Assembly: GCF_032854445.1 (NCBI RefSeq)
Contig: NC_088307.1
Span: 24,627,953 to 24,691,952, forward strand
Source: Liolophura sinensis
Lineage: Eukaryota; Mollusca; Polyplacophora; Chitonida; Chitonidae
Direction: 5' to 3'
Length of the DNA stretch: 64,000 nucleotides
Under the pieces are notes generated by a model. That model did not search any database. It worked only from the letters and a program-made list of their open reading frames with translations, and was not told where the DNA came from. Position 1 is the stretch's first letter, and every line of letters starts with the position of its first letter. Made by a program: the position numbers and the translations under genes. Below are positions 1-64,000 of the stretch, one piece after another.

Positions 1-689
1 AGTATATACATATACCTACCTCAACAGCCAGAACAGACTAACAGAGAGAGCCTGGTATTGTTGGACTTCAGAGGCTGCGAGACTTGGTAATTGTTGACAG
101 CTGTATTGTTGTCATTCTTTTCAGTTTATGGTCTAAACTGTTTACTGTACGTATAGCTATATACTTCAGCTTTGTATCAGGCTACTGACAATTGATTATT
201 CGTCTCTTATGTCAGACTGTCCTCTGAGTATTTGTTTTTGAGGCCAACAATTAAGCATGTTCATTTACTAATTATTGGCTCTTTTGAAAAAATCACGGCA
301 TGAAATGATGCTCTCAGACGCTGACGACAAATAACGAATCGAGTGTGATTTGCCTAATAATAAGACGAGGATAGTTATTGCAATGTTTGCGCAGGATAAA
401 TGAAACATGGTACAGGAATTACAGCTATACTCTCCAGGTTGGCGAAACTCCAAATTTTCTGCTACATGTCATGAACACTGTTCTCAGACTGAACGAACAC
501 ACGAATCTACATCCACATACTGATGGCTAAAAGAATGGCTAATTAGCAAATGGTAAATGATCTAAAATCCACCACCCCCACCCTACAAGCCCAAAAAAGA
601 AAAAGTTATTGCATTTTGAGTGTCATAAAACAAATGTCATAAAATATTACTTTTGACGCTGAGAAGTACATTTTTCCATACATCCTACT
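1..689. other. no gene seen (AT-rich unique sequence)
   Basis: No spliced coding signal, tRNA-like box or repeat is recognisable before the 18-bp minisatellite begins. The only open frames are short and have no coding character. Confidence 0.5.
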
Positions 690-691
690 TT

Positions 692-1725
692 CGAAACAGC
701 AGAACAGCCAAGATCAACAGAACAGCCAAGATCAACAGAACAGCCAAGATCAATGGAACAGCTAAGATCAACAGAACAGCTAAGATCAACAGAACAGCCA
801 AGATCAACAGAACAGCTAAGATCAACAGAACAGCTAAGATCAACAGAACAGCCAAGATCAACAGAACAGCCAAGATCAACGGAACAGTTAAGATCAACAG
901 AACAGCCAAGATCAACAGAACAGCTAAGATCAACAGAACAGCTAAGATCAACAGAACAGCCAAGATAAACAAAACAGCTAAGATCAACATAACAGCCAAG
1001 ATCAACGGAACAGCTAAGATCAACGGAACTGCTAAGATCAACGGAACAGCTAAGATCAACAGAACAGCTGAGATCAACAGAACAGCTAAGATTAACAAAA
1101 CAGCTAAGATCAACAGAACTCATATAATCAGAAAAAATGTGCAACTTGCATCCTACTTTCAAAACAACAGAATAGCTAAGATCAACAGAACAGTTAAGAT
1201 CAACGGAACAGCTAAGATCAACAGAACAGCTAAGATCAACAGAACAGCTAAGATCAACAGAACAGCCAAGATCAACAGAACAGCCAAGATCAAGAGAACA
1301 GCCAAGATCAACAAAACAGCTAAGATCAACAGAACAGCTAAGATCAACAGAACAGCTAAGATCAACAAAACAGCTAAGATCAACAGAACAGCTAAGATCA
1401 ACAAAACAGCTAAGATCAACTGAACAGCCAAGATCAAGAGAACAGCCAAGATCAATAGAATAGCTAAGATCAACAGAACAGCTAAGATCAACACAACAGC
1501 CAAGATCAACAGAACAGCTAAGATCAATGGAACAGCTAAGATCAACACAACAGCTAAGATCAACACAACAGCCAAGATCAACTAAACAGGTAAGATCAAC
1601 GGAACAGCTAAGATCAACAGAACCGCTAAGATCAACAGAACAGCTAAGATCAACAGAACAGCCAAGATTAACAGAACAGCCAAGATCAACAGAACTCATA
1701 TAATCAGAAAAAATGTGCAACTTGA
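692..1725. repeat. 18-bp minisatellite, about 55 units
   Basis: The unit is close to AACAGCYAAGATCAACAG and is repeated with single-base variants. It is broken once at about 1118-1172 by a non-repeat block beginning AACTCATATAATCAGAAAA. The same block recurs where the array ends (about 1693-1725), so the array is two blocks each closed by the same segment. Because the unit is a multiple of 3 and poor in stop codons, several frames on both strands stay open for hundreds of codons (up to 357 on the minus strand). That is a by-product of the repeat, not evidence of a gene. Confidence 0.95.
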
Positions 1726-2410
1726 GTCAAGAGTGAAATTTGGATGATTTACGGTATGTTGACTGTTTCAGAGCTACTCAGACATGGAAGCCATTACACA
1801 TCTGTATGTTTACATATGCAAATGCCCATGTAGGCGATGAGATAAAAACAACAAAGTAGCTGTACAGCCCATAATTCCATCCGCAGACAAAAACAGCTTA
1901 CATAATACCCGCATCTCACAAGGATATAAATAGCTTAGCATTGCAACAGAATGTGACTGGAAAGGAAGTTCAACTTTTAAGGGTCATAAAACATAAATTA
2001 ATCAAATTTAAGTCAAATCTCAATCATGTAACAGAGGGAGATAAAAATCAAACATGAGACAAAAGCAGTTTATATATAAATGTCCAAGAGGTGAGTGTAT
2101 TGCTTTACAAAACTACACATACACTAACGCCATCAAATACTGTATTTCACCTTAAGATTAGCATTCTTAAAGTGACAAATTTAGCTTGATTCTGATCGAT
2201 TCATCCACCTTAAGGAACCATTTAAGAGGTTTTTGTAAAGCTTGATTAATTTCTTATCAGAAAAACATAAGTGTTGGCATCAGAGCTAGCATTTTAAGGC
2301 CTTTAGGTGCTACTGAAAGTGCATTTTGACATGGTAGCAGTAAGCCAAGTTTAAAGTATGTTGTTAAAAATGTGTGTATCATGTACCATTACACATTCAA
2401 CCTTGAAACA
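1726..2410. other. no gene seen
   Basis: AT-rich sequence without recognisable exons, SINE boxes or tandem structure. Confidence 0.4.
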
Positions 2411-2414
2411 GGGA

Positions 2415-2600
2415 GTATTATTTATTTCTTCATTTGACTGTTCTTTAATTATTAGAGATATTGCACGAATGTTTCAATTTTATGACAGTGGTTAGTGTTA
2501 TGTGTGAAGGAACAAAGAATGTTTGTGGTATTGAACCACCTAGCTTTGGCAATTAACTGATTAACTTTGCCACATGTGACGTGCAGCTATGGACACCATA
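2415..2600 (-). mobile_element. degraded SINE remnant (family C-like)
   Basis: The order of blocks resembles the better-preserved element at 30240-30505: a T-rich tail with TTTATTTCTTCATTTGA, a GTGGTTAGTGTTATG block, then GAACCACCTAGCTTT and a CACATGTGA block. Similarity is patchy and no B box is preserved, so the assignment is tentative. Confidence 0.3.
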
Positions 2601-2624
2601 CTGGTGAAAGACATGGTCAAATGT

Positions 2625-2908
2625 GTTCGACTACACAAATGGTCACACAAATGGTCACACAAATGGTCACACAACTGGTCACACAACTGGTCACACAAAC
2701 AGTCACACAAGCAGTCACACAAACAGTCACACAAGCATTCAAACAAGCGGTCACAAATGTGGTCACACAAACGGTCACACAAGCGGTCACACAAATGTCA
2801 CACAAACAATCACACAAACGGTCACACAACTGGTCAGACAAGCAGTCAGACAAGCGGTCACACAAACGATCACACAAACGGTCAAACAAGCAGTCACACA
2901 AGCGACAT
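2625..2908. repeat. 12-bp minisatellite, about 23 units
   Basis: The unit is close to GGTCACACAAAT, with variants such as CAGTCACACAAG and CGGTCACACAAA. The array is imperfect, with drift towards the right end. Frames remain open on both strands because the unit is a multiple of 3. No start, splice or domain evidence suggests coding. Confidence 0.95.
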
Positions 2909-3156
2909 TAAGTGCTTACTGTCAACAAGACAGAAAATTAAAATGTACATTATGCCATATGTATTCCTTTTCCAACCCTATCAGTGCTAGTATTCTTGGA
3001 GCTCATTGTTGGGCTGCTATAACTTTTATCGTAGATATAATCTATATTTTTTATACAGCACCATTATATCCACATTCCCCACATGCCCAAACACACAATG
3101 TTAGGCTCAGCATGTGGAGGACATAAGCACACACAGGTACACCGTAAATACAACAA

Positions 3157-3375
3157 TTCTTCAACCTTTTTACATGGTTGCAAGGTATTTATTCAAACAT
3201 ATTCTGAAGATGTTAGCCTGCATAAACTGATAAAATCATACTTTTTGTGAAGCCCTTAAATGGACCAACCCAACCACTGTGGTTTTGGCCCCAAATTCAA
3301 ATTAATAATGTGCATCAATTGCACTGAAAGTTACTCTTACACATCTCAAAATGTTGAGGAATTAGGGCATATGTA
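3157..3375 (+). repeat. dispersed repeat D, copy 1
   Basis: This roughly 220-bp segment begins near TTCTTCAACCTTTTTACATG and includes TTTATTCAAACATATTCTGA and GCACTGAAAGTTACTCTTAC, ending near GTTGAGGAATTAGGGCAT. It recurs at 19513-19738 in the same orientation, and inverted at 20775-20935 and 49655-49862. I saw no coding content; it is probably a non-autonomous transposon. Confidence 0.7.
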
Positions 3376-3599
3376 TATATATGTAAAAATTCCTGTCTAT
3401 CAACATGTACACTGTAGTTGCATGTTCCCAGTCAACATGTACCTGCCACATGTGAGCAACGATGAAACTGTGACTGGCAAAAAATGCAACCAAATCTGTG
3501 TTACATTTGATCTACATGTGTGTCTCGCACACTACCATTCTGCTACATTCATAGATTATTGGTACAGCTTAACATCTGCCACCAGTAAATAAATAAAGA

Positions 3600-4480
3600 A
3601 AAAACATTAGAGCTAACATTCAAAAATTACATGTAGACAAGCACTGTTTATTACAGGAATGCTGTTTATTTTCATACACATCCAGTACAAGCCAGCCTAA
3701 ATTAGATCCCTGTCCAGGCAAGCTTGTAGCCAGCTATCAGCTAGCCAATATTATAGCAGCTTGCTTGTGGTTCGCATTATTTTACGACTAAAAGATATGT
3801 TTAAGGACAATTAAAACTTTACAACTTTCCCCTTCTCAAAACAATTCTGTACAGTATTTTGGCGATGTCAAGTCACATAAATTAATTAATAAATTAATTA
3901 TTAATTAATTAAATTGATTAATTTTGATATTTGAAAAAGAAGATAATAATAATAATACTGTTTAGATACAATTAAATATTAGCATCTCTTAAAATTTTCC
4001 TGCCAGCTCTGAAGTAATTTTATTTGAAAACTGTGGTAATTAACTTACACTGTTTATTACACTATATCTTTACATTTCCCAAGTTCTAATGAAATTTTAA
4101 TTTGAAATCAGAGACTTTGGCAATTTAATTTTCACAAATTGCATCCAAAATTGTACTCACCTTTCACATGATCTACATTTTTAAGAATTAACTGGTCGGG
4201 ATGTAACTTCTATTAAAAACTTTTGTCTGTGCCCCTTCCCCCAACAAGACCCCCTTTTCCCCCCACCAGGTCCCCCTCCCTCACAAGACCCAACAATCTG
4301 ACCCTTTGTAATCAGGTTGTTTTATCCCCTAACACCCATGTTTTGACCCCAAACCCCCCACAATCCCAAGGAAGGTTAGTCAAGGTCGTGTTAAACCCAT
4401 ATCTACAGTAAGGAAGCCAGACAGACAGCTTTCCTCTACAGCTGGTTATCATCGGCCTCCCACAAGTCTACACCCTTACA
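3600..4480. other. AT-rich stretch, no gene supported
   Basis: It contains a TTAA-rich low-complexity tract at about 3885-3925. One short minus-strand segment (4161-4209) has an acceptor-like and a donor-like border and stays open, but nothing links it to a gene; see the rejected list. Confidence 0.4.
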
Positions 4481-4735
4481 TCCTTACCCCTCCCCCCCCC
4501 CACTCCTCCTCCCCAGCCATATGTACATACATGAACCTACATGATTAATGTACATGTGTATTATGACTATAAATCCATTCATACTGTAACATGTTCTGTT
4601 TACAATTTGCACCTTCAAAGAGTACATGCAGTAGGTACGGCCATTGGTAGACTATCCCAGCCCAAACTGTGAGGGCCCAGGGGTAAAGTTTTAGGGTGCT
4701 GGAGGGAGGGGGTGGGGTGGGGGGGGGGGGGGGAG
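4481..4735. repeat. C-rich and G-rich low-complexity tracts
   Basis: Homopolymer-rich runs occur at about 4487-4515 (C-rich on the plus strand) and 4699-4735 (G-rich, including an uninterrupted G run). Similar runs occur at 20705-20764 (C) and 30768-30786 (G). Confidence 0.8.
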
Positions 4736-5157
4736 ATGGAGAGATGCCCTTGAATCGCTTTATGGGGTTTTTATTCCTCACATAGATCCATTATAGACTT
4801 GTGTGCTTGACAGTCTACAGTGCAAGTCTGTGCATGGGCCTTTATTTTGTTGGACACCAATGAATTGGTTTGATTTTACTTTTGGTTTCTTTCTTTATTT
4901 TTTTTATTTTTTTTTATGACACCTGGTATGGTTATGGCTATGCTGGCTGTATAAAGCTTCTGACCTCGCTGTCCAGTAACTGGAACAGCCTTGATTTCAC
5001 GTCATAACTTTACATCACAATACATTTGTCTGTATATAAGCATAGAGATATCTAAAAGAAAAGACAATGCTAGACCAAATGTATACACAGTGATAACATA
5101 TTCCACAAGAAGTTTAAAAACCATACTTTTTCTATTTCTCTGATTTTGTTTTTTATT

Positions 5158-5303
5158 TATTTTAATTGATTGGTGTTTTACGCTGTACTCAAGAATATTT
5201 CATTACAACGGCGGCCAGCATTATGGTGGAAGGAAACCAAACAGAGCCCAGGGGAAACCCACGACCATCCGCAGGTTCCTGGCAGGCCTTCCCACGTACT
5301 CTC
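5158..5303 (-). mobile_element. SINE family A, 5'-truncated
   Basis: The element reads tail-first on the plus strand: TTGATTGGTGTTTTACGC, a CAAGAATATTTCAT block, GGCGGCCAGCATTATGGTGG, then CCACGACCATCCGCAGG. The tRNA-like head is missing. It belongs to the family of the full-length copies at 13290-13561 and 30860-31125. Confidence 0.85.
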
Positions 5304-5889
5304 TGATGTTACATAGCAGAGACATCACAATTAAATTAAGTAAGCAAAATAATTCACACCGAGGAAGTGGAAGAGAGTGTAATGCTATCAATTTTAACCA
5401 ATCAGATGCGAGTTATTTCAACAACCTGAGAAGGCAGCTGTAGATTTTCGCTGGCATCAACCATATACCATTTTGCATTTGTACCAAATATGAGCCTGGG
5501 GTAAGAGCGACGCAACATCCTACACATATCCCATGTTTCTCCAACATGGCACCTTCCATGACTTCGTAAGAATTCCAGATTAAAAGTTTACTTATTGCGT
5601 CATCAAGCACATCAAAAAAAAAAATAATTCAGGATAATAATGGACTTTAATTGTCTTTTTTTTTTAAGATAATACTTTGTACAGAAATAAAAACCAAAAT
5701 GAATGTAAGTAAAGCTAATCACTGTCATATATATACAGACCTCTCTGATTGAATCCATTCATATGTCTAATGTACAAAGTTCAGTTTTAAGTGTATTTAG
5801 TGTTCGATAAACAAAGTTTGTAATAAATTATTCAAATTATGTCATAACAGAACAAGTACACCATTTAACTATTTAGCCGTTCCTTTGAA

Positions 5890-5930
<41 letters not shown>

Positions 5931-7076
5931 CACATTATTAATTAAATTACCTTGCAATTACCTTGCAATTCACTTGTTTCTTTGTGTACATATGTTTATA
6001 TGTATGCTTGGGGTTGAATGTCGTACTTAACAATTTATCAGTCATGCATGTATGACAATGACGAGTCATTAGGTGAGTGTACATATATTGTGATAATGTG
6101 TTTTCTTGTGGCCCATGCTGCCCAAGTGCTGCCGCCAGTGATATGAAGTGCTGAAGACACAAGACATAATGCAACACCCAGTCACATTATACTGACACCA
6201 GGCCAACAGTCACATTTCCTTGCTCTAACCTCTCTGTTCTGAGTGTCAAGCGAAGCAGCAGTTGATGGAGGGTAGTTGGGGACAGTGGGTGCAGATTTTT
6301 GAAAAAGGCATAGATTTGAAATTACTGAGGGTTGGGGGGCTTCTGGTAATTATCTTCAAGTAAGTTTGCTTCTTTTCGTCTTTTTTTTCTGTTTTTTTTT
6401 TTTGTTTGTTTTTTTTTTTCCTTCTTTTTCTCTTTTTTTTATCAATTTTTGCAAATTTATTTTAGGATGCAACACTGAATAATGATTTAACGATCAGACT
6501 TTGAAATAAAATAAAACAAAAATCTGTCACAAGTCACATGCAAATTTTGAGACTTCTACTAGTACAGTATGAATACACTTGAATTATATATTTTCTGTAA
6601 CCATTTGCTGAACAAAAATGCAATTCTGCAGAGAAATAAAATTCATAAAATACTATACGTTTGATACTTAATCTCACAAATCCCCAGTAGGGCATCAACC
6701 AGCCTTCCAAACAAACCTTAAAACATCTTTCAAACATGGCTACAGAGCTCTCAGAACCAGGCCAAATGAGTAACTTAGTAAATTTAGAAAGTTTCAGTCA
6801 AATGCAGTACAAAATAATTTGTATCCCATTATATACTCTTCACAGTCTTCAAAATGTCTGACCCACATTTAGGCTCATAGTGACACACCTTCCACACAAT
6901 CATTTATCACGGTGATCCAGAGGAGACACTACACCTACTGATGCTGTCTCACAGTTCTTCTTATTATACTGTACTAATAATATACACATACTGGCGGAGC
7001 TATCTTGGGATTCCTCCTAAATATTTACCCTAGGAAGCAAATATTCCTGCTGCCCATCCGCAGATCTAACAACAGT
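5304..7076. other. possible 3'UTR or flank of the SAM-domain gene
   Basis: No exon or SINE is recognisable. The stretch lies directly downstream of the minus-strand stop codon at 7077 and may hold that gene's 3'UTR. A TTTATT at about 6456 (AATAAA on the minus strand) is a possible polyadenylation signal. An (ATT)n microsatellite lies at about 5893-5932 and T-rich runs at about 6380-6440. Confidence 0.3.
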
Positions 7077-7192
7077 TTAGCCGAGACTTTCAGCAGTACC
7101 GTCACCGCAGGACAACTGTGTATCCAAAACCTCGTAAACAGTTCCACCCTCTTCTATCACAGTAAATATACAATGATGTCCTATTGCAGTCA
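7077..7192 (-). CDS. SAM gene terminal coding exon
   Basis: After an ATTATCAG acceptor at 7193, the frame needed by the phase-1 donor of the SAM exon stays open for about 38 codons (including IEEGGTVYEVLDTQLSCGDG) to a TAA at 7077-7079. A second in-frame acceptor, GCAATAG at 7181, would shorten it by four codons. It has no known domain. The call rests on phase match, splice sites and codon-like composition. Confidence 0.55.
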
Positions 7193-10100
7193 CTGATAAT
7201 ACATGTAGTATTTCTGTGATCTGAGGGTAGTTAAAAGTTTACATGCCCCAGTCAATGGTTTGTGGTGAAGGAAAAAATGATGAGGCCAGACAAAGTTTAA
7301 CCACTGTTGATGAGACTGAACACTATGGCATAACCTAAATGGGGTTCTAAAGCTTTCCTCAAAGCAAAGCAAATCTAGCCACACACGAAACCTCAATCAA
7401 GGTATTTCTCTTGATTTCAGTTGTGTTAACAAAAATCACTGCCTGTCACTTGTGACAGGTCAACCCGCAAAACATTTTGGCCACTGACTACCCGCCCCTT
7501 TTTATTGAATATAAGTACTGTACATGCCGTACATACCCAATAATCTTAGGGACACATGTATATTTGTTGAAGCCGAAAGTGAAGTGAAGTGAGGCCGTAA
7601 GAAGGTCTGCCAGCAAACTGCGGATGGTCGTGGGTTTCCCCGGGGCTCTGCTCGGTTTTCTCCCACCATAATGCTGGCCGTCGTCATATAAGTGAAATAT
7701 TCTTGAGTATGGCGTAAAACACCAATCAAATAAATAAATAAATATATATGTTGATGTTGATGTTCAGTCCGTTACATTCCTTGGATTATTTACCACATTT
7801 TCTTCATCCACGCCGACCATGGACACTTTTTTGTGATTATATTTCAAAAGACGTACATTTCAAAAGGCATGATGGGCAGGTGTCATCCAAAATATTTAAC
7901 ACTTACCTTGTGCTTTTTCATATTTCATCTTGAGCACCTGAAGACTGGAGATTAGTTTGGCTCTGTGAGCTGATATCTTCACCCCAAGTCCTCTAAGGTC
8001 CCCTTCTGTTATTGTAAGGAGCTCCTGTAACAAGTGGTATAAATTAAAGTTTAATCTGGAGAGTTTGTAACCACCAACTTTCTAAGGTCCTCTCCTCTGA
8101 CCGAGTCATCTATAACGGGAGGTACAAATTACAGGTGAGTAACTCACGACTAACTGACGCGCAAATATCAAGTTTAATCTGGAGAGGTTGTAACCACCAA
8201 CTTTCTAAGGTCCCCTTCTCTGACTGTGTCATCTATAATGAGAGGTACTAATTACAGGTGACTAACTGACATACAAATATGTTTAATTTGGCCACATATG
8301 TGCAAAACTCATAACCCCTAACTTCTTTAAGTCCCTGCTCTGTGAGTAGCTACTCTGACTGTCTGACTGACAAGCAAAATTGATGATCACTATACTGTGA
8401 AGCTACTCTAGCAAAAAGTTACAAATTACAGGTGAGGAACTGATAACTGATAAGCAAAATTGATGATCACTATACTGTGAAGCTACTCTAGCAAAAAGTT
8501 ACAAATTACAGGTGAGGAACTGATAACTGACAAGCAAAATTGATGATCACTATACTGTGAAGCTACTCTAGCAAAAAGTTACAAATTACAGGTGAGGAAC
8601 TGATAATTGAGAAGCAAAATTGATGATCACTATGCTGTGAAGCTACTCGAGCAAAAAGTTACAAATTACAGGTGAGGAACTGATAATTGAGTAGCAAAAT
8701 TGATGATCACTATACTGTGAAGCTACTCTAGCAAAAAGTTACAAATTACAGGTGAGGAACTGATAATTGAGAAGCAAAATTGATGATCACTATACTGTGA
8801 AGCTACCCTTGCAAAAAGTTACAAATTACAGGTGAGAAACTGATAACTGATAAGCAAAATTGATGATCACTATACTGTGAAGCTACTCTAGCAAAAAGTT
8901 ACAAATTACAGGTGAGGAACTGATAACTGACAAGCAAAATTGATGATCACTATACTGTGAAGCTACTCTAGCAAAAATTTACAAATTACAGGTGAGGAAC
9001 TGATAATTGAGAAGCAAAATTGATGATCACTAGACTGTGAAGCTACTCTAGCAAAAAGTTACAAATTACAGGTGAGGAACTGATAACTGATAAGCAAAAT
9101 TGATGATCACTATACTGTGAAGCTACTCTAGCAAAAAGTTACAAATTACAGGTGAGGAACTGATAATTGAGAAGCAAAATTGATGATCACTATACTGTGA
9201 AGCTACCCTTGCAAAGAGTTACAAGTTACAGGTGAGAAACTGATAACTGATAAGCAAAATTGATGATCACTATACTGTGAAGCTACTCTAGCAAAAAGTT
9301 ACAAATTACAGGTGAGAAACTGATAACTGATAAGCAAAATTGATGATCACTATACTGTGAAGCTACTCTAGCAAAAAGTTACAAATTACAGGTGAGGAAC
9401 TGATAACTGATAAGCAAAATTGATGATCACTATACTGTGAAGCTACTCTAGCAAAAAGTTACAAATTACAGGTGAGGAACTGATAACTGACAAGTAAAAT
9501 TGATGATCACTATACTGTGAAGCTACTCTAGCAAAAAGTTACAAATTACAGGTGAGGAACTGATAACTGACAAGCAAAACTTGATGATCACTATACTGTG
9601 AAGCTACTCTAGCAAAACGTTACAAATTACAGGTGAGGAACTGATAACTGATAAGCAAAATTGATGATCACTATACTGTGAAGCTACTCTAGCAAAAAGT
9701 TACAAATTACAGGTGAGGAACTGATAACTGATAAGCAAAATTGATGATCACTATACTGTGAAGCTACTCTAGCAAAAAGTTACAAATTACAGGTGAGGAA
9801 CTGATAACTGACAAGTAAAATTGATGATCACTATACTGTGAAGCTACCCTTGCAAAGAGTTACAAATTACAGGTGAGGAACTGATAAGTGACAAGCAAAA
9901 ACGAAGATTGATTTGGCTCTGTGTGCAGAGGTTGTGACATCTAACTCTCCGAGATCCTCTTCTCCTGTTTGGAGCAGCTCCTATAACGAGAGGTACATAT
10001 CACCTACACTGACTGACTGACTGACTGATTGACAAGCAAGATGATTACTATATTTGACTTAAAAGTTTGTCAGTGACAATGTAATACACTTTGCCTCAGT

Positions 10101-13100
10101 CTGTCTATCTTAATCCCCGGTTCCACTGATCTTTTGTGTTGTGAGAAAGGTGTTTGGAGGTTTGCTTGGAAGGCTGAATGGTATATCCTATTGGAAAATG
10201 TAAGCTTCAGTCCTCAAAGAAATATATAACCACCTTTATCTGCCTCTGGAAAATGCACTTTTGAGGGCAAGTTTTTAGGGCATATACTGTAATTTGGACC
10301 AAGGTGCAATTTTTCACCATGTATTTGATTGACTTTCATTTGCCACACTCTAGAATTCTTCATTTATGAAATCCTGTGCCAGTCATGATTATGTAAGGGG
10401 GAAACCACACATTATCAAAGGTAAACCATACATTACCAAATGTAAACTACACATTACCAAAGGTAAACCACACATTACCAAATGTAAACCACACATTACC
10501 AAAGGCAAACCACACATTACCATCATGAAACCACCCATTATCAGGATGAAACCACACATCACCAGAGATAAATCACACATTACCAGGGAAAGCACACATT
10601 ACCAGAGATAAATCACACATTACCAGGGCAAAACCACACATTATCAGAGATAAACCACATAATACCAGGGAAAGCACACATTACCAGGGTGAAACCACAC
10701 ATTACCAAAGGTAAACCACACATTACCAGCGTGAAACCACCCATTATCAGGATGAAACCACACATTACCAGAGATAAACCACACATTACCAGGGAAAGCA
10801 CACACTACCAGGATGAAACCACACATTACCAGAGATAAACCACACATTACCAGGGAAAGCACACATTACCAGGGTGAAACCACACCATACCAGGGTGAAA
10901 CCACACATTACCAGAGATAAACCACATAATACCAGGGAAAGCACACATTACCAGTGTGAAACCACCCATTATCAGGATGAAACCACACATTACCATTGTG
11001 AAACCACCCATTATCAGGATGAAACCACACATTACCAGGGTGAAACCACCCATTATCAGGATGAAACCACACATTACCAGGGTGAAACCACATGATACCA
11101 GGGCGAAACCCCAAATTATCATGATGAAACCACATATTACCAGGGGGAACCCTACAGTACCAGGAGAAAACTACTGCACCTCACCAGGTATCTGATACAC
11201 CTCCTGACATAAAGCTACAATCCAACGAGCAACAGCTGGATTTGAACACGCAATCTCATCTGACAATTAAGGGCTGGGGGGGGGATCTTTCCGCAGAACT
11301 GATGAATATGCATTTCCAGTCTTCTCAACCAAGGAGGAACCTGATCCCTGTTCATAACACCAGGGCAGGATAACACCACCTTTCGATTTTTGGTACCAAA
11401 TGAAATTCAAAAGAAAGAGAACAGGTCATTTCAATAAAAGGATGGAATATGAGGGATCTTTCAGAAACTTAGTAACAGTATGGATTTGAGTCTTGCGTTT
11501 GTCTGTATATATACCCCACACATAGCCCAGGCATTTATGTTCCACCACTTGAAGCAAAAGAGACTCAGGGTTATAAAAAAAAAAACTGCAGAGAGTCACG
11601 GAATGTACCATCTCATCCTCTCAACAAAGAATGCCATTTGTCTCCCTGGACAAAAAAATTTTTTTTTTTCGTCAGCCTGTTTTTCTTCTTGCACGGATAA
11701 TTAACAAGGTGATGCTGATGTGTTAAGCACATGTGATAGACAAACACGTTAAATAGCTTAAGGTCATAGGTCTACACTGTTAGGCAACTATATGTGGTCA
11801 TTAGGGTCCCTCTATGGCTTAGTCGCCTAACGTGTTGTTGTCACAGCTGATTGGCTCTTTGACCAGTCTTAAATCAAGCTCTGGTACTGTGTTTCAGCTG
11901 TGGCTTTATGTCTGGACAATTGTCAGGTACCTTACAAGGCAAAGGTCATGGTTTGCTCAAGCCACTCTGAATTCCTTCACCCGTAAACCCAACTGCTGTT
12001 AAAATTGTTTGACATTGCTAAAAACCAATTAAATAACAGAATAACAGAAATTCCTACCGACATTTAGGCAAAAAGTTTAAATGTTAATTACACATTTTAA
12101 TGCGAACTAAATTTAGAAAGTAATTTTACCAATGACAACATTATAATTGAAATGTGCAGGTATGACCAGCATTCAGCTTGAGCTAGGTGCCCTATTGGCT
12201 TTTCACGCATTATCACGCGAGATCTGTAATATTGGAGCGTGGACCGTAAACAAGAATTTGCGAGTCAGGTTGTCTGTCTGGCCGAGAAAAGACAATACTG
12301 CACCATAATGTTCAACATTAAGCCAGATGAATTTCAGAACTTATAATACAATCTTTCAGAAAATATATATATACATGTATGTACATGTACCTGTACTGTA
12401 AAGAACCTAAAAATAAAGGCAAATAAATGTCCTGAGACTTGTGGGTATTTTCCTCGTGAAATATCCATGTAAATCAGGGGCATAAATCACATACATGTAC
12501 ACCAAGAATGTTAAAGAAACTTTCTTGTAACTTCTGTGTTTCCTTTGTCACTTTTCTTTATTTCCTTTCTAATTTTTTTTTTTTTTAATGTTTTCCTTAG
12601 ATCATGATTTTATGTATTATGAATCTGGTTATTTTACTTCAAGGTTTGTTTCATATCATCATACCAATGCGGTCGCTGTGAGTTCAAGTCCAGCTCATGC
12701 TGGCTTCCTCTCCGGCCGTATGTGGGAAGGTCTGCCAGCAACCTGCGGATGGTCGTGGGTTTCGCCCGGGCTCTGCCCGGTTTCCACCCACCATAATGCT
12801 GGCCGCCGTCGTATAAGTGAAATATTCTTCACTACGGCGTAAAACACCAATCAAATAAATAAATAAATAAATCATATCATCATTTCAGGTACTTCATTTT
12901 AATACGTCCACAAAAATGCAATTTACATCTTTAATACAAGTAATAAAAATTTCACAGAGAGCTCCACCTATGTTAAATTTTATGTAGTTTAAAAAGGGTA
13001 GCCAAAATTATTGCCTTTCTGTACATACCCTGTGCTATTTACAGAGTTAAAGTCATTCCAAAGTTTGAAGAAGTTATGATGCTACCTGCTTTAATTAATT

Positions 13101-16100
13101 AAAGCTACTAATTTTTGAATGGCAACACATACACAGACAAGGCAGACATTTTGTGATATATTAATATTCTCGCTATTCTAATAAAGTAGCAAAAATTTGG
13201 ATTTAACTTGTGCTGACTGATGTTTTGCCAAAAATCTCCAGCCCCTTAACAGCTTTAATAATTTTTGCGCATTCATTTTTTTGTTACTGTTATTTATTTA
13301 TTTATTTGATTGGTGTTTTAAGCCGTACTCAAGAATATTTCACTTATACGACGGCGGCCAGCATTATGGTGGGTGGAAACCGGGCACAGCCCGGGGGAAA
13401 CCCATGACAATCCGCAGGTTGCTGGCAGGCCTTCCCACTTACGGCCGGAGAGGAAGCCAGCATGAGCTGGACTTGAACTCACAGCGACCGCATTGGTGAG
13501 ATTCTCCTGGGTCATTATGCTGCGCTAGCGCGCTACCCGACTGAGCCACGGAGGCCCCCCGTTTTTGTTACTGAGGCAAAGTAATACAAAGACACCAATC
13601 TTTATGAATTGATAAACTGATTGATTTGTACTTTGATCAGTAATTTATCAATATATTACGTAAACCTGTGCACCCAAAAGATTATCTGCATGTGCACCCT
13701 TTTTTAAAAAATCTAATTGTACGCAGTTCCCTGGTGTGACCACAAAAGTTTGTAGACCTACTGCGTACTTCATCTTTTGTAAAAACTACTATGTTGACTT
13801 ATTTAAATTTGTCTCGTATTATAATCTTGTAATTTGGGATACGCACTAGGACACTAGTGTACACCTCTTGAAATTGTTCAGATTATTATTACTATTGTTG
13901 GTCAACTCCTAAAATTGCAATATCTCCAAAACTGGTAAAGGTAGAAAAACCAAACTTCATAAGGAACATATGAAGGAACTTTTGACGTTTTCAGCTCTAT
14001 TACTGATAAGCTAAAAAAATCGTCTTCTTCAAAACAGCTAAACCTATGGAGATAAACTTTTCGCTTACAGCTTTTAGGTGGATCGCCCTACCCATAATGT
14101 AAAAAAATTTTTAGGTAGGTCAATTTTTCAAACTGCTTAAAATCATTAAACAAACCAATTCCCTGGTGCCCCTTGACGTCACAATTACAAGTCTGCAAGA
14201 ATTATTTTTGTACTTCCTGTTGTTTTTGTGTTATGACCGAAAAACCAACCAAAATTTGACAAATCATCCTGTGTAAATAACACAGGAGCTTCGTGCTAGA
14301 TTGCATGAAACCATTAACTGCCAACCATGGGAATAGGCATCAGCTTTGCAACAATGTATTCTTTCTGTATTTTGTCCTGGGCTATCAGCAGAAGATCAAA
14401 GCCTCCTAGTCTCTAGGCTGGTTTTCAGTACTTGGCGAACTTGTAAATGAAGCCTGGCAGTGTAGGGTTCAAATCCAGTACATGTCCCGTTTCCATTTCC
14501 TTATTTTTTTTCTCATTTTTTCTTCTTTTTGCTGATCAGTCTTGAAAATCTAGTTATTATTCTTCTTAGTCCACTCGTAAAATTGCAATATCTCTAAAAC
14601 TGGTAAAGATAGAAAAACCAAACTTTGGCGTTCTAATGAGGAACATCCATTTATGAAGCAACTGCTGACGATTTCTGCTGTTTTACCAGTCACATGATCT
14701 AGCCATTATTTTGAAACGGATGAGACAAACTTTTTGTTTACAGTTTTTAGGAGGATCCCCCTACCCATATTGTACGAAACTTTATTGTGGTATGCAAATA
14801 AGGCCAAAACTGACCAATGAACTTGGCCCAAAAGTAGGTCAATTTTAAAACTGCTTCAAATCAGTAAACAAACACACTATCTGGTGTCCACTGAGAAATC
14901 TGCAAGAATTATCGAGCTTTGTGTTGTTTTCATGTTTTGACCAGAAAAACAACAAAAATCTGACAAAACCGTCCTATGTAAATAACACGGGAGCTTCATG
15001 TTTGACTGGATGAAATTATTGACTGCAGTTTACCACCGGAAGGGTCATCAGCTCTGCGACAATGTATTCTTTGTCTTCTACTCTCCAGCACAAACTTAAC
15101 AACAATGTATTCTTTCTGTCTTTTGTTCTCGGGTATCAGCAGAAGAACAAAGCCACCCAATCTCTATTCTAGTCTTCATTACTTGGCCAATCATAAATGA
15201 TGCTTGGCAGTGTAGGGTTCAAATCCAGTACATTCCTTTACATTTTTTCATGTTTTTTACCATTGTCATGAACTTTATAGACATCAGGCTACCTACCAGA
15301 AGTGGTAAAGTCTAGTCGTGTGGACAAGGTTGTTTTTCCATTGTTCTGATTACAGTGATTTTACAAAAATAGAAAACACTCTGAGAAACAATACTCAGAT
15401 TTTGTTAAGCCTAATTAAAATTAAAAATTTTGTCCTTTTTTTCCAGCTGTATGTGGCTAGACTTGTTTGGTAACCTGTATACACACATGCATGTGGCTCA
15501 TTTTAACATGGTATCAGTATGAAAACGTGTAACTGTCAAATAACACTTGTAAATTTCATTTCACAAACCAAAATATTCATGCTACGTCACTCTTTAAAAC
15601 CACCGTCCCTTACAGTGAAAGACAGCACCTGACTTATGTTTTATGTCCACTGAAAGACTACAATTCAAAGTATTTTAAATATTAAGATTAAATATTTTTT
15701 TAGCTTTTCTTCAACCCAGCTTGACACAGCCTCAGCACGTCTCCATTATTGAGGGCAAGGTGACGTAACGTTTACTTTTGCTCCCTAACGTTTTCCGCAT
15801 AATAGTTTAAGCAGTAGCCCATGACAGACAAATGCTGTGGAGTTCGGCACTGAAGTGATAAATATAGTTTATCTTGGAAACTGGACATACTAGAAGTTGT
15901 TGTACCACCACATTCATGCTAAATTCTTAAACAAATTGAAACAAATCTAAGTACCACTGAGGCTGATCTAGGCATTCGACTGTGGCTGGATTTTATGCCT
16001 TAATTTTGTAGCAATGGCTTCTAAGATGAAGGCATTGCTGACCTAGTTATTGCGGACGTCACAGAAAGCACCATGGCTTGAACACCATGTTTCATTAATT

Positions 16101-17927
16101 TTACTGTATTTTATAAAAGAAAAACAGAAAAAAATTTCTTTGTATGCAAGAAAGATAATGGAACAAAATTTAAATTCTTCAGTTGTAATACATTCAGAGA
16201 AAAAAAAAATTGTAAAATTTTTAATTAATTTTAAGCGTTGCCCGGTGAGATGCCATCTTCTAAATCCCATAAACCCTTGGTACCTCTAATGAACGTTGTT
16301 TCCTAATAAATATATACAAGTAAATCATATATACATACTTTTATCTACATACTTATAATTATATTGTTGTTTTTCGAATTTTATCTAAGGTTTGGTTCTT
16401 TCAGAAAGTGGTTTTAAACATGATGTCTATTTTGGTTTTATGTTAAGTGTTCTCCATGGTATCAAAAACCATTCACTGGCTCCTGTTTTAAACCTGTTCT
16501 CGCCATGTTATGGCTGAAAAATTGCCAATGCACCCTTAGGCCATAATCAGTCATTCATTCATTGTAATGAATGTTACACTGACTTGGATACTTGTTATTT
16601 ATAAACTGCTGACTAAACGCTAAAATGAAGCGACAAAGAAATATATCTGGGGAGATGATTGTGGTTTGGACCAAGACGCCATGATATTGTCTCGCATAAC
16701 TTGTGACACCATATTACACGGTTTGTAAATCAACTTAGTTTACGTCCGTAAATGATACAGACCTTCCCCACAACACTTTGTGAAATGATCCTTCGGCTAC
16801 ACATAACTAAATCATTGTAAACGATCTAAGAATGATGTCTTATGCAGTAGTTATCATGTCATTTCAAGGAGTGAATGGGTAAAGGCCTAGTCACAGCTTA
16901 CGCCAAGCGATCTGATAGCAATGTGTTTGATTGGACAAAATTCTGAAGATGGCTGCCTCGGCTCACACCAGCCAATTATGCAGTATTGTTATTTGGTTTT
17001 ACATGCTATTCAGTGAAATTTCATTAAAATAATAAAGTATGAAACTTTCTAGAAAGCTTAAATATCCTGCTTTCAACTGAGATATGTTTTAGCCACGTGC
17101 TGTCTTTCACCCTAAATTTTTGCTACTACAGACACGTAACAAGTTAGCAAAACCATGTAACAAGTGTTATTCTTCAACATATTGAATTACATCTACAGTT
17201 GGCAGGGGAAAATGCACATTGAGGCCTTAAAAATGATAAACTAACATTTAAATTTTTCTCATAAGATATTAATCCAACTTCACCAAAAAAGAACCTCTTT
17301 AGTGCCCCTGTAAGGTAGATGAATTAATTAGGAATCAAGCAAAATGCATCACTCGAAAAGTGCTAACTTTACGTGAATTACAGCATTCATTTTGCATACA
17401 GGTCGAATGGATAGACATACTAACAGAATATCGCAAAGACCAATATGCCAAAAACCAAATATTTAAGGCCAATAAAATATATCCTCTGGATCTGGATCGG
17501 AGAGTAACTGAACATAACACACCGATATGAGGCTCATTTCACAAATCCTGCTTAGCGCTACATTCATGAAACTACCATGGCGATAATGTGCCTACAATAC
17601 AAGTGATCATGGTAGTTATGTACAAATAAGTACGTGCCAAGATCACAAAGCAATCTTAGATTGAAGTTAAAATTTTACTCATTAAATTTGGTATTAGCTG
17701 AAATTTGTTGCAGAATAACTTTCCCAGAATTTACATTTACATCAGGCAATTGTTTCGTGATTCATGATTTTGTGAGGCCTGATCATCAGGTGCCTTACCT
17801 CAACCCCTGAGAACTGATCAAAGATTGGCAGGTATTCCAGCAGACCTGTTGCCTCCAGCCAGGTGCTGATGGGAATGTGCATGGAGGACATTGTCAGCAG
17901 AGGTTTAGCAACAGGTGCTCTGGCTGA
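7077..17927 (-). CDS. SAM-domain protein, C-terminal part (three spliced exons)
   Basis: Three minus-strand exons (17799-17927, 7907-8024, 7077-7192) join in frame and encode a SAM fold followed by a short tail and stop. The first half holds STWLEATGLLEYLPIFDQFS, the conserved Trp-Leu start with helices 1-2. The second half holds EGDLRGLGVKISAHRAKLI, matching the SAM pattern of an acidic-Leu pair, the LG turn, an HR-K-basic motif and the last helix. SAM domains mediate protein oligomerisation or, in Smaug/Vts1-type proteins, bind RNA hairpins; which applies here is undecided. The exon before 17927 must end in phase 0 and was not identified, so the N-terminus and family name are unknown. The gene is odd in that the second SAM exon has four decayed copies in the upstream intron. 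Confidence 0.75.
7580..7745 (+). mobile_element. SINE family A, 5'-truncated
   Basis: It carries the SINE body (AAGGTCTGCCAGCAAACTGC, GGTCGTGGGTTTCC, ATAATGCTGGCCG), the CAAT tail block and an (AAAT)n end. It sits in the intron between the last two SAM-gene exons. Confidence 0.85.
7907..8024 (-). CDS. SAM gene exon: C-terminal half of SAM domain
   Basis: This 118-bp exon has acceptor TTGTTACAG|GAG and donor CAAG|GTAAGT, entering in phase 0 and leaving in phase 1. It encodes ELLTITEGDLRGLGVKISA and the HRAKLISSL helix, then a lysine-rich extension (VLKMKYEKAQ). It is the only intact copy among five related copies on this strand. Confidence 0.85.
8049..8345 (-). pseudogene. three decayed copies of the second SAM exon
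   Basis: Minus-strand segments at about 8049-8113, 8170-8235 and 8281-8345 still resemble the intact exon at 7907-8024. They read approximately GEDLRKLVV, EGDLRKLVV and RDLKKLGV, then run into in-frame stops (TAA) because the HR-K helix is lost or altered. The first two keep a TTATAG acceptor and an upstream CACCTGTAATT intron block shared with the 80-bp array. None has a usable donor. Confidence 0.65.
8361..9904. repeat. 80-bp minisatellite, about 19 units
   Basis: The anchor TGATGATCACTATACTGTGA recurs every 80 bases from 8381 to 9501, then at 9582, 9662, 9742 and 9822 after a single-base insertion. Unit-to-unit divergence is low, so the expansion is recent or being homogenised. On the minus strand part of the unit (CACCTGTAATTTGTA) matches the intron sequence just upstream of the decayed SAM exons. 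The unit therefore appears to derive from a SAM-gene intron. Confidence 0.95.
9905..9980 (-). pseudogene. fourth extra copy of the second SAM exon, donor lost
   Basis: After a CGTTATAG acceptor this copy stays open through the whole SAM half (ELLQTGEEDLGELDV, then SAHRAKSIF). It runs into the 80-bp array instead of a splice donor: no good GT site follows the helix, and the frame stops soon after. It is the best-preserved extra copy and lies at the far end of the array. It could be a recently dead alternative exon. Confidence 0.6.
10390..11165. repeat. 21-bp minisatellite, about 36 units
   Basis: The unit is close to CACACATTACCAGGGTGAAAC, with variants (CCAAAGGTAAAC, CCCATTATCAGGATGAAAC). 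Some units lack five or six bases. It lies in the SAM-gene intron. Confidence 0.93.
11170..12660. other. intron sequence, no feature recognised
   Basis: A short SINE-like patch with CAGCTGGATTTGAACACGCA lies near 11240-11260. Otherwise the stretch is AT-rich without exons or tandem structure. Confidence 0.35.
12664..12872 (+). mobile_element. SINE family A, lacking part of the head
   Basis: It begins at CCAATGCGGTCGCTGTGAG, keeps the B box GTTCAAGTCC, and continues through the conserved body to an (AAAT)n tail. The A-box part of the tRNA-like head is missing. Confidence 0.9.
13290..13561 (-). mobile_element. SINE family A, full length
   Basis: A complete tRNA-derived element. On its own strand it has the head GGCCTCCGTGGCTCAGTCGG with A box, then B box GTTCAAGTCC, a CGGCCGTAAGTGGGAAGG body and the tail ATTGGTGTTTT with (AAAT)n. 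A 12-bp target-site duplication, TTTTTGTTACTG, lies at 13278-13289 and 13562-13573, showing retrotransposition by a LINE partner. Confidence 0.95.
13897..15265 (+). repeat. two tandem copies of a 650-700 bp dispersed element
   Basis: Copy 1 (about 13897-14540) and copy 2 (about 14565-15265) share ordered blocks: AAAATTGCAATATCTC, AAACTGGTAAAG, a GGATCnCCCTACCCATA block, AAATAACACGGGAGCTTC and CAACAATGTATTCTTT. Both end with CTTGGCAGTGTAGGGTTCAAATCCAGTACAT, given here as CTTGGCAGTGTAGGG then TTCAAATCCAGTACAT. The terminal GGTTCAAATCC is a good RNA polymerase III B box, so the element may end in a tRNA-like unit. No protein is encoded. Confidence 0.7.
15266..17632. other. intron sequence, no feature recognised
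   Basis: It lies within the long SAM-gene intron. I saw no exon, SINE or tandem array, only scattered AT-rich and homopolymer tracts. Confidence 0.35.
17633..17735. repeat. dispersed repeat E fragment
   Basis: GATCACAAAGCAATCTTAGA and the following TGAAGTTAAAAT match the start of the segment at 39670-39885. A block around GAAATTTGTTGCAGAATAAC matches its interior. Confidence 0.4.
17799..17927 (-). CDS. SAM gene exon: N-terminal half of SAM domain
   Basis: This 129-bp exon (43 codons) starts after a CTCCCTTTAG acceptor and ends at GAG|GTAAGG. An in-frame TAG just upstream sits inside the acceptor, so the frame must begin here or at an internal Met (Met 13 or 16). It encodes the first SAM helices (WLEATGLLEYLPIF). 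It ends in phase 0, exactly as the second SAM exon needs. Confidence 0.8.
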
Positions 17928-17984
17928 CTAAAGGGAGGCAACTCTTCACATCTCCAGCATACAGCTGTGAACAGATAACACTCA

Positions 17985-18200
17985 GTTTATTTATTTATCA
18001 GACTGATTGTTGTTTAACACCATACTTAGTTATATGAATTATTCATTTATATAATGGCGGAGAGTTTTATGAGTGGAGGGAACCTGTGTGCCAAATCCAC
18101 CAACTTTTTATAGTTACTGCTGAACTTTCTCCCGTGTGACACACAGTAAACACAATACTGGTGAATGATAGTGGTCTTAATTGAACTGTCACAAGAGACT
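17985..18200 (-). mobile_element. SINE family C-like fragment
   Basis: A tail-first SINE body (TTTATTTATTTATCAGACTG, GTTTAACACCATACT, TTATGAGTGGAGGGAACC, GAACTTTCTCCCGTGTGA) resembles the element at 30240-30505. It abuts a family B SINE. Confidence 0.55.
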
Positions 18201-18478
18201 TTAAAAGAGGAAGTTGTAACTTCCTTGCTTGGCATTCAGCATGAAGGGGATAGTGCAACTACCGGTTGACCCGTATCAGTATAATGGCTCAGGTGGGGCA
18301 GCTTATTTGCTTTCGGTAAGGCGTCTCAGTGAATCAGCACTAGATAAAAAAGCAGTGTAAATCCGTCCTGCAACAAGGAGACACATTACATGCACTCTAA
18401 GGATTCCTTCGCCGTCATATGACTGGAAAATTGTTAAGTACGACGTTAAAACCCCAAGCACTCACTCACTCACTCATA
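18200..18478 (+). mobile_element. SINE family B, 5'-truncated
   Basis: It matches the 3' part of the element at 50910-51264: AAAGAGGAAGTTGTAACTTC, GCACTAGATAAAA, CCTGCAACAAGGAGACACAT, CTCTAAGGATTCCTTC, and an end of (ACTC)n. The tRNA-like head is missing. Confidence 0.85.
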
Positions 18479-19021
18479 ATAAGCACATTTTTATTTGAAG
18501 ATGCCTCGAATTTTTTTACTCATATGGTGAGCCACAATGTCAGAATTTCATTTAACAATGAAGTTCTCTTTTACATCTCCTTTCTGACATAAAGGCATGT
18601 GAAAAATTTGGGGTTTGTATTACGTTTATTTCATAGAATAAAATAGATGCTAGTATAATGCAAGTTTAGTTTGTGTATGTTGGTCGGCTAATTTTATATT
18701 TATTTTATTTTCTTTCATGCAGAATGAATTCTATGGTTATTACATGATACATGTAAAACACAGATCTATTCTGGACATTCTAAAAATTCTTTCTGAAGAT
18801 CCGATTATTACAGATTTGTATTTCATATCTGCTGAAAAATATCCAATTACAGCTAGGTTTCAATGAAGAAAAAATAATAAAAAATGAAATGCCCATGATT
18901 TTAGAAAAAAAAAACTTTGGTTAAGGTGGTTTTTGTTAGAATAACATTTTAATTCGAAAATAAACTTGAATGAAATATGACGCTGATATCTTCCATCAGT
19001 GTAGTACGTATAGCTTCAAAA

Positions 19022-19160
19022 ATAAAATTTATTTATTTGATTGGTGTTTTACGCCGTAGTGAAGAATATTTCACTTATACGACAGCAGTGAGCAGAGGAA
19101 ACCGAGCAGAGCTTGGGGGAAACCCACGACCATCCACATGTTACTGGAAGACCTTCCCAC
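19022..19160 (-). mobile_element. SINE family A, truncated
   Basis: Tail-first copy (ATTTATTTGATTGGTGTTTT, GAAGAATATTTCACTTATAC, AACCCACGACCATCC). It ends at the equivalent of the body block CTTCCCACGTAC, without the head. Confidence 0.85.
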
Positions 19161-19209
19161 GTACCAAAAACAAAATAATCAAAACTTCAAAAGTTATAAG
19201 CTATATTTA

Positions 19210-19445
19210 GTTTGATTATTTATTTGATTTCTTTGATTGGTGTTTAAGGTTGTGGTACATAGAGGCAGTCAGCGGCTGACACGTACATGTAGCTTTAAGG
19301 TCTAACCACTGTCCTTTGCCAGTTACCTGCCAAAACCTCCTGACTTAAAGCCACAGCAAATATACCAACAGCTGGAAGCACAGCCTCACATCCGCATATC
19401 TGAGAAAGTCTCCATGAACTCTACTTGTCACACAAAGTTTACAGC
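19210..19445 (-). mobile_element. SINE-like element, degraded
   Basis: A TTTATTTGAT and GATTGGTGTTTAAGG tail is followed by a body with CCAAAACCTCCTGACTTAAA and CAACAGCTGGAAGCACAG. Part of that body also occurs near 11200-11260. The family is unassigned. Confidence 0.4.
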
Positions 19446-19512
19446 ATGATGAGAACCAATTGACCCAGGCTGGTCTGCTTGAGATCATTAATCAAAAACT
19501 GGAACACATATA

Positions 19513-19738
19513 ATACTGTAATTCTTCAACATTTTCAAATGTTTGCAGGATGTTTATTCAAGCATATTCTCAAGGCGTTATGCTTTGTAGACTGTTAGAA
19601 TTATGCTTTTTGTGAAAGCTCTGAAATTGGCCAATCCAACTTATGTAGTTTTTGTCTCCAAAATCAAATTACAAATGTGCATAAATTGCACTGAAAGTTG
19701 CTCTTTCACATGTGAAATTGTTGAGGAATTAGGGTAGT
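19513..19738 (+). repeat. dispersed repeat D, copy 2
   Basis: Same order of blocks as 3157-3375: ATTCTTCAACATTTTCA, TTTATTCAAGCATATTCTCA, GGCCAATCCAACTTATGTAG, GCACTGAAAGTTGCTCTTTC and GTTGAGGAATTAGGGTAG. Confidence 0.7.
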
Positions 19739-20354
19739 TAGTAATTGAAAACTGAAACATTTAACTGAACATGGTGAATCTTACATGTACAATAATCCAA
19801 GTACCTTAACAATATAAATTCTGTGAGCCTATATATACACAAGTCTTCCAACTGCCGGCCTAGAATTAATGTTCAGATTTTTCACATGTGAATGTATCAC
19901 TGACAAGCTCAATACGCTTGAAGTTATTCTTACAGCAATAATCGCTGTATTCTGATAAAATCATCGAATGCTTTTTTTTTTTTCTAAAACCAACCAGGTC
20001 AATGTCAGTATTTTCTTTTCTTGTTCACGTTTATATCATGCTCAGAGGCCTTATGTTTTGATACGTGAAATTTCCTTTTACAATGAGAAATGTTAATTAT
20101 TTACAGAAAATGATTTAAAATTTCACCACAAAGAGGGCAGTTTTAGAGGAAAGTAAATGTCATAAAATATTACTTTTAGTCCTGAAACTTCCATCTTTCC
20201 ACCCAGATATTGTGCTACCTTTCATATAAACCATACACCACCTCTCTAACATGACTAGAATTCTTAGAATCAGACAACAGACCTTTGATAAAACTCAAAT
20301 CAAAAGTGTAAAAGTACTTGGTGCCTGTTATATTTTATGATCCATGTTATTTAC

Positions 20355-20495
20355 CAGTCTGTCCTCTCCGGTTATTTGTGGCGAGGTCTGGCATCTACCT
20401 GGAGATGGTCATGGTTCTGGCCAGTTTCGTAGCTCCCACCGTGATGCGAGCCGCCATCGTGTAAGTGAAATATTCTTGAGTATGGCGTAACAGAT
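20355..20495 (+). mobile_element. SINE family A, degraded
   Basis: The body and tail are recognisable (CTCTCCGGTTATTTGTGGCG, GGAGATGGTCATGG, GTAAGTGAAATATTCTTGAG, TATGGCGTAAC) with many substitutions and no head. Confidence 0.75.
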
Positions 20496-20704
20496 TTACC
20501 TTTTCTTTACTACATTAACTTCTGTTTTAAACCGTAAACAAACAAATTTATAAAATAAATATAAGCTGACCTACAATTTTAGAAACTTGAAACAGAATTT
20601 AACTACACTACGTAGGACATCAATATGCTAGACATCCTTGTGACAAAATTCTAAAATTGGGGAAGTATAAAAGAGTTAATGTGAAAGTAAGGCAAAGCAT
20701 AGTG

Positions 20705-20764
20705 CCCCTTCACCCCCCCCCACCCCCACCCCCCCTTCAACCTCCATCACCCCCCCCCCCCCCC
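20705..20764. repeat. C-rich low-complexity tract
   Basis: Runs of C are interrupted by A, including an uninterrupted C run near 20751-20764. Confidence 0.85.
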
Positions 20765-20774
20765 AAATACATAT

Positions 20775-20935
20775 AACCTTATTGCTCAAACTTTTCACAT
20801 ATGCACATTGTAACTCTCAGTTTGTTTTTTGGGTTGGCCAATTTCAGGGCTTCAGAGAATTTATAGTTTTATCAGTCTGCACAGAATAATGCCCTTAGAA
20901 CATGCTTGAATAAACACCTTGAAAACATGTGAAAA
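20775..20935 (-). repeat. dispersed repeat D, copy 3 (inverted)
   Basis: Reverse-complement match to the element at 3157-3375: TGGCCAATTTCAGGGCTTCA, TATAGTTTTATCAGTCTGC, GAATAATGCCCTTAGAACAT and GCTTGAATAAACACCTTG. Confidence 0.65.
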
Positions 20936-20940
20936 TCACA

Positions 20941-23220
20941 AAAACACACACACACAAGCGCCCTTCATCGCTTATTGTCACCATGGCCCCACAAACAGTG
21001 AGAGTAGGGGAATGTACAAATATCCTGCCCCAGAATGGCACTGAACGGAATCTACTGATTTCAGAAATGATGATACTGCATTTTCTATTATGTCTAATAT
21101 CAATACATTCGACACGGCCATACCTATCAAGAACAAATCAGTACAGAAGCATAAACAGACCAGTTTAATGCTGAAATTTTTCTGTATATGGGGAGAATTG
21201 CCAACAGTAACACATGCCGACATGACAACTCATGATACATGAATAAATGAATATACACTGAAACATGTAAAATCATATCTGTATGTACATGTAGGTATAC
21301 ACTAATACTGATATACATTACATGAACGCAACATAAAGGTTTTCCTCATAATGATCTGCTACCAATAATAAAGTATGTGAGGAAAGGTGAAACTTACGCT
21401 TCAGTGAACACACAGTACGGTCTATAAGCTTGATATGGTAACACAGCTTGTATTATGCTTACTACAAAACTCCTGTACCTCTAGATAGACCAGTACCTGT
21501 AAATTCTATATACGTAAATATATAGACGTAAGTACATACATACCCACATGATCTCACCGAATGAGGCCAAGCCTTTGTTTAGAGTCCGCTAACTTCTCTG
21601 CTGTGACATAATGCGTGTACACAGTACACTTAGGCAGACTTCACCCAGAGCATGCTAGACAGCACGTTTCGACAGGTGTCACAGCGCTTAACGACCACAA
21701 TTCAGGTATGCTGTAAAAGGTAAAAATGACACAAATTCAAGGCATAAAGAATACCAGTTGCTGGGGTGAATCGTGGATTTCTCCCCACTGAGTATCTGGG
21801 TCAGGGAATGTAGCTGTATCATAGGTCAGATAATAAGACAAGATAGCAGCAGAAACATTAAGGTGGACTGTCTGTGGTGTTCCTCGGGCAAAATTCCACA
21901 GTCTATTGTCTTTATGATTGATAGGGACCATACATTAATGAGCGGGTAATCTTTAAAAAATACATGGGTCGTCAAGTGTGCAATATAGATGTACACGCGA
22001 CACCAGGTTAATTTTGTGCTTGAAAGTGACAGATCCTTTAACAGAAACTGCATTTGAGCTAAACATTTTTTATTTTAATGAAATTTTTTTCTTTTTTTGA
22101 AATACTGTTACCTGTAAATTCTGTCCAACAGACATGTGTGAAAATGTTTTTTTTTCTCCCATTTTTTTTCTCTTCATTTATTGTTTTTGATTTATTACAC
22201 ATTATAATAAAAAGATTTTATAAATATTCCAAATACATTTACAGTTAGTGCACAAACGGAAGTAAATTACATACACAGACAAGTACATCGCATCTAATAT
22301 ATTTTTATGTTTGCAAAACTGCATGTCAAAATTATTTATTCCATGCACAACAGTCTACATTTCTCCTTGTCGCAGATTTGTCCCAAAATTAACATGCGTG
22401 AATTTACAAATTTATAGTGCTGTCTAACTGAAACTGAATTCAGTTGGCAGACAAGCCCCCTCCACACCCTTCCCTCCCTACCACCTGAGGCTGAGTGACA
22501 GTCAAACACAACTTCTGAACTCTAACCTCTCAACACTGCAGAAAGTCAGCCAGAATTGTCTCCCTTGTATCACGACTCAATGGAAGAGCTTTAAAGAAGA
22601 AGAAAATTTTAATATGAATCAAATACCATTGAAAAGAGGATGCATTTCCTCGCAGGTGCATGCCGTCAAAAAAAATTCTAATATGTACCTCAAGTTGATA
22701 AATAATAGATAAAGTCAGCGCTAAAATCTGCTGTGGGCGACTCCATTTGGCCTAAGAACTAGTCCTGAAGTCTTGTGTGTTAGGAGAATTGCAGTCGGAA
22801 ACCGCCGAAGTGCAGTTCCTACATTCCTGGTAGAACTCTTCTTCCCAGAAGGTAGCAAACAGTATAGTTCGTTTTCCGATTGACGATCGGGAAACCGGAA
22901 TGTTGGACATAGGTTCCAAGTTACACGAACAAGTCGGCAGTTTTAACAACTCTCATTGGCTCAGAGGCAAAAAATCCCCAGCATAAATTACAGGGGTGTT
23001 AAAGATGGAGGATGTGATGGACTCGGCGAATTATGCCCGCTTTGCCTTTTTAAGGCTTTACGTGTATGGCGAGGAAAAATTGCAAAATTATGCAAATGTG
23101 CTCTTTTCAGCCTATAGTGTCATTTTTTAAAGTTCTCTTCTGCTTTAAAGTACTTGACGTATATGCTAAAAGCATTATCCATGCTTCTATATACACTGCA
23201 TATTACCCCAGTGCCATACT
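20941..23220. other. no gene supported
   Basis: This 2.3-kb stretch has several short open segments with splice-like borders on the minus strand (around 21398-21461 and 21557-21650), but none could be linked by phase or homology. An ATTGG (inverted CCAAT) at 22953-22957 and somewhat CpG-richer sequence at 22790-23060 could mark a promoter. Nothing decides it. Confidence 0.25.
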
Positions 23221-23224
23221 CTTG

Positions 23225-23382
23225 GTTGATGAGGGAAGGTCTTCCAGCAACCAGCGGATAGTCAAAGGTTCCTCTGGGTTCTGTCCGATTTCCTCCCGAC
23301 AATGCTGGCTGTCGCCATATACCTACAGCATTTTTTTGTGTGGTGTTAAACTCCTATCAAATAAACAAATAAATAAATAAAT
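23225..23382 (+). mobile_element. SINE family A, degraded
   Basis: The body (GGAAGGTCTTCCAGCAACCA, TTCCTCCCGACAATGCTGGC) and tail (GGTGTTAAACTCCTATCAAA then (AAAT)n) are recognisable. The head is missing. Confidence 0.75.
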
Positions 23383-23629
23383 ATTGTCATGCTTTAAAGA
23401 TGTCTTAGTTACTGGAGATGGTGATCAACTTTATTGGTGTAGAAAAACATACCTCACCCCTACTCCAACCCCACCCCCACGTCACCCCTCCTCCATCCCT
23501 CCCCCACCCTTTAAACTGACTGCCATAGTAAAAGTGAAACTCCTGATTACCATTATGACGTAAAGCAATAATCACATCATTAAAAATAAATTTCCTTTAT
23601 CTCCTGTACCAAATGGTAATTAAGCGACA

Positions 23630-23945
23630 ATACTAAAACAGATATATAACTCTTTTTTTTAACTGGTCAAGTTCAATAGGGTTTTCTTAACTTCTTCGTA
23701 CATCAAATGTTTGACAGCCGATAGTGTTGTCCTTTCGGTTTATATATCGACTGTTTGATATCAGGAACAAAGCTAAAGCAAATAAGACATTTTAAAACCA
23801 GAGTGGAAACGCAGTATCCACCAACTGCAATTTGCCGACCAACCACGCATGGGAAAAAATTGTGGAACCAATACTAAAACTTGAAGATCATTTCCACCAC
23901 TTGTATATATGTCAAAATAATACAAATTAATATACAGATTGGTGC
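23630..23945 (+). repeat. 315-bp direct repeat, left copy
   Basis: It matches 25366-25683 over its whole length (CTGGTCAA, GGGTTTTCTTAACTTCTTCG, GTACATCAAATGTTTGACAG, ATCAGGAACAAAGCTAAAGC, AATTTGCCGACCAAC, ACTAAAACTTGAAGATCATT) with scattered differences. The two copies bracket the 76-bp array. Confidence 0.9.
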
Positions 23946-24221
23946 TAAAACTGTACACGTTCAACATACTTATCCTGAGTAAGCATACATGCAGTTCATG
24001 TTTCATTTGTCACAAACACGTGTCCCGCTCTCTGTTATCACGATGGTATCACATTCGCCCCCTACCGGTAAATCATGGGAGATAACTAGTCTCCCTATGG
24101 AAGCCGGATGAGCAAATCGCTCCCAGCGCCCAGCGGGTCGCGACACGCGGCCAGATTTGCTCAGCCGAAATTGTTTCGAATCGAATCTTTAAAAAAGAAA
24201 AGGCAGCTGAAACTGAAGTAA

Positions 24222-25362
24222 GCATTTTCAGTGGCCAAATATAGGCATCGCAAAGTGATATCAAACGTAGAGCACATACATATTGGCCGCTGCAGACCAC
24301 CGTCGGCCAGGGATAGCTTAAAGTGATAGCCAACATCACATCCATATACAGACCACTTGGCAGGGAGATCTTCAGTGTCCAAATATAGACAGCTTAAAGT
24401 GATATTCAATATCACATCCATATACAGACCCGTGGCTCAGTCGGTTAGCGCGCTAGCACAGCGTAATGACCCAGGAGCCTCTCACCAATGCGGTCGCTGT
24501 GAGTTCAAGTCCAGCTCATGCTGGCTTCCTCTCCGGCCGTAAGTGGGAAGGTCTGACAGCAACCTACGGATGGTCGTGGGTTTCCCCCGGGCTGTGCCCG
24601 GTTTCCACCCACCATAATGCTGGCCGCCGTCGTATAAGTGAAATATTCTTGAGTACGGCTTAAAACACCAATCCAAAAAAAAAAAAATCATATACAGACC
24701 ACTTGGCAGGGAGATCTTCACTGTCCAAATATAGACAGCGTAAAGTGATAGCCAACATCACATCCATATACAGACCACTTGGCAGGGAGATCTTCAATGT
24801 CCAAATATAGACAGCTTAAAGTGATAGCCAACATCACATCCATATACAGACCACTTGGCAGGGAGATCTTCAGTGTCCAAATATAGACAGCTTAAAATGA
24901 TATCCAACATCACATCCATATACAGACCACTTGGCAGGGAGATCTTCAGTGTCCAAATATAGACAGCGTAAAGTGATATCCAACATCACATCCATATACA
25001 GACCACTTGGCAGGGAGATCTTCAGTGTCCAAATATAGACAGCTTAAAATGATATCCAACATCACATCCATACACAGACCACTTGGCAGGGAGATCTTCA
25101 GTGTCCAAATATAGACAGCGTAAAGTGATATCCAACATCACATCCATATACAGACCACTTGGCAGGGAGATCTTCAGTGTCCAAATATAGACAGCTTAAA
25201 GTGATAGCCAACATCACATCCATATACAGACCACTTGGCAGGGAGATCTTCACTGTCCAAATATAGACAGCGTAAAGTGATAGACAACATCACATCCATA
25301 TACAGACCACTTGGCAGGGAGATCTTCACTGTCCAAATATAGACAGCTTAAAGTGATATCCA
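24222..25362. repeat. 76-bp tandem array with an inserted SINE
   Basis: The unit contains CATATACAGACCACTTGGCA, GGGAGATCTTCAGTGTCC and AAATATAGACAGCTTAAAGT. The GGCAGG anchor recurs every 76 bases (for example 24781, 24857, 24933). About 11 units remain once the SINE is excluded, and the leftmost is degenerate. Unit similarity is high. Confidence 0.93.
24431..24688 (+). mobile_element. SINE family A inside a 76-bp unit
   Basis: A nearly complete element, from CCGTGGCTCAGTCGG through B box GTTCAAGTCC to an A-rich tail. Its target-site duplication CATATACAGACC (24419-24430 and 24689-24700) is part of the 76-bp unit, so the array was the insertion target. It is nearly identical to the copy at 26498-26757. 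Confidence 0.95.
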
Positions 25363-25365
25363 ACA

Positions 25366-25683
25366 CAACTAAAACAGATACATAACACTTTTTTTTTGAC
25401 TGGTCAAATCCAATAGGGTTTTCTTAACTTCTTCGTACATCAAATGTTTGACAGCTGCTAGAGTGATGTCCTTTCGGTTTATATACCGACTGTTTGATAT
25501 CAGGAACAAAGCTAAAGCAAATAAGACATTTGCAAACCAGAGCGGAAATGCAGTATCCACCGCTGCAATTTGCCGACCAACGTCGCATGGGAAAAAATTG
25601 TCGAATCAACACTAAAACTTGAAGATCATTTTCACCACTTGCATATATGTCAAAATAATACAAATTAATAAACATATTGGCGC
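25366..25683 (+). repeat. 315-bp direct repeat, right copy
   Basis: Partner of 23630-23945. It is followed directly by two degenerate units related to the 76-bp monomer (about 25684-25800, with AATATAGACAGCCTAAAGTG and CAGACCACTTGGCCCGGGAG). The whole block therefore looks like a larger composite that has duplicated. Confidence 0.9.
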
Positions 25684-25979
25684 TTCTGTGTCTGAATATA
25701 GACAGCCTAAAGTGATATCGAACAGCGCACATCCATATGCAGACCACTTGGCCCGGGAGATGTTCAGTGGCCAAACATAGCAGCATTATGTGATATCCGA
25801 CGTGATATTAAGTGACAGCACAGTCATACAGACAACTCGAGAATTAAGGCAGATGTTCTGCAGCCCAGTTGGATTGAGAGGTCTCTAACTTATACACGTA
25901 CTATGATAGGATATCACGGCTTGCTGGGCTATAGATGCTCAGGGGAGATGTTCATAAAGGGATATCCAACAGAATATAA

Positions 25980-26110
25980 TTAAAGGCGTACAGCATACTA
26001 GAGTAAAACCAGAGCAGCGACGACAATGTGATAGCTGGCAAATACCACACGTTACCGGTGAAATACGGCCTCTTGTCAATTTTCCTCAGTTAGGGTTTTA
26101 TTTTAACTCT
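25980..26110 (+). repeat. single unit related to the 48-bp array, with flank
   Basis: GTACAGCATACTAGAGTAAA, ACCAGAGCAGCGACGACAAT and GTGATAGC form one copy of the 48-bp monomer. It is followed by GTTACCGGTGAAATACGGCC and TCAGTTAGGGTTTTAT. The same flank (CAGTGAAATATGG, CATTCAGGGTTTTAT) follows the big array at 29275-29325. Confidence 0.75.
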
Positions 26111-26397
26111 TCATGGAAATGCTTTAAAAATAGCAAATTGCACGCCCCTAGCGCCATGGCTTAAGCCGATTTAGGTTAAAAAAAAAGGTATGCAGAAATG
26201 TTAATTGTAATGTTTTAGCCGTCACTGCTCTAGAATTACTCAAAATGCTGTGCTGTCATCTCACATTTAACATTCAATAACTATGCAAGGGAACCAGAAA
26301 CATCAATACAGAGACTACTCGAGTCCAGAACAGTGCGCAGGGGTCTTTGACTGCTGGATTTGAACACACGGACTCGTTGATCAAGAACCCTGCATAT

Positions 26398-26825
26398 ATA
26401 TATCACATCCATATACAGACCACTTGGCAGGGAGATCTTCAGTGTCCAAATATAGACAGCTTAAAGTGATATCCAATATCACATCCATATACAGACCCGT
26501 GGCTCAGTCGGTTAGCGCGCTAGCACAGCGTAATGACCCAGGAGCCTCTCACCAATGCGGTCGCTGTGAGTTCAAGTCCAGCTCATGCTGGCTTCCTCTC
26601 CGGCCGTAAGTGGGAAGGTCTGACAGCAACCTGCGGATGGTCGTGGGTTTCCCCCGGGCTGTGCCCGGTTTCCACCCACCATAATGCTGGCCGCCGTCGT
26701 ATAAGTGAAATATTCTTGAGTACGGCGTAAAACACCAATCAAAAAAAAAAAAAAAATCATATACAGACCACTTGGCAGGAAGATCTTCACTGTCCAAATA
26801 TAGACAGCGTAAAGTGATAGCCAAA
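26398..26825. repeat. displaced 76-bp units around a second SINE
   Basis: One unit before (about 26398-26497) and one after (about 26758-26822) a SINE copy reproduce the arrangement at 24341-24760, including the same insertion point. This is a duplicated block, not an independent insertion. A (TA)n run follows at 26824-26846. Confidence 0.88.
26498..26757 (+). mobile_element. SINE family A, duplicated copy
   Basis: Nearly identical to 24431-24688, with the same start CCGTGGCTCAGTCGG and the same duplicated target CATATACAGACC at 26486-26497 and 26758-26769. It keeps the B box GTTCAAGTCC. Confidence 0.95.
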
Positions 26826-26849
26826 TATATATATATATATATATAATCT

Positions 26850-27860
26850 GTCCAGATGTGAAAAATTCATTCAAAACATGAACTATATATACGAGGGTTT
26901 AGGCTATATAGCAGAATGACACTGTTTAATGTACACTGCAGAGATCACCAGCATCGGCATTGAAGATTAACATTTTCTATCGATCTCATCATATATTCAG
27001 TCCTGCGTAACAATAATTAAGGTCAGGCCTATAGGGATTAGTTCCGATATAGGCCTATATTATTGATTATTATGGTGATAATCAATTCTATACACGTCTT
27101 AGTGTTTATTTTAAGTGGACGATATTGTGCGAAATCACGTAATATATTTGCTGGCAAGGAATGTAAAACCAGTATCAGAGGATTCTCTTGGACTTGCAGC
27201 AAAATATACGGCGATGGGCATCTGAGCTGTGTGGCGAGCGTATTATAGTGCAGCCTAAAACCTTAGGGTTCCTACTGGCCTGGGTTATGTGTGACCATTT
27301 GCCAACGACCACGCTGTTGTCGCTGATTTGGTTTTCCTCTTTATATGACGTAGTCTTTTATTTTATTGCACACTAGTAGATGTTTCTAGTAGATAAAAAA
27401 TGTACAAGGTTGATTAACAGATTCTTACATAACATCATATGCTCAAAAAATATTTAATTGCCCTTGTTGAACTACCGGCCTTCGACAAATTGCTTGCGAA
27501 CTTTCCCACAGTGTGATGTACGTCACATTGATTGAAGGTGCATCGTCTTCAACCAACGTTAGACTGCGCTAAAGACATTTCGAGCCCTTCATATCGACCG
27601 CTTATTGTCATTAATGCTCTGATAAAATAGTGAATCCACAAATTCCCTGCACAATCCCGCACGGACTGTGGGATGTGTAAGATGAAGTATAGCGCCAGTC
27701 ATAATATCCTGCCTAATCCTTCAATGCCATTACATCATTAAAATGTACACACTGAGAGAAAATTTGGGTCAACTGACTCAAAAGTCTCAGTTATACAACT
27801 GACCTAATTCAACAGAAAACTGAGTCATCTGACCAGATCAGCCGAGTCATGAAATTCATC
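26850..27860. other. no gene seen
   Basis: No exon pair, SINE or tandem repeat is recognisable. Open frames of about 60 codons near 27063-27376 have no domain and no splice context. Confidence 0.35.
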
Positions 27861-27913
27861 TGGTTATATTGTTGACTCACTTAGTGAGTCGGAAACTCGC
27901 AGGAGTCTTTCTT

Positions 27914-29273
27914 CAGCGACGACATGCAGTGTGATAGACGTACAGCATAGAGAGCAAGACCAGAGCAGCCACGACAGTGTGACAGAGGTACACAATAGAT
28001 AGTTAGACCAGAGCAGCGACGACAGTGTGATAGACGTACAGCATAGAGAGTAAGACCAGAGCAGCGAAACAGTGTGATAGAGGTACAGCATAGAGAGCAA
28101 GTCCAGAGCAGGGACGACAGTGTGATAGACGTACAGCATAGAGAGTAAGTCCAGAGCAGCGACGACAGTGTGATAGACGTAAAGTGTAGAGAGTAAGATC
28201 AGAGCAGCGACGACAGTGTGATAGACGTACAGCATAGAGAGTAAGACCAGAGCAGCGACGACCGTGTGATAGACGTACAACATAGAGAGTAAGACCAGAG
28301 CAGCGACGACAGTGTGATAGACGTACAACATAGAGAGTAAGACCAGAGCAGCGACGACAGTGTGATAGACGTACAATATGGAGACTAAGACCAGAGCAGC
28401 GACGACAGTGTGATAGACGTACAGCATAGAGAGTAAGACCAGAGCAGCGACGACAGTGTGATAGGCGTACAGCATAGGGACTAAGACCAGAGCAGCGACG
28501 ACAGTGTGATAGACGTACAACATAGGGACTAAGACCAGAGCAGCGACAACAGTGTGATAGACGTACAGCATAGAGAGTAAGACTAGAGCAGCGAGGACAG
28601 TGTGATAGACGTACAGCATAGAGAGTAAGACCAGAGCAGCGACGACAGTGTGATAGACGTACAATATGGAGACTAAGACCAGAGCAGCGACGACAGTGTG
28701 ATAGACGTACAGCATAGAGAGTAAGACCAGAGCAGCGACGACAGTGTGATAGGCGTACAGCATAGGGACTAAGACCAGAGCAGCGACGACAGTGTGATAG
28801 ACGTACAACATGGGGACTAAGACCAGAGCAGCGACAACAGTGTGATAGACGTACAGCATACAGAGTAAGACTAGAGCAGCGAGGACAGTGTGATAGACGT
28901 ACAGCATAGAGACTAAGACCAGAGCAGCGACGACAGTGTGATAGACGTACAGCATAGAGAGTAAGACCAGAGCAGCGACGACAGTGTGATAGACGTACAG
29001 CATAGAGAGTAAGACCAGAGCAGCGACGACAGTGTGATAGAGGTACAACATAGAGAGTAAGTCCAGAGCAGCGACGACAGTGTGATAGACATACAGCATA
29101 GAGAGTAAGACCAGACCAGCGACGACAGTGTGATAGACGTACAGCATAGAGAGTAAGACCAGAGCAGCGACGACAGTGTGATAGACGTACAGCATAGGGA
29201 CTAAGACCAGAGCAGCGACGACAGTGTGATAGACGTACAACATAGAGAGTAAAACCAGAGCAGCGACGACAGT
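27914..29273. repeat. 48-bp minisatellite with higher-order structure, about 28 units
   Basis: The unit contains AGAGCAGCGACGACAGTGTG, ATAGACGTACAGCATAGAGA and GTAAGACC and recurs every 48 bases. Variant units recur in the same order: the one with GTACAATATGGAGACTAAG appears at about 28370 and again at about 28658, 288 bases (six units) later, with the following units also matching. The array therefore has a six-unit higher-order period. Because 48 is a multiple of 3, one minus-strand frame stays open for 459 codons as a 16-residue repeat (YVYHTVVAALVLLSML). Confidence 0.95.
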
Positions 29274-29275
29274 TA

Positions 29276-30235
29276 CCCAGTGAAATATGGTCTCTAGTCA
29301 GGTTACCTCATTCAGGGTTTTATAACAACTGTTCATGTAAATGCATAAATTGTAGCAATTTACAAATTGTATATGAAGAAATATTATAAAGGTTTCCTGT
29401 AACGCCAACTTTACGGCAGGGATATTCAATTCTGACCTTGAATATCTCATCTTGTAGTAGAACGCGTAAAGGTCCTGTGTATTGTTACAAAAAGTAGCAA
29501 GTCGGAGATACTCCATCGATTGTCTTCACATCGTTTCTTATATTTTATATTAAGTTCAGTTCTCTGCTTTTGTAAGGAAATGCAAGGATATGCATGCACG
29601 GCGTTCTGAATCTCTGGCGTTCTGCTTCATAAAGGCGCCTTATTCCATTTTACTCGTGACTAGGTGACTGTTCAAGTATCGTGTTGAATAAATTCGCTAA
29701 GTTGGACATACGTACAGTTGCAACAAAACGCAGCTGAGGTACATAAAATTTATCTTCAGTCATACATGAAGATGTTCATGTAACCCAGCTATATACATAT
29801 GGGTAGAGCTTTGGAGTTGTAGGCCTACACACCCCATCCCGCATCATTACCAACGTATATTAGCAACAGATAAGCAAAGACAACACAGTTAACCATGCAT
29901 GACACAACTGAATTCATAAGTAAAGAAAAAAAAAGTAACATAGGGTTTACAAGGGGATTCCCCATCAGTCGCCTATGGAGATATGTTTTGCAAGAGTGAA
30001 CAATGGCATGTGTTTTAGACATTCGCATGGAAGCATAGACCTAAAAACATCATCACGTATAAATGCCCATACAAGATATAAGGAGCCGTAGGCCTATTAA
30101 TACTTGCAATTATTTGTCATTACATATTACAAAAGATTTGAAATGGTATTAATGGTCACTGCAGGGTAATAACTGACACAGTCAGAAAAAAAGGTTTTCT
30201 GCACGAATCTTAATTCAACGTACCTCATCTACACC
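29276..30235. other. no gene seen
   Basis: Apart from the array-flank block near 29275-29350, nothing recognisable was found. Confidence 0.35.
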
Positions 30236-30239
30236 CATG

Positions 30240-30505
30240 GAGGTAATTTATTTGTTTATCTATTCGATTTTTGCTACAGCTATACTCAAGAATTTTCACA
30301 TACGACTGTGGTTAGTTTTATCGGTGGAGGAAACCGGCGTGCCCACCATGCTCCGTGTGAACCACCTACCTTTCACAACTTACTAGGAAACTCTCCCACA
30401 TGTATGTGAATGACATGCGCCCCACATGCAGTGAAAGTGGTGGAATCTACAATTTCCCAGTCCAGTCGGGTTCGAACCCGCGCCCATATCGTTTGAAAGG
30501 CAAGC
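30240..30505 (-). mobile_element. tRNA-derived SINE, family C
   Basis: Tail-first on the plus strand (TTTATTTGTTTATCTATTCG), with a body including GGTGGAGGAAACCGGCGTGC. The head carries a perfect palindromic B box, CGGGTTCGAACCCG, at 30467-30480. It differs from family A in head and mid body. Confidence 0.8.
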
Positions 30506-30643
30506 ACCTATGACCACTATTTACAGACAATCTACAGTAACTATAATAAAACTGATTACATATATTAAAAATTCTCGACCTCTTCCATTCTTTAACGCCA
30601 GAGTTGCCTTTTTCTTACAGTTGTGCACATACCTTTACCATAT

Positions 30644-30831
30644 ACAGGGTGTCCCAGAAGTCGCACACCATCTAGAGCGGTGTGTTGACCCATCTCTTCC
30701 AAACATAAAAACCAATTCAACTCTTTCTTGCAATGTTAGTTTATTAGCCATAATTAACTCTGGAAGAGTTGGGGGGGGGGGGGGGAGTTAAAATCAGTAT
30801 TAAATCTGAATCACAGATGGGACACCCTGTA
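30644..30831. mobile_element. MITE with 14-bp terminal inverted repeats
   Basis: TACAGGGTGTCCCA (30644-30657) is perfectly inverted as TGGGACACCCTGTA (30818-30831). The outer TA on each side is consistent with a TA target duplication, as in Tc1/mariner-type elements. The 184-bp interior has no open frame and contains a long G run, so it is a non-autonomous element. Confidence 0.85.
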
Positions 30832-30859
30832 TGTTAACTGAGCCTTGTGTAGGGACCAA

Positions 30860-31125
30860 TTTATTTATTTATTTGATTGGTGTTTTACGCCGTACTCAAG
30901 AATATTTCACTTATACGACGGCGGCCAGCATTATGGTGGGTGGAAACCGGGCACAGCCCGGGGGAAACCCACGACAATCCGCAGGTTGCTGGCAGACCTT
31001 CCCACTTACGGCCGGAGAGGAAGCCAGCATGAGCTGGACTTGAACTCACAGCGACCGCATTGGTGAGAGGCTTCTGGGTCATAACGCTGCGCTAGCGCGC
31101 TAACCGACTGAGCCACGGAGGCCCC
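30860..31125 (-). mobile_element. SINE family A, full length
   Basis: Complete element with an 11-bp target-site duplication, GTAGGGACCAA, at 30849-30859 and 31126-31136. The head (GGCCTCCGTGGCTCAGTCGG on its own strand), B box and tail are all intact, so it is among the younger copies here. Confidence 0.96.
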
Positions 31126-31762
31126 GTAGGGACCAACCGGTAGATGTTTTCAATCTGCATTGCAGAGATGTGTATAGTCTGATCATATAAGCAAATTTAA
31201 TTTAGCATGGAAGCATTACAGGTTGTATCTACATAGGACCAAGATTGTATACACATGTTTAATATGCCGTAAAAGCTACAATGTGCATGCACACTGCAGG
31301 TGTATGCATTTGTACATAATATAAATCTATGTTTGCCCAGGAGGGTCACCATGTTTTTTCTTTATATTTTTTTTTTTCATTTATCCATCTAATTAATATT
31401 AATATTTTGTTTTAACCTCTCCCCAGTCTCTAGGACTAAGTAAGATAAGCAAAACGGATATGTCCAAACATACTGACTACCGTATGTGGCTTGAAATCGT
31501 AAGCATGCATGTAACTAATTTTTCAACACAGATGCGGTATTTACATGAACGTTTGCAAGCTGTAAAGGATTTACAAGCTAATAGAGCCGTTGTAATTTTC
31601 CTAGGGGATATTTTGCAATACTGGTATGTCTTTTTTCTTATCGAGGAATTACGTATGTACATGTATGTGGATATTTCAAATATCCAGGCCTTTCGCAATA
31701 GGCATACTGTTGATACATTGGCGTGGCGTGGGTCATGACCTCTACAATTGCCCAGTTGCCAA

Positions 31763-31767
31763 CCAAT
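31763..31767 (+). promoter_or_regulatory. CCAAT box, putative flotillin promoter
   Basis: AACCAATCAG matches the NF-Y consensus and lies about 100 bases before the flotillin ATG. No TATA box is clear. The position is consistent with a short 5'UTR starting near 31800, but a distant noncoding first exon cannot be excluded. Confidence 0.4.
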
Positions 31768-31865
31768 CAGAAAGCTGGGATGTCGCAAGTGCGGACTCAG
31801 AACAAGATCCTAGGCCCAGGGAGGAGGCAGACTTTCACCATCTGAGGAATAATCTGCAAGCAAAA

Positions 31866-31911
31866 ATGGGTTTCGAAGTTTGCGGACCGAATGAAGTGAT
31901 GGTAGTGTCAG
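31866..31911 (+). CDS. FLOT1: flotillin exon 1 (residues 1-16)
   Basis: Starts at ATG in AAAAATGGG and encodes [15 protein letters not shown] plus one base of Gly16. The donor is TCAG|GTAGAT, phase 1. The reading matches the flotillin N-terminus, which is why this ATG was chosen. Confidence 0.93.
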
Positions 31912-34900
31912 GTAGATACATCTTTGGTCTTTCATGCTCTGTCAAATTGGTGGAAATTCAAACCCTGCATGTGTTGATTTCCGTGTCTTTTTACCGCTAC
32001 TTCATTCTCTGTCTTCGGCGACATTATCAACAACGCTGTAGACAAGCAGCGATTGCAAATGCAGCCGCTTGGTTTTTACATGTTTTCAAAATATACGTGC
32101 AGTGCGGTGGTTTGACTCCATTAAAGCAGCTACGAATAGCTAGTGCCGTCTGTTTACTATTTTATAGCGTATGTTGACAATATAACTCACGATTTGTTGT
32201 GTTTACTTAGTTCATTTTGTCTGTGCAAGGTCTTGATCATTAACATTACATATGTAAAACAAAGTATACATGTACTTTACCATGTAACCTGGCCAGGACA
32301 AACTGTAGCTAAAATATCCACATGGACGACTTTGAATTTATTCTGAACATCATCTCCAGCTGACTAACATTTTGTAAGAGCTTTGCAGTTCCATTTCTAT
32401 TTTGTCTAAAAAACATTTACGATATGTACACTTATTAACGTGTTAACACCCGCATGTTCTGAAAGTAGGTCAAGCTTGTCAGTTAATTGTTGAAGTATGT
32501 GTGAGTATGTATGCATATCCTGTATGGAGAACTACATACTTACCGAGGTTTAGGTCATGTATATCAGCTAAGATGAATGTCACATGTTGTTGATTCAGTC
32601 ACTCGCTTTCATTTGTGTTCTTATTCTTATAGAAATCTACCTTTCACTTTTTTGTTTTCTATCCTTTTTATTAGTTTTTGTAACTTCTAACCGCCTTACA
32701 GAATGGCCTCACAAGTTCAGAACATGATATTCTGTGCAGGTTGTTCTGTTGACTGACATACATTCATTAATGATTTACTGTTATAATCAGTGGTAGTTCT
32801 CACAATATCATCTAGTGTTATTCATTTTTCACTACTTTACCATTTTTTCTTGCACCTAGTCTGCTTGTCTCGGCGTGAATATGTCCTGTCTCCAATAACA
32901 ATATCAACAAAGCTGAATTTGTACAAGAAAGTACCTTACACTTTATCCACCATGCAGATTGATTTGTTTAATTTTTTTTTTCCGTTTGTTTTTTTCCTGT
33001 TTAACACATGTTTTTGAGCAGTTTGCTGCCTGCCTCACCCTTCAACAACAGAGCNNNNNNNNNNNNNNNNNNNNNNNNNNNNNNNNNNNNNNNNNNNNNN
33101 NNNNNNNNNNNNNNNNNNNNNNNNNNNNNNNNNNNNNNNNNNNNNNNNNNNNNNNNNNNNNNNNNNNNNNNNNNNNNNNNNNNNNNNNNNNNNNNNNNNN
33201 NNNNNNNNNNNNNNNNNNNNNNNNNNNNNNNNNNNNNNNNNNNNNNNNNNNNNNTGAGCAGTTTTGCTGCCTGCCTCACCCCTCAACAACAGAGCCACTG
33301 AAATCAAATGTTAGTATTTTGTATCAATGAAATATCCCACCCAAAGTTTGTTTATCTAAGATATAGTAAGCGTTTCTTTCATGTCAAAGTGCTTTTTGAT
33401 TTCCTGACAAAAGGTGGGATACACTGTGTTCTCTAGTTTCCTTCATTCATTCCTTCATTCTACCTGACAGAAGGCATATATATGTATAATAGTAAAAAAA
33501 AAGTCTGGAGTGTTAAACATTCATATGGTTAAAATATTAATTTACGTGACTTGCCCTTTTTGACATTGCATGATGCATTGTACGTTGTAGATTTGTGTAA
33601 TGGCTTCACTGTGCAACGCGTGTCTCTGTGGCCTAGCTGTGAGTGTGCTAGTGCGACAGTGTCACCCAGGAGCCTCTCACCAAAGAGGTTGCTGTGAGTT
33701 CGAGTTCATCTCATGCTGGGTTAATCCCCGGTCATATTTGGGAAGTTCTGCCAGAAAGCTGCGGATGGTCATGGGATTTCCCCCCCTGCCAGCTTTGTCC
33801 AGTTTATTCTCACCATTATGCTGGCAGCCGATTGAACGAAAGAAATATTGTTGAGTACAGCGTGAAACACCAATCAAATAAATAAACAAATCATTATGCA
33901 ACAGCTACAACATAGATGTTATATTTATGTGAATGTACACAAAACTACCTGACTACTGGACCCATCATTCCACTTTCACAGTTCTTGAACCCTTTTATTA
34001 CAGGATGCTGCCACAAAGTACCACTTCTAGTTCCTGGAGGTCGGGTTTTCGTATGGCCAGTTATCCAAAAACTTCAAAGGTATGTCTCTCTCACGCTTAT
34101 TTCATAACCTACTCTCATTGGAATAGCACTTCCATTGTTATATGTATTTTGATGAATACACCATTGCATCTTTCAATTTCTTTGGATTTTCACTTTTTAA
34201 AAATTAAAATTTTTAATGTAAAGGACATACTGTAATTCAGTGTTATTGTTTTGGTTTTTCAAGTAATGAATGATCTGTCAAGGATGCAAACAGAAACCTA
34301 TGTCAAAATTAATATGATACTTATGCTTAAATTATGGTTTATGATTTGTTTTTATGAAACTTAACCAGAAATTCTTTTTTACAGATTTCATAATTATTAT
34401 TATAGATTTCATATACATAATGATGTTTTATTTTTGTGAAGAGTATTTGACTGGTTCATTCTAGTAGGTCTGAGTAGTTGGCTTTTGTAGTTTAGTAATG
34501 ACAACTGTGATATACATGTAGAATGCAAAATAGGTGAATAATTAAATGACCTCATCAATAAGTTGGCATAGTTGGCCAGCTGGAGCAAAACTTCAGAAAG
34601 ACTTTGATTGTTGACAGAATAATGAAAAGAGGAATATTGAAAACATATAGATGTTATATTGCTGTTTATTTGGATGAAACATCTGTATTTGGTAGTAATA
34701 TTGTACTGTATGCAACAGGATGAACCTAAACACCATGACTCTAGCTATAGAGAGTTCCAAGGTTTACACACGTCAGGGCGTGTCCATCTCGGTGACTGGC
34801 ATTGCCCAAGTGAGTCCTAGACCAATGAGAAGTTGTTTAGCATTGATTGTTCCACCCACTTTCCCCCCACTCCTTCGATGTATAGTTGTGTTTATATGGT

Positions 34901-37900
34901 TCATGGTAGTTGGCTTATTACCTGAGTGTATTTGGATCCCGGTGTTTACATTGGTTGAAATAGCAGTGTTTCTTGTTTGTTTATATTTTTCTGTTTTCAC
35001 TAAATGGCTGTTGTTTTAAGTTTTTGTGTGTCCTGTGTTATTGGTAACTGTTTGTTGGTGTGGAGAGTTAATAACAGATTCCCCATTGTTTTGTCACTTA
35101 TGTGAATATAGGTGACATGGGTACAGGGAAGAATTTAGCTTAGGCACTCCTGGCATTAAATGCTAGAGCTAAAAAATGTTCACCCATTTCTTGTGATAGG
35201 AAGCTGAATTGTTTTCATCTTGACTTTATAATAAATACATCTCCTTTCAATATTAAAAAGCACAAACATTTTCAGCAAAGTCCATGTTTTCAACACAAGA
35301 CTCTTTAGTTAATTCTGTATACAGCTGACATGTCTAATATATCTGAACATGTTTGCTGCAGATATTAAAATGTACATGTCAACGTCAGTCATGCCAGTCC
35401 TTTGATTTTCAGCATCATGCGCACCTGCACAAGGTATAGTGATATCATCATCTAATAAGTCTGGCGAACTTAGAACCGATGGTTTTATGTAATAAGTCAG
35501 GAACTGTAACAATGCAAAACAGTACTCCTATGTGACTATAATAGTTTTTACACTTTGTTGTCGGACCAATCAGCTCTTGCCAGACTTTACCAACAGAGAC
35601 TGCCCCACATTCTTTGGTGGTGGTGTTTACTTCCGATTGGTGGTCGACAAAGTCTGGCAAAAGCCGAGTGTTCGACAAGCTGGCCAACAAAAAGGCGATG
35701 TGTCAACATGACCGTCCAGTGCGAAAGACTTATAAAATGGATCCACCTTTGAGGAGTTTTGTACTTGTGCACATGAATCAAACTGAGGGGGACAGAATGG
35801 TACGTTGGTAAAATACGGCTTCAGGGAGTAGGGAGAGGCTTGGGCTTATCCTCTATAGAGAATAATCTATGAGTAAGCCCATTAGAGCTAGCGGGGCACA
35901 AGCTTTTAATACACAGACAGAGGTTTCACTGTTGTGGTGATGTTTTCTCTTTCAGAATAAACCTGAACGTTATGAACTTGTTTATTGAGAGTACTTTAGT
36001 TTACACCTCTCTGGGTGTTCCCATCTCAGTCAATGGCATTGCTCAGGTGAGGCTTCACAGGGGATGAGGTGCTATAGTTGGTTCTGCTTCCCTGACATGG
36101 GACTCATTTATAATAAAGGGTGAATATACCTGGGAAAATGGTACGCTTCTGTTCATTTCTAACGAAGGGTGTTTGTACCTGGCTGTGAAAATTACCGATG
36201 TACACAAGTTTCTAATTTGGTGACTCTTTGCAGCAATTCTGAATATTTACAAATAATAATGATAAAATTATAAAAGTATTGATAAAATAGTAAGTAATAA
36301 AATGCCTAAGCTCTACACTCAGTTTGTTCATGAAATTAGACCCTGTGGCTTGACTGTACTTTACCACAGAGGCACTGCTTGCTTAACTCAGATCAAGCAT
36401 ACCTTTACTCTTGAAGTCCAGTATGTCCAGAGCATTTCCTCTCAACTCTAATCATGACAAATTCTACACACAAGTCTTGATGCATATCCCATCTAGATTC
36501 AGCTGGAAGCATGTGGTCATGACTGCCCTCGATAGGGAGAAGCGAACCTAAACCTTAACTGGAGAAGTACATTTTTATCCTCCGTCCTCCATCATTAGAA
36601 ATTTACAATCCCAGAATGCACCTTAGGGTACATGGGAATTCAAGGCCCGTGTATAATGACAGGATGTCATACTTTCAGAAGTCCTGTTTCGATAATGCCC
36701 TGTACTGGAAGGTTTTTTATACAAGTTTTGGTGGAAGGACTCAGATATTGCTTGCTCTAAAGGGAGATAATTCTGAACAGCAGCACCATCCACTTCTTCA
36801 GCATGTTGAAGGTAATGGCTTTCCAGTTTTAGAGGGGACTTGGCATTATATTGGTGTTTTGTTTGCGACGCAAAGTTAAAACTGTTGAAACTTGTGGATT
36901 GCTGACCTCCCATATGCCTGCTCTAATTACCCGTGTAGATGCTTTTTTACTTATAGTATTTTTTCATCATCTTCATGAGATATTTACATGTACATTTTCG
37001 TCTTTAGTAAGACTGCTGCCATTCTCGTAGATGGTATATCTTCACTCATTTTGGGGACATGGTGTGTCGACTATCATGATTTTCGAGATCATACTGCTAG
37101 CTTTCAAGGTCTTTTCATTTTTAATTTTTTATTACCCATACCCATTTTAATACCCATATTGTTAGAGTTGATTACTTTTAGGGTTATCAGTAATTTATTC
37201 TGCTTTAGCGTTCCATTGCTATATGAATGTAGAGCTGTTGTAAAGGGCTCATTGCGGACTGTCCATTTACCGACCATCCATGTCTGTAGATACCCAACAT
37301 GTGTGTCGGTATTAGTGTTTTGCTGTCAACATTCTTAACACATTTACGTGTATTTTCATTGCAGTTTAGGCCTCCGTCACAACTTTCGTACGCATGTAGT
37401 ATTTTCACTCATTTCAGGATGCACTCATTTTCAAGGTCAAAGTACAGTTTTCAAGGTCATACCATTTTTATTTTATTCATAATCCATTATTCATTTCTAG
37501 GTACATACTATACAGTATATGCCTGGTGTAGTTTTAAGAATTTGTAAATTCTACCTGATAAAATTCTGATTGATTGACTGACTGCTGTATCCATCCATTG
37601 ACAGAGTTCACCTCAGTGTTATGACCCTTCACATAAGCAGCTCCCACGTCTACACTCAAATGGGCGTACAGGTGTCTGTGACAGGCATTGCGCAGGTGGG
37701 TGGCCAAATGATCCCCACCCCAGGGCACACTCATTCCTTCTCACTCTCTGAATGTATAGTTTATTTATTTATTTATTTTATTTATTTTTTTAAATTTTAT
37801 TCTGTATTTGATGTAGATTTTCTCTATGATTTACACTTGTGGCCAGGTTTTATGACTTTTGTTGCTCTATTGACCTTAGAAAGTGTTTTAGGTTTGTTTA

Positions 37901-40900
37901 GAAGATAGTTCTTGTACCATGGTATCCTATTGGGAAAATTGAAATTTCTGCAATGGTAAATAAGTGATTTTTCATGACCTTTATTTGATGCTTATTATGT
38001 AATTTTTGGAGGCAAATTTTAGGCCAAGTACAATATTTTTTTTGCTGTTGCAGTGAAAAGCTGCTGTGTAATTTACAATTACATAATTGTCTTGTAAGTT
38101 TGCAACTTACAAGGAACAAATTGAATTTAAGCAAGAAGTAAATAATATTGAAATATTGTTTAGACTTTGGTAATGTATACCAAGCTACAATGTTGTAGTA
38201 GCAAATTTTAGTGCAAGTACTGGTAAATTTACCCATGACCCATTGGCTGGATGAAGTGAGAGTACTAAAATTTGTTGTTGCACAGTTACTAAAACTATAT
38301 TTTGCCACCAACACTATGATGATGTGATTTCTCATATTCAGCATGTAGGACAGAATGGTTTCAAGTCCTTGTTTCCACTCCGTAACAAAACATTTGATTT
38401 GTTTTTATTTCTCTCTGTCTGATTTCTTCTTCTTGTTTTTCAACTAGACATGCAGTGTTTTTGCTATTCCTAATTTTGTATTCAGTTAATTTTATTGACA
38501 TCATCACCCTGTATTCCTTCATGTTAACATTGTCTATCTGATTCGTCTTTGTGAAACAAGTGCAGAAACATGCATTCTCACAGGTAGGATATTGGAAAAG
38601 GTAGAATTTTGAATGTAAACAAGTTGACATCAAGAATTTATAATAGTTGAATGAACGAGATCTTTTGGCCACCCATTTTGTGATGTTTAAACTACTGGTC
38701 ATGTAGATGTGTTTGGAAGCAAGGTTTATTACTGCGTTATAGGTTGCCTAGCATTGTACATGTACACATGTTATTGAAGCTTCAGAACTAACAGTTGTAC
38801 ATGCCATTTTAGATATACAGTAGGTGCATCAGACACATGGTTAATAAGTATGATTAAAGTAAAGAGAAGATGAATTTTGCTCATTACAGATGGTTTTCCA
38901 TCTTTTCCTTTTGGCATTCAAATTGTATGGCAGGCATTTTCTGTGGGTGTCAGACTGATAGCTAAACTCATTGCATGGTTTTGTCTGTGTTTATAGGGTG
39001 ACACTACATGTTGCGTAGGTCAAGTGTCTTAGAGAACCAAAGGGGGTGTGAACTTGTAAAGCGACATTGTGCTGTAAAGTGAGATTTGCGCATTATAGGA
39101 TAGCCTTGTGTTCACGTCAGGCCTATTGCATTGAATAATTCCTGCTGAGAAGCAGGATTTTGCATAATGCGAGCGCTGTATGCCCAGAGTTGTCAGATGA
39201 CTTGGTGTAAGCTGTTTAATGGTGGGATGGCACTAGTGTGGAGCAGGGCCTCGAGAACGTCAGAAATGGATTGCAATGCAACATCTGCAGTGTTGCAATA
39301 TGTCAGTTTCTACTGTGTTTAATGTGATGTCATCATGCTGCCAGGCATTTGACAGGTGCCCATTAGCGGATCTGTATAAAGCCTGCTGAAATAAACTGGA
39401 AGGGCAGACCTAGCCGTCCTGAAAGCCCCCTGTCTACATGTATGTCATGATTCTGAATGTTATGGGAAGGTTTATGTTTGATTCCATTGTGAGTACTTGT
39501 GTTATCTATTAGGTGCTATTTAAGTTAGAACAGTAGTACCAGAATTGCTATATATTTGTCTGTGTACAACATGAAGGGATTTGTTTGCTGGTACATGTAT
39601 GTTTGTGTCAAATGTAGATTGTGCGGGGAACTGTTTGCAAGGCCTTGACAAATTGTCTTGTGTAAGAAACAGGCCCAGGGATCACAAAGCCATCTTAGGC
39701 TTAAGTCAAAATCAAAAATTATTTCTTATGGAAAATGTTGAAATATTGCCTAATAGCTTAAATTGTGGGTAAGTTATTGTGCAGCAAATTTCAGTTAAAA
39801 CAAGGGAAAGGAACACACGTGTACCAGACTTAATGATTGAAACTTTGACTTAGTCTTAAGATCCTAGGTCCAGAATGGCAGTCTAGGCTTAATCAAGTGA
39901 TTTACGTGATGGAGTTTGTAGCTTTACACTGCAAGGTACAGAAGAGGTTAAGGAACTCTTTCTCATTTGTATTCCTTCATGAAAGGCAAACTCGCAATAA
40001 CAAATGTTGTGTGCTTTAGTACCTATTTATCCCAGTTTTTCATGTAAAATTGTTACTCAGTATCATAAAATCCCCTGACACATTCGTACTGGCACACTTT
40101 CCTTTAATGACACACACTTCTCCAAAACGTTTATTGCACGGACTCCGGAAGCCCGTGGCTCCACCTCTCTAATCATCAGGGGCGATAACTTTTTACTACT
40201 AAAGTGTGAGAGACAAAATAACAATCTCCCTTCTTTTTTAGGCCAAACTGAAATTACTCTTTCAAGGAAGTCATACAATGAAAGAATCTTATTTATAAAA
40301 CAGTTCTGTATTGTCTCTCAAAATTCAAAAAAATTTTTTTTGTTCAGAAAGTGTCAGGTCATTCCTCTTAAAGCCATCACCAGTCAATCACATTTGGAAA
40401 AAGCACCGCTTTCAATAAAAAAGACCTTTCCCCTTAAAAAAAAAATTTTTTTTCAAAGGAAACTGATGCAGCTGTTTGTGTACAGAATCATCTAAGTATT
40501 CTACCTTCACTCAAAGTTCTCAGCAAAGAGAATGGAGAATAATAAAGAGTTCACCTTGTGTACCCTCATCAGGAAGGTTGCTAAGTGATGCATCACTGAA
40601 AACAAGCCTCTCAACACCTTTGCTGGGCGCCTAGATTTGGAAACAACTCTGACACCACCTCAGATTTTAATCTACGAATTACTTTGTTTAATTCTAGAAT
40701 GATCTGACTGGTTGCTTTCTTCTGAGCTGAGGCTAACATGGGCACATCAAACGACATGTCAGGTCTGCTCTGTCGCGGTATCCACAGGAGCTGTCCCACT
40801 TTGGAGCAATGGGCTTGCAACTCATTGTTGGTCAGGAAAGATTCTTTCTGATCAGAACGTGTTTTCTGCACCGCTGAGAGCTTAATACCATCAGTGTATT

Positions 40901-43900
40901 GCTTGCCATAGTTCCTGTGTGGAGTAACATAAACAGCCTCTTGTTTTGAATTAAATCCGAGTGTTCCAACTTACTTTCAGTACCAGTGAAAAGGCCTGAT
41001 TTTATGTCGCAAACAGTTAATTCACTACAGGCTGTGAGAGCCAACTGTCTTTTTTTTAATCACTAAATTTGCATCATAACACAGATTAAACGCCAAAACA
41101 GCATCAGGAAGAGTCATTTCATATTTCCATGCCTTGGACTATCTTTTCTCAAATTCAATTATATAGTCTGACATCTTGATTTCTTCCATTTTCCAATCAG
41201 AGTCAGATGTTTCATAAGCACTATCTCTGGCTTGTTTCTCACATATATACCATCGAATTTCTGGAACAAATTGTCCATACCCATCTTTGTATTTAGTTCG
41301 TCGGTTGACAGATCAATGGCTGCCTCTCTGGATTTTCCAATTAGGGACAGTGACATTGCCAATGCCTGCTTCTCCATCGTGAGATCTGTGATTCGTCGCC
41401 ATACCTCTAATTCGTTTTTTCCACAACTCATAAGACTGTTCCTCAAACGTTGGTGTGTTATTATAGCTTCCTGCCATCTTAACCTAACCACTATTTGCTA
41501 CCAGTGTTACTCATTATCATAAAAGCCCACAACACATTCGTACTGGCACACTTTCCTTTAAGTGTATTGCATGGACTCCGGAAGCCCATGGCGCCACCTC
41601 TCCTGTCTTGAGGGGCGATAACTTTTTACTACTAAAGCCTGAGAGACCATTAACAGAATTAGTATAGTGAAAATTACTTACACCATAATGTCACAACTGA
41701 TCAATGATGATGTTGTGTAGTTAGATGTACATTTCCAGTAATCCTCGCATATATGCATCTTTATTTACCCTACTTACAAAGAAAATTGAATTTTGCTGAA
41801 AAAATATTACAGTAATTTTCTTCCAGGAACAAGTTCAAAGTCATCTTCATTTGAAGACAAAGGTTTGGAGATTCCTGTACGAGGATCATATACATGTATA
41901 CATCATTGGCCAATGTGAAGTTCTTGGTTTTTGGCTGCTGTTTGGCTGCAGATGGCCTTTTGCCAGACCCAAAGGCTGATAGTAATAGAACTTACAGTAG
42001 ATACTGCGATAAGCCTAATGGTATGCTGCAGTTCTAGTCAGAAGTCGCTCCATTTAGAATGATGAAGGGTTTCCATACAAGGTTGCCAATGCTAAACTAC
42101 CCTCGTTATCTTCTCGTTTCACCCTTGTTCAAAGCATGTATAGTCCTCTCCTCTTCCGCAGTTAGTTCTTTTACCTGGTAATCCCATTTGAACAGTATTT
42201 TGGTGGATAAATTCTTTCACTATGGAAACTCTAAGTTATTCAAAATGGAGTAACTGTGACTAGATCTGCAGCACGCCTTTCAGGCTTTTCACATTATGTG
42301 GTTAAGCTTGTGTCAGAAAATTCAGACTAACAGTATGAGTCTTCCTTTTTCATTCACAGAATTTCACTTAATACTCTGACCTTGCAAATAGAAAGCAATA
42401 ATGTTTACACCCAGCTTGGAGTTCCAATTTCTGTGACCGGGATAGCACAGGTGAGAAGTCGTTTCCAGAGAATGTGGTGACATTAGCAGGAAGGTCATTA
42501 TCTGGGTCAACTGAAGGTCAAGGCTACCTGGTTTTCAGCACCGTGTTACATTCACTTCCATCTTGTCTTCAATTCCCGTTTCCTGTATACTCTATGTTAA
42601 GGGTCTTTTCTTGTGAGGACCGCTTTTCATCATCATGTTTGTCATATCAGTATCAATGTCACATAGGTTATATGTGCTGTGGTTGAGAAAAATGATAGGA
42701 GGTACTAATGTAGTATTATGAAGTTTGATCGAAGTATGCCACTGGTGAAGGAGATTGCATACGTGTAAGACTAACAATGAATGGTTTATTGGGCCGAGAA
42801 AAAGATCACATCTACAAGTATTCGCATCCACTGCATGCCTTTTCACGAACACAACATGCCTTTTCACGAACACAATCATTTTTGTACAATCACATGTGGA
42901 CCAAGATTAAGTTACATTCCTGTACATGTAATAAGCCTGACCCATAATTACATCATTGCCTCTTTACGACGGTGCATTCTGGGAAAACCTGGGTGTGAAA
43001 TGACCATTTTTGTTTGTTTTCTGGGTTGTGCTGTTTTGGGATCTGCTTTAATTCCAGTGTTAACATGTCACATGTTAACATTTGGGTACCAAATTATGTA
43101 CTGACAGTTCAAATGTCTCCTGGCTCCCCTAACATCGTTGTTACAAGAAATGCCTTGCGACAAACAAATCAATGATGTAATTAGGTTTTAGGGCTAGAGT
43201 CTACTCTATTCAGCCAACACACTCGTTTGCATATGTGTTGTAATCAGACATCAGCCTATCAACTTGTCCCATGCTGACGGTTATGAACCATGAGAAAATG
43301 TTTTAAGAAACCTTCTGATCTAGTTTACCACTGTATTAGAAGCCTTATTTAGAGGACGTATATAGTGCCGTAAATATTTGTGGCCAGTTCTGTTATTGGC
43401 GTCATTCAGATAGTGAACATTTGTTGGTTAACCCAAATGCAGCAGAGAAACCAGACACTCGCTTTGCTATTGTACGTAAGCTGCGAGCTGTTTTATTATA
43501 TGTATCCTCAGTATTTCTTCGGCTTAAAACTGTGCTTTGTGAGGACATTTTAGGTTTGATCATCTCTACATCTACCTGTGGCCCCTGCCTTCGATGCTAT
43601 ATGTTATGGCTTTACCTCACTAAATGTTCAGAGCTGGTTCGCTTGTTTTCAGAATTTTTTCACATTCGTCTCTGCCTCCAGAGCAAAGAAGCCTATTGAA
43701 AATGAGCCATATTGGTTATTGGTTACATTTGTTATGATATTTTTGTGAAGTCAGCACTGTATTTTAAGAAATATGTCAAGAGTGTGAAATAAAACCATAC
43801 TGTGTATTTCGATCCAGGTCTGATGGCATTGCCTTTAAATCACTCAGTTTGTGATTTAAATGGGTGCAATCTTAGGGTTCCGAAACTCTAGTTGTGTATG

Positions 43901-46900
43901 AAACAGGCTGTTTTATATCAAAGTTGGCTTTTTCTGTGTTACCTCTGCTTAGAGGACCTGATACAGTGTACTTCAGGAAAAGGAGGGGATATTTATGGGT
44001 TTCGTCAAGGATGCAAATTAGTGAGTAATATGAAAATATGCCTGCATGACCAGGAGTTCTCAACAGGGGGTGACTGATCAATGTAGGTGGATGTTGCATG
44101 CACCATGGTGCCTGAAGTTTGGTGCTCAAAGCAGGGGTGACCGATCAGTGTCTGTGAATCTCAAAAACATCTGTTTAAATGTTTTGGCATTATTTCTGTC
44201 CACAGACTGTCCCTTAATGTACTGACTTTACAAATAGACAGCAGTAACGTTTATACACAGCTGGGTGTCCCTATTTCTGTCACAGGTATCGCTCAGGTGA
44301 GAAATGTCGCCCTGACCTTCAAGGTTTTAAAGTATAGGTCAAGGTCATGGGATGTAGGTCAAGGTCACTGCCAGGATCAAGGTCGCTCTGCCCTGATCAT
44401 AGGCATGATTGTCACTATGACAGTCTGCAATAAGTAGAGGTATAAGAGAGAGTATTATTACTTATTTATCTATTCACAGAGGTTGTATAAAGATCTTACA
44501 TGGAACATCACTCAATAGCATAGCAAATTATAAACCGTCAGTAAGTCACAAACAACAAAATAACGACAGCAAGGTATTTTCAGATTTACAGGAAATATAA
44601 ATCTGTACTTAGGTTTGTTCTGCAGCGTTGTGAGGAAAGAAAAAGCTGTGAAGCAGTGAGTCTGGTAGAGTAATCCGCATACATGCTCTGAGTGAGGTAG
44701 AAACAGTGTATACACACCTGCATTCATACTCGTTATTTTTCTCTCTTATGATTCTCTCACCCATACACCTAACTGCCGTCATATAAGTGAAAAGTACTTG
44801 AGTATGGTATTAAACACCAATCAGTTCACCAGTCACCAATCATATGATTTCTTCTCTGTATCAACAGAAATGTTGTCATTTTTTTTTCTTTTTGTATCAG
44901 TTTGTTTATTTTTTAATTTTTAAATAAGCTTACACTTGCAAATTACACCAGCATTTTCACGTTAACCAATACATAATCTTCCACCAATACTCACACCTTT
45001 ACACAAATCTAACTCTGGGTGGATGTTATTTTGTTATTAATTAATGGGGTTCTGTGTTGTGTGTGACCATTCTACTTCTTTACTTTCTTTACATACATGT
45101 GTATTTTTTGTGATACACCTGTACATATTTAATTTGCATGAAGCTTCATTTCAAAGTTGGCGTAGTGACAGTGGCCTTGGATTTGACCTTTACCTGCTTT
45201 GTGGACAATCTTTAATTTTGGTTTAAAAAAGGACAGCTACCTACTTGTATGTTAATTGTAAATAATAAAGATTTGTCAGATCTCTATTTCTTTTATTTAA
45301 TGAATAACTGTAAATCATAATGTATACAAGATGTTGTTTCTGTAGAATCGTCAATGAACTTTAAAACTAATTCTTGATGGGAGTTTATCTTTTTTTTTGT
45401 TGTTTTTAACATTTCATTCTGTCGAATGTGTTGAAGTAATTCTTGAGTATTGAATTTCATATGTTTTCCCCCCGTTGTATGCTTTATATGTGGACGTAAG
45501 AATGCAGTATCTCAACTATCGAAAACTGATTTAGGTAAAAATTCAAGGACAGAGCAATGACATGCTGGCAGCTGCTTGTCAGCAATTTCTGGGGAAATCT
45601 GAGAATGAAATCCGTAAGATTGCTCAGGAGACACTGGAAGGCCATCAGAGAGCAATTATGGGAAACATGACGGTCGAGGTAAGTGGCACAGCCTGATGGC
45701 TTAATCCCTAAACCGTCAGTTTTAGGCCACACAAAGCTAAAATGGTTTTTTTTTTTAGGAGAATAAACCATTTTTTCTTGCATTTTCCTTGTTTCTTTCA
45801 TCCAAATATGTTGTCTGTCAGACACTTGACACACCTTTTCTATATCTTTACATGGGCACGTTTAATAATTTTGGCAGGTTTAAGGAACAACTCGGGTCGA
45901 GTTAAAAGGTTTCGTGTTTGTTTATTCTGTTGGTTATTTATGATTTTTACTTTATTTTTCCTGATAAGAAAATAATCAGATTCTGCAAAAAAATCCTCAA
46001 GTGGCTCAATAATGTGTTACATGAAAAAAAAGATGAACTTTACGTTAAACAATATATTTTGACCTTGCATTTTCCGTCCACAGGAGATCTACAAGGACAG
46101 GAAGAAGTTTTCCAAGGCCGTGTTTGAAGTGGCTTCCTCAGATCTGGTTAACATGGGCATCTGTGTGGTGAGCTACACACTGAAAGACATCCGCGATGAA
46201 GAGGTCAGTAGTCTCCCTTTTTTATATTGAAACGCTTGGGGAATCCGTTGCTAAAAGTTCACCATGCCGTTTTCAATGAGTTACGGAAATAACATTTTGC
46301 AGGACCATGTGTTAACGAATTATGTAGTCCTCATGAAGGATATGTCAGAAAATATGTGTTTTTCTAGTTTAGGGGGCCTCCGTGGCTCAGTTGGTTAGCA
46401 CGCTAGCGCAGTGTAATGACCCAGGAGCTTCTCACCAATGCGGTCACTGTGAGTTCAAGTCCAGCTCATGCTGGCTTCCTCTCCAGCCATACGTGGGAAG
46501 GTCTGTCAGCAATGCGCGGGTGGTCAAGGCTTTTCCCTAGTCTCTTCCCGGTTTCCTCCCACCATAATGCTGGCTGCCGTCATATAAGTGAAATATTCTT
46601 GAGTACGGCGTAAAACACCCATCAAATAAATAAATAAATAAATTTTCTAGTTTAAAAAAACATAATGCCACATTGATTGGGCAGTTAAAACATGAAGACA
46701 GAAAGGACAAAAGGATGTGGCTAAGTTGTTTATACGCAAGGACTCACAAGGTGCGTGTTTAGTTTCAGTCCTGGACTTAATATTTATACCTGTACATTCC
46801 CCGTCTTTCCCTGATCGTGTGACTTTAGTGTTGACAAGTAGTTGACAACACTCATGTGGCCTAAAATTCGTAGCAGACCACTTTTTCACCAATCAAGTGT

Positions 46901-49900
46901 GTAGTCTATTGGGAAAATTCACCAGTATCTTGTCAAAGATGGTTTTTATTTTCCCTGAGCGTTCCATTCATCCACACCAATAAAAATGAACAGAGTGGAA
47001 AATTTGTATGACGTTAAACAACATTCATAATAAATTATAAAAGGGAGGACAGATTTTTTGTGTAACAATTGGGTTCTGTCCTGTTCTTCAACAGGTAATT
47101 TTAAAAATTCCCCTGCTTTTGTTGTCCTTGGGGGCCCTTGGTGGATTTCGAGTAGTCATGCATGAAGTTTGCTTGAGGCGACTTATTATTTGCCAACATG
47201 ACCAGCATACACATGCCACACTTGGGAGATTTCTTTATTAACTCGCCAAAGGTTGACATTTTATACTGTTTAGAAATGTAAGTGATGAAAGACCGTGCTT
47301 ATCTAAATGACAAATGCTGTTATTAAACGCTGTTCTATTTGTTTTATCCAGGGCTACCTGAGAGCCCTGGGTATGGCCCGTACTGCCCAGGTAAAGAGAG
47401 ATGCTCGCATTGGCGAAGCTGAGGCCAGAAGAGACGCTGGCATCAAGGTAGGTCTGTCTGTGGCCTTCGCGCAGAGACAAAGATTTCTCCTGTCTACAAG
47501 GAATACATATACAGCTGTAATACATGATATTGTGATCTGGGAAGTTCTGCCAGCAAGCTGTTGGTCGTGGGTTTCCCTCGGGCTCTGCCCGGTTTCCTCC
47601 CACCATAATGCTGGCTGCCGTCGTATAAGTGAAATATTATTGAGGACGGTGTAAAACACCAATCAGATAGATAAATAAATGAATACATCATGGTAATTGG
47701 TTTCAATAAGTGATTTTGCTGCGAGATGCAGTTTAGTAAGTTTAATCTTTCAGTCTGTAAATGAAATTTTTCACATGCCACCTTGTAATTTGCCCGATTA
47801 TTGGACATGAACATTTTGTTAAATGTTGCAGCTAGTCAGTACTGCAAATTTGAGGTTATTTCTGGATATCTTTGAATATAAAAGAAAAGAATTGTGTTTT
47901 GTTTACCTGTAAATGTTCACAGAAAACGGCATCAACTCTTGGGATGTCCTCATTTGTTCTTTACCTGTGGAGCAGACTATAATTGTCTTTGTTTTCTTTT
48001 TTTTCATTAGGAAGCCCAGGCTGAGGAACAGAGAATGGCTGCTCGATACGCCAACGACATTGAAATTGCCAAGGCCCAGAGAGATTTCGAACTGAAGAAG
48101 GCTGTCTATGATATGGAGGTGCAGACAAAGAAAGCCATGTCAGACCTGGCATATGAGCTTCAGGTAGATTTCGCCGAGATCGAGCTTGAATTTCCCCTGA
48201 TGAAAACAGAGTAAAGTTAGGCATAGAGGTTGATTTATCCATTCCCTTCATTGAGGGCTATAATATAGTAAGAATGGACGGATTGGTATGGTAAACATTG
48301 CAGCATCTAATCTGTCCTGGCACAGTCTACACACAAGTAAACCTGCTGCTGTTGTATGTTTAAGGCGGCCAAGACGAAACAGCGCATCAAAGAGGAAGAG
48401 ATGCAGATCAAAGTAGTGGAGAGAACTCAACAGATACAGGTGCAGGAACAAGAAATCGTGCGACGTGAGCGCGAACTCGACTCCAACATCCGCAAACCCG
48501 CCGAGGCAGAAAAGTTCCGTCTGGAGAAACTTGCAGAGGCTAACAGGTGCTGGGAAGCTTTGTAACAAGAGAAAGTTTTAAGTGTGCAAAAATATGATGG
48601 TTTACCAATAGAAAGTTTTCGTACAAATTTCTTTCATTCACAGTTTTAAAAGAACTCTTAAAAAGCATCATTTTTAGTTTCATTTTCAGTATTTCTTCAT
48701 GCACTTTGATGTGACCATTAAAGTTTGAGATCAGAACCTTTAATGTTTTTCTAGATATGAATGACATCTCCCATTGTAGTGGTTTTCAAAGCACAAAATT
48801 ATTTTTCATGAGTGAACCAAATGAAGTAGCGATTGAAATTGTGAACTTCTGAAATGTGCTTAAATCTAAAAGAAATGTTCTTCAGGATTCAACATGGTTT
48901 GTTCTATTTTCAGAACCCGAATTATTTTGGAAGCTGAAGCCTCAGCTGAATCTATCAAGGTAAGGCCTGTCTTGTTCTAGTGTTATGTCTGCTACTTGAA
49001 CTGTTTACAACGAATTAAAAGTTCTCAGGTTATACACCAATTGATTGGTTCGTCCTTCACTCCTATCCTCTGACTCGTATTGGCCATGGGTTTCCCTAGG
49101 GCTCTGCCAACTTTCCTCCATAATGCTGGCTGCAGTCGTACAAGTGGAAATGTATGGCATAAAGCACCAATCGAATTCTGATGTCCGGAGACTCATGCTC
49201 TGGTGATTTTTATGACTTCAGGTGAAGGGTGACGCTGAAGCATATGCCGTAGAAGCCAAGGCCAAAGCTGAGGCAGAACAGATGGCCAAGAAAGCTGATG
49301 CCTGGAAGGATTACCAAGATGCTGCTATGGTGGACATGGTCCTCGAATCTCTGCCCAAGGTCTGTACTTTATACATTTGATTTGTTTGCCAGCCTCAGGT
49401 TGTGGACCCTCTTTTCAGCTCATGTCTCATTGGCTTTGCTGAATTGGGTGATGCAGCCGTTGGCTAATAAGATCAAAGAAGCTTGAAATCAGTTGTTAGT
49501 TTTGCTTCAGCTTTAAGCTGTGAAGGGCTGTTTACTTCATCCAGAAATCTTTCTCACTGCTGTCGTATGAGTGAAATACTCGAGTTCAGTCTTTTCTGCT
49601 GTAATGGGAATTTCTGAGACAATAATTTACCTTCCATTTTGAGGGAAATTAAACGGTCCTTTCTATGGAAGTACCCTTTCAATGCAATTTATGCACATTT
49701 TTGTGTGATTTTTGAAACAAAACTACATTGGTTGGATTGGCCAGTTTCAGGGCATCACGAAAAGTATAACTTTATCAGTCAACACAGAATAATGCCTTCA
49801 GAATATGCTTGAATAAACACCTTGCCAACAAAGGAAATGTTGAATCACTGTAAACTGTAAGAATTTTGGAATTTTTTTTTGCAGTAAGACTTTGTGACGT

Positions 49901-51487
49901 TAATAAATAGGCTAGTATCATTGTCATTAAATACCAATTACAGAGGTGTGGAAGACCAACTGAACTAATCTTCTCTGTTTATCTACGTCTGTGAGATTCT
50001 TTGATGGCCGTTAAATTGATCTTGCAGCACTCCAGTTTCCCCGACTGGTTATTTTTCGATAAGGGATTTAAGAAGCAGTCCAAACGAATTAAATTAAATT
50101 GGCTCTAACCGTTTACTATGTTTTTGTATACCTCAGATTGCGGCTGAGATTTCTGCACCACTGTCCAGTTGTAAGAAGGTGACGATGGTGTCCAGCGGCA
50201 AGGGTGATGTGGGTGCCCTCAAACTGACTGGTGAGGTAATGGCCATCATGGAGAAGCTCCCCAAAGTGGTGGAAGGTCTGACCGGCGTGGACATTCACAG
50301 GGTAGGTTGACATTACTAACAGCAGTCGTAATATGTGTGTGGAACACGGTCAGCAAACAGTTAGGCCAGGTATTGCTAGCAACATTTTGACCCATTTCAG
50401 CCTGCAGTGTTTGGGCCTGTTGCAGCCTGCAACTTTTGGGCCTTTTGCAGCCTGCAACATTTTGGCCCATTCCATCCAGCAGCATTTGGGCCAGTTGTAG
50501 GTAGGGGCGCAAGGAAAATGAGCAATGACTTTTTTTGTGGATTCCCCTACTCTCACTGTTCGTTTTTGTGACAATAAGCAATTGTCAGTGTTCATGTGGC
50601 TGTTTTGCACATTCTAACGTTCATTGATGACCACTTGTCTTCACCCCTGTGTTTTGTGCAGCTGCACGTGATTTTTCCCAGGCACACAATTTTATTCCAC
50701 CCATAAAGCTCGTGTAGGTGGAACATTCTTCAGTGAAACTACAATGAAATAAATAAATAGGTGAGGCCTAATTTGGCTTAAGTATTATTCTTGCTCTTTC
50801 CCTGGAGGCCTTCATGGCCTGGGGGTCAGTGTGCTAAAGACCCAGGAGACTCTTACCAATGCGATCTTTGTTAGTTCAAGTCCAGCTCCTGCTGGCTTCT
50901 TCTCCAGTCGACTGGCCCCGATAACACAGTTGATAGAGCGTCCGTTTTGGGAGCGGTAGATCCAGGGTCAATCCTGGGTCGAGTCACACCTGAGACCTTA
51001 AAAGAGGAAGTTGCAACTTCCTCGCTTGGCGTTCAGCATGAAGGGAATAGTGCGACGACTGTTTGACCCCTATCAGTATAATAGCTTGAGAGGGGCATCT
51101 TATTTGCCTTCAGTAAGGCGTCACAGTGAAGCAGCACTAGATAAAAGAGCTGTGGAAATCCATCCTGCAACAAGGAGGCACATTATATGCACTCTAAGGA
51201 TTCCTTCGTCGTCATATGACTGAAAAATTGTTAAGTATGACGTTAAACCTCAAGCACTCACTCCTCTCCCGTCTTGTGGAAATGTATGCCAGCTACCTGC
51301 AGATGGTCGTGGGTTTCCTCTGGACTCTTCCCGTTTTCCTCCAATCATAATGTTGGCCGGTGTCGTATAAGTGAAATATTCTTGAGTACGGCATAAAACA
51401 TCACTCAGTCAATGCATAAATAACAGATCAAATCAATAAATGCTAATTATGTTGCAGGCCTTGAAGGTGGGGCCTAAGGTGAAGTAA
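31866..51487 (+). CDS. FLOT1: flotillin-1 (SPFH membrane-microdomain scaffold), complete split gene
   Basis: Twelve coding positions join in frame to 428 codons, against 427 for human flotillin-1. Residues 1-160 are the SPFH/PHB domain ([11 protein letters not shown] start, [41 protein letters not shown] across a junction). Residues about 170-360 are Ala/Glu-rich coiled coil with the flotillin repeats ([10 protein letters not shown]). The C-terminus has [21 protein letters not shown] and LTGVDI. VKIQGQ and [12 protein letters not shown] favour flotillin-1 over flotillin-2. Flotillins coat the inner face of plasma and endosomal membranes as hetero-oligomers that act in endocytosis and signalling. 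Exons: 31866-31911, 34004-34079, one of five alternatives, 45535-45678, 46084-46203, 47352-47447, 48011-48163, 48365-48546, 48914-48959, 49222-49359, 50137-50301, 51458-51487. The oddity is the five versions of position 3. Confidence 0.96.
33015..33054. repeat. 40-bp direct repeat, left flank of gap
   Basis: TGAGCAGTTTGCTGCCTGCC followed by a TCACCC and CAACAACAGAGC block recurs right after the gap at 33255-33295 with two single-base differences. Confidence 0.9.
33055..33254. other. assembly gap, 200 N
   Basis: Exactly 200 unknown bases in flotillin intron 1, a round number typical of a placeholder. The 40-bp flanking repeat suggests a collapsed tandem repeat or an unmerged overlap of two haplotypes. 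Confidence 0.98.
33622..33892 (+). mobile_element. SINE family A, old copy
   Basis: All regions from head (GTGGCCTAGCTGTGAGTGTG) through B-box equivalent GTTCGAGTTC to tail (CACCAATCAAATAAATAAAC) are present, with many substitutions. In intron 1. Confidence 0.85.
34004..34079 (+). CDS. FLOT1: flotillin exon 2 (residues 16-41)
   Basis: Acceptor TTACAG|GAT and donor CAAAG|GTATGT. It enters in phase 1 and leaves in phase 2, holding the first two bases (AG) of Arg41. It encodes [20 protein letters not shown] and QKLQ. Cys17-Cys18 are candidate S-acylation sites. The position of the vertebrate flotillin-1 acylated Cys34 is Val35 here. Confidence 0.93.
34719..34809 (+). CDS. FLOT1: flotillin alternative exon 3a (residues 41-71)
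   Basis: 91 bp; acceptor GCAACAG|G, donor CAA|GTGAGT. Its one leading base completes Arg41, and it ends in phase 0. It starts [18 protein letters not shown] and ends [11 protein letters not shown]. Compared with the canonical version 3d it has A at exon position 10, K at 15, RQ at 19-20 and S at 23. Intact frame and splice sites imply constraint. Confidence 0.9.
35560..35670. other. inverted repeat in the intron between 3a and 3b
   Basis: TGCCAGACTTT at about 35579-35589 is perfectly complementary in inverted order to AAAGTCTGGCA at about 35650-35660. A second inverted pair, ACCAATC and GATTGGT, lies nearby, but its order does not allow both stems to nest. The transcript could form an 11-bp stem here. 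Confidence 0.5.
35956..36046 (+). CDS. FLOT1: flotillin alternative exon 3b (residues 41-71)
   Basis: 91 bp; acceptor CTCTTTCAG|A, donor CAG|GTGAGG, same phases as 3a. It starts [18 protein letters not shown] and ends [12 protein letters not shown] at exon position 27 replaces the Thr found in all other copies, and N at 8 and F at 10 are unique. No stop or frameshift. Confidence 0.9.
37605..37695 (+). CDS. FLOT1: flotillin alternative exon 3c (residues 41-71)
   Basis: 91 bp; acceptor CATTGACAG|A, donor CAG|GTGGGT. It starts [18 protein letters not shown] and ends [11 protein letters not shown]. It is one of the two most diverged copies (HIS at exon positions 10-12 and QV at 23-24), yet keeps L4, L9, I11, S13, VYT, G21 and the GIAQ end. 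Confidence 0.88.
37743..39665. other. intron 3c-3d, first part, no feature recognised
   Basis: AT-rich intron with a TTTA-rich tract at 37758-37800. I looked for a further copy of the VYT..GIAQ exon and did not find one. Confidence 0.4.
39670..39885. repeat. dispersed repeat E with imperfect inverted ends
   Basis: It starts GATCACAAAGCCATCTTAGG and TTAAGTCAAAATC and ends ACTTTGACTTAGTCTTAAGA and TCCTAGG. The ends are roughly inverted (CTTAAGTCAAA against TTTGACTTAGTCTTAAG). A partial copy lies at 17633-17735. It may be a MITE. Confidence 0.4.
40611..40871 (-). pseudogene. pol (reverse transcriptase/RNase H boundary) remnant
   Basis: The short block [20 protein letters not shown] matches the region at the end of Copia reverse transcriptase (S-x-x-G-x-L-x-W-x-x-x-x-x-RPD-hydrophobic). 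Downstream frames are broken before RNase H is complete. Confidence 0.7.
41159..41491 (-). pseudogene. gag-like remnant of the Copia element
   Basis: The frame after the primer-binding site resembles gag of Copia/GalEa-type elements of marine invertebrates, with a W-x-x-E-x-x-W-x-x-I/V-TDL block followed by [20 protein letters not shown] and [13 protein letters not shown]. It is interrupted by frameshifts near both ends, so no full product is possible. Confidence 0.65.
42360..42450 (+). CDS. FLOT1: flotillin alternative exon 3d (canonical-like)
   Basis: 91 bp; acceptor CATTCACAG|A, donor CAG|GTGAGA. It starts [18 protein letters not shown] and ends [11 protein letters not shown]. The RISLNTLTL start is the form found in vertebrate flotillin-1, so this is the best candidate for the ancestral version. 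Confidence 0.93.
44206..44296 (+). CDS. FLOT1: flotillin alternative exon 3e (residues 41-71)
   Basis: 91 bp; acceptor TGTCCACAG|A, donor CAG|GTGAGA. It starts [18 protein letters not shown] and ends [11 protein letters not shown]. It is closest to 3d, differing at five residues (exon positions 2, 6, 12, 14 and one backbone-neutral neighbour at most), so 3d and 3e probably arose by the latest duplication. Confidence 0.92.
44755..44832 (+). mobile_element. SINE family A tail fragment
   Basis: Only the 3' end is kept (CTGCCGTCATATAAGTGAAA, TACTTGAGTATGG, TTAAACACCAATCA), in the intron between 3e and exon 4. Confidence 0.65.
45535..45678 (+). CDS. FLOT1: flotillin exon 4 (residues 72-119)
   Basis: 144 bp, phase 0 to 0; acceptor TGATTTAG|GTA, donor GAG|GTAAGT. 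It encodes [20 protein letters not shown] and [21 protein letters not shown]-domain sequence shared with flotillin-1. Its first codon is GTA; joined directly to exon 2 it would read AGG then TAA, a stop. Confidence 0.95.
46084..46203 (+). CDS. FLOT1: flotillin exon 5 (residues 120-159)
   Basis: 120 bp, phase 0 to 0; acceptor TCCACAG|GAG, donor GAG|GTCAGT. It encodes [20 protein letters not shown] and the end of the SPFH domain ([16 protein letters not shown]). Confidence 0.95.
46372..46643 (+). mobile_element. SINE family A, full length
   Basis: A box at 46383-46394 (TGGCTCAGTTGG), B box GTTCAAGTCC at 46453-46462, body, and (AAAT)n tail. Target-site duplication TTTCTAGTTTA at 46361-46371 and 46644-46654. 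In flotillin intron 5, sense orientation. Confidence 0.96.
47352..47447 (+). CDS. FLOT1: flotillin exon 6 (residues 160-191)
   Basis: 96 bp, phase 0; acceptor TTATCCAG|GGC, donor AAG|GTAGGT. It encodes [20 protein letters not shown] and [12 protein letters not shown], the start of the flotillin coiled-coil region. Confidence 0.95.
47540..47690 (+). mobile_element. SINE family A, truncated
   Basis: Body and tail only (GGAAGTTCTGCCAGCAAGC, GGTCGTGGGTTTCC, ATAATGCTGGCTGCCGTCG, CACCAATCAGATAGATAAAT). In intron 6. Confidence 0.85.
48011..48163 (+). CDS. FLOT1: flotillin exon 7 (residues 192-242)
   Basis: 153 bp, phase 0; acceptor TTCATTAG|GAA, donor CAG|GTAGAT. Coiled-coil segment with [20 protein letters not shown] and DLAYELQ. 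Confidence 0.95.
48365..48546 (+). CDS. FLOT1: flotillin exon 8 (residues 243-303)
   Basis: 182 bp, entering in phase 0 and leaving in phase 2 (AG of an Arg codon). The acceptor GTTTAAG|GCG has a short pyrimidine tract. It encodes [35 protein letters not shown] and [18 protein letters not shown]. Confidence 0.94.
48914..48959 (+). CDS. FLOT1: flotillin exon 9 (residues 303-318)
   Basis: 46 bp; acceptor TTTTCAG|A, donor AAG|GTAAGG. It encodes [15 protein letters not shown] after completing the Arg codon. This EA-rich segment is typical of flotillins. Confidence 0.94.
49075..49177 (+). mobile_element. SINE family A, old fragment
   Basis: Recognisable but eroded body and tail (GGCCATGGGTTTCCCTAGGG, CATAATGCTGGCTGCAGTCG, AAAGCACCAATCGAATTC). 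In intron 9. Confidence 0.7.
49222..49359 (+). CDS. FLOT1: flotillin exon 10 (residues 319-364)
   Basis: 138 bp, phase 0; acceptor GACTTCAG|GTG, donor AAG|GTCTGT. It holds the EA repeats ([20 protein letters not shown]) and [13 protein letters not shown]. Confidence 0.95.
49655..49862 (-). repeat. dispersed repeat D, copy 4 (inverted)
   Basis: Reverse-complement match to 3157-3375: TTGGATTGGCCAGTTTCAGG, CTTTATCAGTCAACACAGAA, GCTTGAATAAACACCTTG. In flotillin intron 10. Confidence 0.65.
50137..50301 (+). CDS. FLOT1: flotillin exon 11 (residues 365-419)
   Basis: 165 bp, phase 0; acceptor ACCTCAG|ATT, donor AGG|GTAGGT. It encodes [34 protein letters not shown] and [10 protein letters not shown], the conserved flotillin C-terminal block. 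Confidence 0.95.
50375..50495. repeat. short minisatellite in intron 11, about 4 units
   Basis: Units of about 28-30 bases around GCAGCCTGCAACATTTTGGC and TTTGGGCCTGTTGCAGCC are repeated imperfectly. Confidence 0.7.
50795..51410 (+). mobile_element. SINE family A split by a later SINE
   Basis: Left part about 50800-50909 (head with GGAGGCCTTCATGGCC, B box GTTCAAGTCC). Right part about 51265-51410 (GGAAATGTATGCCAGCTACC through ATAAGTGAAATATTCTTGAG to the tail). The two parts are continuous in the family consensus. In flotillin intron 11. Confidence 0.85.
50910..51264 (+). mobile_element. tRNA-derived SINE family B, full length
   Basis: Head with A-box-like ACACAGTTGATAGAGCG and B-box-like GGGTCGAGTC, body with AGGAAGTTGCAACTTCCTCG, end CAAGCACTCACTC. 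A 9-bp near-perfect target duplication (TCTCCAGTC at 50901-50909, TCTCCCGTC at 51265-51273) dates it after the family A element it interrupts. Confidence 0.88.
51458..51487 (+). CDS. FLOT1: flotillin exon 12, C-terminus and stop
   Basis: Acceptor TATGTTGCAG|GCC. It encodes ALKVGPKVK and ends at TAA 51485-51487. The short basic end is the variable tail of flotillins. Confidence 0.88.
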   Translation, partial: ALKVGPKVK

Positions 51488-54400
51488 CTGACCAGTATTC
51501 ACCCATACACATCCAGAGAGTGGAACAGATAGTGGCAGCATTTGTGTAACCGATGATGATATGACGAACATTTCTAACTAAGCCTTTCTCTGACGTATTC
51601 AAGCGTTAACCATGTAACGTTTAAAGCCTCCTTCAACTAAGTTATCGCTATGTTGGTGAAGCTGGGAACTTGTTGAAAAACTCAGAATTGTCAGGTACAT
51701 TACACTGTCTTATATAAAAGGACTTGTGTAAAATGTTCCTTTAGTCAAAAACATCTTGCATTGATCTAAAACTGAAGTGTATATACATGTACCATTATGA
51801 AGGTGTTTGTAGCCACTGGTTAAGTCATAGTAAACTGAGCTCGTCATAATCAAAAGTCCAACCATACAGTTGGTTATTGATGGTAAGCCAGAAACCCGGA
51901 TTCTGTTCTTTAACAAGGGTGAAGAGGAGTGTCGTATTTTGGTAAAGTTAAACCAGGTAGCAGACATTTGTCTGCCTCCTGGATGGGAAGGTGTGATGAG
52001 TAAGAAAAAGGAAAACCATGATTACGTTTGTTTTGTCTTTATAAATACTACAGCCATAGGTTGTCAGAACTTAAGTCGTAATTCCAATCATTGTGATCTG
52101 GTTTGATTTTTATTCCGAGATCTGGGTGAACTTGTGTCTGCGTGAATATTGCAGAGTTCTTCACAAATCTGAGCCCCAATGTTTAGCAAGTTATCTTCCT
52201 CCAAAAGTTTCCCAGTTGTCCTCTGCCATATCTGTTACGAAGGTCTAAGGTGTCTTTGAAGTAGACAATGGCATTATTTCATCTATTGTTCATAATAAAC
52301 ACTTGTTTTTTTTTATATTATTTGTATAACCTCATTTTTGTTTTTTGTTTTTTTGGAATGGAAGAGAAGGTAGACAATTGTTTTTTGTTATGAAAATGTA
52401 TTTTTAAGTTTCAAATTGTATCTGTTTGCCCGATTCATGTCACCCGTAAAGAGCATGTGGTTTTATTTTAGTTATTAAAGTGAAGTTTATGTATGTGCCG
52501 CCATTCCTATGTAACAAAGTATTATATGAAAAGATTTGTCATGATTGTACATTATTTTATCGCCATGATCTTCTTGGCATGAAAAACCTCTCCTCCCATA
52601 TCCAGCAAATTTCATAAAAGGACACTGGAGTGAACGTCTTTCTTATTGTGAAGGAGCCACCATACTGTCTGCGGTTGGCAGTGCACTTTGACGTGTCTCA
52701 TTTGGTAAAATATTTCAACAAGCTCAGCAACATGCAACTCTGCCTCGTCCATAAAAAAAGATGCTTTCACAGACATCGCATTTCCAATGTCAAACAATCT
52801 GTTCATTTGCCAAGCTGTAACCAGCTGTTCACCTAATAACCAGCAACCAGTTACCCTAGTATTTTTAAGGACGTTGAAGAATTGAATTGATTCTATAGGA
52901 CATTTGTTATCGAATGATAAAATAAGCCTGGCTGACTAGAAAGAGAACATAATGGTATACATGTATAATGTGCATTTGAGAAATCCAAAATATGAGATAA
53001 ATGTAAACATACATATTTTAAGAACGTAGTAATTTTTATCGACAATTATTCTGAGAAGTCCTTTTAATTGGCAGCCTGGTTCTATATCTAGAAGTTCAAT
53101 TATGATTGACTGGAATTTTGTCTGTAACCTTGGATGTCCCCTTTGGATTTGCTCATGTCTCGGTGCCTGTGAGGCTGTAGCATCGAGAGACACAATGATT
53201 TACATAGATCCATGCAAATATACCCAGCAAAGTGTCCGGTTTAGTCAACAAGTTTCAACATTCATGGATTCTATGCTATCTATATAAATTTTTAATCTAT
53301 TACAAGTTCTTTGTATCTGTATTACTCTTAAGACCTTCGTTACACGATGCTTAATTAACGGCATAGTATGATTACTGTAGCAGTTGTTAGAAAAATGATA
53401 AATTTTGCCCAAGTTTCTGCTTTTTAGCTTGCTCATTTTTATTATACGTTTATGTATTTTGTCATATTTTGTTAACCTTATTTTGTATCGTGTTTATGCA
53501 GAAGTATGGCATAGAGCTCATTTCTGTGACTCCACGGTTTGTATAACACTGATACATGTATGTAGCTATTGAGTAAGCTGAGTCAACATTGCTCATTTGA
53601 AGAAGCTCAAGTCTGATGAACTGCCATTGGATTGGTCAGCCATGGATGGTATATTTAATTTTCATTGTTTGGCTCACTCTCTTCCAATCCCAGTCCCAAG
53701 ATGAGAGAATTCAGATGTCCACACTCCATGGCTTTCACAACACACGTTTGTACAGTTCTCATCCCTGATGTCCATTATGTGAGTCATCAAATTTATCACA
53801 ATATACAAGCACCTTCTATGTTAATGACCCAGTAGACATCTCCTTGAATATGACAACTGTTATCATCCTTTCACCTGCTATATTGCCCTGAAAACAATAC
53901 CTGACAAACCGTCTTGCATATTAACTAATATTTGCTGGACCATTTTGATTTGGCTAAATACCAGTGCAGCACTTGTTGGTTGGTTGTGGAAGTGTGAATT
54001 GCCTTGGGTGTCCTGAATGAGAGTGAGTCTGCACCTTAGTTTGTAGCTTCACTTGAGCTTTGAAAAATGCAGCAATACTGATTCAGTGCCCACAAATGGA
54101 CGAGTCTTGGCATAATTGCGAAGAAGGTGGATTAAATGTTATTGAGATGTGCATTCAGCAGAACAACTGTCACTTGGAATCCAAACCTGAAAGGACTTTC
54201 AAAGGTGTTCTTAGCGCATAAGTATCATAATTGTGTCATTATTTTACTTAAACGAGAATTGTTCCATGTATTACTGAATTTAGCATAGGAAGTGTCCTAC
54301 AAGATGTCCAAAGTATGTGTGTGGTGTTTATGTACTGGCTTTGAAAGAAGAGCTGTTTGAAATTGTTTTCTGTAAACCGAGTTGTTTGCCCTTTGGTTGT

Positions 54401-55705
54401 GACGTCACGTAAAATCATGACCTCCATTGTAGCAAGGGTGGTATATGCACCATCTTGTGCCAGTAATTGCAGTCAAAACTCTCTAATGTGGATAAACCAG
54501 TATCTCAAGGATGGGGTCATTTTTCTGAGTGTCTGTGCTAGTGGTTCTATTGTTTACAAGTAATTTCCAAGCCGTATATCCAGTATTACCAACGTTTGGA
54601 AAGCAATCATAATCAGAAATGTCTATGGCTGTCCAAATATTATCACAAATTTAAATTCAAAATATGACCAACATTTGATAAGCCATCATAAAACAGAAAT
54701 GTCCATGGCTGCTCAAATATTAACACAAATTCATGTGAGAGCGACCAAAATTTTTTCACTGAATTGAAAATAAGTCTCCTGACATTACAGGTAAACTAAT
54801 CGTCCTGGCAAGATTGAAATATATGTACTTGCTCTGATCAAGCCTATTTATGGAGAGAAATCCAGGCATTGCTCAAGATATGATGGAAGGCAGTTGTTGA
54901 CGAAGTAGTTTAAATTTAGTGATGGTCAACCAGTCAACTTTGACTATCAGTAAATAACGATCGAGTGAATGTTGCATCTACCTCTTAGTAATTCTCATAG
55001 ATGGAGTGAAAATTATAAGCTCTGAACCCATAACTCTTAGAGTTTCAGCCCTCTCCGTTATGTAAGATGACACAAATATTTTAGCATGTCAGTTCTGTTA
55101 TAACGATATAATATTGATGCGATGTAGTACAAAGGACGAAACATTACTTCTCATAATTCATTTATATGAACTAAAGGTAAATGGTGTGTATCCTTAATAT
55201 CTGCATGTGGATTGTAGAAATTCTGTCAGTGATGTAACTTATCTTTGCCTGAAGCTGAGAGCTGCTTTGGTATCATATTGTTAACAGCATGCAAACAGTG
55301 TGTAAACAATAAAAATGTAGTGCTCATTTGTGTTGACCATTGCGAACAGTTCCGACATCATGAGCTGTAGTATTCAGCTGTGCGTGACTGCTTCTGTAAG
55401 CTCCTGTAGCACTATACTGCTGTTGTAGATACAAGAACTAGGATTTAGTTCCGTCAGCATCTGTCACAATGTTGATCCTTTTTAATACTTCGAGAAAAAA
55501 TTAGTCTCATGTTTGTATCATAATGCTAGATTTTTATTACGTTTGGAGATATTGTCAGCTACTGTACGATCGATAGATGAAATGTTAGTGATTTCCTTTG
55601 TGATGAGTTTTAAGCAGTCTTACGATCTTTTTATGATTTGTATTATACATTCACTTTTATTTGATTGTAGAACTTTGAAGGTCAATAAAGTAACTGTATG
55701 TCTAT
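51488..55705 (+). other. FLOT1: probable long flotillin 3'UTR
   Basis: This 4.2-kb stretch has no exon, SINE or minisatellite, unlike every neighbouring intron. AATAAA signals occur at 52294-52299, 55308-55313 and 55684-55689. The last, followed by a T/G-rich stretch, is the best distal polyadenylation site and 52294 a proximal one. Transcript extent is inferred. Confidence 0.45.
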
Positions 55706-55924
55706 AAAGTTGGACTTGTTTTGGACAGGCTGTGGGCTGCAGCTGAGCGGTTAAGATGCAGGTACATTTGCATTTGTTAAATGATTGTTCTCGGGGGACC
55801 TGTGTGGCAGTATGCAATATGCAGGATCTCTTATGAGGTCTTGTTAGAATTGAAATTGTTGCTGCAAATGAACTTTCCTCCAGCCATAAAACTGGCCTCT
55901 CGAGCATTACATTGAACAACAATC

Positions 55925-56160
55925 AGGGGCCTTCATGGCCGAGGTGGTTAGCATGCCAGCAGGGCACAGTTACGCAGGAGCCTCTCACCAATGGGGTCGC
56001 TGTAAAGGTATGTGGAAAGGTCTGGCTGCAACCTGCAAATGGTCGTGGGTTTCCCCCGGACTCTGCCTGGTTTCCTCACACCTTAATGATGGCAGGTGTC
56101 ATAGAAGTGAAATATTCTTGTACGGCGTAAAACACTAATCAAATAAATAAATAAATATGG
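55925..56160 (+). mobile_element. SINE family A with internal deletion
   Basis: Head (GGGGCCTTCATGGCCGAGG) and tail are present, but the body jumps from GGGGTCGCTGTAA to GGTATGTGGAAAGGTCTGG. The B box and the segment after it are lost. It lies between the two convergent genes. Confidence 0.85.
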
Positions 56161-56584
56161 CATTAAAGTCAACCAGTCATTGAAACAATTCCTGTGTTTT
56201 CTATCATGGAAATTTATTCACAGCTGATGCTTTCCTCGGAAGGTTGGGCGTATCAGTCATGAATCGCGAAATCACGCATCAGTGCCAGATTTGCAGGCTA
56301 TTGGATAGACTAGTGTTTACGTGTCAGTTTTATCATTTTGAATTAAATTTACGTTGAGAAATTTGGATTAAGCATTACATAAACAACACCCTGAACGTTG
56401 TCAGATAGATATAATTCAAGACATGATGGTTTCCTCCCAGATGTGATACAGGTGTCTCAGTTTCCTCCATGACGAGGAGACAATGGTGGCACCTGTAGGC
56501 CTACTACTGACAAGTCTTTTTGAAAGAAACAAAACATTTCCAGGCATTCTACTGTAACAGAGAACATTTCAAGGCATTCTACTG

Positions 56585-59500
56585 TAACAACTGTGATTTA
56601 TTACATTCTATACAAATTAAATACAGGAATTACAACTGATATATAACTGTACCGATTCGCATCCCATACATTAATACACAATGTATTATACCTTACATTG
56701 ACAATAACAAATTCTAATCTGGCGACGATCACTTAGACCTTACACTTGGACTTTTTCAATACCGGACTATTGGGTAAGCATTTCAACACAAGCAGAAGCT
56801 TCAGTCGTGTATAAATGGATTGCCAAGCCCATCTACAGCAGTATACCAACAGGTAAAAACTGATGCCTAACATTCAAAGCAAAAGTTACTGGTTTTAGGT
56901 TGCCGCACGTTCTTCCTTTGCAATAAATTCATTGCACGTATGGTAATGGCCATAAAGCCAATTTTTTTAGGCATAAAACATGACAACTGTGTTCTTTAAT
57001 AAAATGTTTGTCTTGATTTCCACTGTACAAGCTAGCTTGGTCAGTGTGATTGTATTTTGTTTTACCTGCAACGCTAATGACATATGACAATACAAGCGTG
57101 CGGAAATAATTTAAACATTGCACATTGAAAAAGCTCAATGAGAACTAATGTGTCAACCATGTGCATGCTGGCCCAAAACCTTTCACTGTGTGGACTTTGA
57201 AATAGATAGGCCTATCAAAAGCAGGAATTCAATGATTAATACTTCAATTCATGGTAATCATGATCAATCAAGCCTCTTTTTCAACCTAAAAATGGGTTGG
57301 CAAATGAAGTTTAACACTATCTCCTGATCTGGTTCAAAATTTGGCGTTTGTTACCACACAAGTGCAAAAAAAAACCTATCCATACTTAGCAAAACACATG
57401 TGTCCTGACCTGCATTTATAGCGCGAATTAAAACTCTATTTTATAACTGGCTAAATCTAGAAAACCTTGCTAAACCGGTACCCTTATTAAGCTGATATAT
57501 TAACAACACAGCTCACCGGAGTTGAACTCTTTTTACAACAACAACAACAACTTGCATCACTTTATAACAACAACACTGCTATGTGTACACAGTAACATAT
57601 GTATGTAATGGGCAGGAATATATAAATTATGAATCTTTGATCAAGATGCTCACACTAAGGTAACCATTAAATATGCCCACAAAAATATTGAAGTTGTTAA
57701 AAAGTGCAGCACCCACATGGTCGGGTTATGGTTATACCAGGGTTATGGTTATACCAGGGTATTATCCCATCAGCTCGCCAGCAACCTTCTGGCAGGCCAG
57801 AGGCGAACCACTGGCATGTTAGATGCAAACCATTGGCAGGCTAGAGGCAAACAATTGGCTGGCTAGAGGTAAACCATCAACAAGCCAGAGGCAAACCACC
57901 AGCAGGGCAGAGGCAAACCATTAGCAGGTCCAAGGCAAACAACTGGCTGGCCAGAAGCAAACCACTGGCAGGCTAGAGGCAAACAACTGGCTGGCTAGAG
58001 TGGCTAGAGACAACCCACTGGCAGGTCCAAGGCAAACCACCAGCAGGCCAGAGGCAAACCACCAGCAGGCCAGAGGCAAACCACCAGCAGGCCAGAGGCA
58101 AACCACTGACAGGATAGAGACAAACCACCATTTAACGAGAGGCAAACCACCAGCAGGCCAGAGGAAAACCACCAGCAGGCCAGAGGCAAACCACTGTCTA
58201 GCAAGAGGCAAACCACTGTCTAGCGAGATGCAAACCACTGGCAGGCCAGAGGCAAATCACTGGCAAGCCAGAGGCAAACCACTGTCTCGCCAGAGGCAAA
58301 TCACTGTCTAACCAGAGGCACAATATCTAGCTTGCACTGTATGTATAGTACTCTGCACACTTCTCCATTTGGCAACCATTTGAATGAAGTTCCAAAAAAT
58401 GACCTGAGCACTGTTAAGAGCTGTATTTACCGAGCCTTTTCAAACAGCAACTGTTCATGAATATCAGAGGTGATGGGTGCATCACTGCCCCCTGAAGGAG
58501 GCAACATCACTTCTTACATGTTTTTAGCCAATAGCAACCTTTTATACTAACCGTTAACTTTCCAACATAGTTCTGAGGGTACTAAGTTTAGTGCTCCTTG
58601 CCCAAGAAACAAAAAAAAAAAATTCTACTGACTTCTTGACAGGTAAACAAAAGATGAAAAATAATAATAATAAAAGAAAGAATACCCTATTTGACATTTT
58701 TTACTTTCATGACCTACAGGATTTATAACCATCTCCTGATATAATTGCAGAATGTCATGCGACAGTCACTAACTGAACACCCTGGTATGTCAATCAATAA
58801 TTCCTTCTATCTTTACACAATGCCGTTGTACAGCTCAACAAAACTTTGTTTATAATATATACAAAAATATGACATCTATTATGACAATTAAAATATACAG
58901 ACAAATGAGGAGTAACACAATCTTTTGGTTTGTCCATAAAACTTTACGGGGTATACCGGTCTGTATAGGCCATCTGATCTACAGGAAGAGGATGAAAAGG
59001 TAAGCCAGAAAATAAATAACCTAATGAGAAACAAGCCCACTTGTAAGAAAAAAAAATGCAAATAATTTAAAATACATCTTTGCTGCGGGTCAGGTGAATG
59101 CTGGGGGTTACTACGTTCACCTGCAACATTTTGCTTATGTCTGGATTATCACCATATTTTCCCATCTTTTCATTTGTCCATAAATGCTTTCATTTTAACA
59201 TGAAAAAGCCTTCAAAGACAATGACATGCAACTTAATTCAAAAAGTTTCATTTGATCAAGACAGCACAAAATTTTTCACTACACAAAACTAGTGGTTTAC
59301 TAGGGGGCTTTTTTTGCCAGATTTAACAAAAAACAATTAATGAAACAAAAGATAATGTTAACTTAGATACTTGATTGGCATGTGTATGTTATAACCTGTA
59401 CATCTACTATTCCAGCCACCATAGTGTTACATGTGCATCATTTCCCCTCACTGTCATTTCTTTATGCTTTTCTAAACAAAATCTAAATGGTCAATTTCAA

Positions 59501-61282
59501 CCACTCATTGATAATCAATGTTGTCCTATCTCTACACATACCCTTCTATGTTTATATCGCTTAATTATGTTTCCACTGTTTGGCAACTGGAATAAGCTTA
59601 GAGACATCTAGTACCATCTTTGCTGCTCCATCTGTATGTGTTTATATTTTTACACAATGTGTTTATATTTTTACACAATGTGTTTTGACTCCCAGGCACA
59701 CTCCCAGGTGTTTCTCTTGATACACTAAACGTGCTTACAGCTTCAGACAATGTGCTTACAATAAAACCACAAAACTGCTCAATCTACAGCTCCATAAAAC
59801 AACATTAGCATAATAATGACCACATGTACAGCCCACTTCACACTCTACACATATATGTATGTACACATAACACAGGACTTCACATTGATCTAAGAGCTGG
59901 CCTCTTGCACTTTTTTTTCAGATATAAACGTATCAAAGAACAAAACGTGTATGTTTATGCACATACATATACAATGTGACGTTTTTTGGAACCATCTCAG
60001 ACAATTTGCACACAGCAGTCTGTACCCACAATCTGCGCATTCCACATTCATCAGAGAATTAAAAGGTCTTTCAATTCATGAACTGCGCCTTGAATTCACA
60101 TTGACTTCCTGGAAATTGTGGAGCTGACAACCAGGCTTTCCAAATCATACACACATGTGCAAAGCTTTTTCGTCGTTCAAGAAATTCCCCTGGCTTCAAA
60201 TGTTGCATGCTCAACATCTAGCTATAACATGTCAACTTAACCGACCTGGCACTTACAGTATTCGAATTCATGGAACTCAAATTCTGTGTTCACTTTGACA
60301 GACATGCTTCCAAAAATATCACAAAATAGAACTGACACACAGCTTTCTTATGTACAATTTACATGTTAATCATTACCTAGTCTTGTGCAAAAAGTATTGT
60401 ATTCTTGCACTGACACATTGACAAAGTGCTAGTTTACCCACTACAGTACTGTGCATATGAAGTCTATTGCAACACAAAAAAAACAGCATCAATTTACATC
60501 TATTTACTACAACTAAGTGTCTATTGCACAGAACTGTTAACTCTATGGCAAACATTTTTTTTATAAAGTTATCATTAACACAAGTGGGAAACTCCGAGAA
60601 TTTTAAAAATTTCGATAAAGTTTGAGTCGCACAAAAAAAAACATCTTACAGCTGTCAATCGATTTAAATGCACTACTTGGCTGAGTCATCGTATTTTTAA
60701 AACCATCCATATTTTCTATTTTTGAACAAACTTTCTCCCAGCTGGGTAAGATTTAAACAAAACAAAAAAAAAAAGAGTAGCACAGTTATAGACATTGTTT
60801 ACATGCTATATGATTACACGGGAAGTTTAAAACATATTTACATTTACCAGTTAATAGTATACATGTATGTAGCCAAGTGAGTTAGGAAGAAACTTTTGAA
60901 GCATTAGTTTCTTCACTTTCTCAGAAAGTTATTATTTAAGAAAACACTGGAATGGAGATCACAAGTACCTACAGTATACATCGTAATAACGTTATTAATA
61001 GTTGCATAAAAAATTATGACGCTGACAAAATTTCTCCCACTTCCTCATGAATATTCAATTAGGAAAAAAATTGTCTAAGGCTATAGAAATGTTTGGTCAC
61101 ATGACTGGTCAGATGATCTGAGCATTCTCTAAACACGTGACACAAATGCTATTTAACATAATATTATATCATGACTTCCAGCATCACCACGGCAACTGCA
61201 TTGCTATACATAAACATGTTTTTTTTCTTCCACAATTGGATCCCGTTGTTTAAGTATCTCCCTCTGTAGTTGACTTCTATTG
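56585..61282 (-). other. probable long 3'UTR of the convergent minus-strand gene
   Basis: Free of SINEs for 4.7 kb and lying directly 3' of the minus-strand stop at 61283. A TTTATT at 56593-56598 (AATAAA on the minus strand) is a candidate polyadenylation signal near the far end. It contains the 22-bp minisatellite and a short 24-bp tandem pair at about 59638-59690. No coding exon was recognised in it. Confidence 0.4.
57775..58325. repeat. 22-bp minisatellite, about 25 units
   Basis: The unit is close to GCAGGCCAGAGGCAAACCACCA, seen as GCAGGCCAGAGGC plus AAACCACCA, with period 22 (for example 58041 and 58063). It has variants with CTGGC, CTGTCTAGC and base losses at the edges. Confidence 0.93.
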
Positions 61283-61361
61283 TTACTGAGGTCGGGAGGG
61301 CACAAGTGGCGGTCTGTCAGGGATCCGAGGAGGAACATTGGGCGCATTGCTGTTTGGCCTT
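61283..61361 (-). CDS. terminal exon encoding a proline-rich C-terminus
   Basis: After a CTCTTTTGCAG acceptor, one base completes the previous codon and the frame reads RPNSNAPNVPPRIPDRPPLV then PSRPQ and TAA at 61283-61285. Repeated PPR and PSRP motifs are SH3-ligand-like and recall the proline-rich tail of dynamins, but nothing else of the protein is in the window. The assignment to dynamin is only a suggestion. Earlier exons lie beyond 64000 or were not recognised. Confidence 0.55.
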
Positions 61362-61841
61362 CTGCAAAAGAGATAAACACCCGTTATTCAGGTAAAGTAA
61401 ATGCGATAATGAGCGTTCTTTAATTGTCCATCAAATCCTGAAGATGTGCCCTCACTTTGCTCAGCATGTGAAACAGTTACCAGCCGATAATTATTGCCTT
61501 CTTCGGAAAAGCCTGGAATGTCAAGAGAGTTACATTATGTGCAATAAATAATTGAAATGTAAAGCACAGAAGTTACACAAAACGTAACTTGTTTATAGGC
61601 TTCTCCAGCTGTAACAGAAGAATGTGGCAGTTTTGCTGTGGAAGTCACAACTTTGTCCCTTTAACAATTTTTTACATTTGTTCTAACAATGTACGTAGAA
61701 AAGACATGGCTAGTCTTTTTCTTTATATAAGTTACAACTTTGTGATGGTCTCCTTTCATTTCCATATCATAAAATGTAATAAGTTTAAACAACACCATCA
61801 AATGCCAGACCAATCAGCTGTAACCATCATATTGTCATGAA

Positions 61842-61986
61842 AAGGTCTGTCAGCAACCAGCAGATGGTCGTGGGTTTCCCCCGGGCTTTGCCCAGTCTCC
61901 TTCCACCATAATGATGGCAACCGATGAGTGAAATATTCTTGAGTAGTGCGTAAAACACTAATCAATAAATAAATAAATAAATAAAT
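61842..61986 (+). mobile_element. SINE family A, truncated
   Basis: Body and tail (AAAGGTCTGTCAGCAACCAG, GGTCGTGGGTTTCCCCCGGG, AAACACTAATCAATAAATAA) without the head. Confidence 0.85.
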
Positions 61987-62004
61987 ACTGTGATCAACTT
62001 AACA

Positions 62005-62260
62005 TTTATTTCATTGGTGTTGTACACTGCAATCAAGAACACTTCACTTCTGGCAGCCAGAATTATGGTGGGAGGAAATCGAGCAGAGCTCCAGGAAAAC
62101 TCATAACCATCCGCAGGTTTCTGGAAGACTTTTTTTTAAATACGGCTGAAATAAGCCATCCAGAGCTAGACTTGAACTCCTTGCTACAGCATTAGTGAGA
62201 AGTTCTGGAGTCTCTGTGCTGCACTAGGCATGCTAACCATTCAGCCAAGGAGACCTCTAG
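62005..62260 (-). mobile_element. SINE family A, full-length but old
   Basis: Tail-first (TTTATTTCATTGGTGTTGTA) to head (CATTCAGCCAAGGAGACC). All parts can be aligned but there are many substitutions. It lies next to an inverted younger copy (61842-61986). Confidence 0.8.
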
Positions 62261-62341
62261 GCATTTTACTTTAGTTCTTGCAGAACTACTTGTGGTAGTT
62301 CTTGTATCTTTTCACACAAGAAATGAAACCTACACCTAAGT

Positions 62342-62775
62342 CTCATTGCAAGGTTATAGTCTTAGAAAATGGAATATCTGGATGAAAATTTTAAGTAAAA
62401 TCAGTATACCACCAAACAGGTTTCAATGAATAAACATAATGTATGTACTGCAAATCTTCAACCTTTTCAACCACCAAAGCACTTTTTTTCCAATAGAATT
62501 TAAATGTACAATTATTATCAAAATGATGCGAAAATGATTTTGTGTCACTGAAGATGCAAGCTTCACAAAACTGTGAAATTTATTTCCCTTCACCCCTTAC
62601 TTATCTCAGAATGTTTCAAAATATTGGTGGCAGAGGCAGTTGAAACGGTTGAAGAATTTGGATACATCTCTCTCTCATTGCAAGGGTACAGTGTGACAAG
62701 AGTGATATACCTGTATTTGGATGTAAATTCTTAGTGAAATCAGTACAATACCATGGGCTTCAACGTATAAATATA
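62342..62775. repeat. diverged direct repeat pair
   Basis: 62342-62440 and 62676-62775 share CATTGCAAGG, TATCTGGATG/TATTTGGATG, TTAAGTAAAATCAGTA/TTAGTGAAATCAGTAC and a TTCAA block in the same order. Confidence 0.45.
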
Positions 62776-63661
62776 TGCATTTGTATCCAAACCAAGAGAT
62801 ACAAAATTTGAAACCTTTGGAGGCAAACTTTTGCAATGTGAACTTTGTTGGAAAATTCGGGGCAAATGTTTGTGACTGCACTATGCTGATCATCTGTTGT
62901 AATGATGAGCATTGTAACAAGGTAGACGTGCACTGGACATAAACAACTTCTGTTGTCTTGTTTTTTCAAATGCAAAATCAACCTATTTCCTGGAACCTGT
63001 CAGAATACGAAAGATTATTTTTACGAGAAAATATTTTTTTCGCGCATGTATATCTATTCTGTAATACTGTTCACCCTTATTGTATGAAATGGCGAGAAAA
63101 GTCGAGCTCAAAAGATACAGTACAGGAGCATGGTGGCTAGCGTTTCCAAATCCCACAACCTCGTAAAGAGCAAAGCATATGCAAGGATAATGCCTCTAAG
63201 ACAAATGTTACTACTCTTTTAGTACAGTTTATTTGTATATTAAGAGGAAAGCCAGAATCAGAAGGTAAGACAGTTAAGGTTAGAAATTCATGAGTAACCA
63301 TCTATAAAACAAGCATTCTGTAAGCACTGCTGCTGGAATAAGTGGTATGCCCATGTACCTTATAAACATAAAGCAGAAACTCTCACAGGGGTGACATGAA
63401 AAAAGGGAGTTTAAAAAATGAAGCCTTTTGTAACTCTTAATGGCAGAGCCACATAGTTATTTTCAACTGGCTAAAGAGCAGTAATTTCATGATTGCTGAT
63501 TAATTTATTACTTCACTGTCTATAGCTGTGATAAATATTTTTCTTGTACATAGAGTCAGGTTTATGGTTAGAGGAAATCTAAGAACCAGAGGATAAACCA
63601 AAACCCTATGTCCAAGTATCCAACAAACCTTCTGACTATAATAAAACTGTTCTTGATAATA

Positions 63662-63805
63662 TTTGTTCTTTGGAGTTATACGCTGTACTCATTATCATGG
63701 CAGAGCCCAGGGCAAACTCATGACCATCCATGGTTACTGGAAGACCTTCCCATGCTCCTGGGTCATTGTGTTGCGCTAGCACGTTAACCACAAGGAAACA
63801 GAGGG
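63662..63805 (-). mobile_element. SINE family A, degraded
   Basis: ATACGCTGTACTCATTATCA, GCAGAGCCCAGGGCAAACTC, CTTCCCATGCTCCTGGGTCA and TTGCGCTAGCACGTTAACC follow family A order, with a deletion between the body and the head. Confidence 0.75.
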
Positions 63806-63897
63806 TGCTCTGTAGCGAAGATGAGGAAACTGGACACACTGGTCACAAAACTCATTGATATAATCTGCGACTGACCGTACAATAGCTTTAGCACTAT

Positions 63898-64000
63898 TTA
63901 TTCATTAATTTGATTGGTGTTTAATCAAGAATATTTAACTCATACGGCGGCAGCCAGCAATATTGGGGGAGAAAACTGAACAGAGCCAGAGGGAAACACA
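63898..64000 (-). mobile_element. SINE family A, cut by window end
   Basis: Tail-first copy (TAATTTGATTGGTGTTTAAT, CAAGAATATTTAACTCATAC, GGCGGCAGCCAGC) running off the window. Confidence 0.85.

Follow-up and report, generated by a model that had tools for sequence, protein, structure and literature searches.

The flotillin-1 gene of the chiton Liolophura sinensis carries five different versions of one coding exon, which raises the question of whether a transcript takes up one of these or several, and what the choice would mean for the protein. We addressed this in a stretch of 64,000 nucleotides (hereafter the window), where the exons of the gene are as follows (window coordinates):

31866..31911, + strand: flotillin-1 coding exon 1, with the start codon (open reading frame [ORF] and donor; aligns with the N terminus of the solved flotillin-1)
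34004..34079, + strand: coding exon 2, constitutive, ending in phase 2 (..LQ-AG; alignment; single in the window)
34719..34809, + strand: alternative exon 3, copy c1 (donor matching 8/9 consensus positions; acceptor pyrimidine fraction, 0.53)
35956..36046, + strand: alternative exon 3, copy c2 (borders and profile)
37605..37695, + strand: alternative exon 3, copy c3 (the richest in private residues; three His)
42360..42450, + strand: alternative exon 3, copy c4 (nearest the solved flotillin-1, 23/30)
44206..44296, + strand: alternative exon 3, copy c5 (nearest c4, 26/30)
45535..45678, + strand: coding exon 4, constitutive (first bases, GTAAAA)
46084..46203, + strand: coding exon 5 (ORF, in-frame splicing, and alignment to the solved flotillin-1)
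47352..47447, + strand: coding exon 6 (evidence as for exon 5)
48011..48163, + strand: coding exon 7 (evidence as for exon 5)
48365..48546, + strand: coding exon 8 (evidence as for exon 5)
48914..48959, + strand: coding exon 9 (evidence as for exon 5)
49222..49359, + strand: coding exon 10 (evidence as for exon 5)
50137..50310, + strand: exon 11, the last coding exon found (TGA at 50308-50310 if read through)

With copy c4 and exon 11 included, the encoded protein of 421 aa is full length, with an SPFH/Band 7 domain followed by the flotillin helices, and scores 594 bits against the solved flotillin-1 versus 366 bits against flotillin-2, i.e., it is nearer flotillin-1. The alignment with flotillin-1 of the solved cage (9bq2) covers residues 3 to 420 of 421, and all five N-terminal isoforms match Pfam Band_7 with 65 to 73 bits (cutoff, 23.6). 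Whereas the solved flotillin-1 chains have a single version of residues 41 to 70, the chiton gene has five. A donor-like GTAGGT follows position 50301 within the last coding exon, and a further splice there is possible. Eight matches to haemocyanin domains were also found, in support of a mollusc origin. Pfam gave no match at an E value of 0.1 for five further ORFs in the window, including one within the c3-c4 intron.

The preliminary description had placed five exons of 91 bp at this locus, bordered by AG/GT and sharing their phases, and its coordinates proved exact to the base. Each of the tandem copies is 91 bp long, has AG just before it and a GT donor just after it (gtgagt, gtgagg, gtgggt, gtgaga, and gtgaga in c1 to c5, respectively), and is open in one common frame, with no stops or indels. 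The first base of each copy finishes an Arg codon begun in exon 2, and the last base closes a Gln codon. That the copies encode the same SPFH segment with different residues likewise holds, with 15 of the 30 residues invariant across all five. The isoforms had been said to differ at residues 41 to 71; they do differ, but the split Arg, residue 41 of the chiton protein, is identical in all of them, and the variable span is residues 42 to 71, corresponding to residues 41 to 70 of the solved flotillin-1, in the SPFH domain. A profile built on the copies matches those five in the window at an E value of 1e-21 or better, and its next match has an E value of 3.2. Their donors all score 8/9, compared with 6 to 8/9 in nine constitutive donors; the acceptor pyrimidine fraction of c1 is the lowest among the five, and that of constitutive exon 4 is lower still (0.47). 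The copies are neighboring internal exons that share length, phase, and frame and are similar in sequence, as are the members of tandem mutually exclusive clusters, and it is highly probable that they constitute a five-member cluster of that kind in flotillin-1.

The reading frame bears directly on how many copies a transcript can hold. Among the 32 ordered inclusion patterns, the five single-copy ones are open through exon 10, and all 27 others stop early; these include the five four-copy patterns, which restore the length frame yet still stop early. Skipping every copy creates a stop at the junction of exons 2 and 4, since exon 4 begins with GTAAAA. One copy per productive transcript is, as a prediction from these frames, strongly supported. 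The earlier reading of one version per transcript stands in that form, on the strength of the 27 stops and of purifying selection on the set; beyond it, we infer the use of each copy, a regulated choice, and a function, and the wider range of coat compositions proposed in the preliminary description is likewise putative.

The divergence of the copies speaks to their age and to the constraint upon them. Their peptides are 57 to 87% identical (17 to 26 of 30 residues in the ten pairs), 22 to 39 of the 91 bases differ, and in all ten pairs differences are more numerous at the third codon position than at either other one. Pairwise pN is 0.08 to 0.31 versus a pS of 0.67 to 0.99; dS is saturated and not computable in 7 of the 10 pairs, and the synonymous distance is at least 1.65 in the rest. 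When the introns of the cluster were compared with one another, blastn gave no match at an E value of 0.01. Judging from the dissimilar introns, the saturated or nearly saturated synonymous sites, and the conserved peptides, the duplications of exon 3 are ancient. A codon model applied to the copies as a set rejected neutrality (omega, 0.04; likelihood ratio test [LRT], 73.9; P = 8e-18), which argues for long-term purifying selection on the five copies as a set. Branch-by-branch constraint tests gave P values of 0.07 to 0.70, and branch-specific omega is not identifiable because the synonymous sites are saturated.

Constraint on the set could coexist with the use of only some copies, e.g., c4 and/or c5 and perhaps c1, the rest being decaying relics; this account, which we hold to be rather unlikely, overlaps the favored explanation if at least two copies are used. 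It draws on c2 and c3, which are least like the solved flotillin-1 (18/30 and 16/30, respectively) and have the most residues absent from eight comparison sequences (5/30 and 7/30, respectively), private residues that are compatible with relaxed constraint, and on the weak acceptor tract of c1. Against it, all five copies have kept intact frames and 8/9 donors, and simulation limits the time for which any of them could have drifted. In simulations with 1500 runs at each point, letting c1 drift freely by 0.2 substitutions/site, c2 and c3 by 0.3, c4 by 0.1, and c5 by 0.15 gave the observed state a probability of 0.01 to 0.035, and for c2 at 0.2 substitutions/site the probability was 0.08; these amounts stand against the computable synonymous distances given above.

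In the mechanism that we propose for the cluster, the spliceosome would join exon 2 to one copy and then that copy to exon 4, and zero-copy or multicopy products would meet early stops and be lost through nonsense-mediated decay. The introns between copies are 1146 to 4664 bases long and all GT-AG, with donors that are U2-like by eye. Steric exclusion is disfavored because of these lengths, and the cluster contains neither mixed U2/U12 intron classes nor introns that are too short. Distant branch point control also lacks its hallmark here, the AG-free zones before the five copies being just 18 to 64 bases long. A crude scan for docking/selector pairing took 800 bases from a single end of each of four introns in one genome, and hence had no covariation to draw on; its upstream dock score was reached by 92 of 100 shuffles and its downstream dock score by 18 of 100. 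With neither crowded splice sites nor mixed intron classes at work here, the choice of copy may be set by trans-acting factors or by competing signals within the long introns.

Exclusivity might instead be unregulated, resulting from stochastic splicing with decay of the wrong products, or the array might mainly lower expression through unproductive splicing. A length of 91 bases is not divisible by three, so that decay alone would clean up, and the crude pairing scan of one genome found no RNA-structure signal. Human clusters, in the atlas (PMC5740500), include both situations, with and without copy-joining reads: 60% of them are of a length that is not a multiple of three, 3 to 10 members can occur in one cluster, and copy-joining reads are given for 22% of those not divisible by three, yet for 18 out of 20 within a set of orthologous genes. 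We nevertheless judge either reading to be unlikely, in that purifying selection on protein versions that have stayed distinct suggests a role for the proteins made.

An assembly artefact, in which copies from several flotillin genes or haplotypes were merged, is very improbable. A 200-base gap does lie between exons 1 and 2 (33055-33254), and HiFi depth is given as 14x in the report of the likely source assembly (PMC11068029), but no N letters occur from 33255 to the end of the window, and the differences between copies are far above haplotype level. Moreover, genome searches recovered the same five copies, all at this locus, and no second flotillin-1 locus; within the window, none of the ten other flotillin-1 coding exons has a second copy, and a FLOT2-like exon has none within about 20 kb. 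Independent cassette exons combined freely, as the ordinary splice sites on each copy would allow, are scarcely credible given the early stops in every pattern other than the single-copy ones, the four-copy patterns included.

Mutual exclusivity in this chiton gene can be set beside several known systems. Dscam and 14-3-3zeta use docking/selector splicing, which places one member of a tandem array in each transcript. Flotillin-1 would be alike in the latter respect, but docking/selector pairing went undetected by our simple scan. The alternative exons of coq-2 reportedly amount to a two-exon swap. Mutually exclusive exons of this housekeeping gene bring a change of function (PMC7434440); coq-2 is, however, an enzyme with fewer versions, whereas the flotillin-1 cluster lies in a scaffold gene and has five. 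The human tandem clusters resemble ours in being neighboring internal exons with a preserved frame, near-equal length, and sequence similarity, but the atlas is read validated, whereas the chiton cluster is predicted from genome sequence, and gene and phylum differ (PMC5740500). Clusters in muscle myosin heavy chain, predicted from genomes including those of scallop, oyster, and Lottia, likewise exchange one element of a conserved fold, though several clusters lie along that gene, versus one cluster of five in our membrane-scaffold gene (PMC3912159). In searches of open-access text, mutually exclusive exons in molluscs came up for other genes. The preliminary description knew of no earlier report for flotillin; we too found none of mutually exclusive or tandem-duplicated flotillin exons in text searches of the open-access literature, nor anything on flotillin in chitons in open-access text, but the arrangement itself is of an already known kind.

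Among wider flotillin relatives, 61 pattern matches in genome contigs yielded one confirmed relative, and seven stretches of viral contigs fit the pattern, with none confirmed. A bacterial relative from an Anaerolineae metagenome-assembled genome (L011; 57% identical in the best segment) was modeled without an alignment for placing the variable residues, but the model was discarded (mean pLDDT, 46 overall and 31 to 44 in the ten-residue blocks over the variable segment).

To our knowledge, the purpose of the flotillin cage is not settled. Flotillin-1 and -2 form a closed cage on membranes (PMC11260169). The swap would replace roughly the opening 30 residues of SPFH2, beside SPFH1, the portion of the cage rim that is embedded in the membrane; with half of the residues kept and the rest changed, it may therefore tune rim packing or the partner/lipid contacts of the flotillin-1/2 cage. 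Tentatively, and as a possibility short of an even chance, we propose that all five versions are expressed according to tissue or state and take up the cage's 22 flotillin-1 positions, that the rim owes its specificity (mechanical, lipid, or partner) to splicing, and that the array, ancient because synonymous sites are at or near saturation even for the closest pair, is common to chitons and perhaps to other molluscs. The three-histidine copy c3 could be a pH-responsive form. One gene would yield five slightly different flotillin-1 scaffolds, a ready series of cages for comparison, and the five natural versions of a 30-residue element show which positions may vary and which must stay. If the cluster is confirmed, a housekeeping membrane scaffold would join the genes that molluscs have diversified by tandem exons.

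The third coding exon of the chiton flotillin-1 gene occurs in five versions (c1 to c5), each 91 bases long, preceded by AG, followed by GT, and open in one common frame; the five intervals put forward in the preliminary description are thus real:

34719-34809, plus strand, exon 3 version c1
35956-36046, plus strand, exon 3 version c2
37605-37695, plus strand, exon 3 version c3
42360-42450, plus strand, exon 3 version c4
44206-44296, plus strand, exon 3 version c5

Exon 2 ends inside an Arg codon, which the first base of each copy completes (to AGG in c1 and to AGA in c2 to c5), and the final codon of each copy is Gln. The proposal that the versions differ at residues 41 to 71 stands as to the segment but not its start, since the Arg completed by base 1 is common to all five; the swap covers residues 42 to 71 of the chiton protein, or 41 to 70 in the numbering of the solved flotillin-1. 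A nucleotide profile built from the five copies, run over the whole window with filters off, recovered these as the sole clear matches (next match, E = 3.2). We also searched the whole genome with a 119-residue flotillin query, with c3 alone, and with c2 alone. The five copies were again obtained, on contig C13, where the 119-residue query also matched the neighboring exons 1, 2, and 4. One weaker place, on contig C10, is a FLOT2-like gene, which the c2-alone query did not reach; these three queries recovered no further flotillin place in the genome, some stretches of which may read as N.

The gene model comprises 11 coding exon positions between 31866 and 50310. The 421-residue protein assembled with c4 scores 594 bits to the solved flotillin-1 (9bq2 and 9l3g; residues 3 to 420), versus 366 bits to flotillin-2. 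When exon 11 is read through, the stop lies at 50308-50310; a donor-like GTAGGT follows 50301, and a further coding exon may lie past it. Searches of the window with tblastn and nhmmer found no clear second copy of the 10 other coding exons: the weak tblastn matches concerned exons 2, 4, and 6 (E = 0.034 to 0.96; the best in an 18-base tandem array), and the weak nhmmer matches concerned exon 4 (E = 0.15 and 0.9, the latter within the c4-c5 intron). A scaffold gap of 200 N lies between exons 1 and 2 (33055-33254); its flanks resemble each other, as read from translations, and it is perhaps an unmerged overlap or repeat. Long tandem arrays occur in the window as follows:

700-1695, 18-base unit
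8366-9900, 80-base unit
10396-11164, 21/82-base units
24689-25365, 76-base unit
27927-29273, 48-base unit
57789-58320, 22-88-base units

Some of these give long open frames (for example, one of 459 aa at 27864-29243 on the minus strand) and look like minisatellites, not genes. Elsewhere, the hemocyanin domain PF14830, a molluscan family, has eight matches in this genome and none in the 14 control genomes, which indicates a mollusc.

Among the 32 inclusion patterns that keep the order of the copies, all five single-copy patterns are open through exon 10 and, with exon 11 added, to the final stop. Every one of the other 27 (zero copies or any combination of two to five) meets a stop, which upon skipping of every copy falls at the exon 2/exon 4 junction. 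Hence, inclusion of exactly one copy is the sole productive state and, as far as the frame goes, the earlier suggestion of one version per transcript would hold for productive transcripts.

We infer that the copy would be chosen by protein factors or by subtle RNA structures, with decay of the wrong products. We scanned 800 bases from every one of the four inter-copy introns for pairing with a docking site. The result did not surpass shuffled sequence, with 92 of 100 shuffles as good for an upstream dock and 18 of 100 for a downstream one; the scan is simple, and subtler structures could escape it. The AG-free zones upstream of the copies (18 to 64 bases) lack the length that goes with distant branch points, a mechanism described in PMC7969005. 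Crowding or a conflict of intron classes does not apply, with inter-copy introns of 1146 to 4664 bases, all GT-AG and with donors that are U2-like by eye. The longest of the six cluster introns, c3-c4 (37696-42359; 4.7 kb), contains internal repeats, one direct (164 bases, 77%) and one inverted (78 bases), and a 110-aa minus-strand open reading frame (41159-41491) without a Pfam match; perhaps a mobile element has inserted there.

Pairs of copies share 52 to 69 of 91 bases and 17 to 26 of 30 residues (pN, 0.08 to 0.31; pS, 0.67 to 0.99). dS was computable in 3 of the 10 pairs (1.65, 2.24, and 2.92) and saturated in 7; in the closest pair, c4/c5, third positions hold 18 of the 22 differences. 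No blastn match was obtained between different introns of the cluster, as expected if the duplications are old. A codon model, run under three topologies that all group c4 with c5, gave an omega of 0.041 to 0.043 and rejected an omega of 1 (likelihood ratio test, 73.9; P = 8 × 10−18), with branch lengths that ran high, as expected from saturated sites. Single-branch omega tests were uninformative (P values of 0.07 to 0.70), which weighs against any per-copy claim from this model. We also simulated, copy by copy, how much free drift is compatible with no stop and equally few new private residues. The probability was 0.035 at 0.1 substitutions per site for c4, 0.021 at 0.15 for c5, 0.035 at 0.2 for c1, 0.079 at 0.2 and 0.011 at 0.3 for c2, and 0.024 at 0.3 for c3. 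These low values suggest that no copy is likely to have been free of constraint during most of its existence; a fairly recent loss of c2 or c3 may have occurred.

According to one review (PMC11775717), SPFH1 gives way to SPFH2 at residue 43, so that the exon would form the start of SPFH2, beside the SPFH1 part described as entering the membrane leaflet (PMC11260169). Half of the segment (15 of 30 positions) is invariant among the copies; the varied positions include 49 (A/F/H/Q/Q), 51 (E/E/S/E/D), 54 (K/L/H/N/N), 58, 59, and 62. Twelve of the 15 varied positions also differ among the solved flotillin-1 and -2, the chiton FLOT2-like protein, and one bacterial relative, and in the same comparison positions 41, 42, and 47 differ only among the copies. 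Much of the variation thus falls at positions tolerated by the family, which weakens the case for directed change. Lys-51 of flotillin-1 is a reported SUMO site (PMC11775717); all five copies carry a residue other than Lys at this position. c3 contains three histidines (columns 42, 49, and 54), of which those at 42 and 49 are found in none of eight comparison sequences. A flotillin relative in an Anaerolineae metagenome-assembled genome (L011, 1767-3293), 57% identical to the chiton one in the best segment, has a hydrophobic stretch at its N terminus.

The corresponding FLOT2-like exon is single in the ~20 kb around it (next nhmmer match, E = 4.7). In this gene (C10:29028386-29028628), the entry intron matches that of the duplicated FLOT1 exon in position and phase, but no intron follows the Gln, at the exit position; in this genome, therefore, the small 91-base exon belongs to the flotillin-1 gene.

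The open-access papers searched yielded no report of such a cluster for flotillin. Human clusters have been recognized by same frame, similar length, similarity, and reads (PMC5740500); by the frame, length, and similarity that it shares with them, the c1-to-c5 set is a candidate mutually exclusive exon cluster. A molluscan precedent for such clusters is provided by those described for muscle myosin (PMC3912159).
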